From: Odiellus spinosus
Taxonomy: Eukaryota; Arthropoda; Arachnida; Opiliones; Phalangiidae
Assembly (NCBI GenBank): GCA_963920705.1
Contig: OY987239.1
Location: 11,767,004 to 11,831,003, forward strand
Direction: 5' to 3'
Length of the DNA: 64,000 nt
In this document: positions 1-64,000 of the stretch, piece after piece
Layout: each line of letters starts with the position of its first letter
How positions within the stretch are numbered: the stretch's first letter is position 1
Translations under genes and position numbers: made by a program
The notes under the pieces: generated by a model
Seen by the model: only the letters and a program-made list of their open reading frames with translations
Databases searched by the model: none
Told to the model about the DNA's origin: nothing

Positions 1-890
1 TTTTCCCTGAGTAATTAGGTCAATTTCCAAATTCCCTGACTTTTCCCTGAGTAATTAGGTCAATTTCCAAATTCCCTGACTTTTCCCTGAATAATTAGGT
101 AAATTTCCAAACTCCCTGACTTTTCCCTGTCCTTTTTGGGTCAATTTTCAAATTCCCTGACTTTTCCTGAGTAATTAGGTCAATTTCCATATTCCCTGAC
201 TTTTCCTTGAGTAATTAGGTCAATTTCCAAATTCCCTGACTTTTCCCTGAATAATTAGGTCAATTTTTAAATTCCCTGACTTTTCCCCGAGTAATTAGGT
301 CAATTTCCAAATTCCCTGACTTTTCCCCGAGTAATTAGGTCAATTTCCAAATTCCCTGACTTTTCCTTGAATAATTAGGTCAATTTCCAAATTCCCTGAC
401 TTTTCCCTGAATAATTAGGTCAATTTCCAAATTCCCTGACTTTTCCTTGAGTAATTAGGTAAATTTCCATATTCCCTGACTTTCCCTGTCCTTTTTGGTT
501 CAATTTTCAAATTCCCTGACTTTCCCTGAATAATTAGGTCAATTTCCAAACTCCCTGACTTTTCCTTGAGTAATTAGGTCAATTTCCAAATTCCCTGACT
601 TTTCCCTGAATAATTAGGTCAATTTCCAAATTCCCTGACTTTCCCTGAATAATTAGGTCAATTTCCAAATTCCCTGACTTTCCCTGTCATTTTTGGGTCA
701 ATTTCCGAATTCCCTGATTTTTCCCTGAGTAATTAGGTCAATTTCCAAATTCCCTGACTTTCCCTGAATAATTAGGTCAATTTCCAAATTCCCTGACTTT
801 TCCCTGAGTAATTAGGTCAATTTTTAAATTCCCTGACTTTTCCTGAATAATTAGGTCAATTTCCAAATTCCCTGACCTTTTGGGTCTTAG
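1..890. repeat. ~40-bp minisatellite, CCCTGACTTTT family, array 1
   Basis: About 22 head-to-tail units of ~40 bp. Each contains TTTTCCCTGAGTAATTAGGT followed by CAATTTCCAAATTCCCTGAC. Units vary by single bases and 1-bp indels, and a few carry CCTTTTTGGGTCAA in place of the AATTAGGT half. The array is already running at base 1, so its left edge is outside the window. The right edge is a unit carrying CCTTTTGGGTC near 890. The same unit recurs at four other places in the window. I infer a dispersed element that carries an expandable internal minisatellite. No coding potential is seen. Confidence 0.95.
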
Positions 891-1352
891 AAAACGTATG
901 TAGAATATAAGTTATAAACTCCAGAATAAATAACGCGTACGAAGCAACCAATGATCGTAAACGTCAAAATCCTTAAAATATATAAGCCAATAAACAACGA
1001 GTATGACATTATTATCACATGGGGATAGAAGCAAACTGTCATATATTGTTATTTTAAAATATACATCTTATAGTAAACTGATTTTTCAACAAGACCAAGG
1101 CTTAAGTTCCCTAGTCGTATCTAAACCATAGTGATTAAGGTTTAGTACGAAAGATAGCTTACTTAGTCTGAAAACTTTCTAAAATTTTGCTTATAATAGC
1201 CGTTACACGTAGCTATAGCTAAATTTTGTCGAATAAGCGAGAAAACGGGCGCCATTGGAGCGAGGTTAATTCGATGGGGTATAATGGTCTTCGAAAATAT
1301 CTTATATGTCGGTTCTTAGATTAGCCTTAAACACTGCTATCTCATCTTTTAT
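891..1352. other. AT-rich DNA, nothing recognised
   Basis: No repeat family of this window, long open frame or inverted repeat was seen between the minisatellite and the GA microsatellite. Confidence 0.6.
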
Positions 1353-1362
1353 CAGAGAGAGA

Positions 1363-1426
<64 letters not shown>

Positions 1427-1475
1427 GAGAGAGAGAGAGAGAGTGAGAGAGAGAGAGAGAAAGAGAGAGAGAGAC
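1353..1475. repeat. (GA)n microsatellite
   Basis: About 120 bp of almost pure GA dinucleotide with a few GTGA interruptions and one AAAG near the right end. It has the purine/pyrimidine asymmetry that can form triplex DNA. Confidence 0.95.
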
Positions 1476-1624
1476 TTCGTAACAAGATTGAAGTAAATTT
1501 AAATTTTCCAGTTCAAAAACTTCTAGGTTCTGACTTTCAGTTCCATTTTGTTTTATCTTGAAGTCGAAAGAAATTTAAAGTTTTAAATAAATTTCGATTT
1601 GATGAGGTTTAATTTCATACCTTA

Positions 1625-1890
1625 ATAACATCAAAAGTCAATTACTTCATTGAATAAAAGTAAACAACACCCCGTAGCTTAATAATATCAGTAAAGGTTA
1701 GGTTTCCATAGCTTTCGCTGAAAAATAGCGAAAAAAAGTCATCACCCCTGTTTGGATCGAGTGACTTGAACTCTTCCACGATATTTTGAGCCCGGAGGAG
1801 CCTGGAGAGAGAGGCGGGCCGGGCTAGGTTATATTTTCTTCCCCCAAACAGAGTGGCACTTCCGATTTCACTATTTACAGCATTTCCGGC
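1625..1890 (+). repeat. Family G dispersed repeat, copy 1
   Basis: Shares the segments GTAAACAACACCCCGTAGCTT, AAAAAAGTCATCACCCCTGT and CTCTTCCACGATATTTTGAG with loci near 35826, 43632, 51094 (inverted, duplicated) and 54957. A 94-codon open frame on the minus strand (1642-1926) overlaps it almost entirely and is best read as a by-product. Neither end nor a target duplication could be fixed. Copies are degraded to different extents, suggesting an old family. Confidence 0.6.
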
Positions 1891-2006
1891 CGCTAGAGCG
1901 TCTGAAGTCAGAATCTGCCGGTACATTCACCTAAGCCTTTGCTGATAGAACTATGATACGGGTATTTTTTACTTCTATGGGATAAAGTCATAGATTTTGG
2001 TGATAC

Positions 2007-2346
2007 CAGAAGCCGATGAAACCCTCCTTTGAAGTCTATTCCTCCCGGGTCTTGTCTACCCCTCTCTGTATGGGTTAGTTTCAAAAAGCGAGATTCGTAC
2101 GCCTCCTAACGGTAGATATTTTCGGAGCGGGAGTTCGTCCACCGAATATCTATAGGAGCCTCGGAGTTCGTCAAAAAAACGTCGTCGTTTGTGGAGAGAG
2201 AGAATTTCCAATTTTCCGTAGACAGGGGGGTATGAAGTAGGACCCCTCCGATCTCGGAAAATTGGGAATTTTACCCATACAGAGAGGAGCGCTATATATG
2301 GAACATTGGAGTAGTAGACTTCAAAGGAGGGTTTCATCTACTTCTG
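2007..2346 (+). mobile_element. Family A MITE (CAGAAG...CTTCTG), copy 1
   Basis: Reference copy for the family. It is ~340 bp, starts CAGAAGCCGATGAAACCCTC and ends with the inverted form, here with the variant CATCTACTTCTG. Terminal inverted repeats run ~37 bp. A second inverted pair, CCTCTCTGTATGGGT against ACCCATACAGAGAGG, lies further in. The interior is unique to the family and includes CGTCGTCGTTTGTGGAGAGAG. Flanks GTGATAC (2000-2006) and ATGATAC (2347-2353) match at 6 of 7 bases, a decayed 7-bp target duplication. It encodes no transposase, so it is non-autonomous. Short open frames inside recur in other copies only because the DNA recurs. Confidence 0.92.
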
Positions 2347-2689
2347 ATGATACTTAACCACAAAATAAATTAAAATTAATCTAATTAAAAGTAAAAATCA
2401 AATATTTTGGAAGTTAGTGCAATCTTGCTGCGAGATAACTAAATTTAAGTGGGTTACAGGAAAAAAAGAACTAGGGTATATGAAAATGGTGGTTCTCGAT
2501 ACTGTTATAAGGATATCGAGCCGAAATAAATTCTACCGTGAAAGGTTCCTCAGTACGTGATGGCCTTTCGAAAACGCTTGATATATATATACCGAAAAGA
2601 AGAATTAGCTGTCTTTTAGAAACTCCAACAAAAAAGTTTCAACATTCAAAAGTTATATACAAATAAATTTGCTGAACTATAAAGTGACG
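2347..2689. other. No feature recognised
   Basis: AT-rich DNA between a family A copy and a family F element. No open frame, tandem repeat or inverted repeat stands out. Confidence 0.5.
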
Positions 2690-3425
2690 CTGTTACCTAT
2701 TTTTCATGAAATCCAAATAGAAATTGAGTGATATTTTCGGGTTGATCGTTAAAAAACGATTCAAAATATATATACATAGTCATAGAACAAAATTACAACG
2801 ACATTAAAAATACGTATTTTATAATCTCCATTTTTCTCCTAAATCTGAACGCACGCTTCTATTTGTGAACACTTTCATTTAAAAATGTATAACTTAACTT
2901 TGGTTGGGCCGATTTAAAGATGGAAGAGCTCATTTTGTAGATTAAGAATGGGGCTATTCGAGGAACACAGCTTCAACACTCTAGGAAAAGACACGGAGAA
3001 GATAGACCCTAATTACCGCGACAGTAAAAATGCATATTTTATAATCGAACATTTTCCTCCTAAATCTGAACGCACGCTTCTATTTGTGAACACTTTCATT
3101 TAAAAATGTATAACTTAACTTTGGTTGGGTCTATTTAAAGATGGAAGGGCTCATTTTGTAGATTAAGAAAGGGGCTATTCGCGGAACGCAGCTTCAACAC
3201 TCTAGGAAAAGACACGGAGAAGATACGACCCTAATTACAGCGACAGTAAAAATACATATTTTATAATAACCCATTTTCGAAATATTTAAAATAAAAATTC
3301 CCCGCAATCTACGTCATCATTATAATGACATGTTCGATATTGTAAAGCCACAAGTTGATTCTCGCGCTAGCACCAGTGATAAGGTCTGTTTCGCGCCGTT
3401 TTTCTCGTATAAGTACTTAATGTAG
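2690..3425 (+). mobile_element. Family F element with two ~220-bp internal repeats
   Basis: Begins with a shared segment (TTTTTCATGAAATCCAAATAG, then GGTTGATCGTTAAAAAACGA, which contains a short hairpin). Two tandem copies of a ~220-bp unit follow, each with ACGCTTCTATTTGTGAACAC, AACTTAACTTTGGTTGGG and AGGAAAAGACACGGAGAAGA. It ends in a ~165-bp tail (3260-3425) that includes CCCGCAATCTACGTCATC and TTGATTCTCGCGCTAGCACC. The tail recurs inverted at 36140-36310 and in part at 52727-52815. No transposase frame is visible. Other family members differ in how many internal units they hold. Confidence 0.75.
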
Positions 3426-3928
3426 TGTCTCTACAACTGCCAGTTAGCCATACCCCTACCTTATGCCTCCAAGACACATGCCAATCTTTTTCTTTGAGCT
3501 TTATAAGGCATATGCTCGACTTTTCGTCCAAAACCAGGGGAATAAGGGAAGCAAAGCTTTGCATCTTAAAGAGAATTTTTTTTTATTTTGAAGGAAAAAA
3601 GGGTTCCTTTATAAGAATCTTTCGGGATAGAAAAAATAAAAAAAATTTAACGCGCAAAATATAGTAAAGGTTGTGATATAAGGGAACGGAAGGCACTATA
3701 AAATAACTTTAAAAAATTAGGATGAATTGCTTCGATAATAAACTAGACCATTATCGTTATTAAAGAATTTTTTTATATCTTAGCGTTTTATAGTGAATTT
3801 AATTATATTTTACAGTTTTAAGGGTTTAAATAAAGCGATTTAGATTAAAAGATTAAAATATTAAATGTGAATAGATTAATTATTAAAGGTTTATTAATAA
3901 GTGGAAGTAGTTTCAAGTCTTGTGTTTA
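3426..3928. other. No feature recognised
   Basis: Two small open frames on opposite strands (3367-3564 minus, 3425-3664 plus) overlap each other and the family F tail. Neither shows coding character. The rest is AT-rich. Confidence 0.5.
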
Positions 3929-4165
3929 AACAAGGGATAATACAACCTAACTTTTCTATTCAATATCCTTTAAATCGGCTTAATCCCGGATTATCCCCTT
4001 GGAATTTTTTACAAACTTAAACTCTTATTTTAAAAATAGGATTATCGGGAAATTCTTCGTATTGTAGGGTCGGCAACCAATCAAATTTTATTCTAAAATC
4101 TAACGGAGATCTCGCCTTAACGACGCTTTAATTTGTTAATTTGTTGCTGAGTCATCTTACGAAGT
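3929..4165. repeat. Diverged relative of the family D foldback
   Basis: Carries GGGATAATACAACCTAAC, then TTTAAATCGGCTTAATCCC, then GGCAACCAATCAAA and TTGTTGCTGAGTCATC. These match in order the terminal and core blocks of the foldback at 16152-16589 (GAATGCAACCTAA, TTTAAATAGGCCTAATCCAC, CGACCAATGAGCG). Identity is low and the ends are uncertain. Confidence 0.4.
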
Positions 4166-4568
4166 AAAAAATTATAGTAAAATTAAATTCAAATCAAATC
4201 AGACTTTAAATAATAAATATAGATTATTAAAACTAATAATCATAATTAAACCAAATTTTTAATTATTGATGTTAATCGCAAATTTATCCAAATTTTAAAA
4301 ATATTCGGGGGTCAATGTAACAATAACTCTTTCGACCCAACAATCAATAAATGCATCGTAGATTCAAATTATTTGGCGTAAAAACCTAAGCCCTAGATTA
4401 ACTACGCTTTGAATGAACCATGAAGTTGGAAATTTAAGCTTATGTTCAATAAAAAGGAATTTTTTTTTTTTTTGGTAAATCCGTCATTTCTATAACTACA
4501 ACATTTTTACAGGTATTTTTTCCCATGGACACGGAGGACTGATACCAAAGGAGATTCAGATATTGCAA
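4166..4568. other. No feature recognised
   Basis: AT-rich DNA with a T-run near 4460. Nothing else was seen. Confidence 0.5.
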
Positions 4569-5076
4569 AGCTCAGAATTGGATATCCGTTATTCGTATAT
4601 TTTCAGATATTTTATTTTCGGATAAATTGTAACTAAAACAATGAAATTTCTATATTCGTATAATTGTTAAATGGTTTACCCGAAGATAAGCCTTCGCCGC
4701 TTTATCTACCTACAAATTACTCAGTTTTCAAACGTATAACGATGGATAATTCGCGTTTCCAGAGTCTAAAATATAAGAAAATATTTCAAATTGACTTTTA
4801 ATTCGAAGGATAGAAATAAAACGATAAGATTTTAAATCATCTTTTTATTCGTTATTTTTCACGGAAATAAATTTTGAATGTTTTTTATCCGAACGTATAA
4901 CGCATCGGATAATATTCTAAGAAGGCCATTTTTGTTGGATAATAAAAACGGATATGGATTAGGTTTTTTTTTACTTTATCTTCGTATAAGTTAACTCGAA
5001 TGAAGTCTATTTTTAATAAAACATCAGAATTTAGTAGATTTTATCCAATTAATAAAAATTATACGAAATCCGAGCT
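4569..5076 (-). mobile_element. Family E element (AGCTCGG...CCGAGCT), full-length copy
   Basis: A 508-bp element bounded by AGCTCAGAATTGGATATCCG on the left and ATACGAAATCCGAGCT on the right. Conserved inner blocks are TTTCAGATATTTTATTTTCG, GTTTACCCGAAGATAAGCC, ATAACGATGGATAATTCGCG and GAAGGCCATTTTTGTTGGAT. The same order, usually inverted, is seen at 9981, 16985, 19183, 51860, 58171 and 60678. There is no coding capacity. I could not fix a target duplication, so the superfamily is open. Confidence 0.85.
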
Positions 5077-5469
5077 GTAAATTGTAAGTCTGGCTTTTCT
5101 AATGTATCCTTTCTCCGTGTCAAAACTATCCATAAGTCTGTAACACCATTTTTTTCTTGGAAACGTAAAGGAAAAGGAATTTATTGCGTTGTAAAAATCA
5201 TCTATCAATATTAAATAAAAAGAAATAAGCTCTATTTCAGTTCGTTCAACTGGAGTCAAAGTTGATAATACGAGGGGAAAATATCAAAGATATAAAGTCG
5301 ATATAGAAGGAAAATGAACCAGCTTCAGCTTACAAGGAATTGAATCATAAAATTAGATAAAGTCTTAATGCGTGATATTTGGTTTCCAGAATTTTTAAAA
5401 ATATTAATCGTAGATTTGTTTAAATCTCTGTATTTCAAGCTTTACTTGAAGCCGGATAAACCATAAGAG
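5077..5469. other. No feature recognised
   Basis: A 66-codon minus-strand frame (5059-5259) starts beside the family E end. It has no recognisable character. Confidence 0.5.
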
Positions 5470-6059
5470 AGTTAGCTGGATTCATGGAGATCAGGTAAAT
5501 TTCTTCGCGTTGAAGAGCCAGCAACCAATCAAAAGTTATATTGAAAGTTTCATTGTGATCTCGTCTTAATAATGACAATTGCCAGAAGCCGATGAAACCC
5601 TCCTTTGAAGTCTACTACTCTAATGTTCGATATAGCGCTCCTCTCTGTATGGGTAAAATTCACAATTTTACGAGATCGGAGGGGTCCTACTTCATACCCC
5701 CCTGTCTACGGAAAATTGGAAATTCTCTCTCTCCACAAACGACGACGTTTTTTTGACGAACTCCGAGGCTGCTAGAGATATTCGCTCGACGAGCTCCCGC
5801 TCCGAAAATATCTACCGTTAGGAGGCGTACAAATCGCGCTTATTGAAACTAACCCATACAGAGAGGGGTAGACAAGACCAGGGAGTAATAGACTTCAAAG
5901 GAGGGTTTCATCGGCTTCTGCAATTGCTCATTGGTTGCTGACTCTTGAATGAGAAGAAATCCAGGATCTTTAAGATGCTAGCTAAGCCTATTTTGATGTT
6001 AAGTTTTGTTAGTAATTTTGTTTACTGGTGGATTAGGGCTTGTTAGGTTTGCATTCTCA
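5470..6059. repeat. Diverged foldback (family D relative) split by a family A MITE
   Basis: The left half holds GTTAGCTGGATTCATGGAGA and GCCAGCAACCAATCAAAA. The right half holds the inverted counterparts, CATTGGTTGCTGACTC, CTAAGCCTATTTTGATGTTA and GGTTTGCATTCTCAGTTTA. Together they form a decayed palindrome like the intact one at 16152-16589. A family A copy sits near its centre, and another inserted at its right edge. Confidence 0.55.
5583..5920 (-). mobile_element. Family A MITE, copy 2
   Basis: A 338-bp element, reverse orientation to copy 1. The 7-bp target duplication CAATTGC is perfect (5576-5582 and 5921-5927). It is inserted close to the centre of an older palindromic element. Confidence 0.95.
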
Positions 6060-6066
6060 GTTTAAT

Positions 6067-6386
6067 CAGAAGCCGATGAAACCCTCCTTTGAAGTCTATT
6101 ACTCCCGGGTCTTGTCTACCCCTCTCTGTATGGGTTAGTTTCAAAAAGCGCGATTCGTACGCCTCCTAACGGTAGATATTTTCGGAGCGGAAGTTCGTCC
6201 ACCGAATATCTCTAGCAGCCTTGGAGTTCGTTAAAAAACGTCGTCGTTTGTGGAGAGAGAGAATTTCCAATTTTCCGTAGACAGGGGGGTATGAAGTAAG
6301 ACCCCTCTGATCTCGTAAAATTGGGAATTTTACCCATACAGAACATTGGAGTAGTAGACTTCAAAGGAGGGTTTCATCGGCTTCTG
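6067..6386 (+). mobile_element. Family A MITE, copy 3
   Basis: Same orientation as copy 1. The perfect 7-bp duplication GTTTAAT flanks it (6060-6066 and 6387-6393). About 18 bp after the inner ACCCATACAGA are missing, removing the AGGAGCGCTATAT block of the right end. Confidence 0.94.
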
Positions 6387-6562
6387 GTTTAATTGCAAAT
6401 TAGTGTTGTTTACTTTTATGTAGTAACGTAATATACTTTTGGTATCATTTTTCATTCTATTTGACTTTTATCTTCAATGTTTCTAAAACAAATGATGAGA
6501 ATAATTTGCGGTGGTTGCGTATGGTCTTTATAAAGAGGATTATTTAAGAAACATACTCGGAG

Positions 6563-6829
6563 TTGGTTCCGAGGAAAAATGAATCCGTTTCTGACAATCG
6601 TTGGAAATCGATGGCGAAGAAGACCGCTAATTCTTTAAAAAGTTTTGGAGAGGGATTGGGAACTGAGAAGAGTCGATTTTCTATTGGAAGTTCAGCTTCG
6701 GGAACGACTTACATTTACACACGTACTTTCACTACTTTTAGTATTCTTTCCATTTTCCCCAACACTTTTCTTACTGGTTATTTTCAAAGGGCAAGTCTTA
6801 GGCAAATTAAATTTAATTCAAAATACTAG
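6563..6829 (+). CDS. Weak open frame, 88 codons, unknown
   Basis: The predicted product starts MVPRKNESVSDNRWKSMAKK and continues rich in Ser, Gly and Lys, then turns hydrophobic. The region lies between a family A copy and a satellite and is not part of any repeat seen here. No family is recognised. The first ~50 codons could be an exon, but no convincing splice site was identified and a chance frame is at least as likely. Confidence 0.12.
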   Translation: MVPRKNESVSDNRWKSMAKKTANSLKSFGEGLGTEKSRFSIGSSASGTTYIYTRTFTTFSILSIFPNTFLTGYFQRASLRQIKFNSKY

Positions 6830-6837
6830 TGAACTAT

Positions 6838-7862
6838 AGTTTTAACAATGTAGAAACAATTTTTCAATCCCCAACAATTGAAAAACAGTCTAATTAATTG
6901 GAATTAATTGAAGTAGGAAATATGATTAATTAAAACCTTATTCTATGAATGTGTGCGTTGGAATAATTGTTGCAGATGTGATTTGGTTAAAACAATCAAT
7001 GTAGAAGCCATTTTTCAATCCCCAACAATTGAAAAACAGTCTAAATTAATTGGAATTAATTGAAGTAGGAAATATGATTAATTAAAACCTTATTCTATGA
7101 ATGTGTGCGTTGGAATAATTGTTGTAGATGTGATTTGGTTAAGACTAGTAATGTAGAAACAATTTTTCAATCCCCAACAATTGAAAAACAGTCTAATTAA
7201 TTGGAATTAATTGAAGTAGGAAATATGATTAATTAAAACCTTATTCTATGAATGTGGGCGTTGGAATAATTGTTGTAGATGTGATTCGGTTAAGACTAGG
7301 CAATGTAGAAACCATTTTTCAATCCCCACCATTGAAAAACAATCGCTAATTAATTAGAATTAACCAAAGTAGGAATAATACTAATTAAAACCCCCTTTCT
7401 ATGAATGGAAACTTGGAAATAATTGTTGTAGATGTGATTCAGGTGTAGAAACCATTTTTCAATCCCCACCATTGAAAAACAGTCACTAATTAATCAGAAT
7501 TAACCAAAGTAAGAATAGGACTAATTAAAACCCCCTTTCTATGAATGGAAACTTGGAAATAATTGTTGTAGATGTGATTCAGGTGTAGAAACCATTTTTC
7601 AATCCCCACCATTGAAAAACAATCGCTAATTAATCAGAATTAACCAAAGTAAGAATAGGACTAATTAAAACCCCCTTTCTATAAATGGAAACTTGGAAAT
7701 AATTGTTGTAGATGTAATTCAGGTGTAGAAACCATTTTTCAATCCCCACCATTGAAAAACAGTCGCTAATTAATTGGAATTAACTGAAGTAGGAAATAGG
7801 CCTAATTAAAAACCACTATATAGGAAAAGATGCGTTGAAATAATTTTTGTCGGAGGGATTCG
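6838..7862 (+). repeat. ~140-152-bp satellite, array 1
   Basis: About seven units. Each contains CCATTTTTCAATCCCCA, ATTGAAAAACAGTC, a TAATTAATTGGAATTAA stretch, TTCTATGAATG and ATAATTGTTGTAGATGTGAT. The first units repeat every 151-152 bp; later ones every 140 bp, having lost the TTAAGACTAGTAAT block. A second, larger array of the same satellite starts at 17096. Confidence 0.93.
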
Positions 7863-8432
7863 GTTATTAAGAATTTCCCAAATATTTCCCCGTTTAATTT
7901 TTTTTTGACAACATTCAAATTTCAATTTAATCAAGTTTGTATGAACCATGCGCATGCGCACGGGATTTTTTTACTGGCTTGGTTCCTTTTTGTAATATCA
8001 AACAAAGCCTTGACATGTAAGCAATACTCTTTAAGACCAGTGGACAATTTTACCATGGGAATGTTACTTTTTCTTACGTTTTCCACAACGCAAAATTAAG
8101 AATGTGTGTCTTCTGATTTAAATTTAATCTTTAAGTAATTTTAAATGTAACAATTCGTTATCATATTACAAGACTTAAAAGATTAGTTTTGCTTTATGGC
8201 AAGCACGGAAAAAGCCAACATACAGGGTTGAATGTTTTAATGACTTTCTCATTGAACGCCTGTAAAAATGTTTTAGCCGTAGTGCAAGAGCTTCCCAGGC
8301 AAAAACCAACTCACAGGGGAAACTATTAAAAATTAAACAACTTCACGTATCGTCACATAATCCAACAAATTGGTTGGTCAACTAATCATAAACAGTTCCT
8401 TGAAATGTACCAAAATATAGAATTTATTTGAC
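7863..8432. other. No feature recognised
   Basis: A 64-codon plus-strand frame (7905-8099) with no clear character, then AT-rich DNA up to the next minisatellite. Confidence 0.5.
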
Positions 8433-9275
8433 CTTCAGGGCTAATTTTCAAATTCCCTGACTTTTCCCTGACCTTTTAGGGTCATTTTCCAAATCCCCTG
8501 AACTTTTTGCTCCAACTTCAATTTCCTGACTTTTTCTTGACCTTTTAGGGCTAATTTTCAAATTCCCTGACTTTTCCCTGACCTTTTAGGGTCAATTTCC
8601 AAATCCCCTGAACTTTTTGCTCCAACTTCAATTTCCTGACTTTTTCTTGACCTTTTAGGGCCAATTTTCAAATTTCTTGACTTTTCCTTGACTTTTCCTT
8701 GACCTTTTGGGCCAATATCTAAATTCACTGACTTTTCTTTAACCTATTGGGCCAATTTCTAAATTCCCTGACCTTTAAGGGCCAATTTCCAAATCCCCTT
8801 AACTTTTTGTACCAATTTCTAAATTCCCTAACTTTCCCTGACCTTTTAGGGCCAATTTCCAAATCCCCTTAACTTTTTAGGCCAATTTCCAAATTCCCTG
8901 ACTTTCTCCTGATCTTTAAGGGCCAATATTCAAATTCCTTGACTTTTCCTTGACCATTTAGGACCAATTTCAAAATTCCCTGACTTTAACCTTTTAGGGC
9001 CAATTTTAAAATTCCCTGACTTTTCTTTAACCTTTTTGGGCCAATATCTAAATTCCCTGACTTTTCTTTAACCTTTTAGGGCCAATTTCAAAATTCCCCG
9101 ACTTATTTTTAACCTTTTAGGGCCAATTTCTAAATTCCCTGACTTATTTTTAACCTTTTAGGGCCAATATCTAAATTCCCTGACTTATTTTTAACCTTTT
9201 AGGGCCAATTTCAAAATTCCCTGACTTTTCTTTAACCTTTTAGGGCCAATTTCAAAACTCCCTGACTTTTCCTTG
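8433..9275. repeat. CCCTGACTTTT minisatellite, array 2
   Basis: About 21 units of ~40 bp, with CAAATTCCCTGACTTTTCCC alternating with ACCTTTTAGGGCCAATTTC. More diverged than the array at 1-890, and the AATTAGGT variant is absent. Its right edge joins directly to a fragment of the family D foldback. Confidence 0.93.
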
Positions 9276-9276
9276 G

Positions 9277-9332
9277 TCCTATTAAACGATAAGGAATCGA
9301 CAAAAAATGTCAGGGTGCATTCTCCTATTAAA
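9277..9332 (-). mobile_element. Terminal fragment of a family D foldback
   Basis: CCTATTAAACGATAAGGAATCG, then GTGCATTCTCC, then TATTAA matches the last ~55 bp of the foldback at 16152-16589. The other arm is missing, and the fragment abuts minisatellite array 2. Confidence 0.6.
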
Positions 9333-9980
9333 TAAAAATAACTGGGCTGAATTCGGACATAAAAGCAATTCGACTCAATGGGTTTTAGTTTAAATTAAAA
9401 TTTCCCCCAATATGGTGACGCTATCCCTTTTATGAAAAGACTTTTCTAAAAGATTCGTTTCTCTTTTACTCAATCTACTTTCGTTTTCCTCGGCGTCGAA
9501 TAATGAACTAAATTGACTTCATTGGAAAAGCAATTTAAAATCGGGTGTCCGGAGGAGAGATGGGGTCATTTTTCGTCACTATGAGCCCTGTTTCTATGAC
9601 CTTTTCCCATTTAAGGGGGTCTTCCAAACGTTCCAAATAGAGAGAGAGAGAGAGACAGTAAAATCTTTTGTTTACAGTCAATACTACTTCGAGTTGACAG
9701 CAAAATCCAAAGCTAGTCGACCCTAGTTACCCTTACTGTTAAAACTCAAGGTGGAAATTCTCTCTAACGCTTCATCGTCCATTAGATCGAAATCACATTC
9801 GACCGAATTGAACCCTATCATTTTATTCTTTGAGATCTATTTTTAATTAATGTTTGTTTCCAATTACTTCCATGAAAACAAGGTAGTTTTTCATTAATTA
9901 GTGGCCGCGAGTCTTTTGACAATTTCAAGTGTTAAAAATTAGAAACGAATAATGATATCGCTCCAAATTTTGGAATTTAG
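9333..9980. other. No gene seen; short GA run
   Basis: Contains a short (GA)n run near 9637-9653 and otherwise unremarkable sequence. No open frame worth listing. Confidence 0.5.
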
Positions 9981-10475
9981 TTATCCGCGTTATACGTTCG
10001 GATAAAAAACATTCAAAATTAATTTTCGTAAAAAAATAACGAATTCGAGTTAACTTATTCCAAGATAAAGTTAAAAAACCCTAATCCATATCCGTTTTTA
10101 TTATCCAACAAAAATGGCCTTCTTAGAATATTATCCGCGTTATACGTTCGGATAAAAAACATTCAAAATTAATTTTCAGTGAAAAATAACGAATAAAAAG
10201 ATGATTTAAAATCTTAGTTTCGTCGTTTTATTTATATTCTTCGAATTAAAAGTTAATTTGAAATATTTTTCTTATATTTTAGACTCTGGAAACGCGAATT
10301 ATCCATCGTTATACGTTTGAAAACGAGTAATTTGTAGGTAGATAAAGCGGCGAAGGCTTATCTTCGGGTAAACCATTTAACAATTATACGAAGATAGAAA
10401 TTTCATTGTTTTAGTTACAATTTATCCGAAAATAAAATATCTGAAAATATACGAATAACGGAAGATAACGGCTCT
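9981..10475 (+). mobile_element. Family E element, rearranged copy
   Basis: The left terminus is gone. Instead, ~60 bp beginning TTATCCGCGTTATACGTTCG (9981-10040) repeats an internal segment found again at 10131-10192. The element then runs on from CGAGTTAACTTATTCCAAGA to its usual right part, ending GAAAATATACGAATAACGGA near 10475. Read as an element with an internal piece duplicated over its left end. Confidence 0.78.
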
Positions 10476-11139
10476 ATTCAATTTAGATTTATTTTTATAA
10501 TCAAGCCACTAACGCTTTAACACAAATATACCATTTAATAATGATTCATTATTAACGATTTAAACGTGAATGGTCAAATAATTAACATTGATTATGAATT
10601 AATCATCCCCTAATTGATTTAAATAACCAATTATTAGAGTTGCGGGACAGATGAGATAATCTAAGACAGTATTATTAAAATGTCATGAACAATTAAGAAA
10701 CTAATTATAAAAATTGTAACCACTTTTTCACGAGTTGAAAATAATTGGAGCTTCTAACCTAATAATAAGAATCTGGTCATACCTGGAGTGGCAGTGCCTC
10801 TAGCATCAGATATAACGTTGGCCCAGATGACGAGGGTCAAAAATGATACGAGCCAATTTTGACCCCTGGACCTTTTTAACGACGTCATCCGTGGGGTTAA
10901 AGGTGATCCGACTGTCATTATAACTTTTATGATCCTTTTCCAATTAGTTTGAGCCACTTTTAACCCGACAGTGTATTGACATAATGACGCGAATTCATGT
11001 TTTTATTGCTATGGAAGTTTCGTTCGAATTTACGTTGGCAATTCTTGTTTATTTTTGCAATAATTGACGTAATTGTTGATATTTTTGTTGATATTCTTGG
11101 TAATTTTGAATGATTATTTAGCCTTAATTTCGAATATAA
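10476..11139. other. Unique DNA around the candidate exon
   Basis: Apart from the possible signal-peptide exon, only AT-rich sequence was seen. No core promoter motif could be assigned with confidence. Confidence 0.4.
10783..10957 (-). CDS. Candidate first exon: signal peptide ending at a splice donor
   Basis: On the minus strand a frame opens at 10957, with two further in-frame Met codons. From the third Met (10888-10886) it reads as a classic signal peptide: a basic start (MTSLKRSRGQNW), a hydrophobic core (LVSFLTLVIWANVIS), then a small-residue region (DARGTATP). Immediately after, CCACTCCAG is followed by GTATGA, a good splice donor, giving a phase-1 exon end at 10783. Phase-1 introns just after signal peptides are common in secreted and receptor genes. 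The stretch is richer in G+C than its surroundings and outside every repeat family here. No downstream exon was identified in the window, so this is an inference from one exon. Confidence 0.3.
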
Positions 11140-12195
11140 TTAATTTTTAATTTTTATTGCTGTTAATTTCGAATATTAATTTTAAATTTTATTGCTGTTA
11201 ATTATTCTTTTAATTGGTGTTAATTTTCGTTCTAACTGGTGTTAATTTTCGTTCAAATTGGTGTTAATTTTGTTTTTAATTGGTGTTAATTTTGTTTTTA
11301 ATTGGTGTTAATTTCGTTTTTAATTGGTGTTAATTTTGTTTTTAATTGGTGTTAATTTTGTTTTTAATTGGTGTTAATTTTGTTTTTAATTGGTGTTAAT
11401 TTCGTTTTTAATTGCTGTTAATTTCGTTTTTAATTGGTGTTAATTTCGTTTTTAATTGCTGTTAATTTCGTTTTTAATTGGTGTTAATTTTCGTTTTTAA
11501 TTGGTGTTAATTTTCGTTTTAATTAGTGTTAATTTTCGTTTTAATTAGTGTTAATTTTCGTTTTAATTAGTGTTAATTTTCGTTTTAATTAGTGTTAATT
11601 TTCGTTTTAATTAGTGTTAATTTTCGTTTTAATTAGTGTTAATTTTCGTTTTAATTAGTGTTAATTTTCGTTTTAATTAGTGTTAATTTTCGTTCTAACT
11701 GGTGTTAATTTTGTTTTTAATTGGTGTTAATTTTGTTTTTAATTGGTGTTAATTTTCGTTTTTAATTGCTGTTAATTTCGTTTTTAATTGGTGTTAATTT
11801 CGTTTTTAATTGGTGTTAATTTTCGTTTTAATTGGTGTTAATTTTCGTTTTAATTGGTGTTAATTTTCGTTTTAATTGGTGTTAATTTTCTTTTTAATTG
11901 GTGTTAATTTTCTTTTTAATTGGTGTTAATTTTCTTTTTAATTTGTGTTAATTTTCTTTTTAATTGGTGTTAATTTTCGTTTTAATTAGTGTTAATTTTC
12001 GTTTTAATTAGTGTTAATTTTCGTTTTAATTAGTGTTAATTTCGAATATTGTTAATTTGTTTGAATCGCTGTTAATTTCGAATATTAATTTTATCGCTGT
12101 TAATTATGAATATTGATGTTATTTTTTTATTGCTGTTAATTTCGATTATTGTTAACCTTTGTTTGTATATTGTTAATTATTATATTAATCGCTGT
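11140..12195. repeat. ~20-23-bp TTAATT-rich tandem array
   Basis: Some 45-50 units built on GGTGTTAATTTTCGTTTTTAATT. Sub-blocks carry distinct variants: TTGGTGTTAATTTTG, TTAGTGTTAATTTTCG and TTGGTGTTAATTTTCTT, each locally uniform. The edges fade into less regular TTAATTTCGAATATT sequence. Local homogeneity suggests recent block amplification. Confidence 0.93.
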
Positions 12196-13227
12196 TAATT
12201 TGATATTTTAGTTAATTTCTAAAAGTTAATGGTTTATTTTTTTCGATAACTTCGAAAATATTAATAATTCAGATATGTTTTTTTTAAATGTTAATCTTTC
12301 ATTTTCTAGTTAAATTCGAAAAAATGTTAATGTTAAATTCCCGTTAATATATTTGATATTTCAGTTAAATACTTAAAGATTGTTGATATTCGTTATTGAT
12401 ATTCCAAGTTTTGTTAATATTAAAATACCAGATATAATTTTTGAAAAAAATGTTAATTTATGTTCATATTGCAATTAAATTTTGAAAAATGTTAATTAGA
12501 CATTCAGCATAATTTTTAAACTAATCTTTTTAATTCATAATCCATTTATAAAATGTTAATGTTGCTATAATTAATTTCAAAACTTAATTGATATTGCAAT
12601 TAAATATAAATGTTGATATTCCAATTAGTTTGTCGAAAGTTTTTTCAATCTAATCGCACTGGGTAGATTTAAAAATCACATCAAATCGTTATAATTCAAT
12701 TTTAAACAAATATTTGGGATTAAGGGTTCAATCCCTAGTTAACCCTCACGTTTCAAACTGCAACCAGACGAGTCTTGTTCACGTAACAACAAAAAATTGT
12801 TGAATACTAATTAACCGTTTAATTTATTCAGTTAAACGAGATATCACGACTTTCCAAGTCCGATTTTAAAACTTTTCTCATGATTTTCTTAAGCGATCGA
12901 GAGACTGTTTACCACTTATTTTCCACTGTCTCTGGAAGCAAGCTTTGATTCTAATTCTCCGAGTGAGACTGAGAAGTAGCGTGGCCACGTTAAGCGAAGT
13001 TTGGTTACACTCTAAGCTCGGAGACGCGACTGCTCCGTTTCTATGGAAGAGGGATGCTCTTCTATTTTGGAGAGAAGGATGGATGCTAGAAGCGAGCCCC
13101 TATCCCCTTTTGTTAATACGTTCAGGCATCTTTACACGCGCATGCTCTGTTCTCTACTTCTCCCTTCTGTACATATATTCTCTGTACTCTGTGCAAAGGG
13201 ACTGTCATTACATTTCAAAAGCGTACG
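12196..13227. other. Non-repetitive DNA with a G+C-richer segment
   Basis: AT-rich to ~12900, then richer in G+C to 13227. A 118-codon plus-strand frame (12945-13301) and a 71-codon frame overlap in this richer part, but the longer one runs into the 28-bp array, which argues against a conserved protein. A GGGTTCAATCCC motif at 12726 resembles a tRNA B box, but no A box or folding arms accompany it. Confidence 0.4.
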
Positions 13228-16124
13228 TGATTTCGGGTGTTTTAAAGGATCAGAGTGATTTCAGGTATTTTAAAGGATCAGAGCGATTTCAGGTATTTTA
13301 AAGGATCAGAGCGATTTCAGGTATTTTAAAGGATCAGAGCGATTTGAGGGGTTTTAAAGGATCAGAGCGATTTGAGGGGTTTTAAAGGATCAGAGCGATT
13401 TGAGGGGTTTTAAAGGATCAGAGCGATTTGAGGCGTTTTAAAGGATCAGAGCGATTTGAGGGGTTTTAAAGGATCAGAGCGATTTGAGGGGTTTTAAAGG
13501 ATCAGAGCGATTTGAGGGGTTTTAAAGGATCAGAGCGATTTGAGGGGTTTTAAAGGATCAGAGCGATTTGAGGGGTTTTAAAGGATCAGAGCGATTTGAG
13601 GGGTTTTAAAGGATCAGAGCGATTTGAGGGGTTTTAAAGGATCAGAGCGATTTGAGGGGTTTTAAAGGATCAGAGCGATTTGAGGGGTTTTAAAGGATCA
13701 GAGCGATTTGAGGGGTTTTAAAGGATCAGAGCGATTTGAGGGGTTTTAAAGGATCAGAGCGATTTGAGGGGTTTTAAAGGATCAGAGCGATTTGAGGGGT
13801 TTTAAAGGATCAGAGCGATTTGAGGGGTTTTAAAGGATCAGAGCGATTTGAGGGGTTTTAAAGGATCAGAGCGATTTGAGGGGTTTTAAAGGATCAGAGC
13901 GATTTGAGGGGTTTTAAAGGATCAGAGCGATTTGAGGGGTTTTAAAGGATCAGAGCGATTTGAGGGGTTTTAAAGGATCAGAGCGATTTGAGGGGTTTTA
14001 AAGGATCAGAGCGATTTGAGGGGTTTTAAAGGATCAGAGCGATTTGAGGGGTTTTAAAGGATCAGAGCGATTTGAGGGGTTTTAAAGGATCAGAGCGATT
14101 TGAGGGGTTTTAAAGGATCAGAGCGATTTGAGGGGTTTTAAAGGATCAGAGCGATTTGAGGGGTTTTAAAGGATCAGAGCGATTTGAGGGGTTTTAAAGG
14201 ATCAGAGCGATTTGAGGGGTTTTAAAGGATCAGAGCGATTTGAGGGGTTTTAAAGGATCAGAGCGATTTGAGGGGTTTTAAAGGATCAGAGCGATTTGAG
14301 GGGTTTTAAAGGATCAGAGCGATTTGAGGGGTTTTAAAGGATCAGAGCGATTTGAGGGGTTTTAAAGGATCAGAGCGATTTGAGGGGTTTTAAAGGATCA
14401 GAGCGATTTGAGGGGTTTTAAAGGATCAGAGCGATTTGAGGGGTTTTAAAGGATCAGAGCGATTTGAGGGGTTTTAAAGGATCAGAGCGATTTGAGGGGT
14501 TTTAAAGGATCAGAGCGATTTGAGGGGTTTTAAAGGATCAGAGCGATTTGAGGGGTTTTAAAGGATCAGAGCGATTTGAGGGGTTTTAAAGGATCAGAGC
14601 GATTTGAGGGGTTTTAAAGGATCAGAGCGATTTGAGGGGTTTTAAAGGATCAGAGCGATTTGAGGGGTTTTAAAGGATCAGAGCGATTTGAGGGGTTTTA
14701 AAGGATCAGAGCGATTTGAGGGGTTTCAAAGGATCAGAGCGATTTGAGGGGTTTCAAAGGATCAGAGCGATTTGAGGGGTTTCAAAGGATCAGAGCGATT
14801 TGAGGGGTTTCAAAGGATCAGAGCGATTTGAGGTGTTTCAAAGGATCAGAGCGATTTGAGGTGTTTCAAAGGATCAGAGCGATTTGAGGTGTTTCAAAGG
14901 ATCAGAGCGATTTGAGGTGTTTCAAAGGATCAGAGCGATTTGAGGTGTTTCAAAGGATCAGAGCGATTTGAGGTGTTTCAAAGGATCAGAGCGATTTGAG
15001 GTGTTTCAAAGGATCAGAGCGATTTGAGGTGTTTCAAAGGATCAGAGCGATTTGAGGTGTTTCAAAGGATCAGAGCGATTTGAGGTGTTTCAAAGGATCA
15101 GAGCGATTTGAGGTGTTTCAAAGGATCAGAGCGATTTGAGGTGTTTCAAAGGATCAGAGCGATTTGAGGTGTTTCAAAGGATCAGAGCGATTTGAGGTGT
15201 TTCAAAGGATCAGAGCGATTTGAGGTGTTTCAAAGGATCAGAGCGATTTGAGGTGTTTCAAAGGATCAGAGCGATTTGAGGTGTTTCAAAGGATCAGAGC
15301 GATTTGAGGTGTTTCAAAGGATCAGAGCGATTTGAGGTGTTTCAAAGGATCAGAGCGATTTGAGGTGTTTCAAAGGATCAGAGCGATTTGAGGTGTTTCA
15401 AAGGATCAGAGCGATTTGAGGTGTTTCAAAGGATCAGAGCGATTTGAGGTGTTTCAAAGGATCAGAGCGATTTGAGGTGTTTCAAAGGATCAGAGCGATT
15501 TGAGGTGTTTCAAAGGATCAGAGCGATTTGAGGTGTTTCAAAGGATCAGAGCGATTTGAGGTGTTTCAAAGGATCAGAGCGATTTGAGGTGTTTCAAAGG
15601 ATCAGAGCGATTTGAGGTGTTTCAAAGGATCAGAGCGATTTGAGGTGTTTCAAAGGATCAGAGCGATTTAAGGTGTTTTAAAGGATCAGAGCGATTTGAG
15701 GGGTTTTAAAGGATCAGAGCGATTTGAGGGGTTTTAAAGGATCAGAGCGATTTGAGGGGTTTTAAAGGATCAGAGCGATTTGAGGGGTTTTAAAGGATCA
15801 GAGCGATTTGAGGGGTTTTAAAGGATCAGAGCGATTTGAGGGGTTTTAAAGGATCAGAGCGATTTGAGGGGTTTTAAAGGATCAGAGCGATTTGAGGGGT
15901 TTTAAAGGATCAGAGCGATTTGAGGGGTTTTAAAGGATCAGAGCGATTTGAGGGGTTTTAAAGGATCAGAGCGATTTGAGGGGTTTTAAAGGATCAGAGC
16001 GATTTGAGGGGTTTTAAAGGATCAGAGCGATTTGAGGGGTTTTAAAGGATCAGAGCGATTTGAGGGGTTTTAAAGGATCAGAGCGATTTGAGGGGTTTCA
16101 AAGGATCAGAGTGATTTGAGGTGC
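13228..16124 (+). repeat. 28-bp satellite, ~103 units
   Basis: Unit: GATTTGAGGGGTTTTAAAGG then ATCAGAGC (28 bp). The first few units carry TTTCAGGTATTTT. Then come long uniform blocks: GGGGTTTT to ~14722, GGGGTTTC to ~14830, GGTGTTTC to ~15668, and GGGGTTTT again to ~16100. Right-edge units decay (GAGTGATTTGAGGTGCTG). Because 28 is not a multiple of three, all frames close quickly. Confidence 0.97.
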
Positions 16125-16151
16125 TGCACTACAGTGATTCCAGTAAATAAT

Positions 16152-16589
16152 TTAAAGGGAGAATGCAACCTAATTACAAGTGATTTTTTATCGATTCCTT
16201 ATCGTTTAAATAGGCCTAATCCACCGATAAAAAGTTTACAATACAAATATTAAACTAGAAATAAATTTAAAACTTACCCTGAAAATAGGCTTAGCGGGAT
16301 TGATGGAGATCCTGAAACGCGTCCGTGTCAGGTCTAGCGACCAATGAGCGAAGGCCCGTCGTTCGCGCGAGATCTCCACGAGACTTACGTCGCGCGCGAT
16401 TGGTCGCTAGACCTGACACGCGAGGAAATCAGGACCTCCATGAATCCCACTAAGCCTATTTTCAGGGTAAGTTTTAAATTTATTTCTAGTTTAATATTTG
16501 TTTGTAAATTTTTTAAATAGTGGATTAGGCCTATTTAAACAATAAGGAATCGATAAAAAATCACTTGTTAGGTTGCATCCTCCCTTTAA
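16152..16589. mobile_element. Family D foldback element, TTAA-flanked
   Basis: Almost the whole 430 bp is one inverted repeat. The left end is TTAA then AGGGAGAATGCAACCTAA, and the right end is its inverse, CCTCCCT then TTAA. Arms of roughly 200 bp meet around 16355-16385 with CGACCAATGAGCG against CGCGATTGGTCGCTAG. TTAA at both ends fits a TTAA target duplication of the kind made by piggyBac and Kolobok superfamily transposases; which one is inference. No coding capacity. Decayed relatives lie at 3929-4165, 5470-6059 and 9277-9332. Confidence 0.82.
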
Positions 16590-16984
16590 GTGAGATTAAA
16601 ATGATCTTTAAACTTTGAGGGTACAATATTTGAAGAAGGGACGACCCCCGAGGTAAGTTTAGTCCCTCCAGACTAAAATCTCCCCGCCTCACGCTAAGAT
16701 GGAATAAACGGTGAGCCCTGCACGATATTTCGTTAGACCTATAGCTCCAACACGCTATCTACCAGCCTCTTATAATCCTAGCTTTTTCTCCCTCTCTCTC
16801 GGAAAGATGAATGCTTCGACGTTGTAGCTCGAATAGTTCGAGAGACAGTAAAATATAAAGACTGAGATGATTTCGAAGTCATAATTCCATCCTTTATCTT
16901 AAAATTTTAGATTATTTAAAATTTTATAAGGCGGTAATCAAAGGGTAACTAGCTAAAAAGGGTCATTTTCCGTACCTATTATTA
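16590..16984. other. No feature recognised
   Basis: Moderately G+C-rich DNA without open frame or repeat. Confidence 0.5.
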
Positions 16985-17095
16985 GAGCTCGGAATCGGAT
17001 ATCCATTATCTTCCGTATATTTTCAGATATTTTATTTTTGGATAAATTGTTCGCGTTCGTAACTAAAACAATGAAATTTCTATATTCGTATAATT
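16985..17095 (-). mobile_element. Family E fragment fused to satellite
   Basis: Starts GAGCTCGGAATCGGATATCC and follows the family E order to TTCTATATTCGTATAATT, then stops. The next base belongs to the ~152-bp satellite. So only the terminal ~111 bp remain and the break coincides with the array edge. Confidence 0.85.
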
Positions 17096-18730
17096 AAAAC
17101 TCTTACTATGAATTGGTGCGTTTGGATAATTGTTGTAGATGTGATTCAGGTTAAGACTAGTAATGTAGGAATCATTTTCCAATCCCCACAATTGAAAAAC
17201 AGTCGCTAATTAATCAGAATTAAAAATTAGGAAATAGGACTAATTAAAACGCCCTTTCTATGAGTGTGTGTGTTGGAATAATTGTTGTAGATGTGATTCA
17301 GGTTAAAACTAGTAATGTAGGAACCATTTTCCAATCCCCACAATTGAAAAACAGTCACTAATTAACCAGAATTAACCAAATTAGGATTAGGACTAATTAA
17401 AAATTCTTTAGATGAATGAAAGCGTTGGAATAATTGTTGTAGATGCGATTCTGATTAAGACTAGTAATGTAGGAACCATTTTCCAATCCCCACAATTGAA
17501 AAACAGTCGCTAATTAACCAGAATTAACCAAATTAGGAGTAGGACTAATTAAAAACTCTTTATATGAATGAAAGCGTTGGAATAATTGTGGCAGATGTGA
17601 TTCTGATTAAGACTAGTAATGTAGGAACTTTTTCCAATCCCCACAATTGAAAAACAGCCACTAATTAACCAGAATTAACCAAATTAGGAGTAGGACTAAT
17701 TAAAAACTCTTTAGATGAATGAAAGCGTTGGAATAATTGTTGTAGATGTGATTCTGATTAAGACTAGTAATGTAGGAACCATTTTCCAATCCCCACAATT
17801 GAAAAACAGCCACTAATTAAACCAGAATTAACCAAATTAGGAAATAGGACTAATTAAAACGCCCTTTCTATGAATGGTTGCGTTGGAATAATTTTTGTAG
17901 ATGTGATTCTGATTAAAACTAGTAATGTAGGAACCATTTTCCAATCCCCACAATTGAAAAAAACAGTCACTAATTAACCAGAATTAACCAAATTAGGAGT
18001 AGGACTAATTAAAAACTCTTTAGATGAATGAAAGCGTTGGAATAATTGTGGCAGATGTGATTCTGATTAAGACTAGTAATGTAGGAACCATTTTCCAATC
18101 CCCACAATTGAAAAACAGCCACTAATTAATCAGAATTAAAAATTAGGAAATAGGACTAATTAAAACGCCCTTTCTATGAATGGTTGCGTTGGAATAATTT
18201 TTGTAGATGTGATTCTGATTAAAACTAGTAATGTAGGAACCATTTTCCAATCCCCACAATTGAAAAAAACAGTCACTAATTAACCAGAATTAACCAAATT
18301 AGGAGTAGGACTAATTAAAAACTCTTTAGATGAATGAAAGCGTTGGAATAATTGTTGTAGTGTGATTCTGATTAAGACTAGTAATGTAGGAACCATTTTC
18401 CAATCCCCACAATTGAAAAACAGTCACTAATTAACCAGAATTAACCAAATTAGGAGTAGGACTAATTAAAAACTCTTTAGATGAATGAAAGCGTTGGAAT
18501 AATTGTTGTAGATGTGATTCAGGTTAAGACTAGTAATGTAGGAACCATTTTCCAATCCCCACAATTGAAAAAATAGTCGCTAATTAATCGGAATTAACCA
18601 AAGTAGGAAATAGGACTAATTAAAACCCCTTTCTATGAATGGGTGCGTTAGAATAAATGTAGATGTGATTCTGATTAAGACTTGTAATGTAGGAACCATT
18701 TTCCAATCCCCACAATCGAAAAACAGTCTA
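17096..18730 (+). repeat. ~150-155-bp satellite, array 2
   Basis: About eleven units of the satellite seen at 6838-7862. Each holds CCATTTTCCAATCCCCACAA, ATTGAAAAACAGTC, AATTAACCAAATTAGGA and a TTGGAATAATTGTTGTAGAT block. Units here keep GATTAAGACTAGTAATGTAG, which is lost in the 140-bp units of array 1. Two unit types alternate (AACTCTTTAGATGAATGAAAG and ACGCCCTTTCTATGAATGG). Confidence 0.94.
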
Positions 18731-19182
18731 ATAACTTGGATATTTTCCAATTAATAAAAAGTTCTACCAATTCCCCAAGCTTTGACGTTATTCTTTGCAT
18801 TTAGTAAATGGTATTACATGGTGTCTTGGTAATTTTTTTAGTCAGTAAAGATATCTCTTTGTGATTCTAAACGGGGAAATGATGTAGACGCCTAATGCTC
18901 TTTTGCCTTCTGGTGTCGATATAGGGTTGAATGTTGTTGGCTCTTTTGTTTTCCAGATAGTCAAACGAATAAAAACAAGAAAAAGAACCGGGCCAGAACT
19001 TTTTTTCCGTCTTCCGTCGCTAGAATTTGTTCTTTTTCCTTTCACGGCTAGTTTGCCTTTGTTTTTTGGGTCTTGGCCCACCCTCACACACCCCCAAAAC
19101 GGCCCTAAGCCAATGCTTTTGTTTTCTTAGCTGCCTCTGACTACAAAGAGAATATTGAATTTGAGTGGAAGTAACCAAGTTA
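18731..19182. other. Non-repetitive, partly G+C-richer DNA
   Basis: Overlapping open frames on both strands (18842-19087 minus, 18903-19130 plus) cover the same richer patch. Since they are mirror images and neither has recognisable domains, neither is called. TTTTGTTTTCTTAG near 19118-19131 resembles a splice acceptor. Confidence 0.4.
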
Positions 19183-19688
19183 CTCGGAATTCGTATAATT
19201 TTTATTAATTGGATAAAATCTAATAAATTATGATCTATATTATCAGATTAAAAATAGACTTCATTCGAGTTAACTTATTCCAAGATAAAGTAAAAAAAAC
19301 CTAATCCATATCCGTTTTTATTATCCAACAAAAATGGCCTTCTTAGAATATTATCCGATGCGTTATACGTTCGGATAAAAAACATTCAAAATTGATTTTC
19401 CGTGAAAATAACGAATAAAAAGATGATTTAAAATCTTATCGTTTTATTTCTATTCTTCGAATTAAAAGTCAATTTTGAAATTTTTTCTTATATTTTAGAC
19501 TCTGGAAACGCGAATTATCCATCGTTATACGTTTGAAAACGAGTAATTTGTAGATAGATAAAGCGGCGAAAGTCTTATCTTCGGGGTAAACCATTTAACA
19601 ATTATACGAATATAGAAATTTCATTGTTTTAGTTACAATTTATCCGAAAATAAAATATCTGAAAATATACGAATAACGGAAGATTGTT
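19183..19688 (+). mobile_element. Family E element, near-complete copy
   Basis: CTCGGAATTCGTATAATTTT at the left, then the full family E order, ending GAAAATATACGAATAACGGA and AGAT. The outermost bases of the right terminus (CGATTCCGAGCTC) are missing. Confidence 0.85.
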
Positions 19689-20130
19689 CGATTACGATCT
19701 CTAAGAATAGTCGAATCATCGAATTAGAAAATTCGCTAAGCCTAATTACTCTGTATTCGAACGGGTAATCGCCTATGTCAAGTTACTGTTAAATCTCGAA
19801 ATGGACATGACAACTACTCTTAAAGGAAATTCTCCTTGCAAGCGAGTTAACTCCTCTTCCTTCATCGGACCCTCTCGTTTCGTTTCGTATCGCTTGAAGA
19901 CACTGAAGACCCGAGTTACTTAACTGTCATTTACTTTTTTATCTTAAAAAAAAAAGAACATTTGCCAATGTAACGATTTGCGAAAATGGGCCCTAACGAT
20001 GTTGCCAAAAACATAATTTGGAAAAATCTGGGTTCCTGTTATTTTTTAAGTTCATCGAATGTGAAAAATCATAAAAGAAATATAAACTAACCCTCCATTT
20101 AGCTATTACCAGACAAAAATATAATATGAT
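19689..20130. other. No feature recognised
   Basis: Unique-looking DNA with an A-run near 19947. No supported gene. Confidence 0.5.
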
Positions 20131-20550
20131 CAGAGGTATATAATAACCCCCTTCGGGGGGGAAGTATGAAAGCCCCTATACTACCAATGCTAAAAATCAC
20201 GAACAACGAGAGCCGGCTGCTGACTATCTAGGCCACTAGCTCGCGCTGGACTTCTCAATGTCGCTACTCTAGTAAATGGTCTTTGTATAAACAAGACGGC
20301 TCGATTTGCGTTTAGAACTTCCTGTCTCGGGAGTCAGGCTGTCTGTTAAAATGGAGTCGAAGGTTGACTTCATCTCGCGAGTTCCGGAAGCGCGCGTAGG
20401 GAAAATTTAGTCAGGTTCAAAATGGTGTAACTATTTTTTGGGAGTAAAGCGGTGTGTCGATCCGCCGCGATTTACGCCGGGCACTCGTTGTTCGTCGATT
20501 TTGCCTACCTTTCATACTTCCCCTCGAAGGGGGGTTATTATATACCTCTG
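20131..20550 (+). mobile_element. Family B MITE (CAGAGG...CCTCTG), copy 1
   Basis: A 420-bp element with ~41-bp terminal inverted repeats, CAGAGGTATATAATAACCCC and its inverse. The repeat itself contains a C/G hairpin, CCCCCTTCGGGGG. Inside lies a second inverted pair, CGAACAACGAG and CTCGTTGTTCG. Flanks ATATGAT and CTAGCAT do not match, so this copy lacks a clear target duplication. A 73-codon frame crosses its right end and is not considered coding. Confidence 0.9.
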
Positions 20551-20574
20551 CTAGCATGAAACCAGGAATTGTTT

Positions 20575-20700
20575 CAGCGTGTGTTCACGCGTTATTGATT
20601 TATCGTAGCTTTATCTATCAGTTGTTGAAACCCAATCGGTACGAAACTGGTTCCCGAAGCAGTTTCGAGAAATAGAATCAAATCGATTTGTTCACACGCT
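20575..20700 (-). repeat. Family H repeat fragment
   Basis: ACGAAACTGGTTCCCGAAGC and AGTTTCGAGAAATAGAATC match, in inverse orientation, the units at 49873-50525. It starts ~25 bp after the family B copy, and a GTGTTCACGC / GTTCACACGC pair lies near its two edges. Confidence 0.55.
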
Positions 20701-21436
20701 CTAGATACCTAGTATATAATTAAACGTGTTTTATAATTGCGTATACGTTTATTAATGAACCCCTTAAGGGGTCATCCATACATGATTCATTTCGTAACTA
20801 TTAAACGGCGCCCCGTACGACAAAACGTCATAAAATGACCCTTAGAACCCACTATAGCTCGGATCTACCACCATTTTGGAAACACCCTGTATATAATTAA
20901 TAAAATAAAACTAATAAAATCTAATTTTTCGTCAAGTGTGCAGCGGAATTTGTATAAGAGACATTATTGTCAGCGTAACGCTACTTTTCAAAATTCGTCC
21001 TACTCCTGAAGAGAATTGGAAATATATAAATTTACATAATCCTAGTTCACTTGGGGTTGAATATGATGGGGGGTGGGGATGATTCTCCATATTTTCAAAA
21101 TGATGGGGCTGAGGGGTGCCTCGAAGCGGTCTTCTATTATCGAGGAAGCAACGCCCGAAACATAATGGTTTTTAAAACAAAGGGCCCCCTTTGAAGTTCA
21201 AATGGTAATGTTGCTTTACTTAGAGATTTTCCCCTAGCGAGTCTAAAAGGCGCGTTCAGACTATAATATTATATTATACCAGTCTAAATCAGTTCAACTA
21301 AGCAACGAGAGAAGTTACATTGTGATTTCTTAATAAATATACCCCTTTATAAAATGACTTTACTATAAAAAAGAGTGGGTAAGTTTTAGCTGTCATGTTT
21401 TCACCGCCAGCAGTATCTTTGTTTACGTTGATATTA
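20701..21436. other. No gene seen
   Basis: Mostly AT-rich, with a G-rich patch near 21066-21120 (GGGGGGTGGGG). No repeat family or plausible open frame. Confidence 0.45.
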
Positions 21437-22460
21437 CTATAAGATTACTAGGAAGACCTTGAAATTACTTTGAAGCCTTTGAAATTACTACAAGATTACT
21501 AGGAAGACCTTGAAATTACTTTGAAGCCTTTGAAATTAATACAAGATTACTAGGAAGACCTTGAAATTACTTTGAAGCCTTTGAAATTACTACGAAGCCT
21601 TTGAAATTACTACAAGATTACTAGGAAGACCTTGAAATTACTTTGAAGCCTTTGAAATTACTACAAGATTACTAGGAAGACCTTGAAATTACTTTGAAGC
21701 CTTTGAAATTACTACGAAGCCTTTGAAATTACTACAAGATTACTAGGAAGACCTTGAAATTACTTTGAAGCCTTTGAAATTAATACAAGATTACTAGGAA
21801 GACCTTGAAATTACTTTGAAGCCTTTGAAATTAATACAAGATTACTAGGAAGACCTTGAAATTACTTTGAAGCCTTTGAAATTACTACGAAGCCTTTGAA
21901 ATTACTACAAGATTACTAGGAAGACCTTGAAATTACTTTGAAGCCTTTGAAATTACTACAAGATTACTAGGAAGACCTTGAAATTACTTTGAAGCCTTTG
22001 AAATTACTACGAAGCCTTTGAAATTACTACAAGATTACTAGGAAGACCTTGAAATTACTTTGAAGCCTTTGAAATTACTACAAGATTACTAGGAAGACCT
22101 TGAAATTACTTTGAAGCCTTTGAAATTAATACAAGATTACTAGGAAGACCTTGAAATTACTTTGAAGCCTTTGAAATTACTACGAAGCCTTTGAAATTAC
22201 TACAAGATTACTAGGAAGACCTTGAAATTACTTTGAAGCCTTTGAAATTACTACAAGATTACTAGGAAGACCTTGAAATTACTTTGAAGCCTTTGAAATT
22301 AATACAAGATTACTAGGAAGACCTTGAAATTACTTTGAAGCCTTTGAAATTACTACGAAGCCTTTGAAATTACTACAAGATTACTAGGAAGACCTTGAAA
22401 TTACTTTGAAGCCTTTGAAATTACTACAAGATTACTAGGAAGACCTTGAAATTACTTTGA
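21437..22460 (+). repeat. Satellite domain 1: 51/72-bp units
   Basis: Head-to-tail units made of GATTACTAGGAAGACCTTGA, AATTACTTTGAAGCCTTTG and AAATTACTACAA (51 bp). Some carry an additional ~21-bp TACGAAGCCTTTGAAATTAC block (72 bp). The longer and shorter units follow a recurring order, so a higher-order repeat is present. It is the left, distinct part of one continuous 6.8-kb satellite. Confidence 0.93.
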
Positions 22461-23160
22461 AACCGTTGAAATTACTACAAGATTACTATGAAGCCATAGA
22501 AATTACTACAAGATTACTATGAAGCCATTGAAATTACTACAAGATTACTATGAAGCCATTGAAATTACTACAAGATTACTATGAAGCCATTGAAATTACT
22601 ACAAGATTACTATGAAGCCATTGAAATTACTACAAGATTACTATGGAGACCTTGAAATTACTTCGAAGCATTTGAAACTGCTACAAGATTACTATGAAGC
22701 CATATAAATTACTCCAAGATTACTATGAAGCCATATAAATTACTCCAAGATTACTATGAAGCCATATAAATTACTCCAAGATTACTATGAAGCCATATAA
22801 ATTACTACAAGATTACTATGGAGACCTTGAAATTACTTTGAAGCATTTGAAATTACTACAAGATTCCTATGAAGCCATAAGAATTACTACGAAGCAGTTG
22901 AAATTACTACAAGATTATTATGAAGCCATATAAATTACTACAAGATTACTATGAAGACATTGTAATTACTTTGAATCCTTTGAAATTACTACAAGATTAC
23001 TATGAAGCCATTGGAATTACTATGAAGCAGTTTAAATTACTACAAGATTACTATGAAGGCACTGAAATTGCTTTGAAGCCTTTGAAATTACTACAATATT
23101 ACTATGAAGGCATTGAAATTACTTCGGAAACTATAAAATTATTATACAAGATTACTCTCA
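22461..23160 (+). repeat. Satellite domain 2: diverged units
   Basis: The same ATTACTACAAGATTACTATG theme, but units vary in length and sequence (GAAGCCATTGAAATTAC, GAAGCCATATAAATTACTCC, GAAGCATTTGAAACTGC). Lower homogeneity suggests older sequence between two recently amplified domains. A 155-codon frame (22920-23387) begins here; it follows the repeat and is not a gene. Confidence 0.9.
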
Positions 23161-23375
23161 AGACGTTGAAATTACTACAAGATTACTTTCAAGACGAAAT
23201 TACTACAAGATTACTTTCAAGACGAAATTACTACAAGATTACTTTCAAGACGAAATTACTACAAGATTACTTTCAAGACGAAATTACTACAAGATTACTT
23301 TCAAGACGAAATTACTACAAGATTACTTTCAAGACGAAATTACTACAAGATTACTTTCAAGACGAAATTACTACA
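23161..23375 (+). repeat. Satellite domain 3: 28-bp units
   Basis: About seven perfect copies of GATTACTTTCAAGACGAAAT then TACTACAA (28 bp). This short unit reappears, with TCTC for TTTC, as the spacer in domain 4. Confidence 0.93.
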
Positions 23376-26300
23376 AGATTACTATGAAGACCTTGAAATT
23401 ACTGCAAGATTACTATGAAGACCTTGAAATTACTGCAAGATTACTATGAAGACCTTGAAATTACTGCAAGATTACTATGAAGACCTTGAAATTACTGCAA
23501 GATTACTATGAAGACCTTGAAATTACTGCAAGATTACTCTCAAGACGAAATTACTACAAGATTACTATGAAGACCTTGAAATTACTGCAAGATTACTATG
23601 AAGACCTTGAAATTACTGCAAGATTACTATGAAGACCTTGAAATTACTGCAAGATTACTCTCAAGACGAAATTACTACAAGATTACTATGAAGACCTTGA
23701 AATTACTGCAAGATTACTATGAAGACCTTGAAATTACTGCAAGATTACTATGAAGACCTTGAAATTACTGCAAGATTACTATGAAGACCTTGAAATTACT
23801 GCAAGATTACTCTCAAGACGAAATTACTACAAGATTACTATGAAGACCTTGAAATTACTGCAAGATTACTATGAAGACCTTGAAATTACTGCAAGATTAC
23901 TATGAAGACCTTGAAATTACTGCAAGATTACTATGAAGACCTTGAAATTACTGCAAGATTACTCTCAAGACGAAATTACTACAAGATTACTATGAAGACC
24001 TTGAAATTACTGCAAGATTACTATGAAGACCTTGAAATTACTGCAAGATTACTATGAAGACCTTGAAATTACTGCAAGATTACTATGAAGACCTTGAAAT
24101 TACTGCAAGATTACTCTCAAGACGAAATTACTACAAGATTACTATGAAGACCTTGAAATTACTGCAAGATTACTATGAAGACCTTGAAATTACTGCAAGA
24201 TTACTATGAAGACCTTGAAATTACTGCAAGATTACTATGAAGACCTTGAAATTACTGCAAGATTACTATGAAGACCTTGAAATTACTGCAAGATTACTAT
24301 GAAGACCTTGAAATTACTGCAAGATTACTATGAAGACCTTGAAATTACTGCAAGATTACTCTCAAGACGAAATTACTACAAGATTACTATGAAGACCTTG
24401 AAATTACTGCAAGATTACTATGAAGACCTTGAAATTACTGCAAGATTACTATGAAGACCTTGAAATTACTGCAAGATTACTATGAAGACCTTGAAATTAC
24501 TGCAAGATTACTCTCAAGACGAAATTACTACAAGATTACTATGAAGACCTTGAAATTACTGCAAGATTACTATGAAGACCTTGAAATTACTGCAAGATTA
24601 CTATGAAGACCTTGAAATTACTGCAAGATTACTATGAAGACCTTGAAATTACTGCAAGATTACTATGAAGACCTTGAAATTACTGCAAGATTACTATGAA
24701 GACCTTGAAATTACTGCAAGATTACTATGAAGACCTTGAAATTACTGCAAGATTACTATGAAGACCTTGAAATTACTGCAAGATTACTCTCAAGACGAAA
24801 TTACTACAAGATTACTATGAAGACCTTGAAATTACTGCAAGATTACTATGAAGACCTTGAAATTACTGCAAGATTACTATGAAGACCTTGAAATTACTGC
24901 AAGATTACTCTCAAGACGAAATTACTGCAAGATTACTATGAAGACCTTGAAATTACTGCAAGATTACTATGAAGACCTTGAAATTACTGCAAGATTACTC
25001 TCAAGACGAAATTACTACAAGATTACTATGAAGACCTTGAAATTACTGCAAGATTACTATGAAGACCTTGAAATTACTGCAAGATTACTATGAAGACCTT
25101 GAAATTACTGCAAGATTACTATGAAGACCTTGAAATTACTGCAAGATTACTATGAAGACCTTGAAATTACTGCAAGATTACTCTCAAGACGAAATTACTA
25201 CAAGATTACTATGAAGACCTTGAAATTACTGCAAGATTACTATGAAGACCTTGAAATTACTGCAAGATTACTCTCAAGACGAAATTACTGCAAGATTACT
25301 ATGAAGACCTTGAAATTACTGCAAGATTACTATGAAGACCTTGAAATTACTGCAAGATTACTCTCAAGACGAAATTACTACAAGATTACTATGAAGACCT
25401 TGAAATTACTGCAAGATTACTATGAAGACCTTGAAATTACTGCAAGATTACTCTCAAGACGAAATTACTGCAAGATTACTATGAAGACCTTGAAATTACT
25501 GCAAGATTACTATGAAGACCTTGAAATTACTGCAAGATTACTCTCAAGACGAAATTACTACAAGATTACTATGAAGACCTTGAAATTACTGCAAGATTAC
25601 TATGAAGACCTTGAAATTACTGCAAGATTACTATGAAGACCTTGAAATTACTGCAAGATTACTATGAAGACCTTGAAATTACTGCAAGATTACTATGAAG
25701 ACCTTGAAATTACTGCAAGATTACTCTCAAGACGAAATTACTACAAGATTACTATGAAGACCTTGAAATTACTGCAAGATTACTATGAAGACCTTGAAAT
25801 TACTGCAAGATTACTATGAAGACCTTGAAATTACTGCAAGATTACTATGAAGACCTTGAAATTACTGCAAGATTACTCTCAAGACGAAATTACTACAAGA
25901 TTACTATGAAGACCTTGAAATTACTGCAAGATTACTATGAAGACCTTGAAATTACTGCAAGATTACTATGAAGACCTTGAAATTACTGCAAGATTACTAT
26001 GAAGACCTTGAAATTACTGCAAGATTACTATGAAGACCTTGAAATTACTGCAAGATTACTATGAAGACCTTGAAATTACTGCAAGATTACTATGAAGACC
26101 TTGAAATTACTGCAAGATTACTCTCAAGACGAAATTACTACAAGATTACTATGAAGACCTTGAAATTACTGCAAGATTACTATGAAGACCTTGAAATTAC
26201 TGCAAGATTACTATGAAGACCTTGAAATTACTGCAAGATTACTATGAAGACCTTGAAATTACTGCAAGATTACTCTCAAGACGAAATTACTACAAGATTA

Positions 26301-28275
26301 CTATGAAGACCTTGAAATTACTGCAAGATTACTATGAAGACCTTGAAATTACTGCAAGATTACTATGAAGACCTTGAAATTACTGCAAGATTACTATGAA
26401 GACCTTGAAATTACTGCAAGATTACTATGAAGACCTTGAAATTACTGCAAGATTACTATGAAGACCTTGAAATTACTGCAAGATTACTATGAAGACCTTG
26501 AAATTACTGCAAGATTACTATGAAGACCTTGAAATTACTGCAAGATTACTATGAAGACCTTGAAATTACTGCAAGATTACTATGAAGACCTTGAAATTAC
26601 TGCAAGATTACTCTCAAGACGAAATTACTACAAGATTACTATGAAGACCTTGAAATTACTGCAAGATTACTATGAAGACCTTGAAATTACTGCAAGATTA
26701 CTATGAAGACCTTGAAATTACTGCAAGATTACTCTCAAGACGAAATTACTGCAAGATTACTATGAAGACCTTGAAATTACTGCAAGATTACTATGAAGAC
26801 CTTGAAATTACTGCAAGATTACTCTCAAGACGAAATTACTACAAGATTACTATGAAGACCTTGAAATTACTGCAAGATTACTATGAAGACCTTGAAATTA
26901 CTGCAAGATTACTATGAAGACCTTGAAATTACTGCAAGATTACTATGAAGACCTTGAAATTACTGCAAGATTACTATGAAGACCTTGAAATTACTGCAAG
27001 ATTACTCTCAAGACGAAATTACTACAAGATTACTATGAAGACCTTGAAATTACTGCAAGATTACTATGAAGACCTTGAAATTACTGCAAGATTACTCTCA
27101 AGACGAAATTACTGCAAGATTACTATGAAGACCTTGAAATTACTGCAAGATTACTATGAAGACCTTGAAATTACTGCAAGATTACTCTCAAGACGAAATT
27201 ACTACAAGATTACTATGAAGACCTTGAAATTACTGCAAGATTACTATGAAGACCTTGAAATTACTGCAAGATTACTCTCAAGACGAAATTACTGCAAGAT
27301 TACTATGAAGACCTTGAAATTACTGCAAGATTACTATGAAGACCTTGAAATTACTGCAAGATTACTCTCAAGACGAAATTACTACAAGATTACTATGAAG
27401 ACCTTGAAATTACTGCAAGATTACTATGAAGACCTTGAAATTACTGCAAGATTACTATGAAGACCTTGAAATTACTGCAAGATTACTATGAAGACCTTGA
27501 AATTACTGCAAGATTACTATGAAGACCTTGAAATTACTGCAAGATTACTATGAAGACCTTGAAATTACTGCAAGATTACTCTCAAGACGAAATTACTACA
27601 AGATTACTATGAAGACCTTGAAATTACTGCAAGATTACTATGAAGACCTTGAAATTACTGCAAGATTACTCTCAAGACGAAATTACTGCAAGATTACTAT
27701 GAAGACCTTGAAATTACTGCAAGATTACTATGAAGACCTTGAAATTACTGCAAGATTACTCTCAAGACGAAATTACTACAAGATTACTATGAAGACCTTG
27801 AAATTACTGCAAGATTACTATGAAGACCTTGAAATTACTGCAAGATTACTCTCAAGACGAAATTACTGCAAGATTACTATGAAGACCTTGAAATTACTGC
27901 AAGATTACTATGAAGACCTTGAAATTACTGCAAGATTACTCTCAAGACGAAATTACTACAAGATTACTATGAAGACCTTGAAATTACTGCAAGATTACTA
28001 TGAAGACCTTGAAATTACTGCAAGATTACTATGAAGACCTTGAAATTACTGCAAGATTACTATGAAGACCTTGAAATTACTGCAAGATTACTATGAAGAC
28101 CTTGAAATTACTGCAAGATTACTCTCAAGACGAAATTACTACAAGATTACTATGAAGACCTTGAAATTACTGCAAGATTACTATGAAGACCTTGAAATTA
28201 CTGCAAGATTACTATGAAGACCTTGAAATTACTGCAAGATTACTATGAAGACCTTGAAATTACTGCAAGATTACT
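23376..28275 (+). repeat. Satellite domain 4: 31-bp units punctuated by 28-bp units
   Basis: 31-bp units (GATTACTATGAAGACCTTGA then AATTACTGCAA) occur in runs separated by a 28-bp unit containing CTCTCAAGACGAAATTAC. Runs hold 1 to about 10 units. Where two 31-mers alternate with one 28-mer the period is 90 bp, divisible by three, which creates open frames of 81-171 codons (24848, 25121, 26672, 26945, 27519). A further alternation of ACTGCAAG and ACTACAAG after the 28-mer doubles the period to 180 bp. The frames at 24848 and 25121 recur exactly 1,824 bp downstream. Confidence 0.96.
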
Positions 28276-29015
28276 ACGACGACACGATTATTTGAGCGCG
28301 AATCTACACGTTTAACCGCGTAAGTAAATTAGTTAATTACTCGACCCCGACATCATAATGATATGACAAGGAGGTCAAGGGTTAGTAAACCTTAAACATT
28401 AATCCTAACGTACATATGCGGGCGAAGGGGGCTAACAGCGAGCTGGGTAGTGCCGCCCGGTAAGCTTATCTCTAGGGTGTAGTTAGTAAATTTAACGATT
28501 GAAGCTACTAAAAAACCTTCCGAGTTCCCTCGACATAACGTCAAATTTGACTGGGATTCGATTGTTAGAACTAAAGCTACGAGCAACGTCCACGTTAGGG
28601 ACGCTACTCGACCTCGGAAGTAAAAAAAACCCGACCAATTTGGGGGTTATTGTTTTAAGTCCCACGAAGATCTAGAAACATGCACTTGGAAAAAAAATGA
28701 TACCGCTCACTCAAGTCATTCGTGACCAACGCGTCGCGACCCTAGTTTGGTCACGAAACCATATCGCGCTCGGTATCCTAAAATAAGCGGGTCTAATTAG
28801 GGCAGTCTCGAGGTTTACGATCTCCCACGCAATTGTTTGAACTCAAGCGTTGCGCCCTTTCTCTTGGATCCCCCGAGGCAGTCACCTTGAGACGCGAAAC
28901 ATTACACTTTGACCCTAACAAGGAAGCTAGCCTCCACCGCGTTTCAACCAAAAACGGCGGACTCTACGCCCGCCGTCAGTGGATGAACCCCCAAACCACG
29001 GTTAAACAATTCTAC
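28276..29015. other. G+C-richer unique DNA with a stem-loop
   Basis: Noticeably less AT-rich than its surroundings. TCGTGACCAA (28720-28729) pairs with TTGGTCACGA (28747-28756), a 10-bp stem with a 17-nt loop. Small frames (28392-28586 minus; 28833-29063 plus) exist. The plus-strand one runs into a MITE, so at most its first 61 codons could be native. Nothing is recognised. Confidence 0.4.
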
Positions 29016-29296
29016 CAAGGAGGATCAGAGAAGGAGAGGAGATGTGGGGCTGCGTTGAGTTAGAGAGAGAAGAGCCAACCTCCCACTCGGGTGGAAAGGG
29101 GGGATAGGAAATTCTCGAGGTAAACTGTTGTCACGTGGTCGCTAGCTAGCGCGTCTCATAAAGGATTCGTTTTACCCACGCGACAACATTTTACCACGAA
29201 ACGTCTCTACCCCCGTTCTCCCAGAGTGGGAGTTTAGGCCGACGCAGTAGGAACCGCGCCGTCCCCACATTTCCTCTCCTTCTCTGATCCTCCTTG
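29016..29296 (+). mobile_element. Family C MITE (CAAGGAGG...CCTCCTTG), copy 1
   Basis: A 281-bp element with ~34-bp terminal inverted repeats, CAAGGAGGATCAGAGAAGGA and its inverse. Further in are CCCACTCGGGTGG against CCCAGAGTGGGAG and GTTGTCACGTGG against CCACGCGACAAC. Flanks ATTCTAC and GTTCTAC match at 6 of 7 bases. No coding capacity. Confidence 0.93.
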
Positions 29297-31667
29297 GTTC
29301 TACACATAACCGAAAATAGGAATTAACCTATTCGGCAAAAACACCACTTAATCCAGCGACGGTTGAAAATGATGATGAGAAAGGGCGAGAATGAACATAC
29401 ATTGAACCTTAAAAAATATGTCCCCGAGACTGCCATTTAAAATAATAATTAGAGGGAAACCCTACTTAAAAAAACAGAAAAAGGTGACTCTACAAGTACC
29501 TTATCACTAATCCCAAGAGGCTCTTATTAATTTTAATTTACGTTAATTTTAATTTAACAAATTTACTGTTAAAATCTAGGTCTAAGAGCCCCAAAAATAG
29601 GATATATTGCGTCGCTACCGACGTTAATTTTAAGCTAAAGAGTCACCAACAAAAATTTGACCTTCAGGTCTAAATCTCTAGCTTACCCCGAATTACGAAA
29701 GTCTGGAAATTCTCTTCAAAGATCATCTCCAATTAGCCATAACGTAGAAACACGACGAATATTGAATCAAAGAACTGCAGATTTATCATCTGGATTAGCC
29801 GTGGCTTTCAATAACTTTTGGACTAAGAATTAGGCATCCTGTTTCAAAATAAAAAAGACGACCTTGAGATTGGAAATATTTCTTTGGGTTTATTTATTTT
29901 ATCAGCTGAAGGGGGGAGGGGAGACGCCGGCTGTAACAGCCGTGAAAAAAGGTGGGCGGAATTAAAACACTCCCTTATTGTTTTTCCCGGCTCTTTTTTC
30001 CCCAAATCCCAATCGTAATATAATTAAAACTACGACAAATTAAATAATATTCCGTTAATCTGTCAGATATACATTATTATAAAATAAAACTGATCTTAAT
30101 TAAAGATGGGAATTGATTTAACTTACACGAATCTTCAAAAATCCCTCGAAATTACGATAGCGTTAATCACCCGTAGAGAACGCAGGCATTAGAATTTTAA
30201 AACTAACAAGAACTATTTTTTACCGTTTCGTAATTAATTTTAACGGTTACATTCGTAAAAAAAACAGTAAAAACAATAACTGGGCGCTTAAAATCGCGAA
30301 ATTGTAAACATTTTTTAAGGAGAAGAGCGGAGCGTCGACCGTTAGGCTTAACTCGTGTTTGAAATCTGTTCAAAAAAGGCTTAGCTTTTGGCGCGCGCTG
30401 TCTATCCCGAGTGACCCGGAAATGACCCGCGCGTGACCCCGAAGTGAACCCGTGAATGACAAAATACGCTTTATTGGAAATGAAATTTCGATTTTCACGA
30501 AAATAACTAATTTTAAAGAGAGTTTAATTATTGAAAATTGGTTTTTAAATGATATTCAAATAAAATTACCTATTAAGTTGAAGAATAGATCATAATTTCT
30601 GTTAAAAATTCAATCTTCAGTCAAAAGGCCTTTTAGGCTTAACACAAAGCGTTACTCTCGTAACCACATACAGTTACAAGAATCGTATTTCCCACGAATT
30701 AATGCATAACCATTATTAAATAAGAAGCGTTACACTCTCCTACAATAAAATTAACTTACATTTCAATTCCAAATTACATTTAATTACGTATTTCTAATCG
30801 AATCCGACTTAATCCCAGCTACTCGTCACTAATCGGCAAACTTTGCTTCTAAAGCAGACGACGTCTTCCTCAATTTAACCGCTAGACTCACGACGCGACT
30901 TAAATCTATAACTGACTTAAAACTCATGCTTTTTTTTCGGCTTGCGGTTCAAAAGCTCTTATTCTACAGCATTCAAAATCTAGTTTTCGATCGAAAACTG
31001 TAAGTTCCTTCTTATGAATAGCAAATAAAAATTCGGGCCAATTATTTCAGCCTTCAACAGCGCTTATAATGTCCTAACATTAAAAGAATATGGGGTCTTT
31101 GTGTCCAAGACCTTGGTCATCAAACACCGGCATATTCTGTCCATGCCATGGTACTACCGTACTAACTCAGAGGTGGCGCTGCGTTTGTAAGACCTCTGGT
31201 GCCCATGTTAAAATTTCCTTTTTTACAGTAAACAGTGACGTCATATTCTCGAGGGTTCATCCCAACTTACAGAACCCGATTTTTAATAAACAACCTTTGA
31301 GCAGGGCCGTAAATATTGCGCGTTTCTTTCTTGGGGTCCGAAAGGAGAAAGATTGCACGTTTCGGGCATCGGCGGATGAAACTTTTTCGACAGCTGCAAC
31401 TACAATTCTAGCTAGTACTTGTATAGACGGGCACGGGAGATAGCGCCCAGTCTAGCGTTTATTGAATTTCCCGACATTGCATTGATCTACAACCACCCCG
31501 TTCTTCACATTTGCATGCAAATATGGAATCTTTGCCCTTTTTCACTACACTTTGTTCACGAAAACATTCCGAATGAAGAAACTGTAGGAAAAACCCCGAT
31601 AAGTCTAATATAACCAGAAATACATAATTCTTAACGTGGAAGTGTTGCATAGAAGATTAAATATAGA
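29297..31667. other. Longest stretch without a recognised repeat
   Basis: About 2.4 kb of AT-rich DNA containing none of the repeat families seen elsewhere in the window. A degenerate ~14-bp GTGACCCGGAAATGACCCGC-type repeat occurs at 30408-30458. No RNA gene could be identified. The only open frame of note is at 31090-31443. Confidence 0.45.
31090..31443 (+). CDS. Weak open frame, 117 codons, unknown
   Basis: The longest frame outside tandem repeats apart from one that runs into the 28-bp array. The product begins MGSLCPRPWSSNTGIFCPCH and contains several cysteines in its first 50 residues. It has no recognised domain, membrane segment or repeat. The surrounding G+C is locally raised, which itself lengthens chance frames. 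It could be a decayed element fragment or an exon; I would not treat it as a gene without transcript data. Confidence 0.12.
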   Translation: MGSLCPRPWSSNTGIFCPCHGTTVLTQRWRCVCKTSGAHVKISFFTVNSDVIFSRVHPNLQNPIFNKQPLSRAVNIARFFLGVRKEKDCTFRASADETFSTAATTILASTCIDGHGR

Positions 31668-32085
31668 CAGAGGTATATAATAACCCCCTTCGGGGGGAAG
31701 TATGAAAGGTAGGCAAAATCGACGAACAACGAGTGCCCGGCGTAAATCGCGGCGGATCGACACACCGCTTTACTCCCAAAAAATAGTTACACCATTTTGA
31801 ACCTGACTAAATTTTCCCTACGCGCGCTTCCGGAACTCGCGAGCCGAAGTCAACCTTCGACTCCATTTTAACGGACAGCCTGACTCCCGAGACAGGAAGT
31901 TCTAAACGCAAATCGAGCCGTCTTGTTTATACAAAGAGCATTTACTAGAGTAGCGACATTGAGAAGTCCAGCGCGAGCTAGTGGCCTAGATAGTCAGCAG
32001 CGGGCTCTCGTTGTTCGTGATTTTTAGCATTGGTAGTATAGGGGCTTTCATACTTCCCCCCGAAGGGGGTTATTATATACCTCTG
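31668..32085 (-). mobile_element. Family B MITE, copy 2
   Basis: A 418-bp element, inverted relative to copy 1. It is flanked by a perfect 7-bp duplication, ATATAGA (31661-31667 and 32086-32092). Confidence 0.96.
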
Positions 32086-32189
32086 ATATAGACCACTAAT
32101 TCTGTAATTACTGACGTCACGGGACAATTGGTATCTGGTAGCTAAAATCCAAATTACTTCAAAGTAGAGCCCACATTAACAGCATTCGC

Positions 32190-32681
32190 ATTAGCGTAAC
32201 CCAATCGATTAAGTCAAATCGATATTTAAATATCTCTAAATCGATTTAAGCGCCATTTGTTGGAGTATCATCTTCATAAACAGATTTATTGTAGTTTTTA
32301 CGTTGTTGAAGTCAAATTGGTTCCCGAAGCAGTTTCGGCAAATCGAATTTAAATCGATTCAAGATAAATATGGTTTCCCGTTGAATATAATCCAAGGCTT
32401 AGTTATAGCTACGATCACACTAGTATTTCTCAATCGGATTGAAATTGAAACGGTGAAATCACACATCTTTAGCTACGTTTACACTTGACACTTTTGAACC
32501 TTTTTCAAACCGTTTCGAATGTTCAAATCGACTTTTTAAGATAGTCATTTTGTTTCTTGATCAAAGGTCTACACGGGTGATCCCGAAATTTTATAATTCG
32601 ACCTTTCCAAAACGGTTCGAAACGTTTTCAAAGTCTGTAGTGCGAACGCCGCTTTTATAAATCGATTTATTGTAGCTAAGC
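32190..32681. repeat. Family H-like ATCGATTT-rich repeat
   Basis: Contains many ATCGATTT and AAATCGAT words, GGTTCCCGAAGCAGTTTCGG and CAAACCGTTTCGAATG, the vocabulary of the units at 49873-50525, in a different order. A 61-codon frame (32303-32488) lies in it and is not considered coding. Confidence 0.5.
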
Positions 32682-32688
32682 CTAGCAC

Positions 32689-33579
32689 CAGAAGTAGATG
32701 AAACCCTCCTTTGAAGTCTACTACTCTAATGTTCGATATAGCGCTCCTCTCTGTATGGGTAAAATTCCCAATTTTACGAGTTAGAAGGGGTCCTACTTCA
32801 TACCCCCCTGTCTACGGAAAATTGGAAATTCTCTCTCTCCACAAACGACGACGTTTTTTTTAACGAACGAGCGAATATCTCTAGCAGCCTCGGAGTTCGT
32901 CAAAAAAACGTCGTCGTTTGTGGAGAGAGAGAATTTCCAATTTTCCGTAGACAGGGGGGATGAAGTAGGACCCCTCCGATCTCGTAAAATTGGGAATTTT
33001 ACCCATACAGAGAGGAGCGCTATATCGAACATTAGATTAGTAGACTTCAAAGGAGGGTTTCATCGGCTTTTGACAAAAGTAAATATCAAATCGTATGGTT
33101 AGGTTAGAAATCAAATAATCCATATAATAAAAGTTGCTTTATTTGAAAACAGTCTACGCCATTCCTCTATCCTCTTTAAAGTCACGAAGCATAGTTGACT
33201 AAAGTAGGAGAAGTTGCAGGACCCCCTTATTACATTATTGAATTTCAATTTCTTAAAAACCTGTTAGAATTCAAGTTCGCCACCTAGATAACCATATCTC
33301 TCACTACTTTTGAAGTCTGTAAAACCCCAACCTTCATCGGAGGGGTCCTACTTCATGCCCCCCTGTCTACGGAAAATTGGAAATTCTCTCTCTCCACAAA
33401 CAACGACGTTTTTTTGACGAACTCCGAGGCTGCTAGAGATATTCGGTGGACGAACTCCCGCTCCGAAAATATCTACCGTTAGGAGGCGTACGAATCGCGC
33501 TTTTCGAAACTAATCCATACAGAGAGGGGTAGACAAGACCAGGGAGTAATAGACTTCAAAGGAGTTTCATCGGCTTCTG
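32689..33579 (-). mobile_element. Family A composite element with inverted half and 263-bp insert
   Basis: The outer flanks CTAGCAC (32682-32688 and 33580-33586) are a perfect 7-bp duplication, so the whole 891 bp behaves as one insertion. 32689-33072 is a palindrome: a reverse-oriented family A half joined to a forward-oriented half, arms ~170 bp, ending in the variant CGGCTTTTG. 33073-33335 is unrelated DNA. 33336-33579 resumes the reverse-oriented element from ATCGGAGGGGTCCTACTTCA to its right end, with 3 bp missing in GGAGTTTCATCGG. Confidence 0.88.
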
Positions 33580-33586
33580 CTAGCAC

Positions 33587-34257
33587 TAATCAGAGCTATT
33601 CAATCATGAGTGTAGCGCGATACTTCCAAGAATAAATGTTATGAACTTCTGTTGTTTTAAATACACTTGATGAATCTTTCGAGTAATTCGGTTTTGAAAG
33701 ATGGATTAGTCTTTTTTTTGGGGGGGTGGGGTACGTTTCTCTTCGGATCAGAGAGTAGCTGGCCTACAAGGCCGTCTCGCTTTCTTCGCCTTACTGGTAG
33801 GGTACACTGAGGTTGGGGGTTAAAGGGGTGTCGGCTTTTATTAGCGCTAGGAGATTTCTTTTCCAACCAGTAAGCGAATAAAGATTTCTAGATTTTAAAA
33901 GTGCCTAAGCAAAATGTTCCCTTCATAAAGAGAGACAAGATACAACAGCCAAGGCTTAACAAGAAATATTCTTGTAAAACAGTAATTTAAATACGAAAGA
34001 AGAAATCAAAACAACGAAAAAAGACAGACTAACTTTGAAGTATAATAGTATTTATAAACTTTAACTGGTTGGTTGAAAGGAAATATGATATTTAGGTCCC
34101 AGCCAATGAAATAAAAGTATTCAAGGTCATGTTTCGGTCTCACGCGTAATGATTTTCCAAATTAACAAATCATTAGGAATTAGGAAGGGGAGGTTATCAG
34201 CAATAATTGTTTATAGCCAATAATTAGAGTCACTCCAACCATATCGAACTTCAAACT
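33587..34257. other. No feature recognised
   Basis: Includes a T8G7 run near 33712-33727. A 69-codon minus frame (33657-33866) spans it without coding character. Confidence 0.45.
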
Positions 34258-34460
34258 TTTAGCTAATCTTTACCCAAAACGTGCTAAGCCTCACCCTACC
34301 CTTCGGTCTAGTCCTGGTATTCGTGCAAAGTTAGCTAAGCATAATCAGGGCGTTCGCGTAAAGACCGCTAAGCCTTATTGGACCGTTCGCGCCAAAAACA
34401 GCTAAGCCTAATTCGTTCATTCGCCTAAAAGATAGCTAAGCCTAACCAGGTCCTTCACGT
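34258..34460. repeat. Degenerate ~50-bp tandem repeat with GCTAAGCCTA
   Basis: Five imperfect units of ~45-55 bp. Each has a GCTAAGCCTA-like core (one reads GCTAAGCATAA) and most then have a TTCGCGTAAAGA-like stretch. Confidence 0.65.
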
Positions 34461-34799
34461 AACTTAAAAGGATATTTTATTAACTTCTGATTACAATTTA
34501 CAGAGAAAGAGGGGGGTCAAAGGTAAGGGACCATAAAAAAGGTTCTTTATTTTCTCCCATTTCCTTTGTTTTTTGAACCAGACCAGGAAATTTATTTTAC
34601 GGAAATTTTAATGAAATATATAGGATGAAACCCTATCCCACCAACTAGCCAAGGCTTATCGTGTGTAAGCCGCGTTGCCAAGAAAAAAAAAAATCGAATA
34701 AAGATTTCAGTCCGGATAAGAAAACGGATTAAGTTTTTGGAAACCTCCGACCATAAGATATATTTCACGGTCTTTCAATATCCACCAGACTCCTTTTAG

Positions 34800-35137
34800 C
34801 AGAAGCCGATGAAACCCTCCTTTGAAGTCTACTACTCTAATGTTTCATATAGCGCTCCTCTCTGTATGGGTAAAATTCACAATTTTACGAGATCGGAGGG
34901 GTCCTACTTCATACCCCCCTGTCTACGGAAAATTGGAAATTCTCTCTCTCCACAAACGACGACGTTTTTTTGACGAACTCCGAGGCTGCTAGAGATATTC
35001 GCTCAACGAACTCCCGCTCTGAAAATATCTACCGTTAGGAGGCGTACGAATCGCGCTTTTTGAAACTAACCCATACAGAGAGGGGTAGACAAGACCCGGG
35101 AGTAATAGACTTCAAAGGAGGGTTTCATCGGCTTCTG
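34800..35137 (-). mobile_element. Family A MITE with 16-bp flanking duplication
   Basis: A typical 338-bp reverse copy. ACCAGACTCCTTTTAG occurs at 34784-34799 and again at 35138-35153, a 16-bp direct repeat instead of the family's usual 7 bp. DNA just downstream (GCCTATTTTCCGGGTAAGTT) resembles the core of family D, so the target may be an old foldback. Confidence 0.93.
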
Positions 35138-35419
35138 ACCAGACTCCTTTTAGCTAAAACCTTGGAGGAATGAGGTTACCAGGGGGATCGACTGCCTATT
35201 TTCCGGGTAAGTTTATTCTTATTTTAATTCAAGAGCCGTCAAGAATTCAAAAAAATATATAAACCCGACAAAGAACGAAAAGACATCCAACTAATTAAAT
35301 TTCTAAGTTGGCAGTTTTCTATCAATTGTGACACTTCAAAGAAGTTGAAAATATTCCCTCTTTCTTAGAAAAACTCAAGTCAAGTTGATAATATTAAAGA
35401 ACAAAAATAGACCTATCAT

Positions 35420-35757
35420 CAGAAGCCGATGAAACCCTCCTTTGAAGTCTATTACTCCCTGGTCTTGTCTACCCCTCTATGTATGGGTTATTCTCAAAAA
35501 GCTCGAGTCGTACGCCTCCTAACGGTAGATATTTTCGGAGCGGGAGTTCGTCCACCGAATATCTCTAGCAGCCTCGGAGTTCGTCAAAAAAACGTCGTCG
35601 TTTGTGGAGAGAGAGAATTTCCAATTTTCCGTAGACAGGGGGGTATGAAGTAGGACCCCTCCGATCTCGTAAAATTGGGAATTTTACCCATACAGAGAGG
35701 CGCGCTATGTGGAACATTAGAGTAGTAGACTTCAAAGGAGGGTTTCATCGGCTTCTG
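35420..35757 (+). mobile_element. Family A MITE, CTATCAT duplication
   Basis: A 338-bp forward copy with a perfect 7-bp duplication CTATCAT (35413-35419, 35758-35764). An inner variant AGGCGCGCTATGTGG replaces the usual AGGAGCGCTATAT. Confidence 0.96.
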
Positions 35758-35825
35758 CTATCATCAAAAGGAGATAATAATCTTAAGTTGGATTTTCAAA
35801 GATCGTTTTCATCATCATTAAAAAT

Positions 35826-35993
35826 AGACAAAAAAGTCATCACCCCTGTCCTGCTCGAGTGATTTGGACTCTTCCTCGATATTTTAGAGTCTGGAGAGAG
35901 TATTGGAATTTATATTCGGGCCACGCTTGACTAAATCGTCTTCCCCCCTGGGTTATTTCTCCAAATAATGGCGCCTCCCTTCACTATTTACAA
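35826..35993 (+). repeat. Family G repeat, copy 2
   Basis: AAAAAAGTCATCACCCCTGT, CTCTTCCTCGATATTTTAGA and TTCACTATTTACAACTATT follow the order seen at 1720-1880. Confidence 0.65.
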
Positions 35994-36125
35994 CTATTAA
36001 GTAATGAAACCATATTGGGAAGTGTCATACTTATTATTTATGTTACTTATGATAATATAGAAATGTGGAAAAGGGGCGAGAACTAAGTATCATCTTGAAA
36101 ACAAGAGAATTTCAAAAAAACTTTT

Positions 36126-36440
36126 AAAATTAATACAGAAATAAAATTTTGACTTATGTACTTTTGCAAAAAAACCCGCGCAAAACTGACCTTATAACTG
36201 GTGCTAATACGAGAATTAACTGTAGGCTATACAATATCAAAACACGTGACCTTAACGATGACGTAGATTGTGGGGAAATTTTATTTTAAAAATTAGAAAA
36301 ATGGGTGATTATAAAATATGTTTTTACAGTCGCTGTAAATTTTGTTCTATGACATATGTATATATATTTTAAATCGTTTTTTAACGATTAACCCGAAAAT
36401 ATCACTCAATTTCCTTTTAGAGTTCATGAAAATCAGTGAG
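36126..36440 (-). mobile_element. Family F element with no complete internal repeat unit
   Basis: The tail (ACTGGTGCTAATACGAGAAT, GATGACGTAGATTGTGGGGA) is joined directly, through ATTATAAAATATG, to the head block (AATCGTTTTTTAACGATTAA, TATCACTCAATTTCC). The ~215-bp units present in other copies are absent. So the element exists with 0, 2, 3 or 5 units in this one window. Confidence 0.72.
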
Positions 36441-36487
36441 AGCCTCACTTTAAATAATACTACCTCCTTTGGTTTATTACTGTAACC

Positions 36488-36802
36488 AAGAATCCATTCA
36501 GGTTCCATAAGAATATGGGAGCGTAGCTTTAGCCTCTGGTACCATCCTCCCAAACTTTGTAACAAAAGTTCGTCCGCAATTTTCGCGACATTTGTACGCT
36601 TAGATCTTTTTTCGGTCGGCTCCATTTTTATTACCCAAAATATTACGTCAAGGTCGTTAGTTGCGCGGGTTAATAATATAATGTCAGGAGCGATTTACTT
36701 GAAAAATCGATTCGAAGCGGACGAACTTTTGCTACAAAGTTTGGGAGGATGGTTATTGAATCGCGGCCCTCCCATATTCTTATGGAACCTGAATGGATTC
36801 TT
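36488..36802. repeat. Inverted repeat, ~90-bp arms
   Basis: AAGAATCCATTCAGGTTCCA with ATAAGAATATGGGAG, and CCATCCTCCCAAACTTTGTA with ACAAAAGTTCGTCCGC (36488-36577), are inverted at 36717-36802. The outer and inner thirds match well and the middle diverges. The arms are ~140 bp apart. A 92-codon minus frame (36347-36625) covers the left arm and runs into the family F head. Since the arm is repeated and the frame hybrid, it is not called as a gene. Confidence 0.75.
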
Positions 36803-37086
36803 GCTGTAGCGGAATTGTTAGACTGTATAGCAAACTGATGGAATAACTACTTAAGAAAATTTCTCTAGAGATTTCTTCACCTTTCCAAAGCAACACGACA
36901 TACCCTTTGACCTAATTGTCCTTCGTCCGAAGATCTATGATTCCCAAGTTTGTCTCTCTACCTCTCACTTTAACCTGTTGAGAAATCATCCTAGTCTTGC
37001 TCTAATGATCGGGCTATCCTGTCCTATTTTTACCCAAAAACTTGTCTCGTAAATAATAAAATGACCACGATAAAAAGGTGAATACA
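36803..37086. other. No feature recognised
   Basis: Unique-looking sequence between the inverted repeat and the next MITE. Confidence 0.45.
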
Positions 37087-37093
37087 TTAAGAT

Positions 37094-37431
37094 CAGAAGC
37101 CGATGAAACCCTCCTTTGAAGTCTACTTCTCTAATGTTCCATATAGCGCTCCTCTCTGTATGGGTAAAATTCACGATTTTGCGAGATCGGAGGGGTCCTA
37201 CTTCATACCCCCCTGTCTACGCAAAATTGGAAATTCTCTCTCTCCACAAACGACGACGTTTTTTGGACGAACTCCGAGGCTGCTAGAGATATTCGGTGGA
37301 CGAACTCCCGCTTCGAAAATATCTACCGTTAGGAGGCGTACGAATCGCGCTTTTTGAAACTAACCCATACAGAGAGGGGTAGACAAGACCCGGGAGTAAT
37401 AGACTTCAAAGGAGGGTTTCATCGGCTTCTG
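37094..37431 (-). mobile_element. Family A MITE, TTAAGAT/CTAAGAT flanks
   Basis: A 338-bp reverse copy. Flanks TTAAGAT and CTAAGAT match at 6 of 7 bases. Confidence 0.94.
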
Positions 37432-37530
37432 CTAAGATGGAAGTAAAAGGCTTGGGGTTTCGTAAATTTAGCAACTCGTCTCAATAATTTTAATCCCTAA
37501 ACAAGAAGTGAAGTAGCCTATTAATACAAT

Positions 37531-37872
37531 CAGAAGCCGATGAAACCCTCCTTTGAAGTCTATTACTCCCGGGGGGTCTTGTTTACCCCTCTCTGTATGG
37601 GTTATTTTCAAAAAGCGCGATTCGTACGCCTCCTAACGGTAGATATTTTCGCAACGGGAGTTCGTCCACCGAATATCTCTAGCAGCCTCGGAGTTCGTCA
37701 AAAAAACGTCAACGTTTGTGGAGAGAGAGAATTTCCAATTTTCCGTAGACAGGGGGGGATGAAGTAGGACCCCTCCGATCTCGTAAAATTGGGAATTTTA
37801 CCCATACAGAGAGGAGCGCTATATCGAACATTAGAGTAGTAGACTTCAAAGGAGGGTTTCCATCTACTTCTG
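37531..37872 (+). mobile_element. Family A MITE, ATACAAT duplication
   Basis: A 342-bp forward copy with a perfect 7-bp duplication ATACAAT (37524-37530, 37873-37879). Its right end reads CATCTACTTCTG, the same variant as copy 1 and the copy at 54464. It lies only 99 bp from the previous, opposite-facing copy. Confidence 0.95.
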
Positions 37873-37879
37873 ATACAAT

Positions 37880-38369
37880 GCCCCTTAAATGAACAAGTTC
37901 CTACCCGTGTGTGAGGTTGTTGGATTGCAATATTTTCAGTATGTCTGAGGAAATAAGTACCTAATTACGCGTCAATTACTATATATTACTTACGAAATGA
38001 ATATAATAGAAGACATATAAGCAAAAATGAAAAAAAAAAAAAGGGTTTAAAGTTAAATTCCTTATATTTACGGATGACAGGAAAAATGGGCCTTTGGGCC
38101 AAATGGAGAAAGGTCTATACATAGTCCAGGAAAAGAACCGAGATGGACAAGAGGGTGGTGGGTTTTATTTTATAGAAAAGGTTCCAAAAGGTTCCGGTCT
38201 ATTGAAAAATGAGATATCTACCACACTCGAGAGCTCTCAAAAAGAAATGGAAAAAAAAAAAAGTAAGATAAATTTTTTGGAAGTGTTGGGAATGGAGATT
38301 CGTGTGGCTTCCAAAAACCTATCTATGGTTAGATTCGCTTCTAGTTCGTAGTACTTACTAAGCTAGGAT
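37880..38369. other. Unique DNA with one weak open frame
   Basis: An 85-codon plus-strand frame (38094-38351) starts MGQMEKGLYIVQEKNRDGQE. It is Lys/Glu-rich and follows an A-run, so composition alone can explain it. No family is recognised. Confidence 0.35.
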
Positions 38370-38650
38370 CAAGGAGGATCAGAGAAGGAGAGGAAAAGTG
38401 GGGCTGCGATGAGTTAGAGAGAGAAGAGCCAACCTCCCACTCGGGTGGAAAGGGGGGATAGGAAATTCTCGAGGTAAACTGTTGTCACGTGGTCGCTAGC
38501 TAGCGCGTCTCGTAAAGGATTCGTTTTACCCACGCGACAACATTTTACCACGAAACGTCTCTACCCCCGTTCTCCCAGAGTGGGAGTTTAGGCCGACGCA
38601 GTAGGAACCGCGCCGTCCCCACATTTCCTCTCCTTCTCTGATCCTCCTTG
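38370..38650 (+). mobile_element. Family C MITE, copy 2
   Basis: A 281-bp element, nearly identical to the copy at 29016. Perfect 7-bp duplication CTAGGAT (38363-38369, 38651-38657). Confidence 0.96.
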
Positions 38651-38990
38651 CTAGGATATAAAAGATATCTTGTATACCATGGATGAAGTATGGGCAACGA
38701 AAAAAACCCTAAAAAAAACTTTGAGGCTTTTCAAACCACAAAAACGTTTCGGATTTCGTGAAATAAATAATAGATGACGAGAAAATTCGTCTCTTTAAAA
38801 CAATTCATTTGAATTTTTATTCGCTAAACAAGATCTGAAGAATAAAGAGGTAAGGAAATAAACAAAGGCCTATTTTTTTCCCCCCGAATACAACCATTTT
38901 TTTTAAAATGGTGGCGACATCTCTGATCTTTCTACGTAAGCTAACTATACTTGATTTATTATAATTATAAATTAAAATGGTTTGTTTCAC

Positions 38991-39282
38991 CAAGAAGGAT
39001 CAGATAAGGAGAGGAAAAGTGGGAACGGCGCAGCTCCTACTGCGTCGGCCTAACCTCCCACTCTGGGAGAACGGGGGACAGACGGGGGTAGAGATGCTTC
39101 TTGGTAAATTGTTGTCACGTGGGTAAAACGAATCCTTTATGAGACGCGCTAGCTAGCGACCACGTGACAACAGTTTACCTCGAGAATTTCCTATCCCCCC
39201 TTTCCACCCGAGTGGGAGGTTGGCTCTTCTCTCTCTAACTCAACGCAGCCCCACTTTTCCTCTCCTTCACTGATCCTTCTTG
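38991..39282 (-). mobile_element. Family C MITE, copy 3
   Basis: A 292-bp inverted copy with CAAGAAGGATCAGATAAGGA at the left end. Perfect 7-bp duplication GTTTCAC (38984-38990, 39283-39289). It carries a few extra bases around ACGGGGGACAGACGGGGGTA. Confidence 0.95.
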
Positions 39283-39296
39283 GTTTCACTGACCAT

Positions 39297-40060
39297 TTGT
39301 GCTTATTTTCAATTTTACTGACTTTTCCCTGGCCTTAAGGGCCAATATCCAAACTTCCTGACTTTTACATAACCTTTTGGGTCAATTTCCAGATTCATTG
39401 ACTTTTACATGATCTTTTGGGGTCAATTTTACAAATTCCCTGACGTTTCCCTGATCATTTGGGCCAATTTCCAAACTTCCCGACTTTTACATAACCTTTG
39501 GATCAATTTCCAAAATTCCCTGACTTTTCCCTGACCTTTTGGGGTAATTTCCAAATTCCCTAGGTTTTTCCTTGACCTTTAGGGCCAATTTCCAAATTCT
39601 TTGACATTTTCCTGACCATTTGGGCCAATTTCCAAATTCCCTGACCTTTTGGGCCAATTTCTGAACTCCCCGACTTTTCCCTGACCTTTTGGGTCAATTC
39701 CCAAATTCCCTGACCTTTTGGGCCAATTTCTAAATTCACTGACTTTTCCCTGACCTTTTGGGGTAATTTCCCAATTCTCTAGGTTTTTCCTTGACCTTAA
39801 GGGCCAATTTCCAAATTCATTGACATCTCCCTGACCATTTGGGTCAATTCCCAAATTCCCTGACCTTTTGGGGTCAATTTCCAAATTCAATGACTTTTCC
39901 CTGATCTTTTGGGGCCAATTTCCAAACACCCTGACTTTTCCCTGATTATTGGGGCCAATTTCCAAACACCCTGACTTTTCCTTAAACCTTTTGGGGTCAA
40001 TTTCCAAACTCCCTGACTTTTCCTTGACCTTTGAGGTCAATTACAAAATTCCCTGACAAG
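39297..40060. repeat. CCCTGACTTTT minisatellite, array 3
   Basis: About 19 diverged units with CAATTTCCAAATTCCCTGAC and TTTTCCCTGACCTTTTGGG. A 153-codon minus frame (39579-40040) reads through it as a Lys/Gly/Asn/Trp-rich repeat protein only because local units average close to a multiple of three. Confidence 0.93.
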
Positions 40061-40714
40061 TAACAAGTTACAAAAAATGCACCATAATAACTGAAATTAA
40101 CTTAGCTAACTTCTAGGGCCTTAGATGAAAATATAAGATATGCATAAATTACAGAATCAAATCGTTCTTTTTGACAACAAGAAAGCATATAGGCATAGAT
40201 AAATTCTCTATTTTTGTCCTTTTTTTTTAATAGTAAGATTTGAAATTCTATTTTCCACGCATTGTTACGCAGCACGAAAAAAAAATCATAATAATAAAAG
40301 AAAATTTAATAAATAAAAAAAAAAATGGTGCTGTATAGAAGAGCCTCGGGTTTTTCTAATCTAAAGCAACAATCAAAAACAATCAAACAAAGGGGACTTG
40401 AAACGACTTTCTAGATTTGCATTCTCATCCCCTTTTTTATTGCCTCTCGTCTTTTCTTCATCCAACCCGGAACAAATGACTGTACATTAAGGGGATATCC
40501 CCCCTCACGCCCCTGCCTCTCTCTATATCACACCAAGCCCGCAATCTTGCACCCTCTCTGGTCGACTTTCCATTTAGGACCTTTTATTAAATTCGATATC
40601 GGAGGCACATCCCGTCTGACGTCGATAAGAAACCCAAATTTTCGCCTCGAAGAAAATTCAAATAAAAAAAAAAATAACAAGATGGGTATCAACACATCAT
40701 TACATTCCCTAATA
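40061..40714. other. No gene seen
   Basis: AT-rich, with several A-runs. Overlapping frames on both strands (40528-40812 minus, 40547-40843 plus) mirror each other and run into family F, so neither is accepted. Confidence 0.4.
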
Positions 40715-41905
40715 AAACTTATTTCAAGTGAGGCTGTCATGAACTCCAAATACAAATTGAGTGATATTTTCGGGTTGATCGTTAAAAAACGATTCGAAAT
40801 ATATATTAACATATGTCATAGAACAAAATTACAACGATGGTAAAAATACATATTTAATAATCACCATTTACTTCTAAATCTGAACGTACGCTTCTATTTG
40901 TGAACACTTTCATTTAAAAATGTATAACTTAACTTTGGTTGGGTCTATTTAAAGATGGAAGAGCTCATTTTGTAGATTAAGAATGGGGCTATTCGATGAA
41001 CACAGCTTCAACACTCTAGGAAAAGACACGGAGAAGATACGACCCTAATTACTTCGACAGTAAAAATACATATTTTTAAAATTTTTAAATCTGAACGCAC
41101 GCTTCTATTTGTGAACACTTTCATTTAAAAATGTATAACTTAACTTTGGTTGGGTCGATTTAAAGATGGAAGAGCTCATTTTGTAGATTAAGAATGGGGC
41201 TATTCGTGGAACACAGCTTCAACACTCTAGGAAAAGACACGGAGAAGATACGACCCTAATTACCTCGACAGTAAAAATACATATTATAATCCCCATTTAC
41301 TCCTATATCTGAACGCTTCTATTTGTGAACACTTTCATTTAAAAATGTATAACTTAACTTTGGTTGAGTCGATTTAAAGATGGAAGGGCTCATTTTGTAG
41401 ATTAAGAATGGGGCTATTCGGGGAACACAGCTTCAACACTCTAGGAAAAGACACGGAGAAGATACGACCCTAATTACAGCGACAGTAAAAATATATTATA
41501 ATCTCCATTTACTCCTATATCTGAACGCTTCTATTTGTGAACACTTTCATTTAAAAATGTATAACTTAACTTTGGTTGGGTCTATTTAAAGATGGAAGAG
41601 CTCATTTTGTAGATTAAGAATGGGGCTATTCGGGGAACGCAGCTTCAACACTCTAGGAAAAGACACGGAGAAGATACGACACTAATTACAGCGACAGTAA
41701 AAATATATTATAATCCCCATTTACTCCTATATCTGAACGCTTCTATTTGTGAACACTTTCATTTAAAAATGTATAACTTTACTTTGGTTGGGTCTATTTA
41801 AAGATGGAAGAGCTCATTTTGTAGATTAAGAATGGGGCTATTCGTGGAACGCAACTTCAACACTCTAGGAAAAGACACGGAGAAGATACGACCCTAATTA
41901 ACCAA
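40715..41905 (+). mobile_element. Family F element with five ~210-bp internal repeats
   Basis: The head block (CATGAACTCCAAATACAAAT, GGTTGATCGTTAAAAAACGA) is followed by five tandem units. Each carries ACTTTCATTTAAAAATGTAT, GATGGAAGAGCTCATTTTGT and AGGAAAAGACACGGAGAAGA. The array closes with CCCTAATTAACCAACCGCGA. The last units share ACTCCTATATCTGAACGCTT and have lost the ACGCAC of the first two, so the array grew from one end. Confidence 0.8.
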
Positions 41906-42334
41906 CCGCGATAATTAGCCACCGTTTTTAACGGAACGTTTCCGGGGAAATAAGGTTTTACGAGCTTCTTAAAAAGCGATCAGATCCTACCCTAGTATTG
42001 TTTATACTACAGATACTACTACAATAGTAGTATTCATACTACAACTACACAAAACCCAATTTTGGTTTTAAAAATAATAAAAAGTAAAAATTGGAAAAAG
42101 ATGGGAAGCCAATTTTTTTATATATATATATAGAGTAATGAGCAGTGTTTGAAGGGTTTCATTGTCGTGGAAAATAAACCGATATTATACGAGTCATTGC
42201 ATTATAACTAAGACTGGAAATGAGTAAAATTTTTCGCGATCTGAATTTAAGACTGGACTTATGTGGTAAGGGTGAAGAAACTGATAATGAAGCTTAACTC
42301 AGAGGGGTTTTGATCCACTGAAAATTTGAAAATC
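41906..42334. other. No feature recognised
   Basis: AT-rich, with a (TA)n run near 42119-42131 and ACTACTACAATAGTAGTA-like short palindromes near 42010. Confidence 0.45.
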
Positions 42335-42460
42335 CTATATAGGAAATATAGGAAATTTCTTTGCGAAATATAGGAAAATATAGGAAGAATTTTATGGAAA
42401 ATATAGGATAAAATAGGAAGAAATAAGTGAAAAATATAGGATAAAATAGGAAAATAATTA
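42335..42460. repeat. ATATAGGAAA short repeat, left block
   Basis: Irregular copies of AAATATAGGAAAATATAGGA. A matching block lies at 42967-43063, on the far side of a G+C-rich open frame. Confidence 0.75.
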
Positions 42461-42601
42461 AAAGTAGGAACCATGTTTATTATCGCGTCACAACTCTCGC
42501 CACCGGTTTAAACACGGTATTAATATGATCCAATTGCTTAAATAGTATGGAATTTTACAGACTATTTTAACTGGAAAATGTACAGTTAAGCTAAAATAAT
42601 C

Positions 42602-42919
42602 TTATACAGCCACGGTCATTATCAACGAGAGCTTAGATTGGGAAATGCATTTTATTTGGAGTGAATGGGGAGGGTAAGCACTGGGGGAATGGGCTTCCTC
42701 GGCCTCAATGAAATACCGAGGAGGATCTTGGGAAACTGATCGCCCCACGTAGCGACGGCTGCAAACCAAGCCAGGTGGCGCATTCAACGTTTCTCGGCTA
42801 GGCGAAATTCCGCGGGGGAGGGGGCTACAACTGTCGTCTAAGAGAGGGGAAACGGAGAACTTGCCTGTGGCGTTAGAGGAATAGCTCGTTGATAATTTCG
42901 GTTCATCTATTTCTGCCAC
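42602..42919 (-). CDS. Weak open frame, 105 codons, in a G+C-rich island
   Basis: The product starts MAEIDEPKLSTSYSSNATGK. It is Ser/Pro-rich, with SRETLNAPPGLVCSRRYVG in the middle, and reads more like protein than other frames here. The segment is clearly richer in G+C than its flanks and lies between two ATATAGGAAA blocks, suggesting captured or retained coding sequence. A CTGTCAG acceptor-like site lies just upstream on the minus strand, but no good donor follows. Family unknown. Confidence 0.2.
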   Translation of the reverse strand: MAEIDEPKLSTSYSSNATGKFSVSPLLDDSCSPLPRGISPSRETLNAPPGLVCSRRYVGRSVSQDPPRYFIEAEEAHSPSAYPPHSLQIKCISQSKLSLIMTVAV

Positions 42920-42966
42920 GGCTGACAGTATGATTTAGAACTTTACCCTTAACTAGAGATTTTGAG

Positions 42967-43073
42967 TAGAAATATAGGAGATTATAGGAATTAACATTAA
43001 ATTATAGGAGAAAATAGGAAGGAGGTGAAAATATAGGAAAAAATAGGAAATATAGGAAAAGTGGTCACCCTGT
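42967..43073. repeat. ATATAGGAAA short repeat, right block
   Basis: Same irregular motif as at 42335-42460, ending in AAAAGTGGTCACCCTG. The inverse, CAGGGTGACCAC, is a plausible transposon terminus. Confidence 0.7.
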
Positions 43074-43631
43074 TGATCGCCCAAAATTTGTGAAAAACTC
43101 GAGAATGAAGCTACAAAAACAATCTATTGTCCAAACTATTGTTAAAGAAGGCAAATATTAACCAAATTGCCTAAGTAAGTAAATATTTAACATTTACAGC
43201 GCAATAAACACGCACTCTTGGACTATATTTGGTCGAATGTGATTAAGTATTAAGCTACCGGGCGCTGTTTACTTTTAATGTATAATATAATAGACTTATG
43301 ATATCATAGAAAGAAAAAGAACCCTATATATGCAAAAACCTAAAATTTCACTTTTGACGAAAGTCTAGAAATATGAAACATTTCGTGGTGGTCCCAAGTT
43401 GAAAATTTGGAGCTTATTTTTCAATCTTCTTACACTAGCCGTGTCCGAAGGTCCCAACCACAGCCTCTTTAGTCTCCGAGGAGTAAAAGGTCTCAGGCAA
43501 AGCGTGAAAAGTCGCTTATATGGAAAGAAATCCAATAAGGGAGGCACGGACAACTGATTCAAAGTGAGAACCAGATGCGGCAAAATTTGGAGAAAAATTC
43601 AACTTAGATGATGTCCACCCAAAAAGTCATT
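43074..43631. other. No feature recognised
   Basis: Includes a 72-codon minus frame (43365-43583) without recognisable character. Confidence 0.4.
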
Positions 43632-43990
43632 TTTAGTTTAACCAAAAGTTCATGATTTTATTCTTCCATAGAAGTAAACAACGCCCCATATCTTAATACA
43701 ATAGTCCTGGTCGATTTACCGGAAATGGGCGCATGTCTCATAGCCGCGCCACCATCTTTTTGTAGTAACAGGCTGCCAGACTATTTCTAATTTTATTTCC
43801 CACAAACCAAATTCAATTTGTTAGTCTGTCATTCTCCACTAGAACAGATCACTATAGCGGACGAAAATTTCACGCTACAAAAAGATGGCGGACGATCACG
43901 TGACAGTTTTCCCCGCCATAATTTTCGCGATGGTCTCTAGACTTCCGGTTTTGGAAATCGACCAGGACTTTCAGTAAAGGTGATTTTAAT
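43632..43990 (+). repeat. Family G repeat, copy 3, interrupted
   Basis: AACCAAAAGTTCATGATTTT and GTAAACAACGCCCCATATCT precede, and CAGTAAAGGTGATTTT follows, an inverted-repeat element. In copy 1 these two parts are contiguous (CTTAATAATATCAGTAAAGG). Confidence 0.6.
43703..43969. mobile_element. Inverted-repeat element AGTCCTGGTCGATTT
   Basis: A 267-bp segment starting AGTCCTGGTCGATTTACCGG and ending CCGGTTTTGGAAATCGACCAGGACT. A second inverted pair, CACCATCTTTTTGTAG and CTACAAAAAGATGGCG, lies inside. It splits a family G copy, which dates it as younger than that copy. No target duplication could be fixed. Confidence 0.7.
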
Positions 43991-44285
43991 TTTTTACAAG
44001 TCCGAACAAGCCTCGGATTTGCATCAGTGAAAACGGGCCCTTAATTAACGAGGAATTATATTGAAGGATAAAATAACACAAATTAGGTTAAATTTATAAT
44101 TTTAGCCAAAAATACATTTGACGCGAGGCGTCACCATTTTTTTACGAAGGTTTATTTTCTTAGTATCGAACGAGGTCGACCCTAAATGACCCTTCTGTTT
44201 GTTTATATGGAAATTTTCCCGCACTGTTTCTAAAAGTTTACGTTATAAAGGAAAGAAACAAGATGGTTGACATGTATATAAGAGA

Positions 44286-44306
44286 AGCCACACCCCGAGT
44301 GTGGCT
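44286..44306. other. Perfect 8-bp hairpin at satellite edge
   Basis: AGCCACAC, loop CCCGA, GTGTGGCT. It lies immediately before the first unit of the 42-bp satellite. Confidence 0.8.
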
Positions 44307-44307
44307 T

Positions 44308-47300
44308 GGTTTTTGGGTTTTTTGTGAGTTTAGACCTTTCTTAGGATTGAGTTTTGGGTTTTTTGTGAGTTTAGACCTTTCACGAGATTGAGTTTTTAGT
44401 TTTTTGTGAGTTTACACCTTTCTTAAGATTGAGTTTTGGATTTTTGTGAGTTTAGACCTTTCTTAAGATTGAGTTTTGGGTTTTTTGTGAGTTTAGACCT
44501 TTATATAGATTGAGTTTTGGGTTTTTTGTGAGTTTAGACCTTTCTTAAGATTGAGTTTTGGGTTTTTTGTGAGTTTAGACCTTTATATAGATTGAGTTTT
44601 GGGTTTTTTGTGAGTTTAGACCTTTCTTAAGATTGAAGTTTTGGGTTTTTTGTGAGTTTAAACCTTTCTTAAGATTGAGTTTTTGGGTTTTTGTGAGTTT
44701 AGACCTTTCTTAAGATTGAGTTTTTGGGTTTTTGTGAGTTTAGACCTTTCTTAAGATTCAGTTTTGGGTTTTTTGTGAGTTTAGACCTTCCTATTGATTG
44801 AGTTTTTGGTTTTTTTGTGAGTTTAGACCTTTCTTAAGATTGAGTTTTTGGTTTTTGTGAGTTTAGACCTTTCTTAAGATTGAGTTTTTGGTTTTTTTGT
44901 GAGTTTAGACCTTTCTTAAGATTGAGTTTTTGGTTTTTGTGAGTTTAGACCTTTCTTAAGATTGAGTTTTTGGTTTTTTTGTGAGTTTAGACCTTCCTAT
45001 TGATTGAGTTTTTGGTTTTTTTGTGAGTTTAGACCTTCCTATTGATTGAGTTTTTGGTTTTTTTGTGAGTTTAGACCTTCCTATTGATTGAGTTTTTGGT
45101 TTTTTTGTGAGTTTAGACCTTTCTTAAGATTGAGTTTTTGGGTTTTTCTCAGTTTAGACCTTTCTTAAGATTGAGTTTTTGGTTTTTCTGAGTTTAGACC
45201 TTTATATAGATTGAGTTTTTGGGTTTTTTGCGAGTTTAGACCTTTATATAGATTGAGTTTTTGGTTTTTTGTGAGTTTAGACCTTTCTTAAGATTGAGTT
45301 TTTGGGTTTTTTGTGAGTTTAGACCTTTATATAGATTGAGTTTTGGGTTTTTTGTGAGTTTAGACCTTTCTTAAGATTGAGTTTTGGGTTTTTTGTGAGT
45401 TTAGACCTTTATATAGATTGAGTTTTGGGTTTTTTGTGAGTTTAGACCTTTCTTAAGATTGAAGTTTTGGGTTTTTTGTGAGTTTAAACCTTTCTTAAGA
45501 TTGAGTTTTTGGGTTTTTGTGAGTTTAGACCTTTCTTAAGATTGAGTTTTTGGGTTTTTGTGAGTTTAGACCTTTCTTAAGATTCAGTTTTGGGTTTTTT
45601 GTGAGTTTAGACCTTCCTATTGATTGAGTTTTTGGTTTTTTTGTGAGTTTAGACCTTTCTTAAGATTGAGTTTTTGGTTTTTGTGAGTTTAGACCTTTCT
45701 TAAGATTGAGTTTTTGGTTTTTTTGTGAGTTTAGACCTTTCTTAAGATTGAGTTTTTGGTTTTTGTGAGTTTAGACCTTTCTTAAGATTGAGTTTTTGGT
45801 TTTTTTGTGAGTTTAGACCTTCCTATTGATTGAGTTTTTGGTTTTTTTGTGAGTTTAGACCTTCCTATTGATTGAGTTTTTGGTTTTTTTGTGAGTTTAG
45901 ACCTTCCTATTGATTGAGTTTTTGGTTTTTTTGTGAGTTTAGACCTTTCTTAAGATTGAGTTTTTGGGTTTTTCTCAGTTTAGACCTTTCTTAAGATTGA
46001 GTTTTTGGTTTTTCTGAGTTTAGACCTTTATATAGATTGAGTTTTTGGGTTTTTTGCGAGTTTAGACCTTTATATAGATTGAGTTTTTGGTTTTTTGTGA
46101 GTTTAGACCTTTCTTAAGATTGAGTTTTTGGGTTTTTTGCGAGTTTAGACCTTTATATAGATTGAGTTTTTGGGTTTTTTGTTAGTTTAGACCTTTCTTA
46201 AGATTGAGTTTTGGGTTTTTGTGAGTTTAGACCTTTCTTAAGATTGAGTTTTTGGGTTTTTTGTTAGTTTAGACCTTTCTGAAGATTGAGTTTTTGGGTT
46301 TTTTGTGAGTTTAGACCTTTCTTAAGATTGAGTTTTTGGGTTTTTCTCAGTTTAGACCTTTCTTAAGATTGAGTTTTTGGTTTTTCTGAGTTTAGACCTT
46401 TATATAGATTGAGTTTTTGGGTTTTTTGCGAGTTTAGACCTTTATATAGATTGAGTTTTTGGTTTTTTGTGAGTTTAGACCTTTCTTAAGATTGAGTTTT
46501 TGGGTTTTTTGCGAGTTTAGACCTTTATATAGATTGAGTTTTTGGTTTTTTGTGAGTTTAGACCTTTCTTAAGATTGAGTTTTTGGGTTTTTTGTGAGTT
46601 TAGACCTTTCTTAAGATTGAGTTTTTGGGTTTTTTGTGAGTTTAGACCTTTCTTAAGATTGAGTTTTTGGGTTTTTTGTGAGTTTAGACCTTTCTTAAGA
46701 TTGAGTTTTTGGGTTTTTTGTGAGTTTAGACCTTTCTTAAGATTGAGTTTTTGGGTTTTTTGTGAGTTTAGACCTTTCTTAAGATTGAGTTTTTGGGTTT
46801 TTTGTGAGTTTAGACCTTTCTTAAGATTGAGTTTTTGGGTTTTTTGTGAGTTTAGACCTTTCTTAAGATTGAGTTTTTGGGTTTTTTGTGAGTTTAGACC
46901 TTTCTTAAGATTGAGTTTTTGGGTTTTTTGTGAGTTTAGACCTTTCTTAAGATTGAGTTTTTGGGTTTTTTGTGAGTTTAGACCTTTCTTAAGATTGAGT
47001 TTTGGGTTTTTTTGTGAGTTTAGACCTTTCTTAAGATTGAGTTTTTGGTTTTTGTGAGTTTAGACCTTTCTTAAGATTGAGTTTTTGGTTTTTTTGTGAG
47101 TTTAGACCTTCCTATTGATTGAGTTTTTGGTTTTTTTGTGAGTTTAGACCTTCCTATTGATTGAGTTTTTGGTTTTTTTGTGAGTTTAGACCTTCCTATT
47201 GATTGAGTTTTTGGTTTTTTTGTGAGTTTAGACCTTTCTTAAGATTGAGTTTTTGGGTTTTTCTCAGTTTAGACCTTTCTTAAGATTGAGTTTTTGGTTT

Positions 47301-49345
47301 TTCTGAGTTTAGACCTTTATATAGATTGAGTTTTTGGGTTTTTTGCGAGTTTAGACCTTTATATAGATTGAGTTTTTGGTTTTTTGTGAGTTTAGACCTT
47401 TCTTAAGATTGAGTTTTTGGGTTTTTTGTGAGTTTAGACCTTTATATAGATTGAGTTTTGGGTTTTTTGTGAGTTTAGACCTTTCTTAAGATTGAGTTTT
47501 GGGTTTTTTGTGAGTTTAGACCTTTATATAGATTGAGTTTTGGGTTTTTTGTGAGTTTAGACCTTTCTTAAGATTGAAGTTTTGGGTTTTTTGTGAGTTT
47601 AAACCTTTCTTAAGATTGAGTTTTTGGGTTTTTGTGAGTTTAGACCTTTCTTAAGATTGAGTTTTTGGGTTTTTGTGAGTTTAGACCTTTCTTAAGATTC
47701 AGTTTTGGGTTTTTTGTGAGTTTAGACCTTCCTATTGATTGAGTTTTTGGTTTTTTTGTGAGTTTAGACCTTTCTTAAGATTGAGTTTTTGGTTTTTGTG
47801 AGTTTAGACCTTTCTTAAGATTGAGTTTTTGGTTTTTTTGTGAGTTTAGACCTTTCTTAAGATTGAGTTTTTGGTTTTTGTGAGTTTAGACCTTTCTTAA
47901 GATTGAGTTTTTGGTTTTTTTGTGAGTTTAGACCTTCCTATTGATTGAGTTTTTGGTTTTTTTGTGAGTTTAGACCTTCCTATTGATTGAGTTTTTGGTT
48001 TTTTTGTGAGTTTAGACCTTCCTATTGATTGAGTTTTTGGTTTTTTTGTGAGTTTAGACCTTTCTTAAGATTGAGTTTTTGGGTTTTTCTCAGTTTAGAC
48101 CTTTCTTAAGATTGAGTTTTTGGTTTTTCTGAGTTTAGACCTTTATATAGATTGAGTTTTTGGGTTTTTTGCGAGTTTAGACCTTTATATAGATTGAGTT
48201 TTTGGTTTTTTGTGAGTTTAGACCTTTCTTAAGATTGAGTTTTTGGGTTTTTTGCGAGTTTAGACCTTTATATAGATTGAGTTTTTGGGTTTTTTGTTAG
48301 TTTAGACCTTTCTTAAGATTGAGTTTTGGGTTTTTGTGAGTTTAGACCTTTCTTAAGATTGAGTTTTTGGGTTTTTTGTTAGTTTAGACCTTTCTGAAGA
48401 TTGAGTTTTTGGGTTTTTTGTGAGTTTAGACCTTTCTTAAGATTGAGTTTTTGGGTTTTTCTCAGTTTAGACCTTTCTTAAGATTGAGTTTTTGGTTTTT
48501 CTGAGTTTAGACCTTTATATAGATTGAGTTTTTGGGTTTTTTGCGAGTTTAGACCTTTATATAGATTGAGTTTTTGGTTTTTTGTGAGTTTAGACCTTTC
48601 TTAAGATTGAGTTTTTGGGTTTTTTGCGAGTTTAGACCTTTATATAGATTGAGTTTTTGGTTTTTTGTGAGTTTAGACCTTTCTTAAGATTGAGTTTTTG
48701 GGTTTTTTGTGAGTTTAGACCTTTCTTAAGATTGAGTTTTTGGGTTTTTTGTGAGTTTAGACCTTTCTTAAGATTGAGTTTTTGGGTTTTTTGTGAGTTT
48801 AGACCTTTCTTAAGATTGAGTTTTTGGGTTTTTTGTGAGTTTAGACCTTTCTTAAGATTGAGTTTTTGGGTTTTTTGTGAGTTTAGACCTTTCTTAAGAT
48901 TGAGTTTTGGGTTTTTTTGTGAGTTTAGACCTTTCTTAAGATTGAGTTTTTGGGTTTTTTGTGAGTTTAGACCTTTCTATAGATTGAGTTTTTGGTTTTT
49001 TGTGAGTTTAGACCTTTATATAGATTGAGTTTTGGGTTTTTTGTGAGTTTAGACCTTTATATAGATTGAGTTTTTGGTTTTTTGTGAGTTTAGACCTTTA
49101 TATAGATTGAGTTTTGGGTTTTTTGTGAGTTTAGACCTTTATATAGATTGAGTTTTGGGTTTTTTGTGAGTTTAGACCTTTCTTAAGATTGAGTTTTGGG
49201 TTTTTTGTGAGTTTAGACCTTTCTTAAGATTGAGTTTTTGGGTTTTTGTGAGTTTAGACCTTTCTAAAGATTGAGTTTTTGGTTTTTGTGAGTTTAGACC
49301 TTTCTGAAGATTGAAGTTTTGGGTTTTTTGTGAGTTTAGACCTTA
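44308..49345 (+). repeat. 42-bp satellite, ~120 units, higher-order structure
   Basis: Base unit GAGTTTTTGGGTTTTTTGTG then AGTTTAGACCTTTCTTAAGATT, 38-43 bp. Variants differ in T/G run lengths and in the CTTAAG position (TATATAG, CTATTG, CTGAAG). Landmark variants (GATTGAAGTTTTGGG with GAGTTTAAACC) recur at 44635, 45461 and 47576, defining 826-bp and 2,115-bp super-repeats. The 171- and 123-codon frames at 46542 and 48657, exactly 2,115 bp apart, arise where all units are 42 bp (14 codons). Confidence 0.97.
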
Positions 49346-49872
49346 AGATTGAGTTTCTAGGCCTTCCTGTAAACTGCGATTTTTTTAATCTATTTGATTT
49401 TGAATTCCTATTCTGGTTATATCTCTCAGCAGCACGATTACTCCAACATATCAAATATAAGAGCTACACAACCCCCCATTAGTGGAAAGCAAGGCTAAAA
49501 AAACCGCGCCAACCGTGATATTGGAAAAAGATAATCGGGATTCGTAAAAAAGCGAAGTTAAAAAAGTCCATCTCTATTCTAATATATTATGTAGCAGATT
49601 TCTAACCCTACAAAATAAGGATAAGAGATGCTTCAATATAGAGATCGGATGTTTTCGATAAAATAACAAAAAATATAATAAAAAAAAGTGGAAAAATTCA
49701 ATCATTGGGGTCTCTGCTTTAAAACATGCCACCCAATAACAGTCTGTAGGCCTACGTTGCACATTTTTTTCAAGTCCACATAAAGGCCTAAATTATAAAG
49801 ATATTCCACCTTTTAGTCATCCCAGTCGCGCCACCTATCGCTATTTCCAAGAAACAACACCAGGCTTTATCT
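49346..49872. other. No gene seen
   Basis: Unique-looking sequence. Small minus-strand frames (49254-49454, 49574-49762) are unconvincing, the first beginning in the satellite. Confidence 0.4.
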
Positions 49873-50525
49873 TAAGCCGCGTTCATACTAGACCTTAAAA
49901 TCGATTTAAACCATTTCAAAAAGTTTCGCTAGAGTCGTGTGAACGATTTGGGTCGAAATGATCGAATTTCATATGATCGATTGAGTTAAAAAACTAACCT
50001 AACCTAAATATTTCGATTATTTAATCCAAAAAACTGGTTTCGATCACTTAAAAGTCGATCAATTGGGACGATACCGTGTGAACAGCGACTTTTCTCGAAT
50101 CGATTCGATTCGATTTCTCGAAACTGCTTCGGGAACCAGTTTCGTATCGATTCGGTTTCAACAATCGATAAGATGCGTTCATACTAGGCCTTGGAATCGA
50201 TTTAAACTGTTTCAAATCGTTTCTCTAGAGTCGTATCAACATGAAACCGTCTTTTCTCCAATAGATTTGATTGGATTTCTCGAAACTGCTTCGGGAACCA
50301 GTTTCGTATCGATTCGGTTTCAACAACCATAAAGCCGCGTTCATACTAGGCTTTGAAATCGATTTAAATCGATCCAAAACGTTTCCTTAGAGTCGTATGA
50401 ACGGGAAATCGTCTTTTCTCCAATCGATTTGATTCCATTTCTCGAAACTGCTTCGGGAACCAGTTTCATACCGATTCGGAAGTTCGATGAAGCTACGATA
50501 AATCGATTTATGAAGATAACGCGTG
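49873..50525 (+). repeat. Family H repeat: three ~165-bp units
   Basis: Units begin GCGTTCATACTAGGCCTTGG or similar and end with CTCGAAACTGCTTCGGGAAC, CAGTTTCGTATCGATTCGG. They are rich in AATCGATT palindromes. The first unit is longer (~290 bp) and contains GATCGATTGAGTTAAAAAAC. An 89-codon frame (50063-50332) is a repeat by-product. Fragments lie at 20575, 32190 and 61709. Confidence 0.8.
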
Positions 50526-51093
50526 GTTGTACCCTTTGCGGCTTAGGGCTTTAAATAAATAACCAATCCTAACATTCACCGCGTAAAAATAAAACATTTG
50601 GAATGAAATTAAATTATTGTACTTACAGTTTTATGTGTTGAAGATTGAAATAATCCAGTTGTGTCCATGAAACGATCTTAACTGTCGAGACCGCCAATTC
50701 AACACGATCAATTTCGTTGCTCGATCAAGGGGCAAATGTCACTCTTTCGAGAAAAAAAAAAAATTACGCGGTCACGATGACGTCAGAGTAATACCTCAGA
50801 ACCGGAACTAGGCATATCTGAAATGAAAAATGAATAATTAGACGTCATACCTCTACCATATTTTTACTACAAAAACATAATTATTAATAAACTAAAAAAA
50901 TATTAATTAATTCTACCAGATCGGTGTCTCTAAAAAATTAGGCGAATTCTGCACTTTGTAGCCCTTGTTCAATCCCCCTTGTTTCCCCCCAATCGACATG
51001 ATTCGCCGAGGCAAAAGGTTGAAAATTTCCATAGGGTTTCAAATTTTTATGACGTAATATTTTAATTTAAAAATAATTAATTTTATATCGCTG
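50526..51093. other. No feature recognised
   Basis: AT-rich, with an A-run near 50753. Nothing supported. Confidence 0.45.
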
Positions 51094-51388
51094 CCAATTA
51101 GTAACCTAATTTTTTTTGGCTTGGTTTAGAGTTAGAATTCAATGACGCCTAAATTCCAACATTCTCACGACTCAAAATATCGAGGAAGAGTCCAAATGAC
51201 TCGAGCAAGACAGGGGTGGTGATTTTTTTTTTCTATTTCCAATTAGTAGCCTAAATTTGTTTTTTTCCCTTCTTACGTTTAGAGTTAGAATTCAATGACG
51301 CCTAAATTCCAACACTCTCTCACGACTCAAAATATCGAGGAAGAGTCCAAATTACTCGAGCGAGACAGGGGTGGTGATTTTTTTGGAT
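51094..51388 (-). repeat. Family G repeat, tandemly duplicated inverted copies
   Basis: Two ~140-bp copies in tandem, each with CCAATTAGTA, TTAGAATTCAATGACGCCTA, AATATCGAGGAAGAGTCCAA and GACAGGGGTGGTGATTTTTT. These are the best preserved examples and give the family's TCCAACACTCTCTCACGACT segment, which is degraded elsewhere. Confidence 0.75.
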
Positions 51389-51859
51389 ATTTGTCGGTAC
51401 ATTTACCAGGACCTTTGAACTTTTGCAAGAATATACACATGCGTGTTGACTTTAAGGGTGTTGTTTGAAGCTTTGGCTGCTTTTAAAAATTTCCATTCTG
51501 GGTTTTTGGCCAGAGTGGATAAGTTTTATGTATTAGACATATCCTAATATCACTCTTAGACCTCCTCGCTATAAAATAAACACCACCCTTCATAGACTGA
51601 TATAAAAACCCTCATAGAAACCAAAGTGGAACTCCAACTCTCACGTTGAGACAAAAGTTCATAATCCCAGTCTCCTCAATATCGTTTGCGAAGTTGGTAC
51701 CAAGACATTTCGCGCCCCGTTGTTTGGCAATTTCGAAAATACTCTCTTTATTCGAGTTCTTTCGTTCTATTATACAACTCGACAAAAAGTTTTTTCTCGC
51801 CTTTGATATTGGATGTCTATATTTCAACAATAGCGCAAGCAAATACAGCGAATGAAGCA
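51389..51859. other. No gene seen
   Basis: Overlapping frames on both strands at 51612-51877 shadow each other. No recognisable product. Confidence 0.4.
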
Positions 51860-52387
51860 AGCTCGGAATTCGTATAATTTTTATTAATTGGATAAAATCT
51901 AATAAATTTTGATGTTATATTATCCGTTTGATTAAAACATAGACTTCATTCGAGTTAATTTATTCCAAGATAAAGTAATACAACCTAATCCATATCCGTT
52001 TTTATTATCCAACAAAAATGGCCTTCTTAGAATATTATCCGATGCGTTATACGTTCGGATAAAAAAACATTCAAAATTTATTTTCGTGAAAAATAACGAA
52101 TAAAAAGATGATTTAAAATCTTATCGTTTTATTTCTATTCTTCGAATTAAAAGTCAATTTTGAAATATTTTCTTATATTTTAGACTCTGGAAAGGCGAAT
52201 TATCCATCGTTATACGTTTGAAAACGAGTAATTTGTAGGTAGATAAAGCGGCGAAGGCTTATCTTCGGGTAAACCTTTTAACAATTATACGAATATTGAA
52301 ATTTCATTGTTTTAGTTACAATTTTATCCGAAACTAAAATATCTGAAAATATACCGAAGATAATGGATCGACCCGATTCCCAGCTCA
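51860..52387 (+). mobile_element. Family E element, full-length copy
   Basis: AGCTCGGAATTCGTATAATT at the left. The right end reads GAAGATAATGGATCGACCCG then ATTCCCAGCTC. This copy gives the most complete right terminus. 528 bp, non-coding. Confidence 0.87.
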
Positions 52388-52726
52388 AATTCGCTCTTTC
52401 TACTACATTCAGGTTGTGTCCATGGACAGTAAATAGTTCTTGAAGCACATCATAAAACTATAGTAAACCTTTTTCCCCTACACGAGTGTTTCCTGGAAGG
52501 CTTTGATGTAGGTTAGACCACTCATAAAAACGAGATTCTTTCATACCCAGGCCCCGCGGACTAGTAGGATATTCTCACTTTCTCAGCTATTAAAGGGTTA
52601 GTAAAGGAATCAAGAAGAAAGATCTTAAAGGGAAGGTGTCACTATTTTTTCAAATATTTTATATTTTTAAAAATAAATGACATAATTAACGATAATTTTC
52701 GTACGAAAGGTAGTTGACTTGATCTG
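52388..52726. other. No feature recognised
   Basis: Unique-looking sequence, with a T-rich patch near 52650. Confidence 0.45.
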
Positions 52727-52815
52727 GATAAAGTACTTCTACGAAATAGACGGCGCGAAAGTAACATTATCACTGATGGCAGCGCGAGAATCAACTGTAG
52801 GCTCTACCAGTGGCG
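52727..52815 (+). repeat. Family F tail fragment
   Basis: AAAGTACTTCTACGAAATAG, CGGCGCGAAA and GCGCGAGAATCAACTGTAGG match the tail segments at 3330-3425 (inverse) and 36140-36230. Confidence 0.6.
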
Positions 52816-52901
52816 TCGCTAGTATTATTTTCAAAGAGGCTAATTAAAATAAAACAATAATTTTCGCTAGAAATCTCTCACGTTCTAAATTGTCAAAATG
52901 G

Positions 52902-53130
52902 CGATTCTTCAAACACGATAGTCAGCGTGCAACGAAACCGAGGGTCCCTATATCTTCAAGTAAATAATTCACAGAGATAATGGTAAGCTTTGTACACGAT
53001 ACCAAATTAATGTGGACGGAAATAAAGAGAATCAACCATCTGCATTGAGATAATTTCCAACGATTCTTCAAACACGATAGTCAGCACGCGGAAACCGAGA
53101 ATCCCTATATCTTTCGATGGAAATAATTCA
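52902..53130 (+). repeat. ~70-bp direct duplication
   Basis: CGATTCTTCAAACACGATAG, then ACCGAGGGTCCCTATATCTT, then AAATAATTCA (52902-52971) recurs with several changes at 53061-53130. A family A composite inserted at the edge of the second copy. Confidence 0.7.
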
Positions 53131-53133
53131 TAC

Positions 53134-53682
53134 CAGAAGCCGATGAAACCCCTCCTTTGAAGTCTACTACTCTAATGTTCCATATAGCGCTCCTCTCTGT
53201 ATGGTTCCAATATCCTATATACTCGACAAGGGTGGCTACTAAAATTGATGTTCAAATTTGACTATCTCTTATCCAGGAACCACGAAGATCTATCTTTTCA
53301 TCCCCTTCGTTTCAGTTAAAGGAAATATCTAATTTTAAATATAGTCAGAAGCCGATGAAACCCTCATTTGAAGTCTACTAGTCCAATGTTCCATATAGCG
53401 CTCCTCTCTGTATGGGTAAAATTCACAATTTTACGAGATCGGAGGGGTCCTACTTCATACCCCCTGTCTACGGAAAATTGGAAATTCTCTCTCTCCACAA
53501 ACGACGACGTTTTTTTGACGAACTCTAAGGCTGCTAGAGATATTCGCTGGACGAACTCCCGCTCCGAAAATATCTACCGTTAGGAGGCGTACGAATCGCG
53601 CTTTTTGAAACTAACCCATACAGAGAGGGGTAGACAAGACCCGGGAGTAATAGACTTCAAAGGAGGGTTTCATCGGCTTCTG
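53134..53682 (-). mobile_element. Family A composite: 71-bp end, 141-bp capture, full element
   Basis: A perfect 7-bp duplication, TTCATAC (53127-53133, 53683-53689), encloses the whole 549 bp. 53134-53204 is the first 71 bp of a reverse family A copy, ending CTCTGTATGG. 53205-53345 is unrelated DNA beginning TTCCAATATCCTATATACTC. 53346-53682 is a complete element. The 141 bp is identical, inverted, to 63705-63845. The first ~40 bp of the inner element share diagnostic bases with the 63366 copy, after which it matches the outer fragment. Confidence 0.93.
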
Positions 53683-53689
53683 TTCATAC

Positions 53690-54412
53690 AGAAAATGGAT
53701 ATAGCCAAGAAGGAAGGTGTATCTAACCCTTTGTGTTAGTCTTACTACATCGTCGAGGCGCGAGGTTGGTTGAGGTCGGATGGGTTATGGTTTATCCTGA
53801 AGGAGGGCATCATAAATGAGTAATCAGAGAAGCCGATTGGTAAGTGGCGTAGAACAATCGTCTGTATAGCAGTGAACCGAGCGCGGGAATAGGTCAAGGA
53901 GCGGCCCTTTTATATTATATAGAGACAAATCCCTCGGGCACCTCTAACCCTCGCTACTAAAGAAACACGAAGACAATAAAGAAAACGCCGGAAACCTGAC
54001 TACCGTGTGACCAGGGAGAACGTTGAAATAGGAGGAATAGTAGCGTTTTGAAAAGAGAAACACCTTACCCCCTTGTCGTAAAATTACTACAAAGATAAAG
54101 AAATTATCCGGATAATCAATATTCTCCACTCTTACTATAGATACTTCCTGGACCTAGAAAAATCGAGATGGCTTGAACCTTTCAAGTTTATAAGGTATAA
54201 AATGGACGTTGAGAAGGGGTTTCGTTCAAAGGATATATCAATTAACTTGGATACTCAACACTCTACGAGTACGCGTACCAGTATTAAGTGCTTGTTAAGA
54301 CCTCGGCACTGATTCTTAGAAAGTCGCCAAGGCTTAGCCTAATTTTAACTTCAAATTATGCCAGGATGGAACCAGAGGTTCTTACGTACATGAATAAACT
54401 CTTGGTATAACC
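53690..54412. other. No gene seen
   Basis: Unique-looking DNA. A 61-codon minus frame (53944-54129) is not supported. Confidence 0.4.
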
Positions 54413-54440
54413 AAAAGTCCATAATTTTATCCCATAACAG
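54413..54440 (+). repeat. Family G fragment
   Basis: AACCAAAAGTCCATAATTTT and ATCCCATA only, ~20 bp upstream of a MITE. Confidence 0.45.
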
Positions 54441-54463
54441 TAAAATTGTCCATTTATTATTAG

Positions 54464-54801
54464 CAGAAGCCGATGAAACCCTCCTTTGAAGTCTATTACT
54501 CCCTGGTCTTGTCTACCCCTCTCTGTATGGGTTAGTTTCAAAAAGCGCGATTCGTACGCCTCCTAACGGTAGATATTTTCGGAGCGGGAGTTCGTCCACC
54601 GAATATCTCTAGCAGCCTCGGAGTTCGTCAAAAAAACGTCGTCGTTTGTGGAGAGAGAGAATTTCCAATTTTCCGTAGACAGGGGGGTATGAAGTAGGAC
54701 CCCTTCTGACTCGTAAAATTGTGAATTTTACCCATACAGAGAGGAGCGCTATATGGAACATTAGAGCAGTAGACTTCAAAGGAGGGTTTCATCTACTTCT
54801 G
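54464..54801 (+). mobile_element. Family A MITE, TTATTAG duplication
   Basis: A 338-bp forward copy with a perfect 7-bp duplication TTATTAG (54457-54463, 54802-54808). Right end variant CATCTACTTCTG. Confidence 0.96.
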
Positions 54802-54956
54802 TTATTAGTCCTGGCTTTTATCGACTCTAAAATTAATTACACGCGGTAATAAAGATGACGGCTCGTTAATTGTAAAACATAAGGTTTATTTATAAGACTT
54901 AACCCACCATAACCAACTTTAGGTCTTTAAGGGGGTCTGACACCATTTTGAATGAG

Positions 54957-55110
54957 TTTAACCAAAAGTCTATAATTTTATTATATACAAGTAAACAACT
55001 ATCAAAAAAGGTCCAGTTTATGTCAAAAAAAAAAAAAAAAAAAAGTCACCACCCCTGTCTTGCTCGTGTAATTTGGACTCTTCCTCGATATTTTAGATTC
55101 ACACTTTTAA
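54957..55110 (+). repeat. Family G repeat, copy with A-run
   Basis: AACCAAAAGTCTATAATTTT, AAGTAAACAACTATC, a ~20-bp A-run, then GTCACCACCCCTGTCTTGCT and CTCTTCCTCGATATTTTAGA. Confidence 0.65.
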
Positions 55111-55137
55111 TTCTTGTTAAATCCAAATAGACGTCAT

Positions 55138-55476
55138 CAGAAGCCGATGAAACCCTCCTTTGAAGTTTATTACTCCCTGGTCTTGTCTACCCCTCTCTGT
55201 ATGGGTTAGTTTCAAAAAGCGCGATTCGTACGCCTCCTAACGGTAGATATTTTCGAAGCGGGAGTTCGTCCACCGAATATCTCTAGCAGCCTCGGAGTTC
55301 GTCAAAAAAAACGTCGTCGTTTGTGGAGAGAGAGAATTTCCAATTTTCCGTAGACAGGGGGGTATGAAGTAGGACCCCTCCGATCTCGTAAAATTGTGAA
55401 TTTTACCCATACAGAGAGGAGCGCTATATCGAACATTAGAGTAGTAGACTTCAAAGGAGGGTTTCATCGGCTTCTG
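55138..55476 (+). mobile_element. Family A MITE, ACGTCAT duplication
   Basis: A 339-bp forward copy with a perfect 7-bp duplication ACGTCAT (55131-55137, 55477-55483). Confidence 0.96.
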
Positions 55477-55483
55477 ACGTCAT

Positions 55484-56037
55484 TCATTCTCTTTGGCGCG
55501 TAAAAAGGAAGGTGATAGAGCTTTAAGCACGTGATTATATAAGCATATAGATCTGGGTATCTTTAAATATGAGAAAAAATAGAGCGTAAGAGTATGATAT
55601 TGATTTTATTCGAAGAAATTAAGGAATGAAGTTTAGTAGACCCTGGGTTGCGCCCTATGGAGATTTTTCCACCAATGACAAACCATCAATCATACAAGAA
55701 CGCGTGTGAAATAAAAATCCTTCTTCACTTAAAGGTAGAATAAATTAACTACAAGATTCGAGGGCGCTACTCTATTTCAATAGGTGGTCATTGTTAATAG
55801 TAGAGTAGTTTTAATATACTTCATACTCCCTTTAAAAAAATTACTTTCGGGTCGAAAAATCTTTCCGAAGCCTAGAAAAGTTTTTTTTTTAAGAAACTTA
55901 AGGTGATTTGGGGGTAAATTTATATGTACTGATAGAGTAGCCGTGATCTCTGTCTATAGCAGTCTTAATCAATCAAACCAAAAGTTAATAACTCATCCCA
56001 GAAAAGTAGTTAAGTTCCTAAACAGGGTTTGGAAGTT
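55484..56037. other. No gene seen; family G trace near right edge
   Basis: Unique-looking DNA; AACCAAAAGTTAATAACTCA at 55977 is a short trace of family G. A CAGGGTTTGG terminus-like word precedes the minisatellite. Confidence 0.4.
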
Positions 56038-56735
56038 AATTCCCTGACTTTCAGATTCCCCGATCTTTTGGGTCAATTTTCAAATTCCCTGACTTTTCCC
56101 TGACCTTTTGGGTCAATTTTCAAATTTCCCGACTTTTCCCTGACCTTTTGGGTCAATTTTCAAATTTCCCGTCTTTTCCCTGACATTTTGGGTCAATTTT
56201 CAAATTTCCCGACTTTTCCCTGACCTTTTGGGTCAATTTTCAAATTCCATGACTTTTCCCTGACCTTTTGGGTCAATTTTCAAATTCCCCGTCTGTTTCC
56301 TAGCTTTTTGGGTCAATTTTCAAACTCCCCGTCTTTTTCCTGACCTTTTGGGTCAATTTTCAAATTCCCCGTATTTTCCCTGACCTTTTGGGTCAATTTT
56401 CAAATTCCCCGTCTGTTTCCTAGCTTTTTCGGTCAATTTTCAAATTCCTCGTCTTTTCCCTGACCTTTTGGGTCAATTTTCAAATTCCATGACTTTTCCC
56501 TGACCTTTTGGGTCAATTTTCAAATTCCCCGTCTTTTCCCTGACGTTTTGGGTCAATTTTCAAATTTCTCGTCTTTCAGCCTGACGTTTTGGGTCAATTT
56601 TCAAATTTCCCGTCTTTTCCCTGACCTTTTGGGTCAATTTTCAAATTTACCGACTTTTCCCTGACCTTTGGGTCAATTTTCAAACTCCCCGACTTTTCCC
56701 TGACGTTTTGGGTCAATTTTCAATTTCCCTGACCT
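56038..56735. repeat. CCCTGACTTTT minisatellite, array 4
   Basis: About 17 very regular 40-bp units, TTTTGGGTCAATTTTCAAAT then TCCCCGTCTTTTCCCTGACC. This array is the most homogeneous of the family, so probably the most recently amplified. Confidence 0.95.
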
Positions 56736-56784
56736 AAAGTAGTAGTAAGAGCCTATTCAAAATTTCACTAAAACTATCACTCAT

Positions 56785-56945
56785 AATTTCACTTAAATAA
56801 AAAAATATATTTTTACCATCGCTGTAATTTTATTCTATTTGATATGTATATATATTTTGAATCGTTTTTTAACGATCAACCCGAAAATACGACTCAATTT
56901 CTATTTGGAGTTCATGAAAAATAGTAACAGCTTCATTTTAAAGTC
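56785..56945 (-). mobile_element. Family F head fragment, inverted
   Basis: TGAATCGTTTTTTAACGATC, ACTCAATTTCTATTTGGAGT and TTCATGAAAAATAGTAACAG are the family F head in reverse. Together with the forward head at 57411 it brackets 465 bp. Confidence 0.65.
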
Positions 56946-57151
56946 GATCATTATATTGCAAAAGAATCTAATTGACTTTGCATTACGCTTTCAAATATCA
57001 TGAAGACTGCATCACTTTAAAATAAATTTATTTTATTTTCAGGTTGCCATTTAAGATTTTGAAAAAGCACTCTGATTTCCCTCGGAACAAAAAAAAAAAA
57101 AAAATAATCAAACGGAATAAAAAAGAAAAAACACAATATCTTTAATAGCTA

Positions 57152-57430
57152 ATGGCTTCTAAATCTGTTTGGAAACAAATTTTGGAAGAAGTCGAACAAA
57201 CCCCTAAGTCTTCATTCTCCTCCAGTTGCAGACTATTAAGTCCTTCCCATGGTGGATTCTTCATCCTTCATACGTTAGAAGATAAAGCAAATGGAAATAC
57301 GGTTTCCGTTTTTAAGCCGGCAAAGATTTGGAAATCCTTTTTCCGGAAAATATTCCTAAGCCTAGTTTTCACTGACAACATTTTTAAGGAGACTATAATC
57401 CATTTTTCACCAACTCCAAATAGAAATTGA
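57152..57430 (+). CDS. Candidate exon, 92 codons, unknown
   Basis: The product starts MASKSVWKQILEEVEQTPKS, has a balanced composition, and continues with CRLLSPSHGGFFILHTLEDK. TTTATTTTCAG before GTTGCC (near 57042) is a good splice acceptor ~110 bp upstream. The last ~7 codons fall in the family F head, so a native product would have to end or splice earlier. Family not recognised; protein-like appearance is the only positive evidence. Confidence 0.2.
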   Translation: MASKSVWKQILEEVEQTPKSSFSSSCRLLSPSHGGFFILHTLEDKANGNTVSVFKPAKIWKSFFRKIFLSLVFTDNIFKETIIHFSPTPNRN

Positions 57431-58145
57431 GTCATATTTTCGTGTAGATCGTTAAAAAACGATTCAAAATATATATACATATGTCATAGAACAAAATTAC
57501 AGTGACAGTAAAAATACATATTTTATAATCAACCATTTTCCTTCTAAATGTGAACGCACGCTTCTATTTGTGAACACTTTCATTTAAAAATAATATAACT
57601 TAACTTTGGTTGGGTCTATTTAAAGATGGAAGAGCTCATTTTGTAGATTAAGAATGGGACGAATTCGAAATATATATACATATGTCATAGAATAAAATTA
57701 CAGCGACTGTAAAAATCATATTTTATAATCACCCATTTTCCTTCTAAATGTGAACGCACGCTTCTATTTGTGAACACTTTCATTTAAAAATAATATAACT
57801 TAACTTTGGTTGGGTCTATTTAAAGATGGAAGGACTCATTTTGTAGAGTAAGAATGGGGCTATTCGAGGAACACAGCTCCAACACTCTAGGAAAAGACAC
57901 GGAGAAGATACGACCCTAATTACAGCGACAGTAAAAATACATATTTTATAATCACCCATTTACTCCTATATCTGAACGCTTCTATTTGTGAACACTTTCA
58001 TTTAAAAATGTATAACTTAACTTTGGTTGGGTCTATTTAAAGATGGAAGAGCTTATTTTGTAGATTAAGAATGGGGCTATTCGGGGAACACAGCTTCAAC
58101 ACTCTAGGAAAAGACACGGAGAAGATACGACAATAATTAGCCAAT
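57411..58145 (+). mobile_element. Family F element with three internal repeats
   Basis: The head (CAACTCCAAATAGAAATTGA) is followed by three ~195-225-bp units. After the first unit the head-adjacent piece GAAATATATATACATATGTC reappears (57666), so the first unit is cut short and restarted. The array closes with ATAATTAGCCAATCGCGATA, like the end at 41900. A family E copy follows within ~25 bp. Confidence 0.75.
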
Positions 58146-58170
58146 CGCGATAATTAACCATCGATAGTTA

Positions 58171-58663
58171 GAGCTCGGAATCGGACCTGTTATTTTCAGA
58201 TATTTTTATTTTCGGTTAAATTGTTCTTAACTAAAACAATGAAATTTCTATATTCGTATAATTATTAAATGGTTTACCCGAAGATAAGCCTTCGCCGCAT
58301 TATCTACCTACAAATTACTCGTTTTCAACACGTATAACGATGGATAATTCGCGTTTCCAGAGTCTAAAATATAAGAAAAAAATTTCAAATTGACTTTTAA
58401 TTCGAAGAATATAAATAAAACGACGAAACTAAGATTTTAAATCATCTTTTTATTCGTTATTTTTCACGGAAAATAAATTTTGAATGTTTTTTATCCGAAT
58501 GTATAACGCATCGGATAATATTCTAAGAAGGCCATTTTTGGATAAAAACGTTGTTTTTACTTCATCTTCGAATAAGTTAACTCAAATGAAGTTTTTTTTT
58601 TTAATTTACATCAGAATTTAGTAGATTATATCCAATTAATAAAAATTATACGAATTCCGAGCT
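58171..58663 (-). mobile_element. Family E element
   Basis: GAGCTCGGAATCGGACCTGT at the left and ATACGAATTCCGAGCT at the right, 493 bp. The usual CCATTTTTGTTGGATAATAA is shortened to CCATTTTTGGATAAAAACG. Confidence 0.86.
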
Positions 58664-59065
58664 TTCTTTGAATCAGGTTTTGTTCACATTGTCAGTGAAA
58701 ATTAGTCTTATGTTGGAGAACAAAAAATGCCTTTTCTTTTTATTACAAAGATTTCATAATTACGTTTCGTATTAAACCTAAATCACAAACTAGTATTTTC
58801 ATTTGAAAAGACAGAGAATGAGAAAGAAAAAAGGAAAATGAAAAAATTAAAAAAAAAAAGACGATGATATCCATTACTGGTGAAACGAAAAACCAAGGCT
58901 TAAGTTCAAATAATTTTTTTTTTCTAGACAGACGTCGCTACTTCATTAAGCATCGTTGAATGCGGATATAATTACAAGAAAATCTTCTAAAGGGACAGTG
59001 TCACCATTAGGATTTAGGACAAATGGGAAACAAGCACTATCTAGATCAAATATAGATCAAATTAA
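58664..59065. other. No feature recognised
   Basis: A-rich DNA (58820-58862) and otherwise nothing. Confidence 0.45.
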
Positions 59066-59072
59066 ATTATAA

Positions 59073-59392
59073 CAGAAGCCGATGAAACCCTCCTTTGAAG
59101 TCTATTACTCCCGGGTCTTGTCTACCCCTCTCTGTATGGGTTAGTTTCAAAAAGCGCGATTCGTACGCCTCCTAACGGTAGATATTTTCGGAGCGGGAGT
59201 TCGTCCAGCGAATATCTCTAGCAGCCTCGGAGTTCGTCCAAAAAACGTTGTCGTTTGTGGAGAGAGAGAATTTCCAATTTTCCGTAGACAGGGGGGATGA
59301 AGTAGGACCCCTTCTAACTCGTAAAATTGGGAATTTTACCAATATGGAACATTGGAGTAGTAGACTTCAAAGGAGGGTTTCATCGGCTTCTG
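59073..59392 (+). mobile_element. Family A MITE without clear target duplication
   Basis: A 320-bp forward copy. The inner right block reads ACCAATATGGAACATTGG, so ~18 bp (ATACAGAGAGGAGCGCTA) are missing. Flanks ATTATAA and ATTTCAT do not match convincingly. Confidence 0.9.
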
Positions 59393-59819
59393 ATTTCATC
59401 TATTAATTTCATCTATTTATTCAAAAATAAGATTTTTCCTGATTTCCCAATGAAATTAAAGTAAAAACGACGTCATTTTAAAACAGCCTAGTGATTTTTT
59501 TAAATTAATTTGGATTAAATTAGTGAGATTAATTTGAAAAGGCCAGATTGAATCGAATAAAATGTCTCGTGTCTACGATTTTGGTAAAACTTACAAGGGT
59601 AGGGATTAGTTGGAAGCTTCACAGAAGGAGGGGTTTTTATAATATACAGCTTAAACTAATTGAGGTACGAAAAATCATCTTTACACCAAATCCTAATTTC
59701 TTTCGTTATAATCCCTTAACATTTAAAAATAGTAGCTTGGATTATTTTAAAAAACAAAATTTTTAATGCCATTTTTTTGATTTTCAAAATTATTACGCAT
59801 GAAACCTATATTGATTTCT
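59393..59819. other. No gene supported
   Basis: A 72-codon plus frame (59548-59766) is AT-driven. Nothing recognised. Confidence 0.4.
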
Positions 59820-59826
59820 CTAGAGT

Positions 59827-60314
59827 CAGAAGCCGATGAAACCCTCCTTTGAAGTCTACTACTCTAATGTTCGATATAGCGCTTCGTGGTCGATATGAGA
59901 ATGTACACTGGGGTTTCTATTCGCTTTACGTTTGACCACTCTGCCTTCGAGTGTTTAACCTGAACATGACTACCGAATCTATTTAAACTAGCAGAAGCCG
60001 ATGAAACCCTCCTTTGAAGTCTACTACTCTAATGTTCGATATAGGGCTCCTCTCTGTATGGGTAAAATTCCCAATTTTACGAGATCGGAGGGGTCCTACT
60101 TCATACCCCCCTGTCTATGGAAAATTGGAAATTCTCTCTCTCCACAAACGACGACGTTTTTTGGACGAACTCCGAGGCTGCTAGAGATATTCGCTCCGAA
60201 AATATCTACCGTTAGGAGGCGTACGAATCGCGCTTTTTGAAACTAACCCATACAGAGAGGGGTAGACAAGACCAGGGAGTAATAGACTTCAAAGGAGGGT
60301 TTCATCGGCTTCTG
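59827..60314 (-). mobile_element. Family A composite: 57-bp end, 108-bp insert, full element
   Basis: 59827-59883 is a family A terminus cut after ATATAGCGCT. 59884-59991 is 108 bp of unrelated DNA starting TCGTGGTCGATATGAGAATG. 59992-60314 is a full-ended copy lacking ~15 bp of interior (ATTCGCTCCGAAAATATC). Outer flanks CTAGAGT and ATAATAT do not match. The layout parallels 53134-53682. The insert was not found elsewhere in the window. Confidence 0.88.
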
Positions 60315-60677
60315 ATAATATTAAGTATTATTGGCTGGTGTTTCATGGCCAAGGACTTTCAATTTCTCTTTATCAAAAAGTCATAAAAACGTATTTTCAA
60401 TTTTTAAGGTAATATTCAAATTCTATAATTCATGGCCCCCCATACAATTTGGTGGATTTTAAATCAAAAATTCCGACCATATCAGATCTGTTCCCTTTCT
60501 AATAGAATATAAGAAGAAAAAAAAAAAAAAGCTGGGCTTCAGAATCACAATCAAAACTCTCGTTTGCGCGTTGGACCCTTAATGAGCCTATAAAACCCAT
60601 CCTTTTTCCCAGACCCGCACATATTTCGGGTGTAAAACAAGAGCGTCAAGGACAAAATATATTTTCACCAAAATGTA
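60315..60677. other. No feature recognised
   Basis: AT-rich, with an A-run at 60516. Confidence 0.45.
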
Positions 60678-61162
60678 GAGCTCGGAATTCGTATAATTTT
60701 TATTAATTTAATAAATTCTGTTTGATTAAAAATAGACTTCATTCGAGTTAATTTATTCGAAGATAAAGAAAAAAAAACCTAATCCATATCCGTTTTTATT
60801 ATCCAACAAAAATGGCAACTTATCTTAGAATATTATCCGATGCGTTATACGTTCGGATAAAAAAATATTCAAAATTTATTTTCCGTGAAAAATAACGAAT
60901 AAAAAGATGATTTAAAATCTTATCGTTTTATTTCTATCCTTCGAATTAAAAGTTAATTTGAAATTTTTTCTTATATTTTAGACTCTAGAAAACGCGAATT
61001 ATCCATCGTTACACGTGTTGAAAACGAGATAATTTGTAGGTAGATAAAGCGGCGAAGGCTTATCTTCGTGTAAACCTTTTAACAATTATACGAATATAGA
61101 AATTTCATTGTTTTAGTTACAATTTATCCGAAAATAAAATATCTGAAAATATACGAATATAA
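60678..61162 (+). mobile_element. Family E element, right end lost
   Basis: GAGCTCGGAATTCGTATAAT at the left, with a small deletion (ATTGGATAAAATCTAATAA is shortened). It runs to GAAAATATACGAATATAATA and then leaves the family. A 77-codon minus frame (61113-61346) crosses the end and is not accepted. Confidence 0.83.
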
Positions 61163-61708
61163 TAATCACGACAATTATAAGTACATATTCCTGAATAAAA
61201 CACTTCCAACTTAAACAAAACGTACTCAGGGACGAATAAAAATAGTTAGAAAAGGATTCTGAGCTGGGGGGCGAGTAGAAAAACCAATAACTTGGCGCGG
61301 TTAAGCCTATAATTGTCAGTTTTTTAGCTCCCATGGCGTATCTCATTCTGTCTCCGGATTCTTTTCCCTTGGCTCTTGTCTTATCAGTTCCAGGCTATTA
61401 CTAGTTACACGTTCGCCCCTTATTTCCAATAATTTGTAGCGATTAATCACTTCGAGCAAACAGAGCAGATGGATGATTTAAACCCGCCCAGAAACAAAAG
61501 AAAACACACACCATGCAAGAAGTAGAACTAACAGATAAATTTATAGAGCCATTTTTAAAACACACACTTAACCCGAATGGATTCGGACATGACAATCTTT
61601 GTCCAATTGATATCGCGCCCTGATACCATAAACAAAGTTATAAACCAAATTGCCGTGACGTTGGTTTTACTTTCAATTTAAATGAGCTTTCATAGTATAA
61701 TTAAATAG
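61163..61708. other. No feature recognised
   Basis: Unique-looking DNA without supported gene. Confidence 0.45.
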
Positions 61709-61753
61709 CCGCGTTCATACTAGACCTCTGAATCGATTTGATCTGTTTCAAAT
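61709..61753 (+). repeat. Family H fragment cut by a MITE
   Basis: GCCGCGTTCATACTAGACCT and ATCGATTTGATCTGTTTCAAAT match the start of family H units. The rest of the unit does not resume after the MITE. Confidence 0.65.
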
Positions 61754-62091
61754 CAGAAGCCGATGAAACCCTCCTTTGAAGTCTACTACTCTAATGTTCG
61801 ATATAGGGCTCCTCTCTGTATGGGTAAAATTCCCAATTTTACGAGATCGGAGGGGTCCTACTTCATACCCCCCTGTCTACGGAAAATTGGAAATTCTCTC
61901 TCTCCATAAACGACGACGTTTTTTTGACGAACTCCGAGGTTGCTAGAGATATTCGGTGGACGAACTCCCGCTCCAAAAATATCTACCGTTAGGAGGCGTA
62001 CGAATCGCGCTTTTTGAAACTAACCCATACAGAGAGGGGTAGACAAGACCAGGGAGTAATAGACTTCAAAGGAGGGTTTCATCGGCTTCTG
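61754..62091 (-). mobile_element. Family A MITE in family H, no target duplication
   Basis: A 338-bp reverse copy. Flanks TTCAAAT and ATATCAT do not match, and the interrupted family H unit does not continue on the right. Deletion or exchange next to the element is the likeliest reason. Confidence 0.93.
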
Positions 62092-62096
62092 ATATC

Positions 62097-62309
62097 ATGA
62101 AACAGCGAACAATGGACTCTTTGATCCTCAGGGTGAATTTATTTGGCGTACTTACTACTGTATTGCCAAAAAGGGAAGGTGACTATGTGAAGAAAATTTA
62201 CATTCATAAGAAATTAATTGCGAAAGATGGTGTACGGAGAAGTTATGAACAAGACCTAATTACTGGAGAGATATTTACGCCTCGAGTGAACTTTCTCATA
62301 AATTTGTAA
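62097..62309 (+). CDS. Weak open frame, 70 codons, unknown
   Basis: The product starts MKQRTMDSLILRVNLFGVLT and continues with charged, protein-like sequence (KREGDYVKKIYIHKKLIAKD, then DLITGEIFTPRVNFL). The start lies 6 bp after a family A end whose flank is rearranged, so any original upstream part would be lost. No family is recognised; a decayed transposon or gene remnant is possible. Confidence 0.15.
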   Translation: MKQRTMDSLILRVNLFGVLTTVLPKREGDYVKKIYIHKKLIAKDGVRRSYEQDLITGEIFTPRVNFLINL

Positions 62310-62371
62310 ACTCTCCTCTATAAGGAGACAGAATTTTGAGGAACTCTGGGTAATGGTTAATTACATTCTAG

Positions 62372-62789
62372 CAGAGGTATATAATAACCCCCTTCGGGGG
62401 GAAGTATGAAAGCCCCTATACTACCAATGCTAAAAATCACGAACAACGAGAGCCCGCTGCTGACTATCTAGGCCACTAGCTCGCGCTGGACTTCTCAATG
62501 TCGCTACTCTAGTAAATGGTCTTTGTATAAACAAGACGGCTCGATTTGCGTTTAGAACTTCCTGTCTCGGGAGTCAGGCTGTCCGTTAAAATGGAGTCGA
62601 AGGTTGACTTCGGCTCGCGAGTTCCGGAAGCGCGCGTAGGGAAAATTTAGTCAGGTTCAAAATGGTGTAACTATTTTTTGGGAGTAAAGCGGTGTGTCGA
62701 TCCGCCGCGATTTACGCCGGGCACTCGTTGTTCGTCGATTTTGCCTACCTTTCATACTTCCCCCCGAAGGGGGTTATTATATACCTCTG
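62372..62789 (+). mobile_element. Family B MITE, copy 3
   Basis: A 418-bp element, same orientation as copy 1, with a perfect 7-bp duplication ATTCTAG (62365-62371, 62790-62796). Confidence 0.96.
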
Positions 62790-62819
62790 ATTCTAGACAT
62801 AAAACACCTATTCAGCTTT

Positions 62820-63083
62820 TTCTAGAATTTTCCAGGACTTTTCCAGGTTTCTCCCTGACCTTTTCCAACGAATACTACCCAATTTTTAACCTTTTATTTT
62901 TTATAATATTTAAAAATAAATGTTTTCAATTACACGGTAATCCTGGCTTCTTGAAAGATCTTTAAATTCCCTGACTTTTTAAAATATCTTAAAATTGTCT
63001 GACTTTTCCTTGACCTTTTTGGTTCATTTTCAAATTCCCTGACTTTTCCCTGTTTTCCCTGACCCGCGACAACCCTGTATTCG
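62820..63083 (-). mobile_element. Short CCCTGACTTTT element with CAGGGTTGTC terminus
   Basis: Degenerate minisatellite words at both sides (CCAGGACTTTTCCAGG; TTCCCTGACTTTTCCC) surround AT-rich DNA. The right edge reads CCCTGACCCGCGACAACCCTG. Its inverse, CAGGGTTGTCGCGGGTCAGG, looks like a transposon end. A CAGGG-type start is typical of several hAT-like elements; that assignment is inference. Confidence 0.5.
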
Positions 63084-63365
63084 ATCAAAACTAAAATGGT
63101 GGCAACCTCACTTGAAGAATAAACAAAAAATCTTCTCATATCCTGACTAAGGGAACAGTTTCCGACTCTATGACAATAGAAATAAGCTTAGACCTTTTTT
63201 TATTTCAAAGGGTATACTGTTAGGTGAAGGTAGAACCGATGAACACGAAAAAAGAAATCGTATTGCAACCACAAAGGACTCGAGGTGATCAAGGGATGAA
63301 CGAAAAATGCGTAAAAAAAGAACTAGCTTCTCATAACCAAGTCTAATTCATTTCTTAAATAATAC

Positions 63366-63704
63366 CAGAAGCCGATGAAACCCTCCTTTGAAGTCTATTA
63401 CTCCCGGGTCTTGTCTACCCCTCTCTGTATGGGTTATTCTCAAAAGGCGCGATTCGTACGCCTCCTAACGGGAGATATTTTCGGAGCGGGAGTTCGTCCA
63501 CCGAATATCTCTAGCAGCCTCGGAGTTCGTCAAAAAAACGTCGTCGTTTGTGGAGAGAGAGAATTTCCAATTTTCCGTAGACAGGGGGGGTATGAAGTAG
63601 GACCCCTCCGATCTCGTAAAATTGGGAATTTTACCCATACAGAGAGGAGCGCTATATCGAACATTGGACTAGTAGACTTCAAATGAGGGTTTCATCGGCT
63701 TCTG
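63366..63704 (+). mobile_element. Family A MITE, donor-like copy
   Basis: A 339-bp forward copy. Its right end carries TAGTAGACTTCAAATGAGGG, with A for G in the usual CAAAGGAGGG, plus the nearby change ATTGGACTAG. The same changes occur only in the inner element of 53134-53682. Flanks ATAATAC and ACTATAT do not match, so no target duplication. Confidence 0.93.
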
Positions 63705-63845
63705 ACTATATTTAAAATTAGATATTTCCTTTAACTGAAACGAAGGGGATGAAAAGATAGATCTTCGTGGTTCCTGGATAAGAGATAGTCAAATTTGAAC
63801 ATCAATTTTAGTAGCCACCCTTGTCGAGTATATAGGATATTGGAA
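63705..63845 (-). repeat. 141-bp segment shared with 53205-53345
   Basis: By eye identical, in inverse orientation, over the full 141 bp to the insert of the composite at 53134-53682. It is not part of any other repeat here. Sequence beyond 63846 is not shared. Confidence 0.93.
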
Positions 63846-64000
63846 CTATAACAGCTAGCTCACACCCCTTTCTTTGTAGCCAGCGATGGGGAGGTTTAAC
63901 TATACTTTGGATGGCGTATATATACTCCTAGTTTCGATATGTTCGAGTATTGGATGGAAAAACCCAACGATCATCGCGTGATAAGAAGAATCGATGTGAT

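Follow-up and report, generated by a model that had tools for sequence, protein, structure and literature searches.

How does a piece of single-copy DNA come to lie inside a member of a repeat family, pressed against a second, complete copy of the same repeat? The question is raised by a locus of the harvestman Odiellus spinosus, within a stretch of 64,000 nucleotides that we analysed as a whole, hereafter the window (C17:11767004-11831003, in an assembly of 443 Mb and 286 contigs). The repeat concerned, family A, is an inverted-repeat element of ~338 bp that starts with CAGAAGCCGATGAAA. A first look at the genome produced 870 candidates, 40 of which were scored; we gathered 77 near-full copies, 73 of them with both ends and flanks readable. 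Target duplications in these 73 copies are a perfect 7-bp repeat in 46 cases and an 8-bp repeat in one, sizes that agree with the P superfamily, with a 6/7 match in nine further copies and none in 17; the consensus of the 7-bp duplications is near ATAATAT. In the accessible text of PMC4168063, 7-8-bp duplications are given for Galileo, a member of this superfamily, and template switching during gap repair is described for the superfamily.

A P transposase model has 68 matches in this genome. The terminus of family A, looked for at six of these 68 loci (3.1-3.2 kb read at each), had matches in four of the six, with 3-4 mismatches in 15 bases, and was otherwise unmatched. The fold of one copy as a single strand is much stronger than that of its shuffles (z -9.5), with an inner stem arm at element positions 58-72. 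Rfam and tRNA scans returned nothing, and neither did a scan of viral contigs for a 32-base terminus. Two copies in the window have unusual borders: the element at 34800-35137 (34784-35153) is bounded by a 16-bp direct repeat (ACCAGACTCCTTTTAG) in place of the usual 7 bp, and that at 61754-62091 (61740-62105) is without target duplication, its flanks carrying inverted arms (CTGTTTCA / TGAAACAG).

The locus that raised the question, case 1, spans 53127-53689. Its parts and those of the related locus about 10 kb away are as follows.

53127-53133, plus strand: left target-site duplication TTCATAC, assigned to the resident element (from the sequence)
53134-53204, plus strand: outer fragment, element positions 1-70 plus one extra C (71 bp), interpreted as what remains of the resident left of the break
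53205-53345, plus strand: captured flank, 141 bp, present at two genome places (from the genome search)
53346-53682, plus strand: inner element, full; positions 1-39 (at most 1-79) of donor type, the remainder not of donor type
53683-53689, plus strand: right target-site duplication TTCATAC
63366-63704, minus strand: donor element, with no target duplication of its own
63705-63845, minus strand: donor flank

An earlier note on this DNA had described a single TTCATAC duplication enclosing the first 71 bp of an element, 141 bp of foreign DNA and a full element, and the sequence confirms this. The 141 bp are 100% identical to the inverted 63705-63845 and adjoin the same element end at both places, as had also been claimed. 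That they might simply be a common repeat can be ruled out: the genome search, which passes over simple repeats and very common words, gave two candidates, both scored, and thus two genome places only. As judged from the assembly rather than from reads, 53127-53689 and the 63366 locus are separate places with different element bodies. The outer heptamers of the 63366 copy differ (ATAATAC / ACTATAT), and its outer flanks (300 and 155 bp tested) have one genome place each, with no partner found. The full composite has one full-length place among the 40 best-scored candidates, which, together with its intact outer TTCATAC, makes an origin in place most likely.

The inner element is a mosaic. At positions 21, 36 and 39 it carries A, G and C, which are, as the earlier note had it, the bases of the 63366 copy. 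Singly these occur in 6, 2 and 14 of the 75 other copies, and the triple in none of them; in a smaller set of 54 other full copies, the counts are 6, 2 and 12, and again zero for the triple. Where, then, does the donor type end? The proposed marker was position 47, at which inner element and outer fragment both have C and the donor has G. The bases are as described, but both are frequent among the 75 other copies (C in 43, G in 29), which makes this weak evidence, and we set position 47 aside as proof of reversion. Further in, the sequence does leave the donor type, with eight more substitutions from position 80 on. From position 47 to the end, inner element and donor thus differ at 9 of 291 positions, the 36th percentile of all pairs; over the same part, the inner element differs from copy L005 at 2 of 291 positions and from copy L014 at 2 of 290. 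The flank and positions 1-46 show no difference in 187, compared with 9/291 in the rest of the element (Fisher p=0.014; the boundary was picked post hoc). Eight of the nine substitutions fall at sites where both bases are present among the 75 other copies; such family polymorphisms are expected from a template switch rather than from new mutation. The copied tract, put at 141 bp plus ~40-46 bp of element in the earlier note, therefore keeps its flank and its donor-type start, whereas its end at 40-46 hangs on position 47 and is better given as an interval, 40-79.

Is this locus alone in its structure? The window holds two more composites, at 32689-33579 (case 2) and 59827-60314 (case 3). The features of case 2 are:

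32682-32688, plus strand: left target-site duplication CTAGCAC
32689-32868, plus strand: left part of the resident, element 1-180
32870-33473, plus strand: putative copied tract, consisting of donor element from ~204 to 1, 263-bp flank and part of a second donor element (from alignment with L034)
33073-33335, plus strand: captured flank, 263 bp, present at two genome places
33474-33579, plus strand: right part of the resident, with 4 substitutions and a 2-base gap relative to the donor
33580-33586, plus strand: right target-site duplication CTAGCAC

Read from left to right, case 2 thus comprises element 1-180, a single odd base, element sequence in inverted orientation running from about 204 to 1, the 263 bp, and element 95-338. 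The other place of the 263 bp is C17:11835093-11835355 (at locus L034), inverted and 35 kb off. Between 32870 and 33473 there are 0 substitutions relative to L034 in 604 aligned bases, with two 1-base gaps, while the remaining 106 bases hold the 4 substitutions and the gap listed above; the contrast in substitutions (0/604 against 4/106) gives p=0.0005, again with a post hoc boundary. Two donor bases absent from the other counted copies, A3 and A159, are present in the tract. From the alignment, copying would have run out of one donor element, across the 263-bp flank and into a second, truncated donor element, and would have returned to the resident at an element position between 160 and 230.

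Case 3 is made up of the following parts:

59827-59883, plus strand: outer fragment, element 1-57
59884-59991, plus strand: captured flank, 108 bp; other copy at C17:11920642-11920749, 97% identical
59992-60314, plus strand: inner full element, sharing the rare G54 with its donor

The 108 bp again have two genome places, the other one inverted and 94 kb off, where the full element that they adjoin at its corresponding end has a perfect AAACTAG duplication. G54, found in 2 of the 75 other copies, occurs in the inner element and in the donor; the outer fragment lacks it. Eight substitutions separate the inner element from the donor element. Six of them involve a base seen in at most one of the 75 other copies, and these fit mutation after the event; the remaining two, at positions 172 and 258, correspond to polymorphisms of the family. 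The bases of case 3 therefore give no demonstration of reversion. Its outer half-duplications are unlike (CTAGAGT / ATAATAT), which implies re-entry into another copy, or later events. The right flank has one genome place. The 434 bp on the left match in full only at the locus itself, with 11 further, partial matches on other contigs (73-83%).

In all three composites of the window, then, the only other place found for the insert adjoins a family member. We examined a contiguous 188 kb, holding 42 element pieces (34 near full length) and 84 element ends, and compared 300-bp flanks within it, excluding matches less than 1.2 kb away; case 3 has its partner beyond this stretch. Apart from the pairs of cases 1 and 2, the element-adjoining matches there are to repeats with 6-13 places, except for a 52-bp match (88%) beside the element at 11872230, which has a single partner. 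If captures were random and independent, the chance that all three inserts abut an element exactly would be about 7e-10, given 84 ends in 188 kb. Beyond the 188 kb, we looked at the best-scoring 28 loci only (L003-L030), a set biased to intact copies that gives no genome-wide rate. The captured flanks differ from their counterparts at 0/141, 0/263 and 3/108 positions in cases 1, 2 and 3, and the target duplication of the resident is kept in two of the three. All three donors are inverted relative to their recipients, although three cases are too few for significance. No further spread of any composite was seen.

Three other candidates were not counted. At L041 (C17:11872230-11872975), ~82 bp of flank and the element stand in tandem within an outer ACATGAT, for which unequal exchange between neighbouring insertions is a better account. 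At L057 (C17:11760161-11761414, outer ATTCAAT), an element is split between positions 53 and 63 by 924 bp that end in poly-A; judged by eye, this is probably a nested retroposon. The flank shared by L008 and L020, 26 kb apart on C8, was found to belong to a segmental duplication, with homology running for more than 1.2 kb past the element at about 3.5% divergence; one copy of this pair has lost its target duplication.

What process leaves such a structure? Case 1 is probably a repair scar, in which a break in the resident was mended by copying the locus of another copy, with one illegitimate and one homologous junction. The resident element at TTCATAC would have been broken ~70 bp from its left end. 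The right broken end, still element sequence, would then have paired with the homologous stretch of the 63366 copy, ~10 kb off and inverted, and synthesis would have moved left over some tens of bases at the start of the donor element and on beyond its end, copying 141 bp of the adjoining single-copy flank. Finally, the new strand may have come off its template and been joined to the left side of the break with at most 1-2 bp of microhomology, so that the homologous junction would be hidden inside the element, the opposite one being illegitimate. The structure, the two-place insert, the mosaic and the recurrence in three composites are what we observe; the break, the order of the steps and the final end joining are what we infer from them. 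Templated copying with re-entry by element homology, the core of the earlier proposal, is supported: it fits the mosaic, and the pattern recurs in the two further composites.

The breakpoints themselves offer a further comparison. At the left illegitimate junctions of cases 1, 2 and 3, the shared bases number 1 (G), 0-1 (one odd base) and 2 (CT), counts from three junctions that stand without a chance control. The switch intervals, 40-79, 160-230 and 55-172, each include the base beside the left breakpoint (70, 180 and 57, respectively), and the chance of all three doing so is about 0.009 with position 47 set aside. Taken at face value, position 47 would place the switch of case 1 at 40-46, to the left of the break, and case 1 would then fail this rule. 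A tract end there clashes with a simple break near 71, because positions 47-71 would be resident on both sides; a switch anywhere in 40-79 allows a site just right of the break, if the G47 of the donor arose later or was mismatch-repaired.

In which direction was the DNA copied? The donors of cases 2 and 3 have target duplications (ACAAAAA / ACAAAAG around the donor element of case 2, a 6/7 match, and the perfect AAACTAG in case 3), which makes their flanks native and sets the direction of copying as donor to composite. The donor of case 1 has none, and its 141 bp are thus not proven to be native. The same direction can still be argued for, as the tract ends precisely at the left junction; copying the other way is unlikely, since it would have to break off at the very point where the unique DNA gives way to the 71-bp fragment.

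Could the same footprint arise without a double-strand break or end joining? In a replication-based alternative (FoSTeS/MMBIR), which is possible but which we favour less, a fork would stall in the hairpin-forming resident, and the nascent strand would jump by microhomology to the donor flank, be extended across it and into the donor element, and return to the resident template by homology. An identical footprint is expected, and resident sequence on both sides at 47-71 is allowed, so that position 47 becomes unproblematic and case 1 is better accommodated here than by break repair; cases 2 and 3, however, require no such overlap, and two switches are needed where break repair needs one synthesis tract. 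The strong fold of the one copy examined (single-stranded, z -9.5) would suit a stalled fork, and breakpoint 57 lies just before the stem arm 58-72 with breakpoint 70 inside its other edge, but two near-stem breakpoints are not enough to go by, and the third (180) lies away from the stem. Resident sequence on both sides is equally accounted for if a transposase removed the resident and the gap ends were copied from the sister, one strand switching to the donor locus. The 7-bp duplications near ATAATAT resemble those of the P superfamily, for which the accessible text of PMC4168063 describes template switching, and the genome has 68 matches to the P transposase model. We nonetheless consider excision an unlikely trigger, as the junctions are internal and away from the element ends, the six of 68 transposase loci read show either no match to the element terminus or one with 3-4 mismatches in 15 bases, and most single-copy captures in other animals were judged transposition-independent in what is accessible of PMC8277862.

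Two remaining explanations are far less probable. The intact outer target duplication of case 1 might suggest that the composite, or flank and element together, moved as one transposition unit, or that nested insertion followed by trimming took place. This is very improbable: each insert is present at two places and the full composite at one among the scored candidates, neither a resident remainder nor a second target duplication follows the inner element, and the mosaic would be left unexplained. It is just as improbable that flank and element were segmentally duplicated and then underwent gene conversion, or that the assembly is in error. The L008/L020 pair is a genuine duplication with a shared element, but its homology extends more than 1.2 kb past the element, against a flank of 141, 263 or 108 bp in our cases; moreover, flank divergence is unequal (0/141, 0/263, 3/108) and the resident's target duplication is kept in two of three.

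The process that we favour, copying from another copy's locus during break repair, belongs to a known class, which includes ectopic gap repair, repair-mediated duplication and Pack-TIR capture. Nassif et al. reportedly found in 1994 that P-element-induced gap repair copies nonhomologous DNA from an ectopic site; that system is said to have been experimental and transposase-induced and to have had homology at either end of the copied stretch; the present cases are homologous on one side only. Excision with filler DNA has been reported in rice (accessible part of PMC4423477). One-sided invasion in gene targeting, with introduced DNA, leaves one homologous and one illegitimate junction, the same junction types as here, where they occur between natural element copies. 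Pace et al. 2009 (PMC2671141, accessible text) described repair-mediated duplications that interrupt transposable elements and bear the hallmarks of synthesis-dependent strand annealing. Like theirs, our composites are repeats interrupted by a short insert (median length 147 bp in their proximal class; PMC2671141) that has a single further genome place, as holds for all three inserts, often with a linked donor. In the data given there, 824 of 1,136 donors lie within 5 kb, a distance typical of the proximal class rather than a requirement, against 10, 35 and 94 kb here, and the breakpoints show microhomology, deletion or filler, whereas one junction is homologous here. Our donors, unlike those described in the accessible part of that paper, are flanks of same-family copies. 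By our reading of the same text, cases 1 and 3 would escape its rule that the pieces lie within 30 bp of each other on the consensus.

In the accessible text of Tan et al. 2021 (PMC8277862), Pack-TIR elements are attributed to gap filling or FoSTeST, with switching guided by microhomology. Our composites resemble these in that an inverted-repeat element holds captured, linked, single-copy non-element DNA, possibly with short microhomology. On either side of the non-element DNA lies a piece of one inverted-repeat element, terminal repeats included, and each insert exceeds 100 bp and has a unique parental match (141, 263 and 108 bp). The parents differ from those accepted as Pack-TIR sources, which have no transposable element within 100 bp: all three parental flanks here adjoin a family member. 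As described in the accessible part of the paper (PMC8277862), the pipeline dropped any parent lying within 100 bp of a transposable element, and such captures were excluded by design; at least one published scan has thus filtered out a class of duplications whose donors lie beside transposable elements. Our literature search, which was not exhaustive, found no report of captured inserts adjoining another copy of the same family. What we take to be new is the combination of one-sided family homology as guide and the unique flank of the donor as cargo, repeated within one cluster.

Repeat families are usually credited with moving DNA through transposition or through crossing over between copies. 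Here, one-sided homology seems to guide repair, pasting the unique neighbour DNA of one copy into another. We tentatively suggest that dense clusters of hairpin elements may act as flank-exchange networks, in which breaks are repaired from linked copies through one-sided homology and single-copy DNA is copied over and over into unrelated sites without transposition; this is a speculative generalization, and if true could partly explain the copies without target duplications. The three scars in 64 kb form a series that can be ordered in time by their flank differences (0/141, 0/263, 3/108), and diagnostic bases bracket the points at which synthesis switched.

The window contains other repeats as well. 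Long satellite arrays occupy 13239-16121 (a 28-bp unit repeated 103 times, with 99% matches), 22451-28283 and 44309-49344. A second dispersed family, with copies of about 420-530 bp that are 85-95% alike, is found at 4585-5074, 10043-10466, 19183-19680, 51862-52385, 58191-58663 and 60672-61159. The copies of a third family, of about 420 bp, lie at 20131-20562, 31668-32088 and 62369-62805; they are 97-99.5% alike, and this family was therefore probably active recently.
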